This document shows positions 1 to 64,000 of a stretch of 64,000 nucleotides of DNA, piece after piece. A program made the position numbers and the translations under genes. The notes under the pieces were generated by a model. It saw only the letters and a program-made list of their open reading frames with translations. It made no database searches and was not told the origin of the DNA. Position 1 is the stretch's first letter, and each line of letters opens with the position of its first letter. This DNA is from Eucommia ulmoides (taxonomy: Eukaryota; Streptophyta; Magnoliopsida; Garryales; Eucommiaceae). The stretch covers positions 22,279,577-22,343,576 of the forward strand of contig CM028338.1 of assembly GCA_016647705.1 (NCBI GenBank). The letters run 5' to 3'.

Positions 1-432
1 TCACGCCGAAGGTCCTTCGCCAGGATCCACCATCCAATGTCAAAGATTTGTGTAGAAACCTAACTGGGCGCAACAGGATGGAAACGAGCGAGGGGAATAT
101 CTATAAATTCAATATGTCACTATTTCCCGGCAACATTAGTTAGCACCGTCTGTAGAAATGATGGTCAAAGTCGTGTTTCCTTTCTACTGTGCTTCAACAA
201 TTATCCATTCATGCTTACACGGTCCAAGAGTGTCGCCTTAAGAGAAAATCCTCCGCCAGTAAAAAGGTCGTCGTATAATCACTCACCTCTCCAGGAAACA
301 CCAATTCATTCTGCGCCTGTCCCCATGCCGGTGCAAAGGGAAGCTCGCCTTGAGCAGATTGAAAATCAGGTCATTGAGCTAAATCGTTATGTCGGACAAC
401 TGGTGAATATGGTCCAGGTACCAATGCGGTAA
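1..432 (+). mobile_element. Ty3/gypsy (Tat-like) leader and gag-start fragment
   Basis: Positions 146-166 resemble the 'GGCGCCGTCTGTGGGAA' block that follows the 5' LTR in many plant Tat-type gypsy elements. Downstream, an open frame at 211-432 begins MLTRSK and continues with a proline-rich stretch and an E-Q-I-E-N-Q-V heptad-like segment. That layout resembles the N-terminal end of plant gypsy gag proteins. No capsid or pol region follows; the sequence turns AT-rich after 432. This is read as a fragment of an old element whose 5' side lies outside the window. It could also be an unrelated spurious frame. Confidence 0.4.
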
Positions 433-810
433 CCTCCGGAGAGAGTTTTTTTTATACCAAAAAAAAAAAGATTAATAAAATAGAATTTATCCACTGATAT
501 TTTTTCAAATATTTATGATTTTTTATGAATTAATAGATCATTTATAGAGATAATATAAAGATATAATCATACTCTATTAAACACATTAAGTTAAAAGTAC
601 TTTTTTATTAATTTTTTTTTTCTTTCAAAAGTGTTTAAAATAGCTTTACCAAACATGTATACTTTTATTTTATCTTTTAAATTTAAATTAGATATTTTAA
701 AGGTACAAAAAAAGGCAATGATATTGTTTGGGTTAATACCATTGACATCCCATATTATTTTCACTGAAACAATGAGAATTCCTTATGATATTCAAATCTC
801 TTGAGATACC
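433..810. other. AT-rich stretch without a recognised feature
   Basis: This stretch is AT-rich, with poly-A and poly-T runs and no sustained reading frame. I see no element ends, tRNA fold or repeat unit in it. Confidence 0.6.
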
Positions 811-1230
811 CAGCTGCCTAGAAAATTGAGAAAATTTACAGCCGCCTAGTTGTGCTATCTCTGCTTGGTGCCTAGTCACATGGGGGCCTATCTCAAATTA
901 GTCCCCTTAGAAGACGTCAACGGTTCGAAAAGAGGTGTCTCAAAAATTAAAAAAAATTACTGCCGCCTTGTTGTGCTATCTCTGCCCGGTGCCCGCCCAC
1001 ATGGGGGCCTATCACAAAATTGGTCCCCCCAAAAGACGTTAACAATTCGAAAAGAGCCGTCTAGAAATTTTAGCAAATTTATGGCCACCCTTCAGTGCTA
1101 TCTCTACCTAGTGCCCAACCACCTGGGGGCCTATCCCAAATTGTTCCTCCTAGAAGAAGTTAACGGTTTGAAAAGAGCCGTCTAGAAATTTGAGCAAATT
1201 TACAGCCACCCTTTCATGCTATCTCTGGCC
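811..1230. repeat. 121-bp tandem repeat, about 3.5 copies
   Basis: The landmark GCCGCC/GCCACC followed by GTGCTATCTCT recurs at 841, 962, 1084 and 1205, a period of 121-122 bp. Each full unit also carries a CTGGGGGCCTAT-like segment and a GAAAAGAGCCGTCTAGAAAT segment. The partial unit at 811-840 and the one ending near 1230 are incomplete. The open frame across 850-1185 is a by-product of the period and not a gene. Confidence 0.85.
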
Positions 1231-2018
1231 CTCTACTTTTACCCTTCCCTCTAGCTACTACCTCTACCAAAATTTTGTTCCCACTTCTTACCCTTTGATT
1301 TAGTCCCCGTTTGATAACACAATTAAGCACTTAAAATTAAATGTATTAAATACTTATCAAATTAGGTGTATCTGATACACAAATTAAACAATCACTTAAA
1401 AAATAATAATTACCTAAACAATTGTGATTCAATTAATTTTTTAGCATTTATCACTTAACACCATAGAATATCTAATTATCACAACTAGTACTTTAGACCA
1501 ATATTGTAAAATATCATAAAAAATAATATATAAAAAATTATTGATGGAGAAAATATTAAATTAAAAAAAAAATAGAGATAAAAAATTATAGAGAGAATAT
1601 TTTTGAAAAATAAAATTGTAAAAATTATTTTAAGAACAAAAAATTATAATTTTTTTAAATTAAAAATATTAATAAAAAATAAAATTGTAAAAATTATTTT
1701 AAGAACAAAAAAATTATATATTTTTTTTAAATTAAAAATATTAATAAATTTGACAGTTAAAATTCACCACTTACTTTCAAATTAAGCATTATCAATCCAA
1801 CAACCTCCCTTTCCTTCGCACTCATCACCTCCCGTTTGTTGCGCCCACCATTCTCCCTTTCATAAACTTCTCTAATTTATTTTCAAATCTCCACTCACTC
1901 TTAGACCTTGATTCTCTCAGTCTATTCACAGGCCACACTCCACTTCTATTTCTTCTTTAGCTCTCTTTTGCAATCGTTGGTCAGCTGCCTGTTGGCTAAA
2001 ATAATTTTTTGAGGAGAA
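1231..2018. other. AT-rich non-coding DNA, possible MITE remnant
   Basis: The stretch is AT-rich. At about 1307 it has CCCCGTTTGATAACACAATT and near 1782 it has AATTAAGCATTATCAA, which are weakly inverted. Such ends occur in small hAT-like MITEs, but the match is short and imperfect and no clean target duplication is visible. Nothing else is recognised apart from the internal duplication listed separately. Confidence 0.3.
1606..1744. repeat. 69-bp AT-rich tandem duplication
   Basis: A unit starting AAAAATAAAATTGTAAAAAT at 1606 repeats at 1675, so the period is 69 bp. The second copy differs by a few bases and small length changes in its T-run. Confidence 0.8.
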
Positions 2019-2806
2019 AATTTAGGGGTATGCAAATACTTGCTTAACCCAAATACCCGACCCTAACCCGCCTGAAAAAGACCCGCCCCGAAGCTTTGCT
2101 GGATAAGGAAGGATATTATCGGTGGAAATTGGTCTGACTCGATGGAAGCAGATCGGTATTCGGAGCCAACTTATTTCGATCGAATTTACCTGATCCGATC
2201 AGATCAAAGGCCTAGCCTACCCACGATATATATATGTTCACACCCTCAGGACGTTGCACTTCTTTCATCTTTCACGATTCTTCCATTCGTCGCCACACCT
2301 TAGGTAAGTAAATTAGGGTTTTTGTCTTCAATCTTCTTCACTTGAAATAGTTGTGTTTGGCTAAGGATATAAGCTTGTTCTTTATTTGTTTTCTTTCCAC
2401 CCAATCGTTGAATCGCATAAAACAAGTTGTGTTCAATCAATCAATATTATTTCAGTTGGATGTAGTTGCAGATCATTTGAACTTTGTTTCCAGTCGCCGC
2501 ATTTGATTTGAGTTGCAGAGCAAATTTTGGATCAACTATCTTAATAGAAGACGTTTCCAGTTACAGCTTCGTTCCATATCCAAAGTATCCAGCCATTGCC
2601 ATTCCGGTTCCACCGTATCAAGCCATCGCCGTGCCATCCATATTGAATTCGTCCGACACTTCGACTCGAAAAACTGTGGGCAATTGGTCGATCTCACCCG
2701 ATCCGAAAATTAATAAATCAGGACTCCTCTAATATTATAAAAATATAGGATCGGACCATTTTCTCATGCCATACCCGGCCGACCCAACCCGTGAACACCC
2801 GAAATT
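2019..2806. other. Inverted-repeat-bounded segment with an exon/intron-like interior
   Basis: The left edge reads AATTTAGGGGTATGCAAATA followed by CCCGACCC-type repeats. The right edge, read on the other strand, is AATTTCGGGTGTTCACGGGT followed by GGGTCGGCC. The two edges are imperfect inverted repeats. Inside, 2236-2303 looks like a host 5' untranslated exon, ending in AG|GTAAGT at 2303/2304. A T-rich stretch follows with a TTATTTCAG acceptor at 2455. A frame at 2484-2732 (82 residues) follows, with a small internal repeat around PAIAIPV/QAIAVPS. I do not recognise the protein. A gene fragment captured by a transposon is one reading; a decayed gene is another. Confidence 0.4.
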
Positions 2807-3557
2807 GGAAGGTGGTCGACCAACGCCTTAGTGGTTAACCAAGACTTTTTTTTTCCCGGTAAGGAAAAGTCCCAAGATGGTCAACCAATATAAAACCAAT
2901 TTAGGCCGTGTTTGATTAGTGTTTCCTTCTCATCCCATTCACAGATTTTTGGAATTTATATTCAGGAACACTATTTGATAAACCTGTTTCTTATCCCACC
3001 GCATCTCAAAGCTCTATAATTAATTTTTGAATTATTGAAGAGGGTGAAAAACAATTTTTTTTTTTTTATTCCCATCCCAAACCCAAAAAAGGATATGCTG
3101 GTCATTTTGACAATTGTTGGTGAGATCTTTTTCAACTTCTATTAGCCACATTTTTTATTTTTTTTTTCTATTTATTTTTTCTCCAAGTGGCCGTCTTCTT
3201 CAACTCTTGTTTTCGTTCGTCTTCTTCAACTCATGGCCTTCGTTCGCTCGTTACCGTTGTCATCTGCCTTGTCATCGTCTTCGCCGTCCTTCTCATGCAC
3301 TATATTTAAAATATGATTAGTATAATTTGGTACCCTATACATGCTCATGCACCATATTTAAAATATTATCTCACATATACTATCCCATTCTTTACTTGAT
3401 AATCGTGCTCATGTTTAATTTATATGTTTTTTTATGCTAAATATGTGATATATTTATATCAATTATCAATTTGAATATTGTGTCATATTTGGATACAACT
3501 TTTGTATGTGTACATGCGCAATTACATTCCACATTCTTAGATATATTGTTGGTCCAA
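2807..3557. other. AT-rich, low-complexity DNA
   Basis: A GGCCGTGTTTGATTAG-like start near 2905 resembles some hAT-type MITEs, but no matching end is visible. The T-rich frame at 3114-3320 has a composition that follows the T runs and shows no domain. No gene is supported. Confidence 0.5.
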
Positions 3558-5558
3558 AGATTTATCCAAGGGAAGATTTATCCAAGGGAAGAGTGAATTG
3601 GGTAGTTAAAAAATTTAAACAAATCAAACTACTTCAATTTCATTAACCGATTATTATCAGGATATTAGACAGAAACATGTTTAACTAAGTGCACAACCAA
3701 ACAGATAAGGATAGAGATATTGACACAAAGATTTATAGAAGTTCGATAAACTATTCTTGCATACCTCCTTTCCCTGAGCTCCTTAGGGAATTCGTAATCC
3801 ACTAACTCTTAATCCATTTCTCAAGTATTAATTAAACCTTTACAATCTGTTTCACAGGCGCATAATTAACTTAAATATTTTTCCAGGCTCAAAGTTAAAC
3901 CCATTTTTTTCTCAGTATCAAGATTAACCATATATTTTTTTCAGACTCAAAATTAATCCTGATTAGGCAACGCCCCTTTATGACTAATTCACTCTCACTT
4001 AGATTAGGTACATTTAGATGTAAACTACAATTCAAAAAAACAAAAAATAATGCAATTTTATTCTCATAGGAGTTTCTACCATCTCAATTTAAAATTAAGT
4101 TCAATTAATGTTCTGATAGGTTAGTGATAGAAATGAGTGATATAATAAATCTATTTTTTTGTAGCTATTAAAGCCCAAATATTTTCTCAATTAGATTTTC
4201 AAGAAAAATCATTTTAAAAGATTCTCAATGTATTCAGTAATAAAAATGACTTTTGATCATAACAATGACTAGCTCAAATTCTCAAGATATATATGAATCA
4301 AGTATATCACAATCAATTTGAGCAAGCAAAAATAAATAGAGTGATCTTACAAGAATTTCTTTGAAAAATATGTATAGAATAGCAATTCAGAATCAAACCC
4401 GACGTTTTCGTAAAGATAGCCTTGATTAAGAATTTTTACAAATTTTTTTTTTAAAAATATTTTAGAAAAATATGAACTCTTTCTTATAAAATCTTTGATT
4501 TGTATTCTTCATAGTTTTAAAGATGAAATTCGTAGGTATATATAGTATTTTAAACTATGCCTATAACAAATATATTTGAAAGATATGCTAAAAAATGACA
4601 TATATACACTCCACATATCAAATAGATTTAAATTAGTTTTATTCGAACAAGAATAAAACTTTTAAACACTCAATTTAGTTCAAAAAAGATTTTGATTTAA
4701 AATCCCAAAGGAAAGAAAAAAGTTTGCTCGATATAAATTGCTAAATCGAGAAATACATGGACTAGGTCGAAAGATTTTCAAAATATAAGATATATCTTTT
4801 TAAAATTTATCTGGTATAAATCACCAAATCGATAAATAAATAGAGTAAATCAAAAGATTTTTAAAATATATGATATACCTTTAAAAATAAGTCAAAATTC
4901 ATTTAAATAATATAATCTAACATTCAAATAATTGAAAAATGGGTGAAAGATCTTTGAAAAGTGTTCTGGTAAAAAATTAAAATTTATCAAGTCGATTAAC
5001 CGTCGCATCATGCGATCAACCGGATGGCCTTTCAACGGATAGTTTTCTAGTTGTGGCACACAAGTCAGTCGAACAAGCGAACTACTATTTTAGGCTCTGA
5101 AACAACCGTTCAACCTATCAGTTAATCGGAAACCATGAAAACCACAATCTTGAATCAAGCAGTTGACTGGTCTACCAGGCGGTTTACCATCAAGATCAAT
5201 TTTTGATTTATTAAAATGTTTTCTTGTTCAAGACTTAGAAAAATCATTTATTCTTTTAAATTTATCAATTCTGACTACTTCAAAAATATTTCATGTTAAT
5301 TTCAAGTGTTGTGCATGATTCTAAGTGGATTGCATTAAGAGTTTAAAAAGAATTGAGTTGTTTATCTTGAAATACAAAAATTTCTTCTTGATAAAAAATT
5401 CTTCAATATCTTAATTGCAACTATCTCGATCATTATGATTTCTCTTCATATATTTTTTTCATTTAATTACTAGAACTAAAATTTGAAATACTCGATAAGT
5501 ACGTTAGTTCCTCAAAACATTAATGTTAATTGGTTCATCAAAACATGTAGGGTTAACA
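3558..5558 (-). mobile_element. LTR/Copia-like LTR sequence, minus strand
   Basis: Read on the minus strand, the LTR would begin TGTTAACCCTACATGTTTTG at 5558, a typical start for large plant Copia LTRs. Around 4980-5190 it carries several GTCGA- and GTTGAC-type short palindromic motifs, as seen in other Copia LTRs here. The far end near 3558-3600 contains a 16-bp direct duplication and a GAGTGAATTGGGTAG segment, typical of the same LTR class. No coding domain is visible. The lower-coordinate boundary is approximate. The copy is old. Confidence 0.45.
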
Positions 5559-5785
5559 TATACTCTTTTGAAAACCATTATGTGAAAACTTATATTTACT
5601 TAAAAAGAAGAGTTGACATCAATGATTATTTCTTAAATGATTTTTTTTTTTTTTTTTTGTATCCGTTTGGAACATTACTAGATACTTGGTTACGTGCTTG
5701 TCATAAGGATACATCAGTCTTGTAAACTTATTTGTACTGGTATCTTGATCTAAATCTGTATCTATTGTCATCTCTTGTTCATACT
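5559..5785. other. Spacer between head-to-head Copia-like LTRs
   Basis: About 227 bp lie between two oppositely oriented LTR starts, including a T-run at 5641-5659. The pentamer ATACT lies next to both LTR starts (5560-5564 and 5781-5785). No reading frame is supported. Confidence 0.4.
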
Positions 5786-6748
5786 TGTTGAACCCTAAAT
5801 CTATGTGATGGTTTCGATGACTCAATTAACTTGAATGTTTAACTGGACTAATAGTTTTTATTGAAGACGCGATTACAAAAATTTGTCTGGATGATCAAGC
5901 GATTGATGAGACAAAATTAAAAAATCAATATTAATGTTTCAAGATGATATCAACAGAAGATGATGAAGAATTATTTATGAAAGATTTTGTTTGGGAAGGT
6001 AAAACAACATTGACCTTTATAAACTCTTGATATAACTTGACTAGGATCACTCATTACACATAAAATTATCTTATATGCTTTTATATGTTTAATTATGTGT
6101 TTAAATGTCGTTTTATAATGATTTAAAAGAGTTTTTAAAAAAAAGGACAATCAGAATCAATTAACTGGTTTGAAAAATCTGTCAACTAATTGTAACCAGA
6201 TTTCAAAAAATTGGTTAAAGGCTGAAACCTGCTTAAACAATCGACAACAAGAGAATTGATCGATTGAAAGTTACAAGTTCCTTGAAATCTTTAGAAAAAT
6301 GGGAATCATTCGACTGATGGGGTTGTTGGTAGATACAAGCTCCAAGAAGATTGAAATCGATTAACTAACATGGGCATCTAGTCGACTGAAACATCTTGTT
6401 TTCTTGAAATTTTTTCAACATTAGGCTTCAGATAGTCGATTGATGATGGGAATGGTCGACTGATGGATTGAAATTTTTTAAACATTCTAAACATTATTCT
6501 ATGATATTTTTACCTTTGTATTTACGTTTAAATTATTCTAAATTATTTTTAAATGGTCTAAAACATTTTTAAATAATTAGAAATAGTTTTTTATTTGAAA
6601 ATAACAGATTTATTGTAAATGCGTATGGGTCCTCTTTCTTTTCGATAAAAAATATTTTTATATATTTTGGGGTAAATATCTCAATTATTTTGAGGTTGAA
6701 TTTGGATTTTTAATAGGCTTAATACATGGTCAAAGTAGCCGTTATTAA
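5786..6748 (+). mobile_element. LTR/Copia-like LTR sequence, plus strand
   Basis: The copy starts TGTTGAACCCTAAATCTATG and carries scattered GATTGA, GTCGACTGA and GTCGATTGA motifs between 6160 and 6470. This resembles the other Copia-like LTRs in the window. It gives way to an Ogre-like LTR at 6749. No internal coding region is present. The family call comes from the start motif and general layout only. Confidence 0.45.
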
Positions 6749-8181
6749 TGACGCATGCCAGATTTAGATAGCGAAAGAAGTAGAGAATCGGGAAGAGGGT
6801 GAAAACTAGTTTCATCCCTTCTTCTCTAAGTCGTCTAAATCTATTTATTTTGAAAATGGTTTTCAAGGGCTTTTCTAGGCGTCGATTTTGAAAAACTTAT
6901 TGAGCCAAATTTTTTGTTAAAAACGAAGTTGCCACCTAACATGGGATTAAATAGTGTGTTAGGACACCAAGATTTTAGAAATTTATTTTTCCTTTTAAAA
7001 TGACCTGTGTTTTGACTTCCAAAGTTCTGTGTACCATAGATATTCTTTAAGTTCGGGAGTCGGTTATGCTTGGGGAAGGTTTTACGCACCCTAAGACACC
7101 TTTTTGTAAATGGTCTAAATAGATATTCACAGTTAAACACTATCAAATTAGTTTTCTTTGATTTACTTAAACAATAATAATTCCCTTTTTAAAATTTTTA
7201 CTTTTTTTTATGGTATTTTGCATGATATAATGTAAAGAAGGTAAATACTATAGCTAATACTAGTCAGCGATAGCAAATAACAGTTTATATATAGATAGAA
7301 ATGTAAATATGCAAGTTATACTACATGAAATGCAAACTAAGACTAAATTGTTTGGATATGAGACCGAACCTGCATGTGAGTTTCCTACGTATCTCGAATG
7401 AGAATAAGGTCTTTAAGTAGTTCGTTTTGGTTAAGGTAAAAACTGTTTTTTATTGTTTAAGGTGATCGAACCCGTATCATGGGCTGCTTAAGTACTTTGG
7501 GTGGTTACTAAAGATCAGGTCAAACGTAATTCAGTCTGGTTAGGTTAAAAACTATTTTTTATTGTTTATGGTGACCGAACCTGTATCGTGGGCTACCTAC
7601 GTACTTTGGGTAGTTACCAAAGATTAACTCAAACGTAGTTCACTTGGGCTACGTTTAAAGGCTGGGCTAGTTTTAGTTAAAGACTGGTTTGACTTTAGAT
7701 GTAAAACTGGTTTGTTTTAGTTAATTTTATTTGTGAACAACCTGAATCACAACCTTAATTAGTTATTATTAACAGTTTTTAAAATTGTGAACAACTTGAA
7801 TCACAACCTTAATTATGTTTATTATTAATCGTTTTTAAGTTGATGTAAAGTTCTTGATAAAATCGTAGAGCGTATGTACAACTCATAGTATAATTGAAGT
7901 TTTGTTTGAATCCTCACATGTTCTTAATATGTTCTAGAAAGATTTGAGTCCTCACATGTTCTTAACATGTTCTCGGACGTTCTTGTGATGCTTGGAATGG
8001 TTTTGTATGATTTGAACATAGTTTGGTTGTCATAGTAAAAAAACAAGTGTTTGTTTGGTTGTTTATGGGTTTTACGTGTTATGTACATGAAATTAAAGTG
8101 TGTTAACTACACGGTTATGCTATGTACAAGCAACATAAATAGGTTTAAACCAAGATCATAGGGTTTTTTGAAGAAACATAC

Positions 8182-8430
8182 CTACTTAGGGGATGTGGTC
8201 TTCCCTAAGTGATTACCTCATTTTACTCCTTGATCCTCTTAGTCGGAAGTTGGTCGCTAATCATCGATCCCTTGAGTTCTTAGCCAAGAACCTCAAGAAC
8301 ACCCTACTTAGGGGATGTGGTTGTCCCTAAGTAGCTATCTCCTTTTTTTTTTTGATCCTCTTAGCTTGGTGTTGATCGATGACCGTTGATCTCTCGAGTT
8401 CCTGCTCCAAGAACTTCAAGAACAGCTTCC
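8182..8430 (-). other. Duplicated two-hairpin block of an Ogre-like LTR
   Basis: Two CTACTTAGGGG...CCCTAAGTAG-type hairpins lie at 8182-8212 and 8304-8334. Each is accompanied by a GTTCTT...AAGAAC-type hairpin, for example near 8274-8296. The arrangement matches the blocks at 9672-9905, 16105-16344 and 37770-38019. Confidence 0.7.
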
Positions 8431-8565
8431 AGGTCTGGATTTTAGCAGAAAAATGACGTGTTATTTGAGGAATGTTCTTGAAAATCCTAGCACCCGCGAG
8501 AGTTTCTTGAATTTAGAGAGAGAAGCTAGGCATTAAAGGCTTAGAAAATGAAAACCCCAGCACCT

Positions 8566-8574
8566 CTATTTATA
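8566..8574 (-). promoter_or_regulatory. LTR TATA box
   Basis: TATAAATAG on the minus strand lies in the same position as in the other Ogre-like LTRs, upstream of the two-hairpin block. It is inferred to be the core promoter of the LTR. Confidence 0.6.
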
Positions 8575-9671
8575 GGCTGGGAGCCTACGCATTCACCCAT
8601 GTGTAGGCTATCCCAGCCTCTTTCTTGAGGTTTGTTTAGCCTAGGGGACATATTGTATTGCTTTGGTTTTGTTTTGTGTTACAAGAATTTAGAGGATGGA
8701 ATGGAAGATTTTTAAAGATTTGGTAATGATTGGCAATCATTACAAGTCATTACCCTCCTTCCAATCCTATTCCTTTTACATGGGTGCATTAATGGTTGAT
8801 GTGACACATTCGGTTCTGTTTAGGGATTAAGTATCGATTAGTTTTACTATTTTGGTTTAGTTGCCATTAATACTTTCCAAATTCATTGAACGAAGTCTTG
8901 ATGTGTCTAACACACCCCGATTTTTGATAGTGGAAGAAGTAGAGAATCGAGAAGAGGATGAAAACAAGTTTTATCCCTTCCTCTCTAAGTCCTCCAAATT
9001 TGTTCATTTTGAAAATAGTGTTTCAAGGGCTTTTTTAAGTGTCGGTTTTGAAAAACTTCTTGGGCCTAGATTTTTTGTTAAAATAGAGTCACTGCATAGC
9101 ATGGGGTTAAATGGTGTGCTAGATCACCGGGATTTTGGAAATTCATTTTTCCTGTTGAAATGGCTCGTGTTTTGACTTCCATCGGTCTATGTACCAAAGA
9201 TATTATATATATGTGTGCGTGAGTGTGTGTGTGTGTGTGTTTTGTTTAGCGAAAAAAAGAAAAGAACTACAATGTTCTTGGGGGTATCGTAAATACTATG
9301 TACAACTCATGGTGTGAATAGTAATTTTGTTCGAATCCTTATGTGTTCTTAACTTGTTGTTGGATGATTTGATGTTTTTGAATGTCTTGGCATGTTTTTG
9401 AATGCTCTTGAATGTGTTTTGAATGTTCTTGGGATGCTTGGAATGATTTTTGTATGATTTGACCCTAATTTGGTTGTTATAGTTAAGATATGTGTTTGTT
9501 TGACAAAATCAAAAGCTTGTAAGGTTGTTTTAGTGTTTGTTTGGTTATTTTATGGATTTTATGTGTTATGAACGTGAAAGTAAGTGTATTGTCTACATGA
9601 TCCTACTATATACAAAGCAATATACACAAAATTAACCAAGAATCATAGGGGGGCTTGATAGGAACTTTCCT

Positions 9672-9905
9672 CCTTAGGGGATGTGGTCTTTCCTAAGTGT
9701 TTACCTCTTTCGCTTCCTTGATCTTCTTGGTCGGTGGTCATCAATTCCTTGAGTTCTTAGCCAAGAACCGAAGGACAAACTACTTAGGGGATGTGGTCGG
9801 CCCTAAGTAGGTAACCTCATTTCCTCAATAGCTTTCTTTGCTCGGTGTTGATCGGTGATCATCGATCCTTGAAGTTGTTGTTCTAAGAACTTCAAGAACA
9901 TCTTC
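9672..9905 (-). other. Duplicated two-hairpin block of an Ogre-like LTR
   Basis: Hairpins of the CTTAGGGG...CCTAAG type lie at 9673-9697 and 9780-9810. AAGTTCTT-type partner hairpins lie near 9750-9765 and 9868-9895. The period is about 110-120 bp. Confidence 0.65.
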
Positions 9906-10040
9906 CAAAACTAGATTTTGGCAGAATAATGACATGTTATTTGAGAAATCCGCTTGAGAGACCTAGGACCCAAGAGAGTTGCTTGAGTTTAGAGAAAGAA
10001 GTTAGGCCTTCAAGACTTGAAAAATGAGAATGGGACCCTT

Positions 10041-10049
10041 CTATTTATA
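10041..10049 (-). promoter_or_regulatory. LTR TATA box
   Basis: TATAAATAG on the minus strand, in the conserved LTR position. Confidence 0.6.
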
Positions 10050-10185
10050 GGCTATGGGCCTGCACATTGGCTAATGTGCAAGTAACACCAGGGTGTTCCC
10101 TGGGTAGTGTTAGCTCAGGGGGCTTATTTCCTGGTCTTGGTTTGGTTTGGCTTGGAACGAATTTAGAGGAAAAGGTTGGATTCTC

Positions 10186-10214
10186 AAAGATTTGGTAATG
10201 ATTACCAAATCTTT
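10186..10214. repeat. 29-bp near-perfect palindrome in LTR upstream region
   Basis: The arms GATTTGGTAAT and ATTACCAAATC flank one central base and extend into AAA/TTT. Related TTGGTAAT/ATTACCAA motifs cluster at the same position in the LTRs at 15724-15825 and 37440-37490. Confidence 0.8.
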
Positions 10215-10654
10215 AAAAAGATTTGGTAATCATTGGCAATCATTACCAATGATTGCTAATCATTACCTCTCCACCAATGAAATTCCTTGCACATAGGTTC
10301 ATTTATGACTTGATGAGATGGATCTAGTTCAATTTAGGAGCTAAATACTGATTAGATCTACTATTTTGGTTTGGTCGTTATAAATGCTCCCAAGGTGCAT
10401 TGTATCTAGTCCTTAAGTGTCACTTTGTATTTAATGCAAAGTGATGAGTCATGACTTGGAGGCCACACATTCAATTCATTTTGGATGGAATCGGGTTAAC
10501 TTACCTTGTAACCGTCGATTAGTTTCCAAGTTGCCTAGTTACCCTTAGATATTTTGTGAAAATATCTAGATCATTTGGACCTAGCCATGTCATGTAATCC
10601 CAAGTATTTAATGCTTGATGGAATATGCATTTAAGGCATTGCTTGGAGGCTAAT

Positions 10655-12520
10655 TGATATGTGTGATCTACCTACGTATTTCCAAACTGAATTAAGTTGG
10701 TTTTCGAGTGTTTATATAGTATTTTATTATGTTTTAATTAGTTTTCATACTTTTTGTATAAATCAGGTGTCTGGAGCAAAAAGATAAAAAACTGGAGCGA
10801 AAACGATGAGATCGAACCGAAGGCGAGTCGAAGTTACGGTGGATAAACAAGCAAGGAGGCAAAAATATGAAAGAAGCCCACCGCCTAGGCGTCCAGACCT
10901 CCGCCTAGGCAGTGAAGATGCTGAGAATGACAAAAGGCTACTGATAGCCTACCGCCTAGGTAGGAAATTCCTCCACCTAGGTAGAAACCCCAGTAGAAAT
11001 ATTTCTAAGTCCACCGTCTACTTCTTCGCCTAGGCGGTCACCAAACCTGTAAAGTCGGTACAAGTGCTGTAACTTCAAGGCTATTTTTGATTATTATGAA
11101 ATCCTATTTTGGAAACACTCAAAACATAGAAGTTGTAGATATTTTTCTTATCTTTCCATAGGTTTTTGAATCACCTCAATCGGAGTTCGGATGAAGAAGT
11201 TACGGTCAAAACAAAATTACAAACCTGCAGTAACTTCGCCTAGGTAAAGTTTCCTTTGCCAAGGTGAAGTTCCAACAGAAAGTTAACCGACCTAACTTCG
11301 CCTAGACAAAAATCCTGTAGCACAACCTTGATATTTATTAGATATTTTGAGATCTTTTGCCTATAAATACCCCTCTCCTCCCCCTTCTCCGGCTTTTCTT
11401 GGTTTTTTTTGAGCCCCTTAGGCTATATCTAAGGGTATATTTAGGAGTTTTAGAGGTGGAGCTCACATCCCAAAGTGGAGAATACGGCGAATCGATTGTT
11501 GAGCGTTCTTAGCGGTTTATCTTCAGACGAGGCTAAGTTCTTCGATTGTTTTTCCTTATTTCATTATCTTAGGATCATGTGAGTATGTTTAGCTCGATTT
11601 ATATGTTTATATGGTTATGACCATGAGTTAAATATGGATTGTAGTAGGGATTAACGGTAAATTTATAAATATGTTGTTTGGATTATTTCGGTGTTGCGTT
11701 TATGTTTGTTCTTCGTAGTTTGATTGTGTTTCTCGTATTGTTTTTTTTATTATGCTTAGAATGGTAAATGGAGAATATGGGATTTTGACAAATCCCAGAT
11801 TCGAATTAGGGTAAACAAATGCCATGATTCTATAACCCGGTCGAGGTTTGAATTGTGGACAATCGATGACGTGGGGCAAGACACACGCTACCTAGGGTCG
11901 TTAAGACATTGAGGGGGACTTCTTCGTAGATTTGAAATTGTGTTATATCCCGCGTCTTACATTTAGAAGAGGTGGCGAGGGAGTTTTAGAACGGAGATTA
12001 TCGATAGGGTAAATACAACGCGATGATCCAATAACCCGGGAGAGAGTTGGATTGTGTGCAATCAATGACGCTGTGCGAGACTCACGTGACCTAGGGTCGT
12101 TAAGACGTTGAGGAGGACTTCTTCGTTGGCACGAAGTCATGTATTCCCCCGTCTTACACTCGAGAGAGGTGGCGGTGGAGTTTACGTATCGAGGTTGTCA
12201 AATAGGTCGAACACCGTAAACGTTAGTAAATCGAAATCGAACATGTATTTATAAACGTGTTAATTCCTAGGCAATTCTTTACCCGAAAATATATTAGCAT
12301 ATTAGTGTAGTTAATTTAGGTTATATTAGTATTAGTTTAATAAATTAATTACATTTGTTTTTCGCCTAGATAAAATTAGATCACGACAAACGCGGTATTC
12401 GATAGTAACGACACCAATCCCTGTAGATACGATAACCCGATCTTTAACGATCACACTACACCAAAACTTAGACCTTGTATACTTGCAAGTGTAAATAGCG
12501 GCGTATTTTATGCCCTACCA
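10655..12520 (+). repeat. 5' LTR of Athila-like element (10655-14327)
   Basis: The LTR starts TGATATGTG and ends CCCTACCA just before the primer site. CGCCTAGGCG-type palindromes occur at 10882-10891, 10901-10910 and 11027-11036, and a second cluster lies at 11223-11310. A TATAAATA box lies at 11362-11369. The segment from about 11770 to 12180 carries CGGGAGAGGT and ACCCGGG-type blocks shared with every Athila-like LTR in the window. Confidence 0.8.
11362..11369 (+). promoter_or_regulatory. LTR TATA box
   Basis: TATAAATA is followed by a C/T-rich tract. It lies about 710 bp from the LTR start, a plausible core promoter. Confidence 0.55.
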
Positions 12521-12526
12521 AGTTTT

Positions 12527-12543
12527 TGGCGCTGTTGCCGGGG
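12527..12543 (+). other. Primer-binding site, tRNA-Asp type
   Basis: TGGCGCTGTTGCCGGGG differs by one base from the complement of the plant tRNA-Asp(GUC) 3' end (TGGCGCCGTTGCCGGGG). It lies six bases after the LTR end. Confidence 0.8.
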
Positions 12544-12904
12544 ATTGGTCGTTAGGCGAATTCAGTTCTTGGCGATCGCTACTAAGTTTTTGGTAACGAT
12601 TGTCGGGCATTGATTTGTTGTTATTATCGATATTGTGTGTAAATGACTTAATTTTACTTTAGGTAATTTTTTGTGTATAATTTTTGTTTGTAGTTTTGTT
12701 TTTGTTTCCCATGCAGGGTACTTGGCGATGTTAGATCGACGGGTATTGATGCATCCCTTTTGACGGGATTCCAAATCGTTTTATGTTTCTTGGCCAAGCA
12801 CATAAGCCGGTGAGGTGTTTCGTTGAGAGATTGAGCCATCCAAAGCATAACCTCGCCAATCTTGAGGGCGTTCTGAAAATGTCGAGCTGAAAACATTAAA
12901 CCAC

Positions 12905-12928
12905 GCGCTTCTTGGGAGGCAACCCAAG
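12905..12928 (+). other. Athila landmark block
   Basis: GCGCTTCTTGGGAGGCAACC continues into CAAG. This block recurs at 22741-22765, 46324-46349 (inverted) and 60426-60450. From family knowledge it resembles a sequence near the end of the coding part of plant Athila elements. Confidence 0.65.
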
Positions 12929-13906
12929 GTCAAAATAAGTTAAATTCGTCACATCTAACTCGAATCGGAGGAGAAATCCTCTCGCCTCCTAGGTAAGTGT
13001 TCTAAACACCCTTCGTCAGCATGCTTTAATTCCATATGTTGAAGAATGATGATTGGATTCACTGAGGACACTGTCCATTTTGAGTTCGGAAGTGATGTGT
13101 AGTATGTAGTAGTATGTTAGTTTATGTGTTATCATTTTCTGTATTACATGTGTGTTTAGGTTAGAATGTGTTTATGTTTTTGTGTGTTGTTGTTATATGT
13201 TGACTTTTGCATTTATCTGGACCGTTACCCGATGATGATAATTACCCCTGGTTGTTTTCGAGGTCAAGGGTAATACCCATGCATGTGTGATTCTGTGTGC
13301 TTGACTATGTTTTTTTTTTTTTAAAATTATTGTAAATCCTAATTTGCACGAGCACAAAGACTCAATGTATAGTTATTCAATTGATTTGAGGGCGATTATC
13401 GATTAACTGTATTCATGACACATTAAGAATTCTAGAACTTGATTGAGGGGAAGCTTGAGGCCAAATCATAGGCGAGGTAGTTCAGGAGACGTGTTTTAGG
13501 CATTCTCTTTGTCGCTTGAGCCTTTGAAGCCTACTTTGATATATGTTTATCCCAATCCAGCTTATGGTAATCCTTAACTCGTAAATTTCGTGGGGGGATA
13601 ATCCAATCCGATCGTTGTATAGCCATATTATTGAGCCTCACACTAACACATTTACAGGATCTAGAACAACATTCACCATTATTGCATGTCGAAATTCTAG
13701 AACATTACATGTTGTGTGTTACTGCCTAAATTGGAAATAATTGGCGGTTGTTGAGGGAAAAATAAATAGGCCGTTAGAAGAAGTCAAAACTCGCATGTTT
13801 TTATGTTTAAATTGTTTTTAGGTTGTTTGTTACGCAATTCAGTTTTTTTTTTTTTAGGGTGTGTGTTTGGCTCGAGGACTAGCCAAATTTTAAGTTTGGG
13901 GGTATT

Positions 13907-14327
13907 TGATCGGTGTGATTTACCTACGTATTTCCAAATTGAATTAAATTGATTTTCGAGTGTTTATATAGTATTTTATTATGTTTTAATTAGTTTTTAT
14001 ACTTTTTGTATAAATCAGGTGTGTAGAGTAAAAAGATAGGAAACTGGAGCGAAAACGATGAGATCGAATCGAAGGCGAGTCGAAGTTACGGTGGATAAAC
14101 AAGCAAGGAGACAAAAATATGAAAGAAGCCCACCGCCTAGGCGTCCAAACCTCCACCTAGGCAGTGAAGATACTGAGAATGACAAAAAGCTACTGACAGC
14201 CCACCGCCTAGGCAGGAAATTCCTCTGTCTAGGTGGAAACCCTAGTAGAAACATTTCCAAGTCCACTGCCTACTTCTTCGCCTAGGCGGTCACCAAACCT
14301 GCAAAGTCAGTACAGGTGTTGTAAATC
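13907..14327 (+). repeat. 3' LTR (partial) of Athila-like element
   Basis: It starts TGATCGGTG and matches the first 420 bp of the 5' LTR closely, including the CGCCTAGGC palindromes. After 14327 the sequence is unrelated. Confidence 0.8.
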
Positions 14328-15234
14328 TTTTAATTAAGCTCCCTAAATATTTCTCTATCTCAATTAATTAGAATAGAAACAATTTTAAGTACCAAATTGA
14401 GAAACATTAAAAATTAGTGTACTAAATCAATAAGATTTAAATATTAGGTGAAACATATCTTAAATATAAAAATATCTCCGAAATCTCTCTCAAATATTAA
14501 CAAAAAATAGTTACTTTTGGATATGATCTCGGAATAAACAAAATCCTGAAACAGTGCGTTCGGTAGACCGGTTAGTCGATTGCTCAATTTAGGTTGTAGC
14601 CAAGCCATCGCTGCTGCGTTAATTGGTCGACCTGTCTATTGACTTGTAGATTCAGAGAGTTTATTTTGCCTTCATCGGTCGACCTACCTGTTGACTTGGA
14701 GATACAGGGAGTTCATCTTTTCTTGGTTAGTCGACCTGCCTGTCGACTTAAAGATACAGGGAGTTCATGCTGCTTGGTCCGATCGACTCATCAGTTAACC
14801 TACGTCTTCTGGATCTCTTTTCTGAACTCGTTTTTAACTTATTCTCTTTTATGTTTTCGTCCCTTTAACCATTTTCTTTTCTAAATTAGCTCCACTAATC
14901 TTCTTATATTCCATTTTAGTCAATTAAAACCATTTATCTTCAAATCATATATTGGAGCAAATAAATTCACTTAATCAAAACACATAGAAACAGTAAAAAC
15001 ATTTTGTTCTGTGTGTGTATTCCTAATTGGGATATTAAGAGTTGAAATTCACCTGAGTTGTTTTCCCTAATTTCTTCGAACTCTTAATTCTTCGTCATCT
15101 TCGACATTATCATTTGGCATCCAATTAATTTGCATCTTTATTATTGGAACTTAAATAACTAAAACACTCAATTAAAACATTAGTTCCATCAAAATATCAA
15201 CACTTAATTGTTCATCAAAATCTTAGGATCAACA
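14328..15234 (-). mobile_element. LTR/Copia-like LTR, minus strand
   Basis: Read on the minus strand it begins TGTTGATCCTAAGATTTTGA at 15234, a standard plant Copia LTR start. It contains a ~52-bp tandem repeat with GGTCGACC palindromes (14625-14790). No coding sequence is attached. It lies between a partial Athila-like element and a partial Ogre-like LTR. Its own far end is not clearly defined. Confidence 0.55.
14625..14790. repeat. ~52-bp tandem repeat with GTCGAC palindromes
   Basis: GGTCGACC or a close variant occurs at 14625, 14677, 14729 and 14776. The first three are followed by a diverged GACTT-GA-A-CAG-GAGTT segment and the fourth is degenerate. The period is about 52 bp, with four units. 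Confidence 0.75.
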
Positions 15235-15954
15235 ACATGCATACGCTACATTCAAGGTATCTATAGATTTTGAGCAAAATATCTGAGGTGTGACCGAAAA
15301 CCTTGAATTGTGACTATCCGTTATCGAAACCAAATCAAATTAGCTTGCCTCCTAGACAATGCATTACTTGCACATCCCATCAAGCAATAAATGCTTGGGA
15401 TGACATGGAATATCTAGGTTCAAAGGATGTAGATATTTTCACCAAAATATCTTAAGGTTAACTAGAAACTTGAAAACTAACCGTCGGTTACAAGACAAGC
15501 TAACCCGATTCCATCCGATACTAACCGTATGAGTGCTCACCACGAAATTACTCATCAAAGAGCATTAAATTGTGTGGTGACACATCTAGATTAGGTTCAA
15601 TTCATTTGGTAATGGTAATTAAACCGAAATATTGAAATCAACCGGTACTTAGCCCCTAAACTGAATCGAATGTGTTATATAGAGCCATTAATGCACCCAT
15701 GTGCATGGAATATGATAGGAGGGTGGGTAATGATTGGTAATGATTTCCAATCATTAGTAATGGTTGCCAATCATTACCAAATATTTGAAAAGATTTTGTA
15801 ATGATTACTAAATCTTTGAGAATCTTTTATTCTATTATAAATTTGTGTAACACAAAACAAAACCAAAGCAAGACAACATGTCTCCTAGGCCAAACATACC
15901 TCAAGGAAGAGGTTGGGATAACCTGTGTATAGGTGAATGCATAGGCCCATAGCA

Positions 15955-15963
15955 TATAAATAG
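15955..15963 (+). promoter_or_regulatory. LTR TATA box
   Basis: TATAAATAG lies about 150 bp upstream of the two-hairpin block. The same arrangement is present in all Ogre-like LTRs here. Confidence 0.65.
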
Positions 15964-16104
15964 AGGTGTTGGGGTCTTCATTTTCCAAGCCTTGACTGCC
16001 TAGCTTCTCTCTCTAAACTCGAGCTACGCTTTTAGGTGCTAGGATTTTCAAGCATATTTCTCAAATATCACATTGTTATTTTGCTGAAATCCAGTCCCAG
16101 AAGG

Positions 16105-16344
16105 TGTTTTAGAAGTTCTTGAGCAAGAACTAGAGAGATCGACGGTCACCAATCAACAATGAGCTAAGAGGATGAAGGAGGAAGGGAAATAGCTACTTAG
16201 GGATGACCACATCCCCTAAGTAGGGTGTTCTTGAGGTTTTTGGCTAAGAACTCAAGGGATCGATGATCACCGATCAACTTCCGACCAAGAAGATCAAGGA
16301 GGAAAAATAGGTAATCACTTAGGGATGACCACATTCACTAAGTA
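16105..16344 (+). other. Duplicated two-hairpin block of an Ogre-like LTR
   Basis: Copy one has AGTTCTT-GAGC-AAGAACT near 16108-16126 and CTACTTAGGG...CCCCTAAGTAG at 16193-16223. Copy two has GTTTTTGGCTAAGAAC near 16236-16252 and CACTTAGGG...CACTAAGTAG at 16316-16344. The spacing between copies is 119-123 bp. A GATCGATGATCACCGATCAA-like link lies between the hairpins. The block lies downstream of the TATA box, so it would be in the transcript. Confidence 0.75.
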
Positions 16345-17847
16345 GGTATGTTTCTTCAAAAGGTTTAAACTTGTATATGTTGCTTGTACATAGCATAACC
16401 ATGTAGTTAAAACACTTTAATTTCATGTACATAACACATAAAACTAATAAACATCCAAACGAACACTTGATTTTGTCATAACAACCAAACAAATACTTAA
16501 ATTTTTACTATAGCAACCAAACTATGTTCAAATCATACAAAATCATTCAAAGCATCTCAAGAACGTTCGAGAACATGTTAAGAATATGTGAGGATTCAAA
16601 TCATCTGAGAACATATTAAGAACATGTGAGGATTCAAACAAAACTTCAATCATACTATGAGTTGTACATATTCTCTACGATTCTGTCAATAACTTTACAC
16701 CAACTTAAAAACGATTAATAATAAATATCATTAAGGTTGTGATTTAGGTTGTTCACAACTTTAAAAATTGTTAATAATAACTAACTATGGTTGTGATTCA
16801 AGTTGTTCACAACCAAAATTAACTAAAACAAACCAGTTTAATAAATAAAACAAACTAGTTTTATAACTAAAAAAATCAGTTTTACAATTAAAACTAAACC
16901 AGTCTTTAACTAAAACTAACCTAGCTTTGAAACATAACCACAATGAACTACCTTTGACCTGATCTTTGGTAGCCACCCAAAATATGTAGGTAGCCCACGA
17001 TACACGTTCAGTCACCATAAATAGTAAAAAATAATTTTTACCATAACCAGAATGAACTACATTTCACCCAATCTTTGGTAACCACCCAAACTATGTAGGC
17101 AGCCCATGATATGGGTTCGATCATCTTAAACAATAAAAAATAGTTTTTACCTTAACCAAAACGAACTAAGTAAAGACCTGACTCTCATTTGAGATAAATA
17201 GGCAACCCACGTGCGGGTTCGGTTGCATATCCAAACAATTTAGTCTTATTTTGCATTTCATTTCTTATAGCTTGCATATTTACATTGATGTCTATATATC
17301 AACTGTTATTGGGTGTCGCTGACTAGTATTAGTAATAGTATTTAGCAACTTTACATTATATCATGCAAAATACCATAAAAAAGAGTAAAAACTTTAAAAA
17401 GAGAATTATTATTGTTTTAGTAAATGAAAGAAAACTGTTTGGATAGTGTTTAACAGTGAATATTTATTTAGACCAAGGTACCGTTTATGGACGGGTGTCT
17501 TGGGGAGCGTAAAACCTTCCCCAAACATAACTGACTACCGAACTTAAATAATATCTTTGGTACATAAACCTTTGGGAGTCAAAACACGGGCCATTTTAAA
17601 AGGAAAAATTAATTTCTAAAATCCTGATGGTCTAGAACACCATTTAACCCCATGCTAGGTGGAAACTCCGTTTTTAACAAAAATCTCGGCCCAAGAAGTT
17701 TTACAAACCGATGCGTAGAAAAACTCTTGAAAAACCATTTTCAAAATGAACGGATTTGGACGACTTAGAGAGGAAGGTATGAAACTTGTTTTCATCCTCT
17801 TTTCAATTCTCTACTTCTTTCACTATCAAAATTCGGGGTGCATCAGC

Positions 17848-17864
17848 TAGCGACTCCGCTAGGG
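17848..17864 (+). other. Primer-binding site, tRNA-Arg type
   Basis: TAGCGACTCCGCTAGGG resembles TGGCGACTCCACTGGGG, the complement of a plant tRNA-Arg 3' end. Ogre elements are known to use tRNA-Arg. It begins two bases after the LTR end. Confidence 0.75.
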
Positions 17865-17983
17865 ACTATAAGAGAGTCAGGCCTAGTTGGAGTCTAAATC
17901 CATATTCATTGTTTAATAACATCCAAGCATTATGTCTTTGATTTCAGGCACAAATGATTCCCTACCAAAAATATAATGGTGAC

Positions 17984-18069
<86 letters not shown>

Positions 18070-18699
18070 CAACAACAAAACAATAATGAGTATATAATTT
18101 CATATGTATATTTCAACATGCATGCATATTTACTCTCTTTATATACTGCATTTACATTTACTGTCTTTAAGTATTGCATTTAAATACGGTCTTTACATTT
18201 CTGCATTTACAATACTATATACTCTCTCTAACACACGAGCACTTACTTTGCATTGCATATCATTAATGGAAAACCTAAGCCGTAACCCTCTTAAGGATAG
18301 AGACGCCGGCAGTAGGGGCTTTCATCGGTGGTTTCATCGTTCCAAACTAAGCTCCAAAAACCCTTAGGATAGAAAGAAGAGTTAGTAGAAGCAAGGCTGG
18401 GGGGTTCTTCCCCTGGGATCCAGCTACGAACGTCATCTCGCTCGAACCACCAACCAAAGATAGATGTTTCCCTGGGGAGGATGCCAGAGGTTTAAAGGCC
18501 TAGGAATTGAGATTTTTAGGATGTGCTAGAAGAAAAGCCAAAACCATATTTAGTGGGCTTAGGATAGATGATAATCAAATCCCTGTTCTACTTAGGACAC
18601 TTAACTTGGAGAGAGATGTCATTCTAATTTTTGTACAATTATATTAATTATTGTTGTACTAGGTATATATAATAAAAGCACCAACCTTTCATCTCATCT
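17865..18699 (+). other. Untranslated leader of Ogre-like element
   Basis: The leader contains the AAT microsatellite. Its 18250-18600 segment (CCTTAGGATAG, GGGGATCC, CCTGGGGAGGATGCC and similar) matches, inverted, the leaders at about 41250-41500 and 50180-50460 of the two minus-strand elements. No long reading frame is expected here. Confidence 0.65.
17984..18078. repeat. (AAT)n microsatellite with (AAC)n tail
   Basis: About 27 AAT units run from 17984 to 18066, then a few AAC units follow. The minus-strand element's leader has only about four units at the matching place (near 41753-41766). Confidence 0.95.
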
Positions 18700-18975
18700 T
18701 TATTGCCTCACCAAATCTTCAATCCTACCCAAGCATCTAAGGAGAAGGGACAGTTCACCTCATTCCCTATTCCGCTCTCTCAAATTTACTGCTACTGCTT
18801 TAAGAATAAGCTATTAACACCTATTTTCCCTAACCTAGGAAACCCTCAGGATTCAAGGTTTAATTGTCTCACTTTCTGCCAGTATCACTTTTGAATGACT
18901 GGTCACCATACCAATAAGTGCCAGGACCTCAAGAACTATTTTGAGGATCTCATTTAGATAGCGATCATAAGTATC
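18700..18975 (+). pseudogene. Gag remnant (C-terminal, Tat/Ogre type)
   Basis: A frame at 18703-18894 contains QFTSFPIPLSQIY and LLTPIFPN. These match the layout of the Tat/Ogre gag segment (QF-P-P--L-ELYP--L---LL-P--P) that precedes the C-Y-H zinc-binding part. The following bases keep a C/H-rich flavour. From family knowledge, gag would form the particle shell. This copy is a fossil fragment and is not functional. Confidence 0.6.
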
Positions 18976-20286
18976 TCAGGAGAAACTCTGACCATCAAAG
19001 AAAAGGGGGATAAATGTCTATATCTACGTTTTCCTTTAGTTTCTCAATTACTTTATAATAAACTAGGTATTATCCTATATGCCTATGTACTAGATTTATA
19101 AATCACTAAATACAAGCTTATTTTATCTAAGGTCGACTCAGGTCTTCATACTCCAACTTTCATAAATTAATCTGTTTGTTGTAATTAACACATCGCGAAC
19201 AATCAAAATAATGATAATATAATTTCAATACTAAATTAGAACATGATCCAAAGGAAAATGTTAAAATAAGATGTCTTATTTCAACCAAACGATAGTGAGA
19301 TATACATAAAAAAATCTAATAACGTTAGAAAACCTAAGAGCCTTGATGAGGAATTGTTACATATGTTCCAACCCGGGAATGTCTAAAGAACCACAAAAGA
19401 TTACAAAAGACCTCCTCAACCAAAACAAAAGGAGGAAATATCCAGAAGATTTATAATGCGGAGAATGATAGATAAAGTTTCAGAGCCTCAGCCCGTCCAA
19501 GAAAAGTTCTTGAAAGATCAGGTAGCTAAACAAAGGAAGATTAACTAATATAAGCTAAGACTTTATCTAGACGTAACCAATTTAGAGAAACCACGAAAAC
19601 CTGCTTAAAAATAAAAATAAGAGGAACCTCGCACAATTGAAGACATTTAAGTCTGGAAGAAGACGATAAGCCATTGATAATATAATATCGGATAATGGGG
19701 AAAGTAGTCAAGATAGGGGCGTAACCAACAAAAACCTTGAGACTGACTCAAATTACCCTAATTCTCTAAAAATGTAAAATCCTGAAAGTAATTGTTAGGA
19801 GAAATAATAAAGATTAGTCTCAGAAAGTTTCTAAACACTAAATGGTCACACGAAAGCCATTAGGTAAATCATGCTTTCTATATGATCCGAGTATTAAGTC
19901 TTAGGGGTGTCTCAACACCTAGTGACTTAGGCCAACTAGACCAGGATCATTACCCAAAGCTCGCTACATGGATTGTACAGAAAGTATGACTCCTTACTTG
20001 CTGAAGTGAAGAAAAATAACCGAAAATTCTCTTAGCACTATTAGGACAGAATAACATTTGTTAGTCGTCATTAACTAACACTTGTTTCTCCATCACTTCT
20101 ATTCTCCCTCATTTGAGTCATCTCGGGAAGGCCTATTCTGTCTGCCCTTAGCCCAAGACAAAAGAAGTGAAACAGATCCATCGATGAAGCCTCGAGTAAC
20201 ATATAGTGCCTAGGTAATCTCGATAGCAATCTTAGAAAATATCAATATCAGAACTTGGTGGAATTGAAACGAGACAACCTCGTTAA
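18976..20286 (+). mobile_element. Gag-downstream region of Ogre-like element
   Basis: The segment 19190-19980 matches, inverted, 42630-43440 in the minus-strand element, including a shared CTTTGGGTA/TACCCAAAG segment at the end. No domain is recognised. It is interrupted by the Athila-like insertion at 20292. Confidence 0.6.
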
Positions 20287-20291
20287 CTAAT
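20287..20291. repeat. Target-site duplication (left), CTAAT
   Basis: CTAAT precedes the LTR start at 20292 and is repeated at 25711-25715, directly after the 3' LTR. Confidence 0.9.
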
Positions 20292-21610
20292 TGATAGGTG
20301 GAATTTATCTATTTATTCTCAAACCGGTTTTGGTAGTTTTCGAGTATTATTATAGTGTTTTAATATGTTTTAATTTGTTTTTATTTGTTTGTATGTAAAT
20401 CAGGTGTTTCGGATGAAAATGGCTGAAAACGGTCTATAATCGAGCAAATTGGTGGAACGTTATGGAAGAACAGTAGAAAAACAAGCAAAAAGGCCATTCA
20501 GGACTGCAGCTCCATTGACAGTCAATCGAACAAAATGTTTCTACCCAACCACCGTTGTAGCGGTCATCCAGCAGAAAGCCTACTGACTTCTCACTGCTGC
20601 AGCGGTCCGGTTCCACCTGGATTTGATATTTTGGGATATTTTGTAGATATTTTTGTTCCTTATTTATCACCCCTATTCACCAACACTTAGGGAACGTTTT
20701 TGGGACCTTCTTGAGAGCTCCAAGGCATATCAACCAAGAGAAGATCACAAAGCCAAGAAAAGAAAACGATCTTGGAGCGGTTTTAGCATTGGTTCTTCGG
20801 ATAATGACTAGTCTCCTTATTTTTCTCTTTATTTCTTAGTTTTAGTTGATAGTTTTGTTTATATTTAGCTTGTGTATTATTGAATATAGGGCTATTGCCA
20901 TGTGTAGCTAAACATATATTGTCTAGGGAGCAATTTGTTTATAAAAACGTTGTTTGTTTGATCTTTGTTTCGTTATCAGTTTTTCATCCATATTTGATTG
21001 TGTTTACCATTTTATTACAATCATTATATTCTTGTTATGGTATTTTGGTTGGTTTGAGAATACGGGATTTAACACTTGGGAGAGGTAACCCCGGATTCAG
21101 ACTAGGATTTAAACACAACACGACAATCTAATGACCCGTGAGGGTATTAGAAAGTGTGTAATCCGTGAAGTTGGGGCGAGATTCATGTGACCAAGTGTCG
21201 TATAGACACTAGAGGGGGATTTCGACGTTGACGCAAAGTCGCATATTCATTCACTTTACACTCGGGAGAGGTAGTGAGTGAGTTTTTGATACTTAGATTG
21301 TCGGATAGATTTGAATGCCATTAATGTAAACTAGATTGAAACGAACACATTGAAGTGAACAAAGTTAATCCCTAGGCAATATAATCCCTTAAACGTCATA
21401 TTAGTGTTGTAGTTATTAATTTAGTTTAGTATATTTTAATAACAAAAATAAAAACTGAGTCGCCTAGATAAAGTTAAGTTATGACAATCGCGGTACTTAG
21501 TGACGATCTAATCCAATCCTTGTGGATACAACTACCCTGACTATTCTCACTCTACTAAAATTTGACTTGTACACTTGCGGTGAAAGTAGCGACGTAATAT
21601 TCCGCTACCA
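20292..21610 (+). repeat. 5' LTR of Athila-like element
   Basis: It starts TGATAGGTGGAATTTATC and ends TCCGCTACCA, followed by the primer site. It shares the CGGGAGAGGTAACCCCGGAT and CACTCGGGAGAGGTAGTGAG blocks with the other Athila-like LTRs. Confidence 0.88.
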
Positions 21611-21616
21611 AGTTTT

Positions 21617-21633
21617 TGGCGCCATTGCCGGGG
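21617..21633 (+). other. Primer-binding site, tRNA-Asp type
   Basis: TGGCGCCATTGCCGGGG differs by one base from the complement of the plant tRNA-Asp 3' end. It lies six bases after the LTR end. Confidence 0.85.
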
Positions 21634-21824
21634 ATTGGCTTTTAGATTGTTGTTGATATTGTGAGTAAGTAACTTGATTTTAATCTAGGCATTTATGTTG
21701 TTTATAATTTTTGTTTGTAGTTTTATTTTTCATACAGGGTACTTGAAGATGTTAGGTCAATAAGTACTGTTGCATTTCTTTCAAAGAGATTTTGAGCCGT
21801 TTTATTGTGCTTGAGATTGATACA

Positions 21825-22440
21825 AGGAGTTGCTGTTTTGGTTCCCAAACCATCGTTTCCTGAGGGAGTGTCAACTACTAAACTTCCTCGATGGGTTACT
21901 AGCCGCAACAAGAAATTGGGTTGAAGGAGAAAACGGTACCACCTCTTTCGACCAACTAACCGCGGACGAAGCCTATTGGTTGCTGGAAGAAATGGCGGAG
22001 TTTGATTATCAGAGTTGGAATTATTCAACAAGCTACTAAATCTTGGCAGGTAATTCTATTGTTTCGATGCCATGTATTGACACCTTGGACCAACAGGAGG
22101 AGTCTTCCCCCACCCTGAAAGAAATGTTCACTAAATTTTTGGGAGAGACTCAAGCTTTCTGGAGGGAGATGAATGACTGTCACAATGAGCATGAGGTTCA
22201 TCTTGACAATATTGAGACGACCTGCACAAAAATTGATGCGACCGTAACGTCTATTCAGACGCAAATCGGTTAGCTTATTTGTTACATTGAGGCCGAGTTC
22301 GAAATGGTGGTACTGAGAAATATACACGCCACATGCATTGAAAGCCACCAAGAGGAACTGGATACGAGCGGGAAGAACTTTGGTGCATTTTATGATGATG
22401 ATTCTAGTGAGGAGAAAACCCAAGCATGGATCAAAGATTG
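21825..22440 (+). pseudogene. Athila-type gag remnant
   Basis: A frame at 21830-22039 includes LLNFLDGLLAATRNWVEG and DEAYWLLEEMAEF. These match the Athila gag pattern F--GL---TR--VD and EAYELLEEMA. A second frame at 22043-22273 has TLKEMFTKFLGET and a regular I/V-T-I-Q heptad pattern, like the gag segment before the zinc knuckle. The same region is present, inverted, at about 46860-47340. It is a fossil remnant. Confidence 0.7.
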
Positions 22441-22468
22441 TGATTCTTCACCATTTGAGATCTAACTA

Positions 22469-22690
22469 TTGATGTTGCCACCGATCCAAGACGATCATAT
22501 CTATGAAGATCCAATGTGGCTCAATTGTCCTCCACCGCCTTTTGCAATGTTCATTCAAGCCAACCGAGCACATGAGATAGAGACGAGTCTTACTGAGAGT
22601 TCGAGCCGAACAATGCCAAATCTCGCCAAGCTTGAGAGCGTTCACAATCAAGACCCGTATGTTGTGTTGTATGACACATACTATGGGTGA
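22469..22690 (+). pseudogene. Conserved frame before the Athila landmark block
   Basis: The frame contains the peptide PPIQDDHIYEDPMWLN and later YVVLYDTYYG. The first peptide is closely matched in the minus-strand element at 46533-46727 (PPIHEDHINEDPMWLN). Conservation in two elements suggests that it was once coding. I do not recognise a domain. Its position just before the landmark block suggests the end of the ancestral element's coding region. Confidence 0.5.
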
Positions 22691-22740
22691 AAGCCGCTCT
22701 TTGATGGGCCCTTCTCCGTGTCAAGCTGAGGACGTTAAAC

Positions 22741-22765
22741 CAAGAGCTTCTTGGAAGGTAACCCA
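22741..22765 (+). other. Athila landmark block
   Basis: GAGCTTCTTGGAAGGTAACC continues into CAAG; it is a diverged copy of the block at 12905-12928. Confidence 0.6.
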
Positions 22766-22806
22766 AGTTTTCAAATTAATTAATCCATCACTGTTGACTT
22801 TATTCG

Positions 22807-22827
22807 GAGGCGAGATTGTCTCGCCTC
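22807..22827 (+). other. Conserved stem-loop of Athila-like elements
   Basis: GAGGCGAGA and TCTCGCCTC form a 9-bp perfect stem around TTG. AGGTACGTGTTCTA follows shortly after. Counterparts lie at 12968-12988, 46264-46284 and 60493-60513, always just after the landmark block. Confidence 0.75.
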
Positions 22828-22899
22828 TCAGGTACGTGTTCTAAACCCCATTCGTCGTCATGCTTTATTTCAAATATTGAGATCAATGATTAGGTCATT

Positions 22900-24344
22900 G
22901 TGGATATTGACCGTTTTAAGTTTGGGGGGGATGTTTAGTATGTTTAGTATGTGTTCTTGCTGTTAGTTTTGTAGTTTTAGTTTAATGTATGCATGTTTGT
23001 TTAGTTTAGTGTAAATGTGTTTATGTTTTTAGTATGTGTTGTTGTGAGCTGAGTTTTGCATTCTTCTGGGCCATTACCTAATGATAATGTTATCCCCTAG
23101 TTGTTTTTCGAGGTCAAGGGTAATGCCCTTCCATGTGTGTTCTGTGTGCTTAGCATATCGTTTTGGTAAAAGTTATTGTAGATCCTAATTTGTACGAGCA
23201 CGTAGACTCAATGTATAGCTATCCAATTGATTTGAGGATTGATTATTCATTAGCCAAATTCATGAAAATTTTAGGGATTCTAGAACTTGATTGGAGAAAA
23301 CTTGAGGCGAAATCCTAGGGGAAGTAGTTTAGGAGACATGATTTAGGCATTCATTTTTATCGCTTGAGCCTTTGAAGCTTACCTTGTTATATGTTTGTCC
23401 CTCGTTACCCTGTCAAAGACTATAAGAAGTTTCAATTATGAATACATAACAAATGCCCTGGCCAATTAAAGTTTTTCCAAACCATTGTCGCTAAACCTAA
23501 GGCACAATTTGAGTGAAATCAAGTTAGTGTTTGTTATGCTACTTGAAGTGAGCGGTTGGGTTTTGGGCGAATTATTGATTGGTTCGGTATTCGAGTACTC
23601 ACTTGTCATTTTTCTATCGTATTTCCACACCCGTCAAATTGTACAAATCAAATAAGTTTGGAGGTGTGTTTGTTGAAAAAAAAAAAGAAGAGAAAAAGAA
23701 TAAATATAATTCTAATTTTGTTTTGTCTTGACAAGTGAGTACTACGTTTTCAAATATAAGTTTAGGGTTGTTTCAAATTGATCTGTGTGGGGTTACGAGT
23801 GTGATTGAGCCAAGCGTTGTGCCTCGGGTATTGTTTGGTTAATAACATTAACCTCTTTTTATATTCTTGATACACCCTTGGCCATTTTTCGAAAATTGAA
23901 CCAAGTCCAATTGATCTTTATGAATTTCCAAGCCTACATTAGTGGAGAGTAGAACTTAGTCTGGCATATGGATATCCTAATCCTTTATGATATATGTCGT
24001 GAGTTTCGTTGGTGGATAATCCAATTCGGTCTTTGAATAGTTATATAATTGAGTTTTCGCACACACACTTGAGCAGGATCTAGAATGACATTTACCATTA
24101 ATGAATGTTGAAATTTTAGAACACCACATGGTGTGTTTTACTCCTGAACTCGATATAATTGGGGGCCGTTGAGGGAAAATATTTTGGTCGGTATAGTTGA
24201 CTTTCAAAACTCTCATGTCTTTATATATAGGTAGTTTGTGTTTTTATTTGTGTTTAGTTTTTGTGTTAAATATTTCATTGTGTTTTTTATTTTAGTGTGA
24301 GTGTTTTGCTCGAGAACTAGTAAAATTCTAAGTTTGGGGGTATT
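22900..24344 (+). mobile_element. 3' untranslated part of Athila-like element
   Basis: This non-coding part is shared with 13020-13906, 44759-46200 (inverted) and 60560-62024. It includes a GGTTCGGTATTCGAGTACTC segment and a TTTGGAGGTGTG-type tract, and ends in AGTTTGGGGGTATT before the 3' LTR, which serves as the purine-rich primer tract. Confidence 0.7.
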
Positions 24345-25710
24345 TGATAGGTGGAATTTATCTATTTATTCCCAAATCAGTTTTGGTAGTTTTTGAGTAT
24401 TATTATAGTGTTTAAATATGTTTTAATTCATTTTTATTTGTTTGTATGTAAATCAGGTGTTTGGGATGAAAAGGGATGAAAACAGTCTATAATCAAGAAA
24501 ATCGGTGGAACGTCGGTGAAAGAACGATGGAAAAACAAGCAAAAAGGCCATCCAGGACTGCAGCTCCACTACTGTAGTGGTGAAACCACCGCTGCAGCGG
24601 TCAATTGAACATAATGTTTCTGCCTAACCACCGCTACAGCGGTGAACCTCATCGCTGTAGCGGTCATCCAATAGAAAGCCTATTGACTTCTCACTGCTAC
24701 AGCAGTCCGGCTCCACTTGGATTTGATATTTTGGGATATTTTATAGATATTTTTGTTCCCTTTTTATCACCCCTCTTCACCAACACTTCGGAAATGTTTT
24801 TGGGACCTCTTTGAGAGCTCCTAGGCTTATCAACCAAGAGAAGATCACAAAGCCAAGAAGAGGAAACAATCTCAGAGCGGTTTTAGCGTCAGTTCTTCGA
24901 ATAATGGCTAGTCTCCTTGTTTCTCTCTATATTTCTTAGTTTTGGTTGATAGTTTTGTTTATGTTTAGCTTGTGTATTGTTGAATATAGGGCTATGGACA
25001 TATGTAGCTAAACATATATTATCTAGGGAGCGATTTGTTTATAAAAACATTGTTTGTTTGATCTTTGTTTCGTTATCGTTTTTTCATCCATATTCGATTG
25101 TGTTTACCGTTTTATTAAAATTATTATAAGCTTGTTATGGTATTGTGGTTGGTTTGATAATATGGGATTTGACACTCGGGAGAGGTAACCTCGGATTCAG
25201 ACTAGGGTTTAAACACAACGCGACGATCTAATAACCTGGGAGGGTATTAGAAAGTGTGCAATCCGTGAGGTTGGGGCAAGACTCATGTGACCAAGTGTCA
25301 TATAGACGTTAGAGGGGGACTTTGGCGTTGATGCGAAATTGCATATTCATTCACTTTACATTCAGGAGAGGTAGTGAGTAATTTTTGGATACCTAGATTG
25401 TCGGATAGATTTGAATGCCGTTAATGTAAACTAAATTGAAACGAACACGTTTAAGTGAACAAAGTTAATCCCTAGGTAATATAATCCCTTAAACGCTATA
25501 TTAGTATAGTAGTTATTAATTTAGTTTAGTATATTTTAATAACAAAAATATAAATTGATTTGCCTAGATAAATTTCAGTTATGACAATCGCGGTACTTAG
25601 TGACGATCTAATCTAATCCCTGTGGATACGATAACCCTTACTCTTCGCACTCTACTAAAACTTGACCCGTACACTTGCAGTGAAAGTAGTGACGTAATAT
25701 TCTACTACCA
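24345..25710 (+). repeat. 3' LTR of Athila-like element
   Basis: It starts TGATAGGTGGAATTTATC and ends TCTACTACCA, followed by the CTAAT duplication. It carries ACCGCTGCAGCGGT at 24588-24601 and related CCGCTACAGCGG motifs at 24630-24665; the 5' LTR has fewer of them. Confidence 0.88.
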
Positions 25711-27039
25711 CTAATAACTATGGATATTTGGTCTGAATTACTATTGAACTTATCTTCATCATAATTTAGATTAATCTGATGCAAAAAATACAACAATAAT
25801 TAATATGATTAACTGAGTATACTCTAGTCAAAATAATCTCACATAAACATGGAAAGGAAATATATATGGCACGTATAGGTTAATACCTAAAGCATTAGAA
25901 ATAAACTTTGGAAATTAGGGGAAAGGTGGAGAAAAAGCCTTATTAAATAAGCCATTCATTTGAATCCTCTTCCAAAACTTATCCAAAGTCATTCTAACCC
26001 CAAGCCAAATCAATAGCTATCTTTCTTCCAAGCCAGATGTTCCCATTCTAGGAAATCCCGGCCTCAACCAAGCAAGATATGAAATAACCCTCTGCTATTC
26101 TTGTCCAAACCTTTCCATCTTGCAACCAAAACCTAGAGTTTGTTCGAAGAAGAAATCCCGATCAGAATTCTAATTGCAACGGAAGAAGGAACAAGGGAGC
26201 AAGAAGCATATCAGAACTACCAGTCAGCTTTCCGCATCAGGAGCCACATGGAAGTAACCAAGTGAGATGACTAATAACAAGAGGGTACTTGGCGTAAACA
26301 CTCTAGGAAGCATTCTAGGAGAAAACTAGCATCTCTAGATAGATAATATATTCCCTAAGAAAATATTTTAGATAAAAGGTTTAGGCATTATAAAATTATA
26401 CAATACATAAGTCGGTAACAAAGTACTACATAGGCACTATGCATTACGAATCAGTTAGGTATGCATAACCTTCGTACACATGAGGAAACTTAGGCATCAT
26501 ACTTAACAAAAAACCTATGGCATCTTGAATATCATGTTGCATCAATAGGTCTTTATCAGTATAACACTTGCACCCATACACCTTATCTGAGAGATCTAGT
26601 AGGCTAGCAAGCAATCCTCGGACATGTAATCTGGTCAAGCAACCTCACCACGTCACTGTACCATCATCCGTCTTTGATAATAGTTTTCAATCAAATTAGG
26701 GTTAAACAAGGAGTCTACCTCACATAAGGTGTGTCTTGATAATAGACCATTACTGTGAAACATCGGGGGTGTATTAGAGTATCTTTAGAAAATTGACCTT
26801 TCTAGGATCCAATAAGATTTTCTTAGAATTGAATAATTTCTAGCACTATTTAAGTACTCTAATTACCAAACCTCCGATAGCCTAAAATCAAAATAGTGTA
26901 ATTTAAAGACTTAAACAAACTACTAATCAAAGATAACAATTAGTATTAATCTAGCTAAAGCTTAGGTAAGAGACTCTAACCTTTAGACTAGAGTAATATT
27001 GTTTCCCACAAATGTAGCTATCTTCATCTGCGATAGGTA
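25711..27039 (+). mobile_element. Internal region of Ogre-like element, no recognised domain
   Basis: It continues the host element after the CTAAT duplication. I see only short frames and no reverse transcriptase, protease or integrase motif on either strand. The frame at 26444-26638 (minus) is short and unrecognised. Confidence 0.45.
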
Positions 27040-28174
27040 TGGTTCTTAGAATCGTTTGACACCAAAACTACGTTCGACCTAATCCTTGGTAGATCACCAA
27101 TGCATGTAGGAAACCCAAGTAGGTTCGGTCGAAATAAAAAGAAAGAGAGGTATCATCCTTACGATACTCGCTCAATCCTATACTAAGATGCATATCTCGA
27201 GCAGTCCCTTGATGTTTCGAAGGAGATTCTTTTCGCTTTTCTTGTTATTCGAACAATAGAGAACAACTTAACCACAACTATGCTTGACCTGATCCTTGGC
27301 AACACTACCAAGGTACATAGGAAATCTATTGAAGTTTGGTTATCCAACTGTAAGAATCCCTAGACATGGGCTAGAGTGTGTTCTCAATGTTTACGTCACC
27401 GTGAATAGATTAGAACTAATAGAGTCCATTGTACGCTCTCCACCAAGCGGCAAGGGTCTAAGTTCACATTATCACTCCCTATTAAGGGGTAATAGGGGGT
27501 AGAAGTGATAAACAAATATGTAAAAATGAGTCCTTGAATTTTCAGTTGCTAAGGAAGGTCTTAGGTTAATCTAAAGACAATAATTCCAAAATTGGGTTGG
27601 AAAATTCGGTATTCGACAGTAATTCAGAGTTCTTCAAGATTAGAAGGAATAAAGGTTGAAAAACTGCTAGAAATCTAGCAAAACCTACATAGAAAGGTAT
27701 GACTTTCAATTGTCTACGTTCTTTCTTCAACCCTGGGTAGATAGTCGAGAGACCAAAAGATATAGGAAAGAGGAAAAGGTATGATGAATACTGTGGTAGG
27801 AGACGAATACCTACTGACCTACCTTAAGTAGATGGTTAATTTACATACTCTCCTAGTCGGAGATGCCAGCATACTATCCAACCTTAAGTATTTAGAGGAG
27901 TACATCATTTTCTACCTCAGTTGGTTGGAGAAATAGACAATTCATACCTACTTCACACGGGTCGGTGAAATATATCTTGTTTAACCTAAGTAGTCGGCAA
28001 TTCTTCCATACCATCCTACCTAAAATAATTGAAAGTTCTACCATACTATCATACCTTCACAATAACTTACGATCCTGATAAACGATAGTCAATTTCGAAA
28101 CCAGTTTGGTACGCCTAGAGTCATCACTGAACCAATTATACATAACACTTCAAATTCCCATGATTCCCGCCATC
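27040..28174 (+). repeat. 3' internal repeat region of Ogre-like element, part 1
   Basis: Double-hairpin modules (TTGGTAGATCACCAA type followed by GTAGGAAACCC and GGTTCGGTC) lie near 27060-27130 and 27270-27350. At about 27800-28060 a looser repeat built on CTACCTTAAGTAG-like segments occurs. The end at 28080-28165 matches, inverted, about 56660-56720 in the minus-strand element. Confidence 0.6.
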
Positions 28175-29900
28175 AACAATAAAGCCTTATTAAATACTAT
28201 CCTGTGATCCAAATTCATTAAAAACTGAAGAACTAAAAAAACCATCGTGCACCATAGAATGCTTGGTGTGGTATACTTTTGGGTTACCTTAAGGATAGAT
28301 CTTTTGAAAAGAGAAGAAGAAGGAAGCCATGAAAGTCCCACTGAAGAATAGGAGCAGTAGGACGTGATAGTGATGATCCCTCAACACCGAGTCCTCTGGA
28401 GCTGGGAATATGAAGACCGACTCAAGCACTAAGCTATTTTGTCGAATATGCACCTTGCTCCTCACATCTGATGGTATAGTATTCGAGAGTATCTCTACCT
28501 CACCCCATGAGGTCTCCCTCAAGGGAACGGTATGTCCTCGGAAGCGAACCCTAGTGACCATCACCTAGTTGAGGGGCGTCGACACCAACTCTCTGCATAC
28601 TAGGTGAAGAGAATTTTTCATCGAGAACCAACGCTCGATCAGGGCATTAGGATACCCATGATCCAAACAGGAGGACTGAATGGTGAGAAAATCCCTAAAG
28701 CCACATCCCTGGAGGAATAGGTGATAGTCGGGGTGCATCCTTCTCGAGTAGAGGGTGTAAAAAGTCGGCCATTACCCCCTAAAACCCCCGTTACAATAGT
28801 GGTTGACCTATAAAAGTTTACCCACAAAATATAAGACATTGTTCTTTTATAAAGAGGGGTAAATTAAAAAAGGTTTTAATAGCGAACTTGAGTAGAATGA
28901 AGGTAAATAGAAGGATGATCATGAAGATCTCCTACTAAGGTTTGATTCTCAAGCTCTGTCAGATGAATCCATACCACATCAAAGGTAAGGGCTCTATCTC
29001 GAAAAGCCCTAGGATCCTCCGGATCAAAGTCGTCTCCTTGGAAATCATCAGGAATGCCCCACTTAGGCATCTTATCCTCTGAAGGGACATAATCAGGATC
29101 TTCCGCCATCTCAGCTGTGACAAAAGGGCCAGTAGAATCTCGATCCATAGGAGAATCCAACGGACTATCCATCGTCGATTTGCCAACTCTAGACACTTTG
29201 AAGGTCTTCTTAGTAGTAAAAGTGGAAAGGGTAGGCACGTCATCAGAAATCCTGAGTGTCAAAGTCTTGAGTCAACCACGGGAGCATTTTGTAGCACTTC
29301 CTCTAATCGAGGTCTCAAGGGATTCACCCTTCCCATGAGAGCGAGAAGGACAGCTGCCGCCATCACCCAAAGAACCAATGGCTAACATAGTGTCATTTGA
29401 AAGAAAAGTCAAAGTTTTTATCACTAGGGTTTCGACTTAAGGATACAAGTTGAAATATTTTAGAATTATTATAAGAATTTTAGAAGACATATCAGACTCA
29501 CCACTACCATTATTCTATAGAAACAATCATAAATAACCATGACTAATCTCTAACAATCTAGTATTGTCCGGTCATTAGGTGGCACGAGATTGAGTTTACC
29601 CTTTCAAGATTAAAACGGTTGTAATTATATCTTCTTTAGTTTAAGTACGTGTTGTTTAATGCTTAAAACTTGGGTACAGTCGAGAAAACCAAGTTCAAAA
29701 CTCCCACCCCTAAAAAATGGAATTTATCAAAATTTGCAAACCCATCTCACTTAGGAGAAACATTAAAATACTAAACAAATATACTTCAAAGAACAACAAT
29801 GATATACCAGAGATAAACTAATTAAACAATACTATCAATCCGGTGTAATGAAAGTTGATATCCAAGACTCTCTAAAAAAATGGCAAACAATTTGCAAGCC
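28175..29900 (-). other. Extra block with antisense reading frames
   Basis: The flanks of this block are adjacent in the minus-strand element near 56600-56660, so about 1.7 kb is extra here. On the strand opposite to the element it has frames at 28289-28564 (91 residues), 28639-28839 (66) and 28876-29262 (128). The last is acidic, with PDYVPSEDKMPKWGIPDDF and DDFDPEDPRAF. I do not recognise any of them. Tat-lineage elements are known to carry extra antisense frames between integrase and 3' LTR, which fits the position. A captured host fragment is the alternative. Confidence 0.45.
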
Positions 29901-32465
29901 TTGGCAATATAGGTAATCATTCTTATCAACTAATGTTTAGATATTATAAACAATTACACGACCCGGATGTCTCACCAACAGGCAAACTCCTAAGATATTA
30001 GCTTCATATTTCGATAATATAATAATGAACCCGTCGGCCCGGTAAATTCTGCGATTTAATTAATAAAATCCCTAATTCATCACCCCGATAAGTAGTAAGA
30101 TGAACCAATTTAGCTTCATAATACTATAGGTAATCACTCGATAGGAAGTGTCGGATTAGATTCCCCAATGGAATTTATCCAATCGCTGCCCCAATCCACG
30201 TCTGGGGCACATTTATCCTATCCTTGTTTTCCTAATGGAAACAAGGTTCATTTTATTTCACAACGTAAAATGAAATGCCTAAATCATAATGAACATAATT
30301 AATTTCATGAAACCAAAAGAAGTAGGGACCCGTGATACGTAGGAAACCCTTGTAGGTTCAGTTGATATACTTAAATCCAACCATGTGTGAGGAACTACGT
30401 GTCAACCTGATTCTCAGTTATCTGAGATAGTTAGGCAACCCAAGTAGGTTCGGTCATTCCCTTTAAAATAAAAACTATTCATGCGCATTGAATTAAGCAT
30501 CAACTAGATTCCCTATGAAAATAGGGATACATAGGAAACTTTTATAGGGTTTAGTTGACAACCAAGGAATACCCAGTAACATTTTGACCTGGTCCTTGGT
30601 AGATCACCAAGGTATGTAAGAAACCCAAGTGGGTTCGGTCAAAATAAAATAGGAAGAGGGGTATTATCTTTATGACGCTTTCTCAGCCTTAGACCAGAGC
30701 ATATCTCTAGGAATAGTCCATTGACTCTCCTGAGAAAATCCATATACACTCTATTTGTTTACCAAACAATAAAACATGCTTAACCAAGAACTTCTCGTTA
30801 ACCTAACCCTCGGTAAAGCCTGAGATACGTAGGAAACCTTTGTTTGGTTTGGTTGACAAACCACTAGGCGTTGAACTACTGTTCCAACCTAATTCTTGGT
30901 ATATTATCAAGATACATAGGAAACCTTCTTTGGTTGCCATTAACAAAATCCCATGCCAATTGGGATTGAATCATGACAAACAATAAAATCCCCAAAGAGT
31001 TTCTCAATAATAAATCCCCCAATCAATTGGAATTGAACCATACCAAATATAACAGTAGCTCACCAATCCAGATTTAACCATGTTAAGCCTTAACTAGTCA
31101 AGGAAGAATAAGGTGTCGACCGGAGTCCTGGTAAATACCAAGATACGTGAAACCTTTATAGGTTGGGTTGCCACCTTAAACAAAATTCCTCCATCCCCAG
31201 TAGACTACACTTCAATCTATCCTTGGTAGATCACCAAGGTACATAAGAGACCCAAGTGGATCCGGTTAAAGCCAGAAAAATGTCTACATCACGATATTAT
31301 CTCAACCCTGTATTAGGGCGCATCTCCCGAGAAGTCCCTTGACTTCCTTTAGAAGCCAATCATTTTGTTAAGCAAACAACAAAGGATACCTATGCTCGAA
31401 CTATGTGCCGACCTGATCCTTGGTAGATTACTAAGATACGTAGGAAGCCCTTACAGGTACGGTTGACAATCTGAAATAGCACAACAAGGGCTGAACTACA
31501 TTTTGAATAGATTCCTAACCTAGGAAAGTCAGTGTATGTAGATAACCCAGGTGGGTTTCGATCATCTAACGATCATCTTCCAAAACAATAATACCAATAT
31601 ACATAAACAAACCAATGGGTTTCCAAACTAAAATAAACATTACAATCACGTACTCAGTTCAAGAAATAGAGGCAACCTATATGGGCTCTATCGCGTCCTT
31701 TGAATGCTCAGGAGATAGTCCTGCTTCCCAGCTAGAGCTAGGGCACTTTATATCCAGTTTTTTTGTTGAGAAACTGTGATGGGACGTACTGCAGCTAGAG
31801 TTGGGCCATATTATATTTGATTTCTCTGCTGAGATTATGTGATAGAAGTCACCCCAGCTAGAGCTAGGGCACATTATATTAGATATTCTCCGTAGAGAAT
31901 GTCTTGATATAAGCCTCGCACCAATCACCAACTGAAAACTATAATCCCAGGCATAAACAAGCATCACAAAGCTCCAGTCTACGATTAGGGCACATTTTAT
32001 CCATGGTTAAACTTATCTTGGGAAGTTTTCTAGCCCTCTTCATGCAGTCCTAAGTGGGTTGTGGCCAAGAAACTCCACTAGGTGTTGAGTTTCCCCGAGG
32101 GTCTTCGCCCATGTGAATTCTCTCAGTCATTTTCCATCTTGTTTTGATATGACAACCCAGGAATTAGTTTCTCGAACCAAGAACTTGTTCCTAAAAATAT
32201 TTATGTACTTCACAAGTCGAAACTACATTTGATCTGATTCTCAATTATGTCTAAGATTTGTAGGCGCCCTAATGGGGTTCGTTAGGCCACCACAAAGATC
32301 AATGTCGACCTCAATCTTAGACTAACTAAACAGCTCAGATTTGGTTTCTTTAACCTAGAACCATTCCACCCAATATTGATTTACTTTACGTGTTAGAACT
32401 AGATATGGCCTGATTCTCATTAATTTGAGATATGTAGGAAAACTCTTTGGGCACGGTCACAACCA

Positions 32466-32990
32466 GGAGATAATTAATCGAGTGTCATCCTTCTCTTTAT
32501 TAGGAGCCAATTGGTAGAGTGTCATCCTCCTCACAAATCAGAGACGATTGATCGAGCATCATTATTCTCACTAACAGGAGGCGATTGACTGAGCGTCATC
32601 CTCCTCGCTGTCAGGAGATGATTAACAGAATGCCATCCTCCTTATCTACTTGGAGACGATTGGCCGAGCGTCATCCTTCTTGCTACTAGAAGTCAATTGA
32701 CCGAGTGTCATCCTCCTCACCACCCAGTGATTATTGACTGAGCGTCATCCTCCTCACAGCCAAAAGATGATTGATTGAGTGTCATTCTCCTTGCTACAAG
32801 GAGACGATTGACAAAGTGTCATCTTCCTCATCTACCAAGTGACAAATGACCAAGTGTCATCCTCCTCATCACCAGGAGATGATTGAGCAAGTGTCATCCT
32901 TCTCACAACCCAAAGATGATTGATAGAATGTCATCATTCTTACCACAATTAGGAGCTGGTTGATCGAGTGTTATCCTCCCTACCTTCTAT
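32466..32990. repeat. 37-bp minisatellite, about 14 copies
   Basis: The core GTCATCCTCCTCAC or a variant recurs at 32484, 32521, 32556, 32595, 32632, 32670, 32707, 32747, 32781, 32818, 32856, 32893, 32930 and 32970. Spacing is 34-40 bp, mostly 37. Each is preceded by a GATTGA-CGAGC-like segment. A few diverged units occur inverted at 53734-53850 and near 54080-54130. Confidence 0.9.
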
Positions 32991-33038
32991 AGGATTAACA
33001 ACTCATTATCCTTTAGGAGCAATATTTTAATTTTAAAT

Positions 33039-33156
33039 GAGACAACCAGTGAGACATTATTAAACGAGACAACCAACGAGACAACTAATGAGACTATATT
33101 AAATGAAACAACCAACGAAATTGTATTAAACGAGATAGCCAATGAGACAGTATTTT
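33039..33156. repeat. 27-bp tandem repeat, about four copies
   Basis: Units begin GAGACAACCAACGAGAC or a variant and end ATTAAAC/T. The spacing is 27 bp, except one longer unit. Confidence 0.75.
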
Positions 33157-33376
33157 AATTTCGTAGTAGTAGAATTTACTCTACATGCTAGAACTACATA
33201 TAACCTGATTCTCATTAATTTGAGATATGTAGGAGAACCCTTTGGGTATGGTCACAAGAAGGAGTTGATTAATTGAGTTTCATCTTCTCCGCATCCTATA
33301 GGATTGACCGTGCATCATCCTTTAGGAATATATAGGGAGGGCTCGTATAGAGTGTCGTCCTCATCGAGACCTTAGG

Positions 33377-33381
33377 GCCAG
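33377..33381. repeat. Target-site duplication (left), GCCAG
   Basis: GCCAG precedes the solo LTR and is repeated at 34784-34788 directly after it. Confidence 0.88.
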
Positions 33382-34783
33382 TGTTGGTGATATTTTAATC
33401 GCTTTGAATTACTCGCAAGTGAACGAGGTCAAGTTTTAATAGTATAGGAAGAGTAGAGTTATCGTATCCACTGGAATTGGTTTAAATTGTCGTTAAGTAC
33501 CACAATTGTCGTAACTTAACTATCTAGGCGATCCAATTTTAGGATAAGTAATTAAGCTACAATACCAAGAATAAAATTTATGGGAATAAATTATTTAGGG
33601 ATTAATTTCATTCACTTAAACGTGTTTGATTTAGTCTAGTTTACATTAATGGTCATTAATCTATCCGATAATGTAGGTGTTTAAAACTCACTCACTACCT
33701 CTCTCGAGTGTAAAGTGAATGGATATTCAATTTGTGTCAACACCTATATCCCTATCTAACATCTAAATGATTAAATGAGTCTTTCCCTAACCTCATGGAT
33801 TGCACACTTTCTAATAATCTCCCGAAACACTAGAACGTCTCGTTATGTTTAAACCCTAGTTCAAATCCGGGTTTACCTCTCCCGAGTGTCAAATTCTGTA
33901 TTCTCAAATCAACCAAAATATCATAACAAACATATAATAGAAGTAAAAGAATGGTAAACACAATCGAATAGGGATGAACAACCGATAACTAAACAACGAT
34001 TTACTCAAACAACATACTTGTAAACTACATCAATCCCTAAATAATAAACGTTTAGCTTATGGCCATAACCAAATATTCTACTAAAAACAACCTACACATG
34101 ATCAAATAACCAAGAATATTTAAGAAATAAAGAGAGAAACAAGGGAGAATAGCCGATATCTGAAGAATAGATGATTCCACGTCCAAAAAATCCGCTCCGA
34201 TCTTGTTCCCTGTTCTCCAAATGTGTTCTCCTCTTCTTGGTATGATCTTTGAGCTCTCAAAACTCCCCAAAAACATTCTTGATAGGTGTGGGAATGAATG
34301 AAAATCAAGACTTATGCAAAATATCTAAAAACTATCTCAAAATATCAATGCCAGCTGGTGCCGGGTCGCTGCAGCGATGGGAAGGCAGAAACTCACTGTT
34401 GGATCACAGCTGCAGTGACCAAACCATCGTTGTAGCGATGGAAATGCTTGCTGTAGCGATGCTCAGGCTGTGTTGACACCAGGTTCGTCGTTTAGCCATA
34501 ACGTTTTCGTCCGAACTCCGATTGAGGTGATTCAAAAACCTATGGAAATATAAGATGTAGATATACAACGTACATATTTTGAAAGTTTTCAAAATCGAAT
34601 TGCATCATGGTAAAAAATGGCCTTGAAGTTACAGCTCTTGAACCGATTTTGCATTTTGTTTCCCATTTATTTATAAACCTACAAAACAACACAAAAACAT
34701 ATTAAACTAACAAAAATACTTGAAAATAAACAAATATTTGAAAATAAAAATACTTAATTTGTTGATAATTAAACCACTCATCA
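33382..34783 (-). mobile_element. Solo LTR, Athila-like, CTGCAG subfamily, minus strand
   Basis: Read on the minus strand it starts TGATGAGTGGTTTAATTATC (34783) and ends ATATCACCAACA (33382). It has both LTR ends and a 5-bp duplication, and no internal region on either side. It contains the CGGGAGAGGTAAACCC-type blocks and TCGCTGCAGCGA-type palindromes (34367-34470). A solo LTR is the usual product of recombination between the two LTRs of one element. It sits inside the 3' internal repeats of the Ogre-like element. Confidence 0.88.
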
Positions 34784-34807
34784 GCCAGGTACTGTGAACA
34801 CCGTCCT

Positions 34808-35012
34808 AAGGAATAATACTATGATAACAACCAATACTATGACAACAACCAATACTATAATAGCAGCCAATACCATAATAGCATCCAATACCATAACAAC
34901 AACCAATACCATAATAGCAACCAATGCTATAACAACAACCAATACTATAACAACAACCAATACTATAATGGCAACCAATACTATAATAAGTAACCAAAAG
35001 TATAATACAACA
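34808..35012. repeat. 18-bp minisatellite, about eleven copies
   Basis: The unit AACCAATACTATAACAAC repeats with substitutions at a period of 18 bp. The open frames over this stretch on both strands are by-products of the period. Confidence 0.9.
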
Positions 35013-35354
35013 ATAACATAGTATTCGCGAGGGATCGTACAGAGTGTTGGCCTCACCATGCCCTATAAGATCAGGTGCATCGCCATTCTCTAAGATCGCA
35101 GATAGATAGGAATCAGATGTGTCACCATCCATCCAGTGGTAGTCTTCCAAGGTTGATTGTTCGTCAACCTATGAAGTATACAATGGTAGAAGTGATCAAT
35201 CGACATCCTCATTGAATCTTCAAGGATCATGTATGTCTCCATCCTTTAGGATAGATTTAAATACATGTCTTTATATTTTATGTCTAGTGGAACAAAATGC
35301 TAGTGTATTCTTCTTTGACATTACGAGTAAACTCGCTTGATAAAGAGGAGAAAC
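35013..35354 (+). mobile_element. End of Ogre-like internal region with purine tract
   Basis: The region ends in AAAGAGGAGAAAC (35342-35354), a purine-rich tract directly before the LTR start, as expected for the plus-strand primer. No gene is visible. Confidence 0.6.
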
Positions 35355-35639
35355 TGTAGACATTGCATTTTATCCCATCTAATCAGTGTCGGATTGAGTA
35401 CAAGTTTAGATAAATTTTAAAATTAGGTTTAAAGGGAATGAATTTTTTACATGAGATCACACTATATAATATACAAAAATGCCCAAAAACACGAATAAAA
35501 CACAAAAACATTAAATTTAACAAAATATGACTAAGTAAAAGTTTCAGATCAACCTCGAAATTCCCATAATTTAAGGAGGTCTAAAATGACTTTATTAAAG
35601 TTTAATTTCCATAAAATCACCTTTAGTATAGATAAAACT

Positions 35640-37240
35640 ACCCTTAAAGTATAGGATATTTCAAACAATTAATGCGATTACCTACCCCGACCTTGAAACA
35701 TTTACAACCATCGAATCTTGTCGGTTTAGCAACAAAAAGAATTGTTTAATTTATGCATACCACATCAAATGATACCTAAAAAAATAAAATATACTTTGTT
35801 AAGTCTTGGAAATTTCATGATAAAGCCCTAAATCACTAAAGTGATTTAAGAATTGGGCTTGATTTGGATTTACACCAATCCAAGATGTCTTGACAAACCA
35901 TCCTAGGCCCAATAGATTAAGGGACCAACCATAATTAAAATCCCACAAAAGAGGCTTCAAAATAACCAAGGATATTTCCTAGAATTTGTATACCAAATGG
36001 ATAAAAAAGGGAACCAAGACACTTAGGGTATGACCAACCGTTATTGAAACTAAATCGATTTGGTCCGCCACCAAAGTAATGCAATTATTGTGCATTTAAT
36101 ACCCATACCATAAAGTATTAAATGATTGAGATGACATGTATAGGATACATTGAAGGTATATAGATATTTTGAGCAAAATATATTAAGTGTAACCGAAAAC
36201 CTTGAATTGTGATTACCCGTTACTGAAACCAAATCAAATTGGTTTGCCACATAGCCAATGAATTAAATTCACATACTATCAATAAATAAATGATTGGGAT
36301 GACATCTAATGGCTAGGTTCAAAGTATGTTGATATTTTCACCAAAATATCTTAAGGTTGACTAGGAACTTGAAAACCAACCGTCAGTTACAAGGAAAGTT
36401 AACTCGATTCCATCTGAAACCAACCATATGAGTGCTCAAATACCCTTAAATTATATGAAAGTTTAAACAATTAACTCGGTTACCCCACCCCGACTTTGAA
36501 ACATTTACTTTTCACTGAATCTTGTCAAATTTAAGACGAAAAAAATAATTGCTTCTCTCATGCGTACCACATCACATATTACCATGAAAAAATATAATAT
36601 ACCTAAATAAATTCTTTTAAATTTCATGAAAAATCCCTAAATTACAAGGTGATTTAAGGATTGTGCTTGACTTGGATTTTCACCAAATCCAAGTAGTCTT
36701 GACAAACCACCCTAGGCCCAAGCAATCAAGGGCCTAGCCATCATTTAATGCCCACAAACCAAGACTTATAATGGCCAAGGAGCCTTCCTAGATGTTACCT
36801 ACCAAATGGAAAAGGAAGGGAACCAAGACACTTAGGGAACAACCAACCGTCATTGAAACTAAACCAATTTGGTTCACCACCTAAGTAAGGCATTAAATGA
36901 GCATTGAATGCCCATAACATCAAGTATTAAATTCTTGGGATGACATGTTAAGACCACAGTCAACGTATCTTGATATTTTAAGCAAAATATCTTAGAAACC
37001 AACGGAAAGCCTTGAAGCGTGACGACCCGTTATCAAAACCAAACTGGATGAGTAGCCTCCAAGCAATGAATTAAATTCATATACCATCAAAAATTAAATA
37101 TTTGGAATGACATGGCATGGCTAGGTTCAAAGGATCTAGATATTTTCACAAAAATATCTAAGGGTAACTAGGCAACTTGTAAACCAACCAACGGTTACAA
37201 GGTAAGTTAACCCGATTCCATCCGAAATGAACCAAATATG
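35640..37240. repeat. 802-bp tandem duplication inside the LTR
   Basis: The copy starting ACCCTTAAAGTATAGG near 35640 is repeated from 36442 with many substitutions. Both contain TACC(A)CCCGAC-TTGAAACATT, TTGACAAACCA-CCTAGGCCCA and AAGGGAACCAAGACACTTAG. Each copy also has weaker sub-repeats of about 165-190 bp built on ACCGTTA--GAAAC-AAATC. The LTR piece at 52980-53500 shows the same sub-repeats. Confidence 0.8.
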
Positions 37241-37627
37241 TGGCCTCCAAGTCATGACCCATCACTTTGAATTAAATGCAAAGTGACACCTACAAACTAG
37301 TTACAATGCACCTTGGATGCATTTATGACGATCAATCTGAAATAGTGGATCTAACCAGCATTTAGCCCCTAAACCGAACTGGATCCATCTTATCAAGCCA
37401 TAAATGCACCCATGTGCAAGGAATTTCATTGGTTGAGAGGTAATGATTGGAAATCATTGGTAATGATTGCCAATGATTACCAAATCTTTGAGAATCCAAC
37501 CTTCTCCCCTAAATACATTCAAAGCCAAACAAAATCAAGACAAGGCAACAAGCCCTCTAGGTCAAACACTGCCCAGGGAACACTCTAGTGTTACCTATGT
37601 ATTGGTCAATGAGAAGGGCCTAGGGCC

Positions 37628-37636
37628 TATAAATAG
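37628..37636 (+). promoter_or_regulatory. LTR TATA box
   Basis: TATAAATAG lies in the conserved position, about 140 bp before the two-hairpin block. Confidence 0.65.
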
Positions 37637-37769
37637 AGAGGTATCTCTTCTAATTTTTTAAGTCTTGAAGGCCTAGTTTCTCTCTCTAAACTCCAGCAAT
37701 TCTCTCAGATCCTAGGCCTATCAAGTGGATTTATTAAATAATACATCATTATTATTCCAAAATCTAGTC

Positions 37770-38019
37770 ATGGAAGTGTTCTTGAAGTTCTTAAAAGAAG
37801 AACTTTAAGGATCGATGATCACTAATCAACATCGAGTCAAGAGGAGCAAGGAGGGGAATGAGGTTAGCTACTTAGGGACGATGACATCCCCTAAGTAGGT
37901 TGTTCTTAGGTTGTTGGATAATAACTCGAGGAATCGACGACCACCGATTAACCACCGACCAAGAATATCACGGAGGAAAAAGAAGTAAACACTTAGGGAA
38001 GACTACATCCCCTAAGTAG
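37770..38019 (+). other. Duplicated two-hairpin block of an Ogre-like LTR
   Basis: Copy one has AAGTTCTT...AAGAACTT near 37785-37806 and CTACTTAGGG...CCCCTAAGTAG at 37868-37898. Copy two has GTTGTTGGATAATAAC near 37911-37926 and CACTTAGGG...CCCCTAAGTAG at 37990-38019. The spacing is about 122 bp. Confidence 0.75.
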
Positions 38020-38429
38020 GTTTGTTCCCATCAAACCCCCATTGATTCTTGGTTGATTTTGTGTATATTGCTTTGTATGTAGTAGGATCATGTAGATAAT
38101 GGACTTACTTTCATGTAGATAATACATAAAACCCATAAAACAACCAAAAGAAGGTTTTTGATTTTGTCAAGAACATCAAATAAACACTTAATCTTAACTA
38201 TAACAACCAAACTAGGGTAAAATCATACAAAACATTCAAGAACATTCAAAAACATTCAAGAGCATTCAAGAACATGCCAAACAATTCAAAAACATCAAAT
38301 CATCCAACAACATGTTAAGAACATGTGAGGATTCGAACAAAACTACTATCACACTATGAGTTATACATAGTCTACACGATACCCCCAAGAACATCATATT
38401 TCGTTTCCTTTTTAGCTAAACAAAACACG

Positions 38430-38432
<3 letters not shown>

Positions 38433-38468
<36 letters not shown>

Positions 38469-38469
38469 T

Positions 38470-38505
<36 letters not shown>
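38433..38505. repeat. (AC)n-(GT)n inverted microsatellite
   Basis: About 14 AC units (38433-38460) are followed by ATATATATTTAT and about 16 GT units, giving a long self-complementary arm pair. A TA run and a further AC run follow to about 38565. The open frames across it are by-products. A GT microsatellite is at the same place in the LTR at 8901-10654 (9211-9240). Confidence 0.95.
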
Positions 38506-38509
<4 letters not shown>

Positions 38510-38889
38510 CGCGCATATATGCGTGGTGTATATATATATATACACACACACATACATACATACCACACCGACCGACTCTTGTGGCGAAGAACTCAGGATA
38601 AAAGGAGGGTCTCTATTCCTTCGGGGATATGTGTGATTCTTCTTCAGAAACCTTCACGTTTTCCTTAGTTACGAGTATGATTGGCAGAAATATATGGTAT
38701 TTTGTTTCACTTTCAACTCAAAACTTACACAAACACTAAACTAACCAAAGTAAAGGAGTTCGTTTAAGGCTCTTGACAAAATCAAAGGGTTGTTACTTAG
38801 CTTTGTCCACAACCAAAACTAATTGATAATTAACCAAAATAAACTGAAAAAAACAAGCTTTAAACTAAACCAACCCAAGTTTCCAAACT

Positions 38890-39180
38890 TAACAAGACTG
38901 AACTACGTTCGTCCTGATCTTTGGTAACCACCTAAAGTACGTAGGCAGCTCATAAAGTTTCGGTCACACTTTTAATAATAAAACCCTTTCCTTTAACGAG
39001 ACAAGAATAAACCACGTCTGACCTGATCTTTGGTAACCACCCAAAGTACGTAGGCAACCCATAAGGGTTTGGTCACACATTTAATAATAAACCATATCCT
39101 TTACCCTAACCAGAATGAACTACGTGATAACCTAATTTTCATTTGAGATACGTAGGCAACCCACATGCTGGTTCAGTCAC
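38890..39180 (+). repeat. Three tandem double-hairpin modules in LTR
   Basis: Modules begin near 38890, 39010 and 39117. The middle one has CTTTGG-TAACCAC-CCAAAG at 39028-39046, then TACGTAGG, then CAACCCATAAGGGTTTGGTC. Similar triplets lie at 7350-7620 (inverted), 16930-17230 and 51340-51600 (inverted). Confidence 0.8.
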
Positions 39181-39849
39181 ATATCCAAACAACTTAGTAT
39201 TAGTTTGTGTTTCATGTAGTATAGCTTGCATATTTACATATATGTTTGTATATAAACTGTTATTGTGTATCTCTGACTAGTATTAGCTATAGTATTTACC
39301 AGTTTTCTATTAAATCATGTCAAAAATACATAAAAAGAACAAAAACTTTAAAAAAATGGATTATTTTTGTTTAGGTAAATCAAATAAAATTGGTTGGATA
39401 ATGTTTAATAGTGAATATCTATTTAGACTAAGGTACCATCTTCGGAACGGGTGTCTTAGGGTGTCTAACACCTTTCCCGAGCATAACTGATTCTCGAACA
39501 TAAACAATATCTCTGGTACATAGACTTATGGAAGTCAAAACACGGGTCATTTCAAAAGGAAAAATGAATTTCAAAAATTTTGGTCACTTAACACACCATT
39601 TAACCTCATGCTAGGTGGCGACTCTGTTTTTAACAAAAATCTTAGCCCAAGAAGTTTTTCAAAATCGACGCATAGAAAAGGCCTTGAAAAAACTTTTTTA
39701 AAATGAACGGATTTGGGCGACTTAGAGAGGAAGGGATAAAACTTGTTTTCATCCTCTTCCCGATTCTCTATTTCTTCCACCATCGAAATTCGGGGTATGT
39801 CACAGGATAAACCCTAGTTTTGATTCGGGAAGTTTTTGTATTTGGTGGG

Positions 39850-40870
39850 ATTTGATTGTTGATGGGTATATTGGGGCCTGATATTCTGGGGGTTCATTTG
39901 ATTGTGGGCAATCATTGCTACCTCGGGATATTTATTCTTGGTAGGAATAGATTTCTTAGTTTTACTATCAGATGGATTTTGGATTCTTCCAGTTTGGATT
40001 CCTCTAATGAATGATACATTCTCAAAAACTCTCTATTTTTCTTGACTAGGGTGCGGAGAGAAGTCTTGTCAGGTAATATCTCGTGGTTGTAGACATATTG
40101 GTCGCAAAAGAATTTGAAAACATTAAGAAAGGTCTTTAATTTTTCTATTCTAAGGTCCCATACCATTGGGTTGCTGGATCATCCAAAGACTGCGAGAAAA
40201 GTTTGATGGCTAATGCCTCGTTGTGGATGTAGGCTCCCATTTTTTTCTTGTACCTCTAAATGTGCCAATCCGGGCATCTAGATCCTTTGTACTTGGTAAG
40301 GTTCAACATGGTGCCATTTTCTGGGAATTTTACTTGAACAACGGACGACAGCCCTGTGTATTAGGGGTCAACTTGCGATCTTGACACAAGAAGCGATGAC
40401 TCTCCCACTACTAGGCTTCATCCTTGAGAATTGGATAGTTGTTGCAATACCACTTGCTTGACTTTCTCGAAGGCTTGGGCAAAAGTTACTAGATTCTATG
40501 GTAACTATTGAAGCTGATGTAATAACTTGGTTATGTGGCCAATGACTCCTTTAAACGAAACCATATCTTCTTTGAGCTGAACTATCTCATTGGGTGTTTG
40601 CAACTTTTTCCTCGATGTCTTCCATTAGGACAGGCTGTTGAGTCTGAGCACAATTATGAACTGGAGAACGAGAGACATGATTCTGTCTATAAGGAGCAAT
40701 TTTTCTTTTCATGTCCAAAAAACATTTTAACATCATATATTAACAAAACGTGTATAAGGTTGATCTTGACTAGGGAAGACACAAGATTTATATTTGCCCA
40801 AAGCTTTTATACAAATTACATTCATATAAAATTTTGATATTATTTCCCCACAAGTGAATGTATTTTGAAT
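39850..40870 (-). pseudogene. Gag remnant, Tat/Ogre type
   Basis: On the minus strand a frame at 39918-40166 contains FKFFCDQYVYNHEILPDKTS. This matches the Tat/Ogre gag pattern in which a Y-N-----PD-S-L motif precedes a K-E-F--Y-QRW segment. Just upstream (40170-40330) the sequence keeps the pattern K-P-GT--L--YKG--CP-WH and MGAYIHNEALAIK, also typical of this gag. The frames are scattered and the copy is a fossil. I do not attempt a complete reading. Confidence 0.65.
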
Positions 40871-40899
40871 TACAAACTCGATAACACTTCTTTTAGGCT

Positions 40900-41877
40900 A
40901 AATAAAGATCTTATCCTATTTCTCTTATCATTATTAAGTTCAAACTAAATAACAACCTAAATTTATACATCATGATATCTCTTAGCCCAATAAATTGTGG
41001 CATAAACAACATAGCACTTTCCAATTTCTCCTTGTGATATGTTAATTGTTATTTGTATAGGGTCTTGACTTTGGACATGATCATGGGAGGAAATGAAGAA
41101 TTCCTAGGTTGGTAATTTCCAAACTTTATGGGTCCTAGAGATTTCTAGTGTACAGTTTTAGGTTATAAAAGTTAAAGCATGATAAAGAAATAGATATATA
41201 AGTATGTCTCTATAATCCAATGTAGTGTCCTAAAAGTCAGGGCTTTTGCAACAATCTATCTTAGGCTTACTATATGAGTTTTATGGATTTTTTTTTAATG
41301 CATCCTAAAAAGGTTCGGCTCCCTGATCTTCAAACCTCTGGTATTTTTAGGGAATATCCATCGTTGGTTGGGGATCCGAGCGAGGCGAGTTTCTAGGCCG
41401 AATCACGGTAGATGAACCACATAGCCTAGCTCCTACTAACTCTTCTTTTCTAATCCGATAGTTTTCAAAGCTAAAACCAGCTGGGGAATCGCTTAATTCC
41501 AACTCCTATTATTTAGGTTGTGATGATGTATATGAACATAATTCGGTGCTGTGCGTTAAGAGAATTACTACAAGATATATGTACCGAAAGCGATACATAA
41601 ATGAAATAACGTAAAGTAAAATGGGAAAATTAAAGAACAAAAAGTAAACGTATAAATTTAAAGCTAGAAAAGAAAACAAGAATAAAATGAAATAATTTAC
41701 AAGCAGGAAGTAAATATGCTTATGTACTTACGCAGGAAAATGAAAAGAAGGACAATTATTATTATTTTTATTTTGTTAAGGGAAAACGCATTATTTTAAC
41801 CGACAAAATGAAATAAACTTGGATTCAGATTAAATTTAAAATTATTTAGACACCACTAGGCTTGACCCTGATTAAGT
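40900..41877 (-). other. Untranslated leader of minus-strand Ogre-like element
   Basis: The segment about 41250-41500 matches, inverted, the leader at 18250-18600 and matches 50180-50460 directly. A small AAT/ATT run lies at 41753-41766. There is no reading frame of note. Confidence 0.6.
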
Positions 41878-41894
41878 CCTTAGCGGAGTCGCCA
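41878..41894 (-). other. Primer-binding site, tRNA-Arg type
   Basis: On the minus strand the sequence is TGGCGACTCCGCTAAGG. It matches the complement of the plant tRNA-Arg 3' end closely and lies two bases from the LTR end. Confidence 0.8.
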
Positions 41895-41896
41895 GC

Positions 41897-42155
41897 TGAT
41901 GCATCCTGGATTATTCGCAAATGCAACACTAATCTAGTTCCAGTGTGTTATTTGAATCCCGTTCATTTTTGAAAACAAAATTATGTTTTTTGAAATTCTC
42001 TTTGGATAAGCTTTAATTTGAAAAACATTTTAAGAAAACATGTTCAAGGGATTTTTCTAGGTGTCAGTTTTGAACAAATTTACTTGGCCCGAATTTTATG
42101 AAATATTGGAGTTGCCACTTAGCATAGGTTTTGGAAGGGTATGCTTGGTCACCAG

Positions 42156-42194
<39 letters not shown>

Positions 42195-42584
42195 CAATTT
42201 TGAAATGGCCCGAATTTTGATTCGAAATTAAAGTTCTTAACAATAGTATTATTTAAGTTCAGAGGTAGGTTATGCTCGGGGAGGATGTTAGGCACCTGAA
42301 TACAATCGTTCAAAAACGATACCTAGTGTCTAAGTATTTTAAATTAAACTAAGTCCAAATTTAGTTTAGTTGGTTAACATAATCCTTTTCCAAACATGGA
42401 AGTAAGTAATATAGACTACAAAAATGTCCCCCTTTTAAATCACCTATCTATTATAGAAGGATCAACAAGCTTGGTCATTGTTTTTTTTTTTTTTGTTTTC
42501 CAACTCAAGTTATGGTGGAAAAAACTTATGTATGATGAAAAAGAAGAGAGATAAAATTTTAAAATGGAAGTATTGGCCCATAGA
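41897..42584 (-). repeat. Ogre-like LTR piece (5' LTR of minus-strand element)
   Basis: It begins, inverted, with TGATGCATCC and contains the GTCGCCACCTAGCATGG-like and GGGTATGCT segments common to the family. A T12/A26 run lies at about 42158-42195. It is a partial copy. Confidence 0.7.
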
Positions 42585-42625
42585 TCCACCCAAGATGGAG
42601 GGTGAATTGCGTAGTTATAAAAAAC
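42585..42625. mobile_element. Short Copia-like LTR scrap
   Basis: ACCCAAGATGGAGGGTGAAT followed by TGCGTAGTTATAAA resembles the segment at 3580-3620 in the Copia-like LTR. It is only about 40 bp, so the call is tentative. Confidence 0.3.
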
Positions 42626-43753
42626 TTATTGTAGCGAGCTTTGGGTAGTGATCCCAGTCCAGTTGGCCAAAGTCACTAGGTGTTAAGATGCCCTGATGAC
42701 TTAATAATCGGATTATATAGAGAGCATGATTCACCTGATTCTTTTTTGGTGACCACTCAGTGTTTAAAAATTTTTTGAGACTAGTTTTTATTTTATTATG
42801 TTTACTTAAACATACTTTCAGGATTTTACATTTTTGAGAATTATGGTAGTTTGAGTTAGTCTTGAGGTCTTCGTTGCATTTACCCCTATCCCAATTTTTT
42901 TTCCATTATCGGCTAGTATCTAGTTAAGTCTTATTGTGTTCTTCTAGCTTAATCGCTTTTTCTTTAATTTAAAAGATTCATCCCATTTTTTTTTATTTTT
43001 TATTTTTAAGTAGGTTTCACATGTTTCAAAAACTTTCACTAACAAATTTGCTATTTCTGGGCAAGATCTCTGTCTATATTATTTCTTCTTAGAAGTCTAT
43101 TTTCCTTTGTTCACCTGCCCGGTCTTTTCAATACCTTTTCTCTTTGGCAAGGTCAGGTTCCAAAACTTTCTTTACTATCATTCTTATTATGATTCTTCTA
43201 GATATTTTCTCCTTTTATTTCAATTGAGGAGGTCTTCTATAATCTTCCATGGTTCCTCAGACATTCTCGGGTTGTAACATATATAACGATTCCACATTAG
43301 GGCTCTTAGGTTTTCCTTCTAACTTTCTCAGATTTTGTTCTCAATATCTCACCAACGTTTGGTTGAAACAAGACTTTTCTTTTAATGTTACTTTGGATGA
43401 TGTTCCACCTGATGTGAAAATTATATTATCATAATCTTAATCTTCCCATGGTGTGTAGATAATGATAGACAGGTCCACTTTTGAAGGCCATAAACGGAAA
43501 TTTGAAATAAAATTTAGGTAGATAATAATGCATTATATAACAGTAGGATTATACTTTAGTCACTTACATACATTGCTTAAACAACAAAATCCCTACTTAA
43601 GGAAAATTAGGAAAAGAAAAAGTTAGATAGATATCTAAATACATTCCTTAGCTTACTACCTCGTCTTGGCTTAATTCTCACCTTCATTGACATTAATCAC
43701 TCCAACTTGGATGAGATATTTGACATGTTTTTGCAGGGAATAACTTTGATCTG
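42626..43753 (-). pseudogene. Gag 3' part and downstream region of Ogre-like element
   Basis: The 42630-43440 stretch matches, inverted, 19190-19980. The 43450-43753 part has the position of the gag C-terminus. I see no intact domain. The plus-strand frame at 43249-43434 is a chance frame. Confidence 0.5.
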
Positions 43754-44758
43754 TAAAGTGAATGAATATGTGACTTTGCGTTAATACTGAAGTCCCCGTA
43801 TAGCATCTATATGACACTGATCACATGAGTCTCTCCCCAACCTCACGATTGCATACTTTCTAATACTGTCTTGAGTCATTAGATAGTCACGTTGTGTTTA
43901 AACCCTAGTCTAAATTCAGGGTTACCTCTCCTGAGTGTCAAATCTAGTATTCTCAAACCAACCAATATATCATAACAAGCATATAATGGAAGTAATAAAA
44001 TGGTAAACACAATCGGATAAAGATAAACAACTGTTAACAAAACATCAATTTACTTAAAGTACGTTTTCATGAAATAATCAACCCCTAAACAATATATGTT
44101 TAGCTACACATGACTATAGTCCAATATTCAACAATATTCAAGCTAAACATGAACAATACTACCAACCAAACTAAGAAATAAAGAGATAAATAAAGGAGAC
44201 TAGCCGTTATCTGAAGAACGTCTGCTAAAACTGCTCCGAGATCGTTTCATCTTCTTCGATTTGTGATCTCCTCTTGGTTGATATGTCTTGGAGCTTTAAA
44301 AACACTCCCAAAAACGTCCTAAGGGTGTTGGGGAATGAGGTGATCAAGTTGGGGTAAAAAAAATCTAAAAAATATCAAGAAATATCTAAGACACCTGGTG
44401 CCGGACCGCTGCAGCGATAGGAAGTCAGTAGGTTCACTGACTTTTCATCGCTGTAGCAGTAGTCTTTTGGCTGTAATGTTCTCGTATGAACTCCGATTGA
44501 GGTGATTCAAAAACCTATAGAAATCTAAGACAGATATCTACAATGTTTGTGTTTTAAGTTGTTCCAAAATAGAATTGAAACATTTCCAAAATTGGCCTTG
44601 AATGTACTGCACGTGAACCGGCTTTGCACATTTTCACCCATTTATTCAAAAACCTATAAAACAATACAAACACACATTAAACTAATAAAAATTCTTGAAA
44701 ACATACAAATATTTGAATCTAAAAGTACTTGATTTGTTGGTAAATAAACCACTCATCA
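43754..44758 (-). repeat. 3' LTR (partial) of Athila-like element
   Basis: It begins on the minus strand with TGATGAGTGGTTTATTTACC at 44758 and carries GGACCGCTGCAGCGATAGG near 44405. It matches the LTR at 47486-48866 over this extent. Confidence 0.8.
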
Positions 44759-46263
44759 AATACCCCCAAACTCAAACGTATGCTTGTCCTCAAGCAAAAA
44801 TATTCACACAATAAAACAAACTACTACAACTAATTAATGAACTTAAATACTAAAAAATGAATAAAAACACAAACAACCTAAACATAAAGACATGCGAGTT
44901 TTGAATTCAACTAATCGACCAAAAGGTTTTTCCTCAACGGCTCCCAATCATATCGAGTTCAAAAATAAAACCGCACCATGTGGTGTTCTAGAATTTCAAC
45001 ATTTGATATCGGTAAACACCATTCTAGATACTGTTCAAGTGTGTGTGTGAAAACTCAGTTATAAAATAATCTAATAATCGGATTGGATTATCCACCAACG
45101 AAGCTCATGACTTAAACCATAAAGGATTAGGCTTTCCATATGCCTAACTGGGTTCCACTCTCTACTAATATAGTCTTGGAAATTCAAAAAGATCAATAAG
45201 ACTTGGTTCGGTTTTTGGAAAATGGCCAAGGGTATATTGGGAATATAAAACATGTTAACATCATTAACTCAACGATACCCAAGGCACAACGCTTGGCACT
45301 CAATCACTCTCGAACCCCTTTATGATCAATTTAAAACAACCTTGAACAAACATTTAAGAACGTCGTACTCACTTGTCAAAAGAAACTAAAATAGAATTAT
45401 ATTTACATATGTTTTTTTTTAACATACCACACCCCTAAACTTATTTGATTTGTACAATTTCAAGGGTATGGGAAAACGATAGAAAAATGACAAGTGAGTA
45501 CTCGAATACCGAACCAATCAAAAGTTCACCCTAAACCCAACCGCTCAATTTAAGTAGCATAAAAATGCTAACTTAATTTCAACTCAATTTGTGCCTTAGG
45601 TTTAGCAACAGTGGTTTAGAAAAATTTCAATTGGCCAGGGTATTTGTTACATGTTCAGAATTGAAAACGGCTTACAAGTTTCGATAAGGTAACAAGGGAT
45701 AAAACATATAGCATGGATGACTTCAACGAATCAAGTGATCAAAATGAATGCCTAAATCATGTCTCCTGAACTACCTTGCCTAGGATTTGACCTCAAGTTT
45801 CCCCTAATCAGGTTCTAGAATCCTTAAAATTATCATGAATTTGGCTAATGAATAATCGGTCTCAAATCAATTGAATAGCTATACATTGCGTCTACGTGCT
45901 TGTGCAGATTAGGATCCACAATAACTTTTAACAAAACGACATGTCAAACACACATAACACACATGAATGGGTATTACCCTTAACCTTGAAAAACAACTAG
46001 GGGATAATATTATCATTGGGTAATGGCTCAGAAGAACTACAAAACTCAGTACACAAAAACAACAACTACAAACATAAACACACTACACAAACAAACATGC
46101 ATACAATTAAACTAAACTAACACAACTGACAACAATTAAACATACTAAACATAATAAACAACCCCCCAAACTTAAAACGGTCAGTGTCCACAATGACCCA
46201 ATCATCGATCTCAACAATTGAAATATAGCATGCCGACGAAGGGGGTTTAGAACATGTACCTGA

Positions 46264-46284
46264 GAGGTGAGACAATCTTACCTC
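46264..46284 (-). other. Conserved stem-loop of Athila-like elements
   Basis: The arms GAGGTGAGA and TCTTACCTC pair with one G-T-type pair. Compared with the GAGGCGAGA/TCTCGCCTC version at 22807-22827, both arms have changed and pairing is kept. Confidence 0.7.
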
Positions 46285-46323
46285 TGAGTGAAGTCAGCGG
46301 TGATGCTCTAATTTATTTTGAAA

Positions 46324-46349
46324 CTTGGATTGCCTCCCAAGAAGCGCTT
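46324..46349 (-). other. Athila landmark block
   Basis: On the minus strand it reads AAGCGCTTCTTGGGAGGCAA and continues into TCCAAG. It lies about 60 bp before the stem-loop. Confidence 0.65.
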
Positions 46350-46532
46350 AGTTTAATGTCCTCAGCTTGACATGGAGAAGGGCTCATCAGAGAGCGGCTT
46401 CCGCCCATAGTATGTGTCATACGACACAACATACGGGTCTTGGTTCAGAATGCCCTCAAGCTTGGAGAAATGTGGCAATGTATAACACGTACTCTCAACC
46501 TGATTCTTCTTCAGCTCATGAGCTTGGTAATC

Positions 46533-47340
46533 TTAAATGAACGATACAAAAGACGGGGGAGAAAAATTGAGCCACATTGGATCCTCATTGATGTGATCTT
46601 CATGGATTGGTGGTGGCATCAAAATTTGGATTTCAAGAGATGAGAACTCAAAATCTTTTGGTTTGTCATCAACGAACAATTTATGAGCCTTGTCCTCTTT
46701 TGAATAATCTCCACTGAATGCTTCCAATTTCCTTCTGCTTGTATTCAGTTCCTCTTGGTGGCTTTTACAGATAGATGTGGCTCATGTGTCTCTTAATGCC
46801 ACCACTTCTGACTCGGCCTCAATGAAGCAAATTAGCTGATCGATTTGAGTTTCAAGAGACTTGACGGTCTCATCAATTTTAGCTTAGGTCATCTCAATTT
46901 TGTCAAGACGGTCCTCATTCTCATTGAGTCAGTTATTCATTTCCCTCCAAAAAACCTGAGTCTCCCCCATAAATTTAGCGAACATGGTTTCCAATACGGG
47001 GGAAGACTCCACATGTTAGTCCTGGGTGTTAATCCATGGCCTCAAAATGGTGAAACTATCCCCCAAGTTTTGGTAACTTGGTGAATAATTTTAATACTGA
47101 AAATCGAACTCCGCCATGTCTTCCAACAACTAATAGACTTCATCCACGGTTAGTAGGTTGAAAGAGGTGGTATCGTTTCCTCTTTCCACCCAAGTTCTTG
47201 TTGCGGCTTGCAACCCGTCGAGGAAATTTAGTAGTTGACACTCCCTTGGGAAATGATGATTGGGGAACTAGAATAGTAACTCTTTGTATCATTCCCATAC
47301 ACAGTAAAATGGTTCAGAATCCCATTGAAAGAAATTCATG
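46533..47340 (-). pseudogene. Athila-type gag and coding-end remnants
   Basis: A minus-strand frame at 46533-46727 contains PPIHEDHINEDPMWLN, matched at 22469-22690. The region 46860-47340 matches the gag remnant at 21825-22440, with the FPNH, LLNFLDGL and LLED-MAEF patterns recognisable in the minus strand. Fossil fragments only. Confidence 0.6.
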
Positions 47341-47462
47341 AGGACTTGTTGATGATCCATCTCCAAGTACCTCACAAACCAAAACAAAGTATAAACAAAA
47401 TAAATGTCTAATTTAAAATCAAGTTACTTACTCACAATATCAACAACAATCTAAGAACCGAT

Positions 47463-47479
47463 CCTCAGCAATAGTGCCA
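47463..47479 (-). other. Primer-binding site, tRNA-Asp type
   Basis: On the minus strand it reads TGGCACTATTGCTGAGG. It is more diverged than the other copies from the tRNA-Asp complement, but lies in the same place, six bases from the LTR end. Confidence 0.65.
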
Positions 47480-47485
47480 AAAACT

Positions 47486-48866
47486 TGGTAGCGGAATATT
47501 ACATCGCTATTTTTACTGTAAGTGTACGGGTCATGTTTTAGTATAGTAGAAAGAGTAAGGGTTGTCGTATCCACAGGGATTGGATTAGATCGTCGCTAAA
47601 TACCGCGATTGTCATAACCTAACTTTATCTAGGCAACTCAAATTTAGGGTTTTTTATAATAATTATCAACTAAACTAAATTAGTTATTAAACTATAATAC
47701 TACTATGATGTTAATGGGAAAATATAGTCTAGGGATTAACTTTGTTCACTTAATCGTGTTCGATTCAATCTAGTTTACATTAACGGCATTCACACTATCC
47801 GACAATCTATGTATCGAAATCTTACTCACTACCTCTTCCTAGTGTAAAGTGAATGAATATGCGACTTCACGTTAACACTGACATCTCTATCTAGTATCTA
47901 TATGACATTGATCACATGAGTCTTTCCCCAACCTCACAGATTGCATACTTTCTAATACTCTCCCGAGTCATTAGATCGTCACGTTGTGTTTAAACCATAG
48001 TTCGAATTTGGGGTTACCTCTCCTGAGTGTCAAACCCCGTATTCTCAAACCAACCGATATATCATAACAAGCATATAATGGAAGTAATAAAATGGTAAGC
48101 ACAATTGGATAAATATAAACAACCATTAACAAAGCATTGATTTATTCAAAGCACACTTTCATGAAATACATCAACCCCTAAACAATATATATTTAGCTAC
48201 ACATGTCCATAGCCCAATATTCAATAATATACAAGCTAAACATGAACAAAACTACCAACCAAACTAATAAATAAAGATAGAATCAAAGGATACTAGCCGT
48301 TATCTGAAGAACGTTCGGTAAAACCGCTCCGAGATTGTTTCCCCTTCTTGGATTTGTGATCTCCTCTTGGTTGATTTGTCTTGGTGCTTAAAAAACACTC
48401 CTAAAAATGTCCTAAGGGTGTTTGGGAAAGAGGTGATCAAGTAGGGGTCCAACATATCTAAAAAATATCAAGAAATATATAAGACACCTGGTGCTGGACC
48501 GCTGCAGTTGTGGGAAGTCAGTAGGTTCACTGACTCTTTACCGCTGCAGCAGTGAAGGCTACCGCTGCAGTGGTATTTTAGCTGTAACTTTCTCTTCTAA
48601 ACTTCGATTGAGGTGATTCAAAATCTATGAAAAGATAAGCAAATATCTACAACTTCTATTATTTAAGTTTTTCCAAAATCGAATTGCATTATTTCCAAAA
48701 TTAACCTTATAGTTACTGCACCTGAACTAGCTTTGCACCTTTTCACCAATTTATTCAAAAACCTATAAAACAATACAAACACACATTAAGCTAACAAAAA
48801 TGCTTGAAAACACACAAATATTTAAATCTAAAAGTACTTGTTTGTTGGTAAATAAACCACTCGTTA
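47486..48866 (-). repeat. 5' LTR of Athila-like element
   Basis: It ends, inverted, with TGGTAGCGGAATATTACATC at 47486 and starts at 48866. It carries ACCGCTGCAGTGGT-type palindromes at 48498-48574 and the shared CCTCTCCTGAGTGTCAAA block. Confidence 0.85.
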
Positions 48867-49750
48867 GTACTCACAAAAGGCGTGTGGGTTAAACTGTGGA
48901 AAATGTGGATTAGGTCGGTGAGGAGGAAAAGGCGTTTGTATGTTGTCATGGAGGCTGTGATGGTATATTTGGGATAATGTAATGGGAAGTATGGTGAAAT
49001 TCCTTTGTTCCTGAGAGGCTCGAGTAGGTTTACAAGTAGTGAATGAGTGGGGTGCAGGGGTAAAGGCTCGACACTTAGGGTATGCACATTTTTCAGCAGA
49101 GGTTGGGTATAGAGTCCCATTCTTCGAGTGTTATGCTGAATCCTAGGTATAGACTATCCTATTTCTTTAATGGTTTGACCAATATTATCGATCTAATCCC
49201 ATATTTTGGATATCTCTCCCTGAAGCAAGTCTTGTTTGGGGATTAATCTTCAAATTGTTAAAGGGCCAGTGTTTCAGTAATTGGTTCCATGTTAGTAGTC
49301 CAATCACCTCTTAAGTATTTTTTTTTCCGTTAGTGTCATCATTGTATTTATCTTCCCATTTGATGCTAGGGTTATCGACTTTCTTCATAGGCTTTGAATA
49401 AGTTACCTAATAGGCCTTTTCATAGTTTCTCATGGCGATCCATTCTCCGTGAGGAGGATTAGGGTTATGTCCCCATACTCCAAGGTTATTGAAGTTATTA
49501 AAAGGTGCCATTTCTTTTATCAGGTCAAAGGAATCCTTTTCATTTGTCCTATGTGGAGATAGGGGTTCTTGTTTGATCTTTCCAAGAAATAGTGTCTGGT
49601 TCTTCTCATTTAACATTTTCATCAAGGTAGAAACTATTTATTGCATCTTATCATGGTATCATGATGTGGATCCCATCTTAGAATGTTTAGAATATGAGCT
49701 TTAGGATGGTTGTTCGACAGAGACTATTTTTAGACGGCTATTGAGGTGGG
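48867..49750 (-). pseudogene. Gag remnant of minus-strand Ogre-like element
   Basis: A minus-strand frame at 49407-49625 (72 residues) starts MMKMLNEKNQTLFLGK and contains NLGVWGHNPNPPHGEW. The frame at 48791-49120 runs partly into the Athila-like LTR. The position downstream of primer site and leader indicates the gag N-terminal region. The match to known gag is weaker than for 39850-40870. Confidence 0.45.
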
Positions 49751-50757
49751 TTTTTTCATTCATTATTTAAAGGTGAATGTATTTATAAGTTTATTAACAC
49801 AATTTTTATTTATTTATTTTTTCATTTTTTTTTCTTATATTTTCATTTTTGTTTTGATTTCTTATGTACATTATTTTGAATATAAGGGGAGTTTATGATT
49901 TACATGAGTTTAAAGATAAAAAAATAAGAATTCTCATTCCTTTCCCGCAACTTTATCCTTAATCCAATTTTGAAAGCCTTTTTTTTTTTTTTTTTTTTAA
50001 TTTCGAGCAAGCTTGCAATGTGTGAGATAGAACGAGAATTCTTATGTTGTCCACTATTCTCCCTTTGTCCTATAAATTTTATTCTAGAGATCTAACATAA
50101 CAAAAGTGAACGATTGTACACAAGGTAAAAGCACAATTTCTCTCTCCAAGATTGTGTCCAAAATACAGAAGGGTTTTGGGTACCATTCTATCCTCGGCTC
50201 ACTATATGTGGTTCATGGATTTTATACTAAGGCATCCTAGAAAGTTTCGATTCCCTAATCTTTAAACCTTCGGCATCCTCCCTGGGGGAACATCCATATT
50301 TGGTTCATGATTTGAGTGAGGTGAGTTAGAAGTCGGATCCAAGGGGATAAACAACCTGGCCTTGCTTCTACTGACTCATATTTCTTGTCCTACAGGGTAT
50401 CGGAGCTTAGATCGGCGTAATGAAATTGCACAACTTCAACCACTACTGCCGACATCCTATCCCTATGAGGTTAGTGGCTTTGGGTTTTCTCATGATATGC
50501 AATGCAGGGTGGTGCCCGTGCATTGAAGAGAGATTACAGAAAGTAAAATGTAGAGATTTAAAGACAAAAATGTAAATGCAGTAAAGTAAATTTCAATAAA
50601 ATGAATGCAAACATAAATAAGAAACATATAAGAAATGAAATAAAAGAACATAATTTAAGGGGATTATTTATGTTTAAAAAATCGAAGACATATTTCCTGG
50701 AGTATATTTAATTGTAAAGATAAATTTAGACTCAAACTAGGCTAACAATCAAAAGTC
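49751..50757 (-). other. Untranslated leader of minus-strand Ogre-like element
   Basis: The part 50180-50460 matches 41250-41500 and, inverted, 18250-18600. T-rich runs lie near 49800-49860 and 49979-50000. No gene is seen. Confidence 0.6.
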
Positions 50758-50772
50758 CCTAGTGGAGTCACC
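50758..50772 (-). other. Primer-binding site, tRNA-Arg type
   Basis: On the minus strand it reads GGTGACTCCACTAGG. It is close to GGCGACTCCACTGGG, the complement of the plant tRNA-Arg 3' end. Confidence 0.75.
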
Positions 50773-50775
50773 TTT

Positions 50776-51311
50776 TGATGCACCCCAGATTTTGGAAATA
50801 GAAGAATAAGAGAATTGGAAAAATAGTAAAACAAGGTTTCGTTTCTTCTCTCTCAAAATCTCAAAAATCCGTTCATTTTTAGAAAACAAGTTTCAGGGGC
50901 TTCTTTGGGCACTGGTTTTGAAAATATTCTTTAGGTTGTGATGTATTCAGAAAATGGAGTCGCCACTTAGCATTGAGTTAAATGGTGTGCTAGGTCACCT
51001 GGATTTTAGAAAATAATTTTTATTTTAAAATGGTCCAAGTTTTGACTCAAAAACAGTTTATCTTTACCAGAGATTTCTTTTAAGTTAGGGGGTCGGCTAT
51101 GCTCGGGGAAGATGTTAGGCCCCTCAAGACACCCAGTTGAAGATGGTACCATAGTCTAAATAGATCTTTATGTTTAAACAAGTCCAAATAACTTCTTTCG
51201 GTTTTGGTTAACACAATAATTCCCCCCCCCCTTTTTTTTATGTATTTTTATATAAGGAAACAAGAAACTTTACTATCTAATGGAAGAAATAGTTAAAACA
51301 GATTAAATGAT

Positions 51312-51346
<35 letters not shown>

Positions 51347-53520
51347 CGAACGAACCTCTAAAGGTTGCCTACGTAGCCCAGTTTTCATGGAGAATCAGGT
51401 CAAAACGTAGTTCGCCATGAGATGGTTTTATTTAAATAGATGACCGAACCCATATAGGGTTGCTAACATATATTAGATTTCTTAGAATCATGTCGAAATG
51501 TAGTTTATCTCGAGATGGTTTTATTTGAACAGACGACTGAACCCGTATGAGGGTTGCCTACGTATTTTAGATTGTTGAGAATCAGATTGAAGCGTAGTTC
51601 ATCTTGACAAGATGATTTTAATTTTTAATTTAATTTAATTTTTTAAAGAAAAAATAAGAATATACAGGGAACGCATGGTAAGTAGATATACACGTTTGAT
51701 TTTTTCAAGAACACTCGAATCAAACTTATTTGCTTTGGCAAGTTTAGTGTTAAGGTTTAATTTATTAGTCCAAAAGATAAGAAGATATATCATATATGTT
51801 CCAATCCTACTTGTAACTAATAAGACGAAAATGTTTCTGAAGAAGGTGTACACTTATCCCTGAAGGAATCAAGGTCCTCCCTTTATTCAGACTTTTAGCC
51901 ATAAGGGTCTCGATAGAATAATATATTTAGAGTGTCAGTTCTCCTTGTAACTAAGGAAACAAAAATATTTGAGAAGAAGGTGTATACTTATCCCCAAAGG
52001 AATATAGGTCCTACCTTTTTCGAAGTTTAGCTATAAGGGGTGTTGACATGATTGTATATATAGGGTGCTAGTCCACAAGCCCGAGACTTAGTGCCTGGCT
52101 GTGATCTAGGCTAGTGTGGAAAAGTAAACGTTAGTTTTTAGTAATTAGTAGTCCTTCATCGAAAGTTTTTTTTTGAGTTCTTTGAGGTTCGGTTTCATGT
52201 ATTCTTGACAGAGCCAAAGATGCTATGCACCAATCATAGTGTGCTTGATGATCATGATATTTACACTATGTATATGATCTAAGCCTCTATGAACTACCCA
52301 AATACACTATATACAAGTAATATAAAGGTATTAAAACAAAATCAAATGAGAGTTTTAGAGGACTTACCTAACTTAGGGGAGTGATTTTTCTCTAAGTGTT
52401 TTTCCTTCTTCTCATTCTTTGATCTTTTTGGTTCTTGTTAGTTGTTCCTAAACAACTTCTAGAGATCCTATTTTAAGAATCTCAAGAACACCTCTTTGGA
52501 GCCTTTTTGGCAAGATTTGAGTGTGTTTACGAGGTGAAATTCTTAGGAAAAGGGAAAATTCCAAGCATGTTTCAGCATGAAAACAAGCTGATGTTTATAG
52601 GCTCGGGGTACCCTGTGAATTGGGAAATGTGCAGGCTTGCCTAGGCTGCTGCTCTTGGAGTGTTTTGGCTAGTAAGGACCATTTGATGTCTTTCAATACT
52701 AGGGTTAGAGCCACACAATGAATATTTACTTAGATTTCCTAGGGAATCATTATATTTGGTAATGATTACCAAGTCTTGTATATATCTAGGCCATCATTGT
52801 TCATTTATGGATTGCACATGGGCTATTAAATGCTCATTTTATGTCCCATTTGATGTTTTATTGTTTGGTTTTCTTGGTAAGTACTAGTTACTCATGGTAA
52901 TCTAGTTATTTGCCTTGAAAAATATATTCCTACATTAAATGCCATTTAACGTGTACAATGAACATGGTCATGTAATTTCATTCAATCATTTAATTCCATG
53001 ACTTTACATTGATTTGATGGGTCATTTAATGGATTAATGTGATGGGAATTGGTCCGGTTAGCCATTATAACCACTAGTTAATTTTAAGTAACTAAATTAC
53101 CTTATAGATATTTTAGTGAAAATATCTTATTAATTAAATGCGTACATTTCATGGAGTCCTTAATGGCTACTTCAAGGATTAAATGCTTGATGTGACATTA
53201 ACTTGATGGGTCTTTAAATGCTTGATATGATAGAAACTGGTTCGATTAGTTCTTGTAACGGTTAATTACTTTCAAGTAACTAAGTTACCATTTAGATACT
53301 TTGCTAGTAAAATATTCACAAGATCTCCTCTTGACTGCTCTCATTAATGAGACATTAAATGCTTGATTAGAGCATAATTTGATAGGCCTTAATTGCTTGT
53401 CAAGATGACATTCAGTTTGGTTGGTTTTGAACCATGTCTGTAGGCATTAGTTAGTTTGAATAACTAAGATTGTTAAAGTGGATTATTGGATTTTATCTAG
53501 ACTTTGGTTTGATGATGCAC
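50776..53520 (-). repeat. Ogre-like LTR piece (5' LTR of minus-strand element)
   Basis: It begins, inverted, with TGATGCACCCCAGATTTTGG. It contains three double-hairpin modules (51340-51600), one CTTAGGGGAG...CTCTAAG hairpin (52371-52400), and ~180-bp sub-repeats at 52980-53500 built on AAGTAACTAAGTTACC. A T-run of about 30 lies at 51313-51342. It is a partial copy. Confidence 0.72.
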
Positions 53521-53733
53521 CCCAAATTTCAAATAGCGAAAGAAGTAGAGAATTGGGAAAATGATGAAAACAAGTTTCATCATTTTCTCTCAAAGTAGTC
53601 TAAATCTGTTCATTTTTTAAAATGGTTTTTCAATGGATTTTCTAGGCGTCTGTTTTGAAAAACTTCTTGGGTCGGGATTTTTGTTAAAAACGAAGTCACC
53701 GCCTAGCATGGGGTTAAATGGTGTGCTAGGTCA
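53521..53733 (-). repeat. Ogre-like LTR end remnant
   Basis: TGATGCACCCCAAATTTC followed by GCGAAAGAAGTAGAGAATTG matches the 3' end of the family LTR, inverted. It is only about 210 bp long. Confidence 0.7.
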
Positions 53734-56700
53734 ATCCTAATAGGCGGTGGGAAGGATGACACCTGATCAATTGGATCCTATTTGTGTAGAGGACTATAAT
53801 CGCTCAATTGACTCTTGTTTGTGAGGAGGATAATATTCGGTCAATCATCTACCAGCTGTGATCGTACCCCAAAGGGTTTTCCTACATATCTCAAATTAAT
53901 GAGAATCAAGTTACATGTAGTTCTAGCATGTAAAATAAATTCTATTGGTATGCTATACTATTGTTTAGAATTTGTAAAACATTGTCTGGCTGGATGTTTG
54001 CATTAAACTACGAAATAAAAATACGTTGGCTGTCTGCATTACACTACAAAATTAAAATGCGCTGATCCTAAAGGATTATGCGCAGTCTATCCTAATAGGA
54101 GGTGGAGAGGATGACACTCGGTTAATCGGCTCTTGGTTGTGACCTTACCCCAAAGGATTTTCCTACACATCTCAAATTAATGAGAATCTGGTCACATACA
54201 GTTGTAACAGGTAAAGTAAATCAGGTTAGTTAGAATGCTTCTGGGTTGGAAAAACTAATTCTAGAGTGTCTAGTTAATCTAAAATTGAGGTTGTCATTTG
54301 ATCTTTGTGGTAGCTTGACCGAACCCCATCGGGGCGCCTACATATCTCTGATTGAACTAAGAATCAAGTCAAATGTATTTGGACTTCATGATGTGGATCA
54401 AAATTTGGTAGAATAGATTCTTGGTTAGTGAACTTGATTCCTGGTTGTTATATCAATACAAAATCAAAAATAACTGAGAGAATTCACAACAGGCGAAGAC
54501 CCTCAGGAAAATCAATACTTAGTGGTGTTTCTTGGCTATATTCCACCTGGGATTGCCTGACAAGGACTAGAAAAAATCCTAGTGGAAAGTTTAACCTCGG
54601 ATAAAATGTGCCCCAATCGTAGGCTGGGGTTTGACGATGCCTATTCATTTTTTGGAATTATAGTTTTCAATTTTTTTGATTTTTTTGCATTGATTGTTAT
54701 TGGGATTGGTGTGAGTCCAATATTAAGAAACTATGTAGAGAGAGGATCTGATATCTGTCTCTTAAGCGTTCCAAGGATACGACAGAGCCTACATGGGTAG
54801 CCTCTGTATCTTGAACTGAGTGTGTGATTTATAGTGTTTGTTTCAGTTTGGAAACCCTCGTTAGGTTGTTTATGTGTTATTGGTATTACTGGTTTTGGAT
54901 GGTAGTTGTTGGATAACCGAAACCCACCTGGGTTACCTATATACACTAAGTTACTAGGTTAGGAATCTAGTTGAAATGTAGTTCAACCCTTGTTGTGTTA
55001 TCTCAGATTGTCAACTGCACTCGCAAGGGTTTTCTATGTACCTTGGTAATCTACTGCGGATCTGGTTAATGTGTAGTTCAAGCACATGTATCCTTTGTTG
55101 TCTGCTTAACAAAAGGATTAGTAGTCGGCTTCTAAAGTAAGTCAAGGAACTTCTCGGGAGATATACTCTGATACAGGGCTAAGAGAATGTCATGATTATT
55201 GACATCTCTTTGGTTTCGATCGGACTGTCTTGGGTCTCCTATATACCTTGGTAGTCTACCAAGGATAGGTTGAGCGCAATTTGTTGGGGATAGAGGAATT
55301 TTGCTTAAGGTAAAGACCATATCTTGGTGCGTACTAGGACTCAGGTCGACACCTAATTCTTCATTGGCTGGTTAAAGTCTAGTATGGTTAGATCTAGATT
55401 GGTGGGTCATTGTCATATTTGATCTGGTTCAATCGAAATTAATTGGGGGGTTTGTCATTGAGAAGCTCTGTGGCGGTCGTACAGTTTGACGTGACTTCAT
55501 GAGGAGTTTTAGTGTTGATGACATGATTTAATCCCGATGGACATGGGATTTTAGTCAATGGTGAATGAATAAGATTTCGTACGTGTCTTGGGCTTTGTTA
55601 GGAGTCAGGTTTGACGTTGTTTCCTGGTTTGAACATTTTCTATTGTTTGGAGAACAAGGAGAGTGTATATATCCTTTCTCAAGAGAGTTAACGGACTACT
55701 CTTAGAGATGCGCCCTAGTCTAGGGCTAAAAGGGCATCATAAAGATGATACTCATCTTTCCTTTTATTTCGACCGAACCCACTTGGGTTTCTTACGTTCC
55801 TCGGTGATTTAACAAAGATTTGGTCGAAATGCTACTGGGTATTCTTGTTTTGCACAGGGAATCTGATTGACACTAAGTTCAATGTGCATGAATAACCTGT
55901 AACATTAAAGGATGTGACCAAACTTTGTAAAGGTTTCTTACATATCTCAGATAACTAAGAATCTGGTAAGCACATAGTTCATCACACACAGTTGTGATTT
56001 TGTCAATGAACCCACAAAGGTTTCCTACATATCCCGTACGTTGCAGGGAATCAAGTTGACACATAGTTCCTAGGTCTTTGATGAGTTTAGATTTGTTAAC
56101 CAAACTTGTGAGGGTTTCGTACATATCCCATGCATTGTCGAGAATCAGGTTAACACGTAGTTCCTAGGATTTTGTTTCCCCCCATGAGTTTGAATTTGTC
56201 AACCGAACTCGCGAGGGTTTTTTACGTATCCCGGGTGTTGCCGAGAATCGAGCTGACACACAGTTCCGACTAAGTTCATTATGATTGAGGCATTTATTTC
56301 TCGCTGTGAGGTGAAATGGACACTGATCCATTAGGAAAACATGGATCATATGCAATGTGCCCTAGTCATAGATTGGGCCAGCGACTAGAGAAATTCCGTT
56401 AGGGAAACTAATCTGATACCTTGTATTGTGTGATTTTTGATTATTGATAGTGTGAAGTATACCCTAGCCAACAGGTGGGGAGGAGACTAATTAGCTACAG
56501 GATTGTGAATCCAAATTGGTCTGTCTCGCTTTTTGTTGGGGTGACAAATTTGGGAGTTTATCAAATGACGCAACTTCCTAGTGTGCAACTTTGTGAATTT
56601 TATCTAGTCAAGAGTTGGTAAGAGTGATTACCTGTATCCTTAGAGGTTGTATTGTTACTGATAGCTATCGTGGGAATTTGAAGAGTTGTGTATGATTGGT

Positions 56701-57100
56701 TCAGTGATGACGTCAAATATCTTTACGTGGAATTGGGTTATGTGTAATTTATCAAGTTTGTCTTGCTTCCGTTGCTCTGCTCTTATGTCTTTTTGTTTTT
56801 TCTACTTATTAGTACTGAATGTTAGTCATGAAAGAACATAGCATATAAACAATCAAAAGTTATAATTTTCTAAACAGGGTCTGCATAATCAAGTATATTA
56901 TCCATTTTTAGAAATTCTTTCTTCCTTAGGAGTACAAACTTAGACTTGGTCACTTATCAGAGGCTTCCAGATCTCTAGCAGCTTCCAATCCGTCTTTCTT
57001 TGTATCCCAAAGTCGACAGGATTATCCGTCGAATTCTTTGATGTAGTTAGCTCAATTGTAGTATGTTGGTCTTCAGTCGAATCCAAAATTCTCAGAGAAT
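53734..57100 (-). repeat. 3' internal repeat region with double-hairpin array
   Basis: At least nine inverted double-hairpin modules occur near 53870-53935, 54155-54220, 54310-54385, 54900-55070, 55200-55290, 55770-55840, 55910-55985, 56000-56070 and 56105-56270. Diverged GAGGATGACAC units of the 37-bp minisatellite lie at 53734-53850 and near 54110. Short antisense frames such as 55879-56124 are chance products. Confidence 0.7.
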
Positions 57101-57399
57101 AAAAATTCTGGCTGTAATCTGATTTCTCCTGTTCTTTTGTTTTTTATTGCTTGTGTTTGCCTTTTTTACCCTTAGCACCCTTTCAGGTTTTTACTAATGC
57201 TGGATACCACATTTTCATACTTCAGTGCCTTCTTAGGTTTTCACTGGGTCGGTGGTTTTGTATCTTGTTACGATCGCTACTTTTTTGCCTGTAGCACCCT
57301 TTCGGGTTTTCACTACGTCCTCAGATCGTACTAATTTTTTATACCTTATCTTGCCCTCACTTCCTTCTAGTTGTAAGTTTGGGTTTTTCTTTTTCTAGG

Positions 57400-58630
57400 G
57401 GTAGAACTTGTTTACCATATTAGCATTAATGGGCTCCGAGAACTCTTCTCCATCCATCTCTTACAGTATCGAGGCCCCATGTCCTAATAGTTTCTTGACG
57501 ACGAACGGTCTTTCCCAGTTTGGCATGAATTTTCCCTTAGCTTTGTCTTAGAATGGGAAGATTTTATTTAGTACCAAGTCGCCCATAGTATAGATTCTTT
57601 GTTGAACTTTCTTATTGTAAGATCTAGTAATCCTTTTTCGATAGCATTGTCCGCGACGTATTGCAACGAGTCTCTTTTTGTCTATCAGGCATAGTTGATT
57701 ATGTCTCTACTGTAGCCATTTTGACCTCACCTAACTCGGCTTCCACTAGAATCCGAAGATAGGGAATTTCCACATCTGTTGGGATCACGACTTCTGTTCC
57801 ATATACTAATGAATATGGTGTGGCTCTAGTAGATGTTATGGCCGATGTTCGATGGGCAATCAAGGAAAATATGAGCATTTCATTCGATTCTTTGTGGTTA
57901 TCTATCATTTTCCTAAGGATGGTCTTGATGTTCTTATTGGCAGCTTCTACTGCTCCATTCATTTTCGACCGGTAGGGTGTGGAATTCCTGTGTTCTACCT
58001 TGAACTGAGTACAAATGGCTTTCATCATACCTCATTTCAGGTTTTGGGTGTTGTCGGAGATCAAGGCTTGAGGTACTTCATAATGTGATAAACTATTTTC
58101 CTTGAAGAATCTCGTTACGGTCCTTTGGGTGACGTAAGCAAGCAAAATTTCCTTTGGCCATTTAGTGAAGTAGTTTATAGATACTGGGATGAATCAACGT
58201 CTACTTGATGCCATCGGCATTATTGGACCTATGACATCCATTTTACACATTGAGAAAGGCCACGGGGCACTAGGCAATGCAAGTATGTCAGGGATACATG
58301 GATCTGGTCACTGTGTAGTTGGCATCTCTAACATCTTCTCATGAAGTTCATACAATCTCCCTCCATGGTCAACTAAAATTGGCCAGTTCGTAAGATCTTC
58401 TTGAATAACATGAATCTACTCATGTGTGGTTTGCACACTCTGCTACGAACCTCTTTTGTGAGTTGTATTAATTCTCGGGTGCCAACACACCTTAATATAC
58501 CCAAGTCCAGTGATCTATTATATAGGGTGTTGCCACTAAGAAAGAATTAGCCCGCTAGTTGTTGAAAGGTTCTCCAACTTAGGATATTGGCTTCTTCTAG
58601 ATATTCTTGATTTCTTAAGAACCTTAGGAT
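57400..58630 (-). pseudogene. Integrase remnant, Tat/Ogre type
   Basis: A minus-strand frame at 57699-58028 contains FKVEHRNSTPYRSKMNGAVE, ATPYSLVYGTEVVIP and VEIPYLRIL. These match the integrase core end of Tat-lineage gypsy elements (STPYRPQ-NG-VEA-NK, PYSLVYG-EAV-P). Positions 57400-57560 keep the NWE-PFVVKK-type C-terminal module. Upstream, near 58250-58330, a zinc-binding-like C-H pattern remains. Integrase would join element DNA to the host chromosome. This copy is a fossil. Confidence 0.82.
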
Positions 58631-58635
58631 ATCTA
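58631..58635. repeat. Target-site duplication (left), ATCTA
   Basis: ATCTA precedes the LTR start at 58636 and is repeated at 63559-63563 after the 3' LTR. Confidence 0.9.
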
Positions 58636-60202
58636 TGATAGGTGTAAATTACCTATGTAAGTTATTTTATATGTTTTAATATGTTTTTATTCTTTTTGTA
58701 TTAGAATAGGTGCGTGGGGTGAAAATGTATGAAATTGGAGCGAAAACGATGTGATCGAATCAAAGCGGACGAAGTTATGGTGGATGAATGAGCAAGGAGG
58801 CAACATTGTGAAATAATCCCACCACCTAGGCATCCAGACCTCTGCCTAGGCTATGAAGATGCTGAGAACATTTCCAAGTCCATCGCCCACTTCTTCGCCA
58901 AGGTGGTCACCAAACCTGCAAAGTCGGTACAGGTGCTGTAACTTCAAGGCTATTTTGGACTATGATTCAATCCTATTTTGGAAACACACAAAACATGGAA
59001 GTCGTATATCTTTTTCTTAGCTTTCCTTAGGTTTTTGAATCACCTCAATCGGAGTTCGGATGAAGAAGTTACAGTCAAAACAAAATGCAAACCTATAGTA
59101 ACTTCGCCTAGGAGAAAATCCGGTAGAAAGTTAACCGACCTAACTTCTCCTAGGAGAAGTTTTCTTTGCCTAGGCGAAAACCTCTGCGCATAATAGATAT
59201 TTTTGAGATATTTTTTGGCCTATTTATGCCCTTATCTCCTCCTCTCTTCCTTCTTCTTCAGCTCCTAAGGCCTTAAGCCATATTTTTGGGTTAGGATAAG
59301 GTATTTTTGAGGGAGAGCTCTCAACCCAAGGTGGAGGATCAATGAGGATGTGATCGATTGACGTTTATAGCAGCAAATCTTCGGATATCGGCTAAGTCGC
59401 TCGTTTCTTCTATTTTTTTTCTTCATTTTGGTAGTTGTTGACAATGTTTAGCTTGTTTTACATTGTATAAACGATTAGGGCCATGAGTTAAACATGGATT
59501 ATAATAGGGATTAACCTATTATTTATGAAAATTTAATTTTGGTTGAATTTGTGTTTCATTTATGGTTGTTCCTTATAATTTCGATTGTGTTGCCGTGTTT
59601 TCTATGATTATATGCTAGTTTAGATATATTGAGAATACGAAGTTTGATACTCGGGAGAGGTAACCCCGGATTCGGACTAGGGATAACACAACACGACAAT
59701 CTAACGACCCGGGAGGGTGTTAGAAAGTGTGCAATCGATGATGTTGGGGCGAGACTCACGTGACCTAGAGTCGTTAAGATGTTGAAGGGGACTTCGGCGT
59801 TGACACGAAGTCATGTATTCCCCTGTCTTATACTCGGAAGAGGTGACGAGGGAGTTTACGAATTGAGATTGTCGGATACGCTAAACGCCGTTAATGTTAA
59901 CTAAAATGAAATCAAACGCATTTAAGTAAATAAAGTTAATCCCTAGGCAATCTACTCCCCTAAACAATCTGAAATTAGTATTTATAGTATAGTTAAATTA
60001 ATTAGTATTTTAGTTTAGTATTAGTATTAAATGAAATTCCATTTTTAGTGTCTAGATAAAATTAGGTTATGACAATCGCGATACTCGATAGTAGTCTCAA
60101 CCAATCCCTGTAGATATGATACCTGACTGAAAGATCTACTATACTAAAACTTGATCCGTAAGCTTGCGGTGAAAGTGACAACGCTTTATTTGCGGCCACC
60201 AA
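58636..60202 (+). repeat. 5' LTR of Athila-like element
   Basis: It starts TGATAGGTGTAAATTACC and ends TTGCGGCCACCA. CGCCTAGGCG-like motifs lie at 58820-58910 and 59103-59180. It shares TTTTTGAATCACCTCAATCG and the CTCGGGAGAGGTAACCCCGG block with the other LTRs. Confidence 0.88.
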
Positions 60203-60208
60203 GTTTTT

Positions 60209-60225
60209 GGCGCTATTGCCGGGGA
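60209..60225 (+). other. Primer-binding site, tRNA-Asp type
   Basis: TGGCGCTATTGCCGGGG differs at two bases from the complement of the plant tRNA-Asp 3' end. Confidence 0.82.
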
Positions 60226-60425
60226 TTGTCTTGTTGATTTTTATTGATATTGGGAGTAAATAACTTGATTTTAATTTAGGCATTTTTGTATATAATTTTC
60301 GTTTGTAGTTTGGTTTTTGTTTTCGGCAGGATGCTTGAAGATGTTAGATCGACAAGTGCTCTTGCGGTTCGATCATTGAATATCTCGCCAGTCTTGAGGG
60401 CCTGGTCGGGCCGAGGACATTAAAT

Positions 60426-60450
60426 TAAGCGCTTCTTGGGATGCAACCTA
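60426..60450 (+). other. Athila landmark block
   Basis: AAGCGCTTCTTGGGATGCAA continues into CCTAGG. It corresponds to 12905-12928. Confidence 0.65.
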
Positions 60451-60492
60451 GGGTCACAAATAAGTTAGATACATCTCCGTCAATTTGAGTCA

Positions 60493-60513
60493 GAGGCGAG
60501 ATCTTCTCGCCTC
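60493..60513 (+). other. Conserved stem-loop of Athila-like elements
   Basis: The arms GAGGCGAGA and TCTCGCCTC form a perfect 9-bp stem around three bases. CCAGGTACGTGTTCTAGA follows directly, as in the other copies. Confidence 0.78.
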
Positions 60514-61279
60514 CCAGGTACGTGTTCTAGACCCATGTCTTCAATATCATGCTATATACTGTCATTGGGATCACTGACGGCTCGTTTTGGATATCACCTG
60601 TTTTAACTTGGTGGTGATGTGTAGTATGTTTTAGTATGTGTTTATGTTATTAATTAAATTTTACTGTTTTTATCATTTGCATGCTTGTTTAGGATTAGTT
60701 TGTTTAGCTTAGTTGTTGTTTTGTGCGGAGTTTTGACGTCATCTGGGCCTTTACCCGATGATAACTCTATCCCCTGATTGTTTTTAGGTCGAGCATAACG
60801 CTCATTCATGTGTGGTTCTGTGTGCTTAACGTATCGTCTTAGTAAAAGTTATTGTAGACACTAAATGCATGAGCACGTAAACTCGATATAATACTATCTA
60901 ATTGATTTAAAACCGATTATCCTTCAATCAATTTCATGACAATAGGGATTCTAGAACTTGATTTGGGGAAATTCGAGGCGAAATCGTTAGGAAGGTTGTT
61001 TAGGAGATATGATTTAGGCATTCATTTGATTGCTTGAGCCTTTTTAAGCTTACCTTGATATATGTTTATCCCTCGTTACCCTGTTGAAGCCTAATAGCCA
61101 TTTCAATTCTGAATACTTAACAAATACCCTAGCCGATTAAAATTTTTCCAAACCTGTATTGCTAAACTGAAGGCACAATTTGAGTAAATCAAGTTAACAT
61201 TTCGCTACTTGATGTGAGCGGTTGGATTTAGGCTGAAATTCTAATTGGTTCGGTATTCGAGTACTCGCTTATCGTATAT

Positions 61280-61410
61280 CGTTCATATGTTTGCACATTC
61301 CTAAAGTTGTAAGAATTCAAATACATTTAGGGGTGTGTTACTTAATCATTTTTTCACACTCCTAAAATTATAGAAATTCGAATGAGTTTGGGGGTGTGTT
61401 AAAAAAAAAA
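61280..61410. repeat. Duplicated CACAYTCCTAAA...TTTRGGGGTGTG inverted repeat
   Basis: Two consecutive units each pair a CACATTCCTAAA/CACACTCCTAAA arm with a TTTAGGGGTGTG/TTTGGGGGTGTG arm. The other Athila-like internal regions carry one such unit (for example near 23620-23670). Confidence 0.6.
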
Positions 61411-62024
61411 TCGTTTCTTTTTGACATGACAAGTGAGTACGTCGTTCTTAATTTATGTTCAGGGTTGTTTCAAAATAAACTATAGAGTTTCAAGTGTGAC
61501 AGTGCCAAGCGATATGCCTTGGGTAACGTTAGGTTAACGACGTTAACTCGTTTTCTATTCAAATTTGCCCTTAGCCATTTTCCCAAAATCGAACCAAGCC
61601 CTAATGATCTTCATGAACCTCTGAGCCTACATTAGTGGAGAATAGATCCCGGCTCAGGCATATGGATTCCCTATACTTAAAAGGTTTTAGTCACGATCTA
61701 TATTTAGGGATAATCCTATCTAATCAATGGATAATTGTATATTTGAGTTTAATCACACACACTTAAACATGATTTGGAATGGCGCTTACAATTTTTGAAC
61801 GTTGAAATTCTAGAACACCAAATGGTGTGATTTATGAACTTGATAGGATTGGGGGTCGATGAGGGAAAAATCCTTCGCCTGGTAGATGATAATCAAAACT
61901 TATACGTTTTCGTTTTTAGCATTTTTCGTTTTTAGTTTTCAATTTCGTAATTAGTTTTTATATTTTCTCGTATTGTGTGGGTGTTTTGCTCTAGGACTAG
62001 TAAAATTCTGAGTTTGGGGGTATT

Positions 62025-63558
62025 TGATAGGTGTAAATTACCTATGTATGTCTAATCCGAATTTGTTAGTTTTCGAGTACGTTTATAGTTATTTTTTATA
62101 TGTTTTTATTCTTTTTGTATTAAAATAGGTGCTTAGGGTGAAAATGTATGAAATCGGAGCGAAAATGTTGTGTTGGAACCAAAGCGGACGAAGTTATGGT
62201 GGATAAATGAGCAAGGAGGCAACATTATGAAATAAGCCCACCGCCTAGGCATCCAGACCTCCGCCTAGGCCGTGAAGATGCTGAAAACATTTCCAAGTCC
62301 ACCGCCTACTTCTTCGCCTAGGTGGTCACCAAACCTGTAAAGCCGGTACAAGTGCTGTAACTTCAAGTTTATTTTCGACTATGATTAAATCCGATTTTGG
62401 AAACACTCAAAATATGGAAGTTGTATATATTTTGCTTAACTTTCCATAGGTTTTTGAATCACCTCAATCAGAGTTCTGATGAAGAAGTTACAGTCAAAAC
62501 AAAATGCAAACCTGCAGTAACATCGCCTAGGCGAAAACCTCTGCGCAGAATAGATATTTTTGAAATATTTTTTAGCCTATTTATACCCTTATCCCTACCT
62601 CTATTCCTTATTCTTCAGATCCTAAAGCCTCAATCCATATTTTAGGGTTAGGATAAGGGATTTTTTAGGGAGAGCTCTCAACCTGAGGTGGAGGATCAAC
62701 GAGGAAGCGATCGATCGACGTTTCTAGCGGCAAATCTTCAGATATTGGCTAAGTCACTCGTTTCTTCTCTTTCTTTTCTTCATTTTGGTAGTTTTTGAGC
62801 ATGTTTAGCTCGTTTTACATTGTATAAACGGTTAGGGCCATGAGTTAAACATGGATTGTAATAGGGATTAATGTATTATTTATGAAAATGTAGTTTTGGT
62901 TGAATTTGTGTTTCGTTTATGGTTGTTCCTTATAATTTCGATTGTGTTGTTGTGTTTTCTATGATTATATGCTAGTTTAGATATATTGAGAATGCAGGGT
63001 TTGATACTTGGGAGAGGTAACCCCGGATTCGGACTAGGGTTAACACAACACGACAATCTAACGACCTGGGAGGGCATTAGAAAATGTGCAATCGATGACG
63101 TTGGGGTGAGAATCACATGACCTAGAGTCGTTAAGACGTTGAGAGGGACTTCGGCATTGACACGAAGTCACGTATTCCCCCGTCTTACACTCGGAAGAGG
63201 TGGCGAGGGAGTTTACGAACCGAGATTTTTGGATACACCGAACGCCATTAGTTTTAACTAAAACGAAATTAAACACATTTAAGTAAATAAAGATAATCCC
63301 TAGGCAATCTACTCCCCCAAACAATCTGAAATTAGTATTTATAGTATAGTTAACTTAATTAGTATTTTAGTTTAGTATTAGTATTAAATGAAATTCCATT
63401 TTTAGCGTCTAGATAAAATTAGGTTATGACAATCATGATACTCAATAGTAATCTCAACCAATCCATGTGGATACGATACCTAACCGAAAGATCCACTATA
63501 CTAAGACTTGATCCGTAAGCTTGCGGTGAAAGTGGCAACGCTTTATTTGTGGCCACCA
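62025..63558 (+). repeat. 3' LTR of Athila-like element
   Basis: It starts TGATAGGTGTAAATTACC after a GAGTTTGGGGGTATT tract and ends GTGGCCACCA, followed by ATCTA. Confidence 0.88.
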
Positions 63559-63563
63559 ATCTA

Positions 63564-64000
63564 CGTCCCAAGGTTTCTCGTCCTCTTTAGCGTCTACCTG
63601 ATTGCAATGAGCTGGTTGCCTGTGTATCCTGACAGACCAAAATCTCTTCATCTTCGTCATTGATCACTGATATCATGGATGACAATGTTGCAAGGGCATC
63701 AGGGAAATCATTCTTAAGCTATAGTACGTGTTCAAATTAGATTTTTAAGAATGATTCACAAAGGTCGAGTAGGAAGTTGTTCTACCGGATCATTTTGGCA
63801 TCTTTTATCGCGTATTTGCTGGTGATCTAGTTTATGATCAACTCTAAGTCCCTATATACTATCAGTTCTTTGATTTTCAAGTTCCTGGCTAACTCTAAAC
63901 CCATAATGAAAGCTTCGTACTCCGCGGGGTTGTTAGTGTTGGTGAACTTTAGCTTAGCAACGACTAGAAAGTGTTGACCTTGTTGAGAGATTAGGAGGGC
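63564..64000 (-). pseudogene. RNase H remnant, Tat/Ogre type (runs off window)
   Basis: The minus strand over 63830-63980 keeps the pattern LKFTNTNNPAEYEAFIMGLE followed by LKIKELIVY-D-ELI. This is the RNase H segment of Tat-lineage pol (TNN-AEYEA---GL, D-SLI). RNase H would remove the RNA template during reverse transcription. The copy continues beyond 64000 and is a fossil. Confidence 0.75.

Follow-up and report, generated by a model that had tools for sequence, protein, structure and literature searches.

A ~70-bp module repeated in LTR-like sequences and arrays of Eucommia ulmoides contains a covarying central hairpin

The window analyzed here, a 64,000-nucleotide stretch of Eucommia ulmoides DNA, holds four LTR-like repeats recognized by similarity blocks, each with a triplet of a short module, and two longer arrays of the same module. 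On the plus strand, the repeat at 15235..17845 (the 17k LTR; start approximate, defined also by its 3′ end) was assigned as a 5′ LTR because a PBS-like sequence follows it, and the repeat at 36956..39802 (39k LTR; start approximate) has no PBS-like sequence after it. The two minus-strand repeats lie at 6749..8915 (7k LTR) and 50776..51909 (51k LTR), the far end of each being approximate, and the latter is again followed by a PBS-like sequence. The sequence found after these two LTR ends, GGTGACTCCACTAGGGACT or similar, is one that we take to resemble Ogre-type sites. A Pfam scan of 20 of the 56 ORFs of at least 80 aa returned no family above cut-off and no pol domain, the sole matches being two sub-threshold ones. 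Of the seven minus-strand ORFs of that size lying from 28.2 to 35.2 kb, the scan covered four, with no match; the sequence there is decayed, as are the elements as a whole. The carriers are probably a decayed LTR retrotransposon family of a plant. A search of the window with the Rfam library of 4227 families gave no match at gathering score, Cassandra 5S and the retrozyme hammerhead being among the families considered, and ARAGORN found no tRNA or tmRNA in the window.

A first-pass annotation had described a double-hairpin module recurring at least twenty times in LTR triplets and 3′ arrays. The repeat proved commoner than that: using an iterated, sequence-only nhmmer profile, we found 43 copies in the window at E < 0.002, 39 of them complete, with 12 copies in the four LTR triplets and 31 in the two arrays (16 and 15), both of which lie upstream of LTR sequence and share its orientation. 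A covariance model made from the 39 complete copies re-detected 42 of the 43 places and added one doubtful place (42314-42369, E 0.094). Because both models were derived from the module copies themselves, the decisive control for detection is the chance score in shuffled sequence; the best profile score in 20 dinucleotide-shuffled windows was 10.7 bits, and all 43 copies score at least 14.3 bits.

All LTR copies were found by both models. In the 7k LTR (minus strand), copy 1 at 7573..7644 is of the CTTTGG type, copy 2 at 7464..7535 of the CTTT type and copy 3 at 7362..7425 of the TCTCA type. The 17k LTR (plus strand) has copies 1 to 3 at 16942..17013, 17051..17122 and 17161..17224, and the second contains the previously quoted CCCAT/ATGGG at 17103-17115. 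Copies 1 to 3 of the 39k LTR (plus strand) lie at 38897..38965, 39006..39074 (the top covariance-model score of all copies) and 39115..39178, and those of the 51k LTR (minus strand) at 51535..51602, 51442..51508 and 51348..51415.

The plus-strand array comprises modules at 27062..27130, 27272..27341, 30390..30455 (TCTCAG/CTGAGA), 30488..30556 (TCCCTA/TAGGGA), 30572..30640 (CCTTGGT/ACCAAGG), 30786..30854, 30872..30941 (TCTTG/CAAGA, also identified in the stem-type count), 31104..31169, 31200..31267 (CCTTGGT/ACCAAGG at 31221-31239), 31396..31464, 31491..31563, 31630..31692 (divergent), 32217..32284, 32393..32458 and 33188..33253 (both TCTCA/TGAGA), all detected by profile and covariance model. 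A partial module, consisting of the 3′ part, was placed by the profile at 30322..30375 and by the covariance model at 30289-30363. The stems quoted earlier at 31221-31239, 30412-30427, 39028-39046 and 32415-32430 are all present in the sequence. In the minus-strand array, both models detected modules at 53860..53926, 54141..54207, 54317..54384, 54781..54843 (divergent), 54915..54986, 55013..55081, 55218..55285, 55771..55839, 55916..55982, 56004..56071, 56098..56165 and 56201..56268, and partial modules at 55318..55362 and 55568..55624; a further partial module at 55839..55884 was detected by the profile only (E 0.0013). The four partial copies were excluded from the pair counts, which rest on n = 39. 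In the same columns, the central stem of these copies is Watson-Crick at 1, 3, 5 and 5 of 7 positions, that is, it pairs poorly or partly, so that their exclusion favors this stem.

The module is a unit of about 70 bp in which a conserved frame, GAACTACGT..GACCTGAT / TACGTAGGCAACCC..GGGTTCGGTC, flanks one hairpin of 5-7 bp, which we call P1. Between the conserved flanks, the P1 region measures 12 to 22 nt across copies, and its loop is of variable length. Conservation is bounded: between GAACTAC and GGTC, 62 columns are well filled and 52 of these reach at least 0.6 bits, and both ACGT-containing blocks (CTACGT and TACGTAGG) are conserved. Outside the module, 1 of 35 positions at -60 to -26 and 3 of 40 at +21 to +60 exceed the 99% background (0.217), and the spacers over the whole module set are mostly unconserved. 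The copies group into related types, some adjacent modules have spacers in common too, and the LTRs contain 109-bp units.

In the 39 complete copies, 84.7% of P1 cells pair, a value that falls to 21-53% with slid partners. Cells changed on both sides numbered 49 versus 19.6 in shuffles (0 of 500), and the Watson-Crick covariation of P1 was reached by none of 1000 tree-based null sets on each of three trees. Compensatory events were 5 versus a null mean of 1.0 on the all-column tree (1/1000), 13 versus 2.1 on a tree built without the stem columns (0/1000) and 12 versus 2.0 on a further tree (0/1000). P1 ranks first in covariation among 2,211 placements of a 5-bp helix and was the sole output of RNAalifold on the module alignment. 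When its arms were swapped between copies, Watson-Crick pairs averaged 123.8 instead of the original 175, with a maximum of 155 in 10,000 swaps; taken separately, the LTR copies reached the observed value in 35 of 10,000 swaps and the array copies in none of 10,000. Fully Watson-Crick 5-bp stems occur in 14 of the 39 copies and, rather than two or three types, comprise five, two of them single-copy, which by our count requires at least six compensated pair changes. While P1 exceeded the tree-based nulls, a blind R-scape-like test of all 2,701 column pairs found none individually significant and none below E ~1.1, the best P1 pair standing at E ~40-52. The number of P1-breaking changes did not fall clearly below the null on the three trees (28 versus 29.4, 30 versus 34.9 and 25 versus 33.3). 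The covariation of P1 is demonstrated at the level of the helix.

The first-pass annotation had spoken of co-varying stems in general, and this holds for stem 1 only, since the second hairpin (P2) does not covary and the outer GACC/GGTC helix (P3) gave no clear sign of covariation. Cells changed on both sides numbered 7 versus 5.7 in shuffles for P2 (167/500) and 10 versus 7.2 for P3 (63/500), and their covariation measures were reached by 105 to 587 of 1000 tree-null sets; we therefore rejected both as covarying helices. P2 and P3 are often paired, and structurally meaningless placements pair equally often, in up to 85% of cells. Standard pairing was reached by 70 of 1000 null sets on the all-column tree and 17 of 1000 on the stem-free tree for P2, by 3 and 8 for P3, and by 1 and 0 for P0, a candidate helix CTACGT/ACGTAG enclosing P1; for Watson-Crick pairing, the corresponding counts per 1000 were 18 and 3 for P2 and 0 and 0 for both P3 and P0. 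P0 has 16 cells changed on both sides versus 8.0 (4/500) and, on two trees, 3 compensatory events versus 1.2 (120/1000) or 5 versus 1.3 (12/1000). Its signal comes mostly from one pair (GC 13, AU 12) that lies in a CpG context, and deamination at such sites can look like covariation.

We also looked at the level, RNA or DNA, at which pairing was read. G-U and A-C oppositions showed no bias (17:19 in P1, 19:19 in P2, 15:17 in P3 and 17:24 in P0), and there was no G-U preference on reconstructed internal branches; decay after insertion may hide such a bias. The modules fold barely better than shuffled sequence, with a mean z of -0.53 in sense, -0.86 in antisense and -0.28 in control segments, and z fell below -1 in 8 of 39 sense modules versus 11 of 39 controls. 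In five inter-array comparisons, identity was 0.786, 0.778, 0.797, 0.841 and 0.921 in modules and 0.790, 0.749, 0.770, 0.649 and 0.638 in spacers, the module being favored in two short comparisons and not in the three longest; between LTRs, it was 0.746, 0.835 and 0.824 in modules and 0.756, 0.874 and 0.754 in spacers. Since modules diverge about as much as spacers in the three longest array comparisons, selection after insertion is not clear.

These data support past selection on nucleic-acid structure at stem 1, with selection as the cause that we infer; the broader claim of the first-pass annotation stands to that extent and does not extend to the second stem or the outer helix. The central hairpin has tended to stay paired while its letters changed, a sign that the fold may at one time have been of importance to the element. 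We regard the module as a structural element present in many copies, most likely a hairpin formed by RNA within the 3′ portion of the transcript. Selection would have maintained P1 pairing while the LTR retrotransposons were active, and the unit would have been amplified until each LTR had three copies and the region upstream of the same-orientation LTR sequence about 15. In a full-length transcript, the copies would gather at the 3′ end, in the 3′ untranslated region and U3, where the RNA would fold into a row of short hairpins. In each of these, the P1 stem would juxtapose GACCTGAT and TACGTAGG regardless of loop length. A protein partner, the element's Gag or a host RNA-binding protein, could then engage several copies at once, and the RNA might be stabilized, exported or packaged as a result. 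Taken whole, P1 kept paired by selection in active elements and a 3′ RNA hairpin array binding a protein is our best explanation, and it falls a little short of being probable. More speculative, and rather unlikely in our estimate, is the proposal that the module is a cis-acting RNA hairpin element, not described before, that belongs to a large clade of plant LTR retrotransposons. It would be kept in many copies in both the LTR and the 3′ region, its conserved frame would offer Gag or a host protein a stem that can be exchanged, and it might be the plant equivalent of the retroviral elements for export or packaging.

A precedent is the ENE of Evade/Copia93 and other plant LTR elements, described in the accessible text of PMC12501189 as an RNA structure in the 3′ UTR that promotes RNA stability. 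Like the module, it is a structured RNA in the 3′ part of the transcript; unlike the module array of many copies, it is, in that text, a single structure (PMC12501189). The ENE requires U-rich internal loops, and this feature is lacking here, as two T-runs of at least four occur in 0 of 39 modules and one in 2 of 39. The structured insertions of enod40 RNA, which derive from transposable elements and form stem-loops mostly of 60-210 nt, are similar in being plant RNA stem-loops of mobile-element origin that resemble tandem-repeat units, but each is a lone stem-loop that a host RNA has taken up, and the available portion of the report does not contain the module sequence (PMC10578108). BARE likewise has cis-acting signals in the RNA of a plant LTR element; it is a Copia element with conserved dimerization and packaging signals, however, and the part of the source at hand mentions no repeat array (PMC3735527). 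A search of open-licence papers, as far as their text was accessible, returned no report of the module, and the letter-string matches that were checked were a primer or an unrelated marker. Pattern scans covered viral contigs and prokaryote genomes, and the profile scored none of the 97 loci fetched better than E 0.044; we took these matches as chance.

If the hairpin was kept by compensatory change, it would offer a testable function for tandem 3′ regions and a structural marker by which old elements could be annotated; a covariance model of the module allows the claim to be checked in any plant genome. The sections available portray such tandem 3′ regions in plant LTR retrotransposons as hypervariable and as sequences from which satellites arise (PMC7004042), and give their origin and function as unknown (PMC11963269).

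The alternative that survives best, although we consider it unlikely, is a regulatory repeat acting as DNA: the U3 triplet would be an enhancer-like array whose double-stranded form is bound by host transcription factors, for example at the two ACGT cores (in CTACGT and in TACGTAGG), and copies in the arrays would derive from the triplet. Plant bZIP factors bind ACGT cores, both ACGT-containing blocks are conserved here, and a strand-specific pairing bias is absent. About 70 bp after the triplet comes a TATA-like box (39249..39255, plus strand), which occupies a homologous place in three of the four LTRs and would suit a promoter element, but the motif is common in the window (1.09 per kb per strand) and is missing at that place in the 51k LTR. 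Moreover, a factor that reads sequence would keep the letters of P1 and not its dyad alone, whereas P1 has five fully paired types; the conserved blocks are 12 to 22 nt apart, a difference of up to 10 nt between copies, and the arrays hold more copies than the LTRs (31 versus 12).

Alternatively, the pairing of P1 could be mutational in origin: in reverse transcription or replication, template switching from one arm of an imperfect palindrome to the other would have mended mismatches, so that the arms changed together with no function involved. Reverse transcription is prone to template switching, P1 is a short dyad, its breaking changes are not clearly below the null and the decayed copies give no direct sign of function. 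We nevertheless regard this origin as improbable, because other complementary stretches of the module do not covary and because it leaves unexplained the conservation of the frame outside P1 in many diverged copies.

Tandem arrays are common in Tat elements, according to the accessible text of PMC7004042, PMC11963269 and PMC3305785, and the arrays described here resemble the 3′ regions of the Tat lineage (Ogre, Retand) in that module repeats fill a long region before LTR sequence. The monomers of that lineage, as these accessible texts present them, are family-specific or hypervariable with no structure mentioned, in contrast to the single unit with a covarying hairpin that we found in both LTRs and arrays. 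The carriers are at most candidate members of that lineage, with no coding domain, the reverse transcriptase and additional RNase H of the Tat clade included, found in the 20 of 56 ORFs scanned. An 82-bp repeat of Coffea Gypsy/TAT elements is reportedly the subject of a published paper. A further alternative is that recombination amplified the module as one of the usual hypervariable tandem repeats in the 3′ region of a Tat/Ogre-type element, and that it seems to covary because it has few related stem types. This agrees with the frequency of arrays downstream of the coding region in that lineage (PMC7004042 and PMC11963269, accessible text), with the related types, shared neighboring spacers and 109-bp LTR units and with the blind all-pairs result, but we judge it improbable, as the spacers are mostly unconserved over the whole set, the same unit is present in the LTRs as well, P1 pairing exceeds the tree-based nulls and its five fully paired types call for those compensated changes.

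The ~70-bp module is a hairpin element that recurs in many copies within a family of decayed retrotransposons. With an iterated, sequence-only profile grown from seeds of the core match (threshold E<0.002), 43 copies were found in the window; the best score in shuffled windows was 10.7 bits. The first-pass annotation had proposed at least twenty copies, in LTR triplets (three modules per LTR) and in arrays, and both points hold: 12 copies lie in triplets and 31 in arrays (+ array, 27.06-33.25 kb, 16 copies; - array, 53.86-56.27 kb, 15 copies). The + array sits between two + LTRs, with other repeats intervening before the second, and the - array is followed, after ~130 bp, by a ~220-bp LTR 3′-end piece in the array's orientation (53733 to 53513). 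Similar sequence presumably occurs in LTRs of other eudicots.

The copies share the frame GAACTACGT-n-GACCTGAT-[P1 region]-TACGTAGG-(C/A)AACCC-loop-GGGTTCGGTC, in which the region holding stem 1 (P1) measures 12-22 nt. From GAACTAC to GGTC, 52 of the 62 well-filled columns carry at least 0.6 bits (maximum 1.88). The 99% background (0.217) is exceeded at 1/35 flank positions from -60 to -26 and 3/40 from +21 to +60; positions nearer the module are of mixed conservation, and spacers are also common to some neighbouring units. Four partial copies (30322-30375, 55318-55362, 55568-55624, and 55839-55884) were left out, an omission that favors P1 because the stem pairs poorly or only in part in them; 39 copies were kept (12 LTR and 27 array). 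A covariance model built from these recovered 42 of the 43 places plus one doubtful extra, a weak match at 42314-42369 on the - strand (E 0.094), which neighbors a fragment from the same family of LTRs and is perhaps a very decayed module.

Pair counts were made on alignment A1 (MAFFT, 39 sequences). P1 is paired in 84.7% of cells, with 49 cells altered on both sides compared with a shuffled mean of 19.6 and a covariation score of 0.513 compared with 0.308, values reached by none of 500 shuffles; partners slid along the alignment paired in only 21-53%. RNAalifold, given no structure, predicted P1 alone, at a small energy of -2.39 kcal/mol. Of the 2,211 positions at which a 5-bp helix was placed, P1 had the highest covariation (0.234), followed by five shifts on the same axis, the best off-axis placement scoring 0.084; by pairing it was listed first at 0.85, a value shared with one other placement. 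When substitutions were redistributed along the tree with the number of changes per column held, 0/1000 null sets on each of three trees reached the Watson-Crick covariation of P1. Its compensatory events numbered 5 on the all-column tree (null mean 1.0; 1/1000 reached), 12 on the tree without P1 (2.0; 0/1000), and 13 on the tree without any stem (2.1; 0/1000). Five distinct stem sequences, together in 14/39 copies, form 5 bp that are all Watson-Crick: TCTCA/TGAGA (6 copies), CCTTG/CAAGG (4), CTTTG/CAAAG (2), TCTTG/CAAGA (1), and TCCCT/AGGGA (1). By manual count, at least six compensated pair changes are needed to link them, and the objection that the stems reflect two or three sequence types only therefore fails.

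Since the copies are few and related, the P1 signal lies at the level of the helix and is specific to pairing: P1 as a whole exceeds the tree nulls, but no single pair is significant. In a blind G-test of every column pair, with R-scape-like nulls, 0/2,701 were significant; the six P1 pairs ranked 19, 40, 58, 78, 84, and 132 (E ~40 to 244) and a seventh position 1247. The numbers of P1 pairs and of pair types altered on both sides fell within shuffles (118/500 and 89/500). P1-breaking changes were not clearly fewer than in the tree nulls (28 versus 29.4, 30 versus 34.9, and 25 versus 33.3, with 425, 186, and 37 of 1000 null sets as low, respectively).

The annotation had also envisaged a double hairpin with co-varying stems, a third helix, and selection on the structure. 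Stem 1 covaries, but stem 2 (P2, AACCC/GGGTT) showed no covariation in A1 against shuffles, and its pairing (79.0% of cells) was matched by 230/500; we rejected the double hairpin as a proven structure. The outer GACC/GGTC helix (P3) pairs in 78.8% of cells (45/500 shuffles reach this), but its covariation score was reached by 80/500. Because the frame is conserved, structurally meaningless placements pair as often as P2 and P3, and we therefore describe one supported hairpin, which was probably once under selection. Complementarity of CTACGT upstream and ACGTAG downstream of P1, mostly via one pair, is suggestive. At A1 columns 12 and 50, the ACGT on either side of the hairpin co-changes (G-C 13, A-U 12), in a CpG context where deamination can imitate such a change.

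Self-comparison of the window revealed four LTR-like repeats with related 3′ ends, at approximately 15.2-17.85 kb and 37-39.8 kb (+) and 6.75-8.9 kb and 50.8-51.9 kb (-). A PBS-like sequence (GGTGACTCCACTAGGGACT or similar) directly follows the LTR ends at 17,845 (17846-17867, +) and 50,776 (50754-50775, -), and both are therefore read as 5′ LTRs. In three of the four LTRs, a TATA-like box occupies a homologous place ~70 bp downstream of the triplet end. If this box is the promoter, the triplet belongs to U3 and is missing from the 5′ leader; a transcript would then carry its modules at the 3′ end, within the 3′ region and U3. On the - strand at 6749-10652, two same-family repeats abut head to tail (10652 to 8913 and 8915 to 6749); the former, unlike its neighbor, lacks the stretch holding the triplet and the TATA-like box.

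We tentatively favor, at somewhat under even odds, an array of RNA hairpins at the transcript's 3′ end, because P1 tends to remain paired when its letters change and because the spacing of the conserved flanks is variable. A stem would absorb such variation; a linear DNA site would not. Departures to G-U and to A-C occur at similar frequencies, also when counted by branch. The two strands fold about equally well: mean folding z was -0.53 for sense, -0.86 for antisense, and -0.28 for control, with 8/39, 17/39, and 11/39 below -1. In the three longest comparisons between the arrays, modules and spacers have diverged to a similar degree; recent decay probably dominates the copies' changes.

Searches of open-licence literature yielded no report of the module; as far as they show, it is new in its details but belongs to a familiar theme, that of LTR elements bearing repeats. 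Tandem arrays downstream of pol are described as common in Tat-lineage elements (PMC7004042, PMC11963269, PMC3305785), with function stated as unknown (PMC11963269), and domains and primer type serve to group Tat elements such as Ogre and Retand (PMC6317226). No coding domains were found in the 20 of 56 ORFs scanned. The nearest 3′ RNA structure found in a plant LTR element is the ENE of Evade (PMC12501189), whose U-rich loops are absent from the modules.

The window is A+T-rich and full of nested decayed repeats, and the kind of element points to a plant host. Searches of the window returned no Rfam match at gathering score and no tRNA, and no start-codon ORF reached 200 aa. A several-kb repeat family shows similarity among at least five places (20288-25710, 43752-48862, 58663-63559, 33414-34783, and 10643-14324); the ORFs scanned gave no Pfam match exceeding the cut-off. 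A 121-bp unit is repeated in tandem 3.4 times at 818-1227, and a separate 37-bp tandem array, whose AGGAG and CTCCT arms could pair, lies inside the + array region at 32457-32935.
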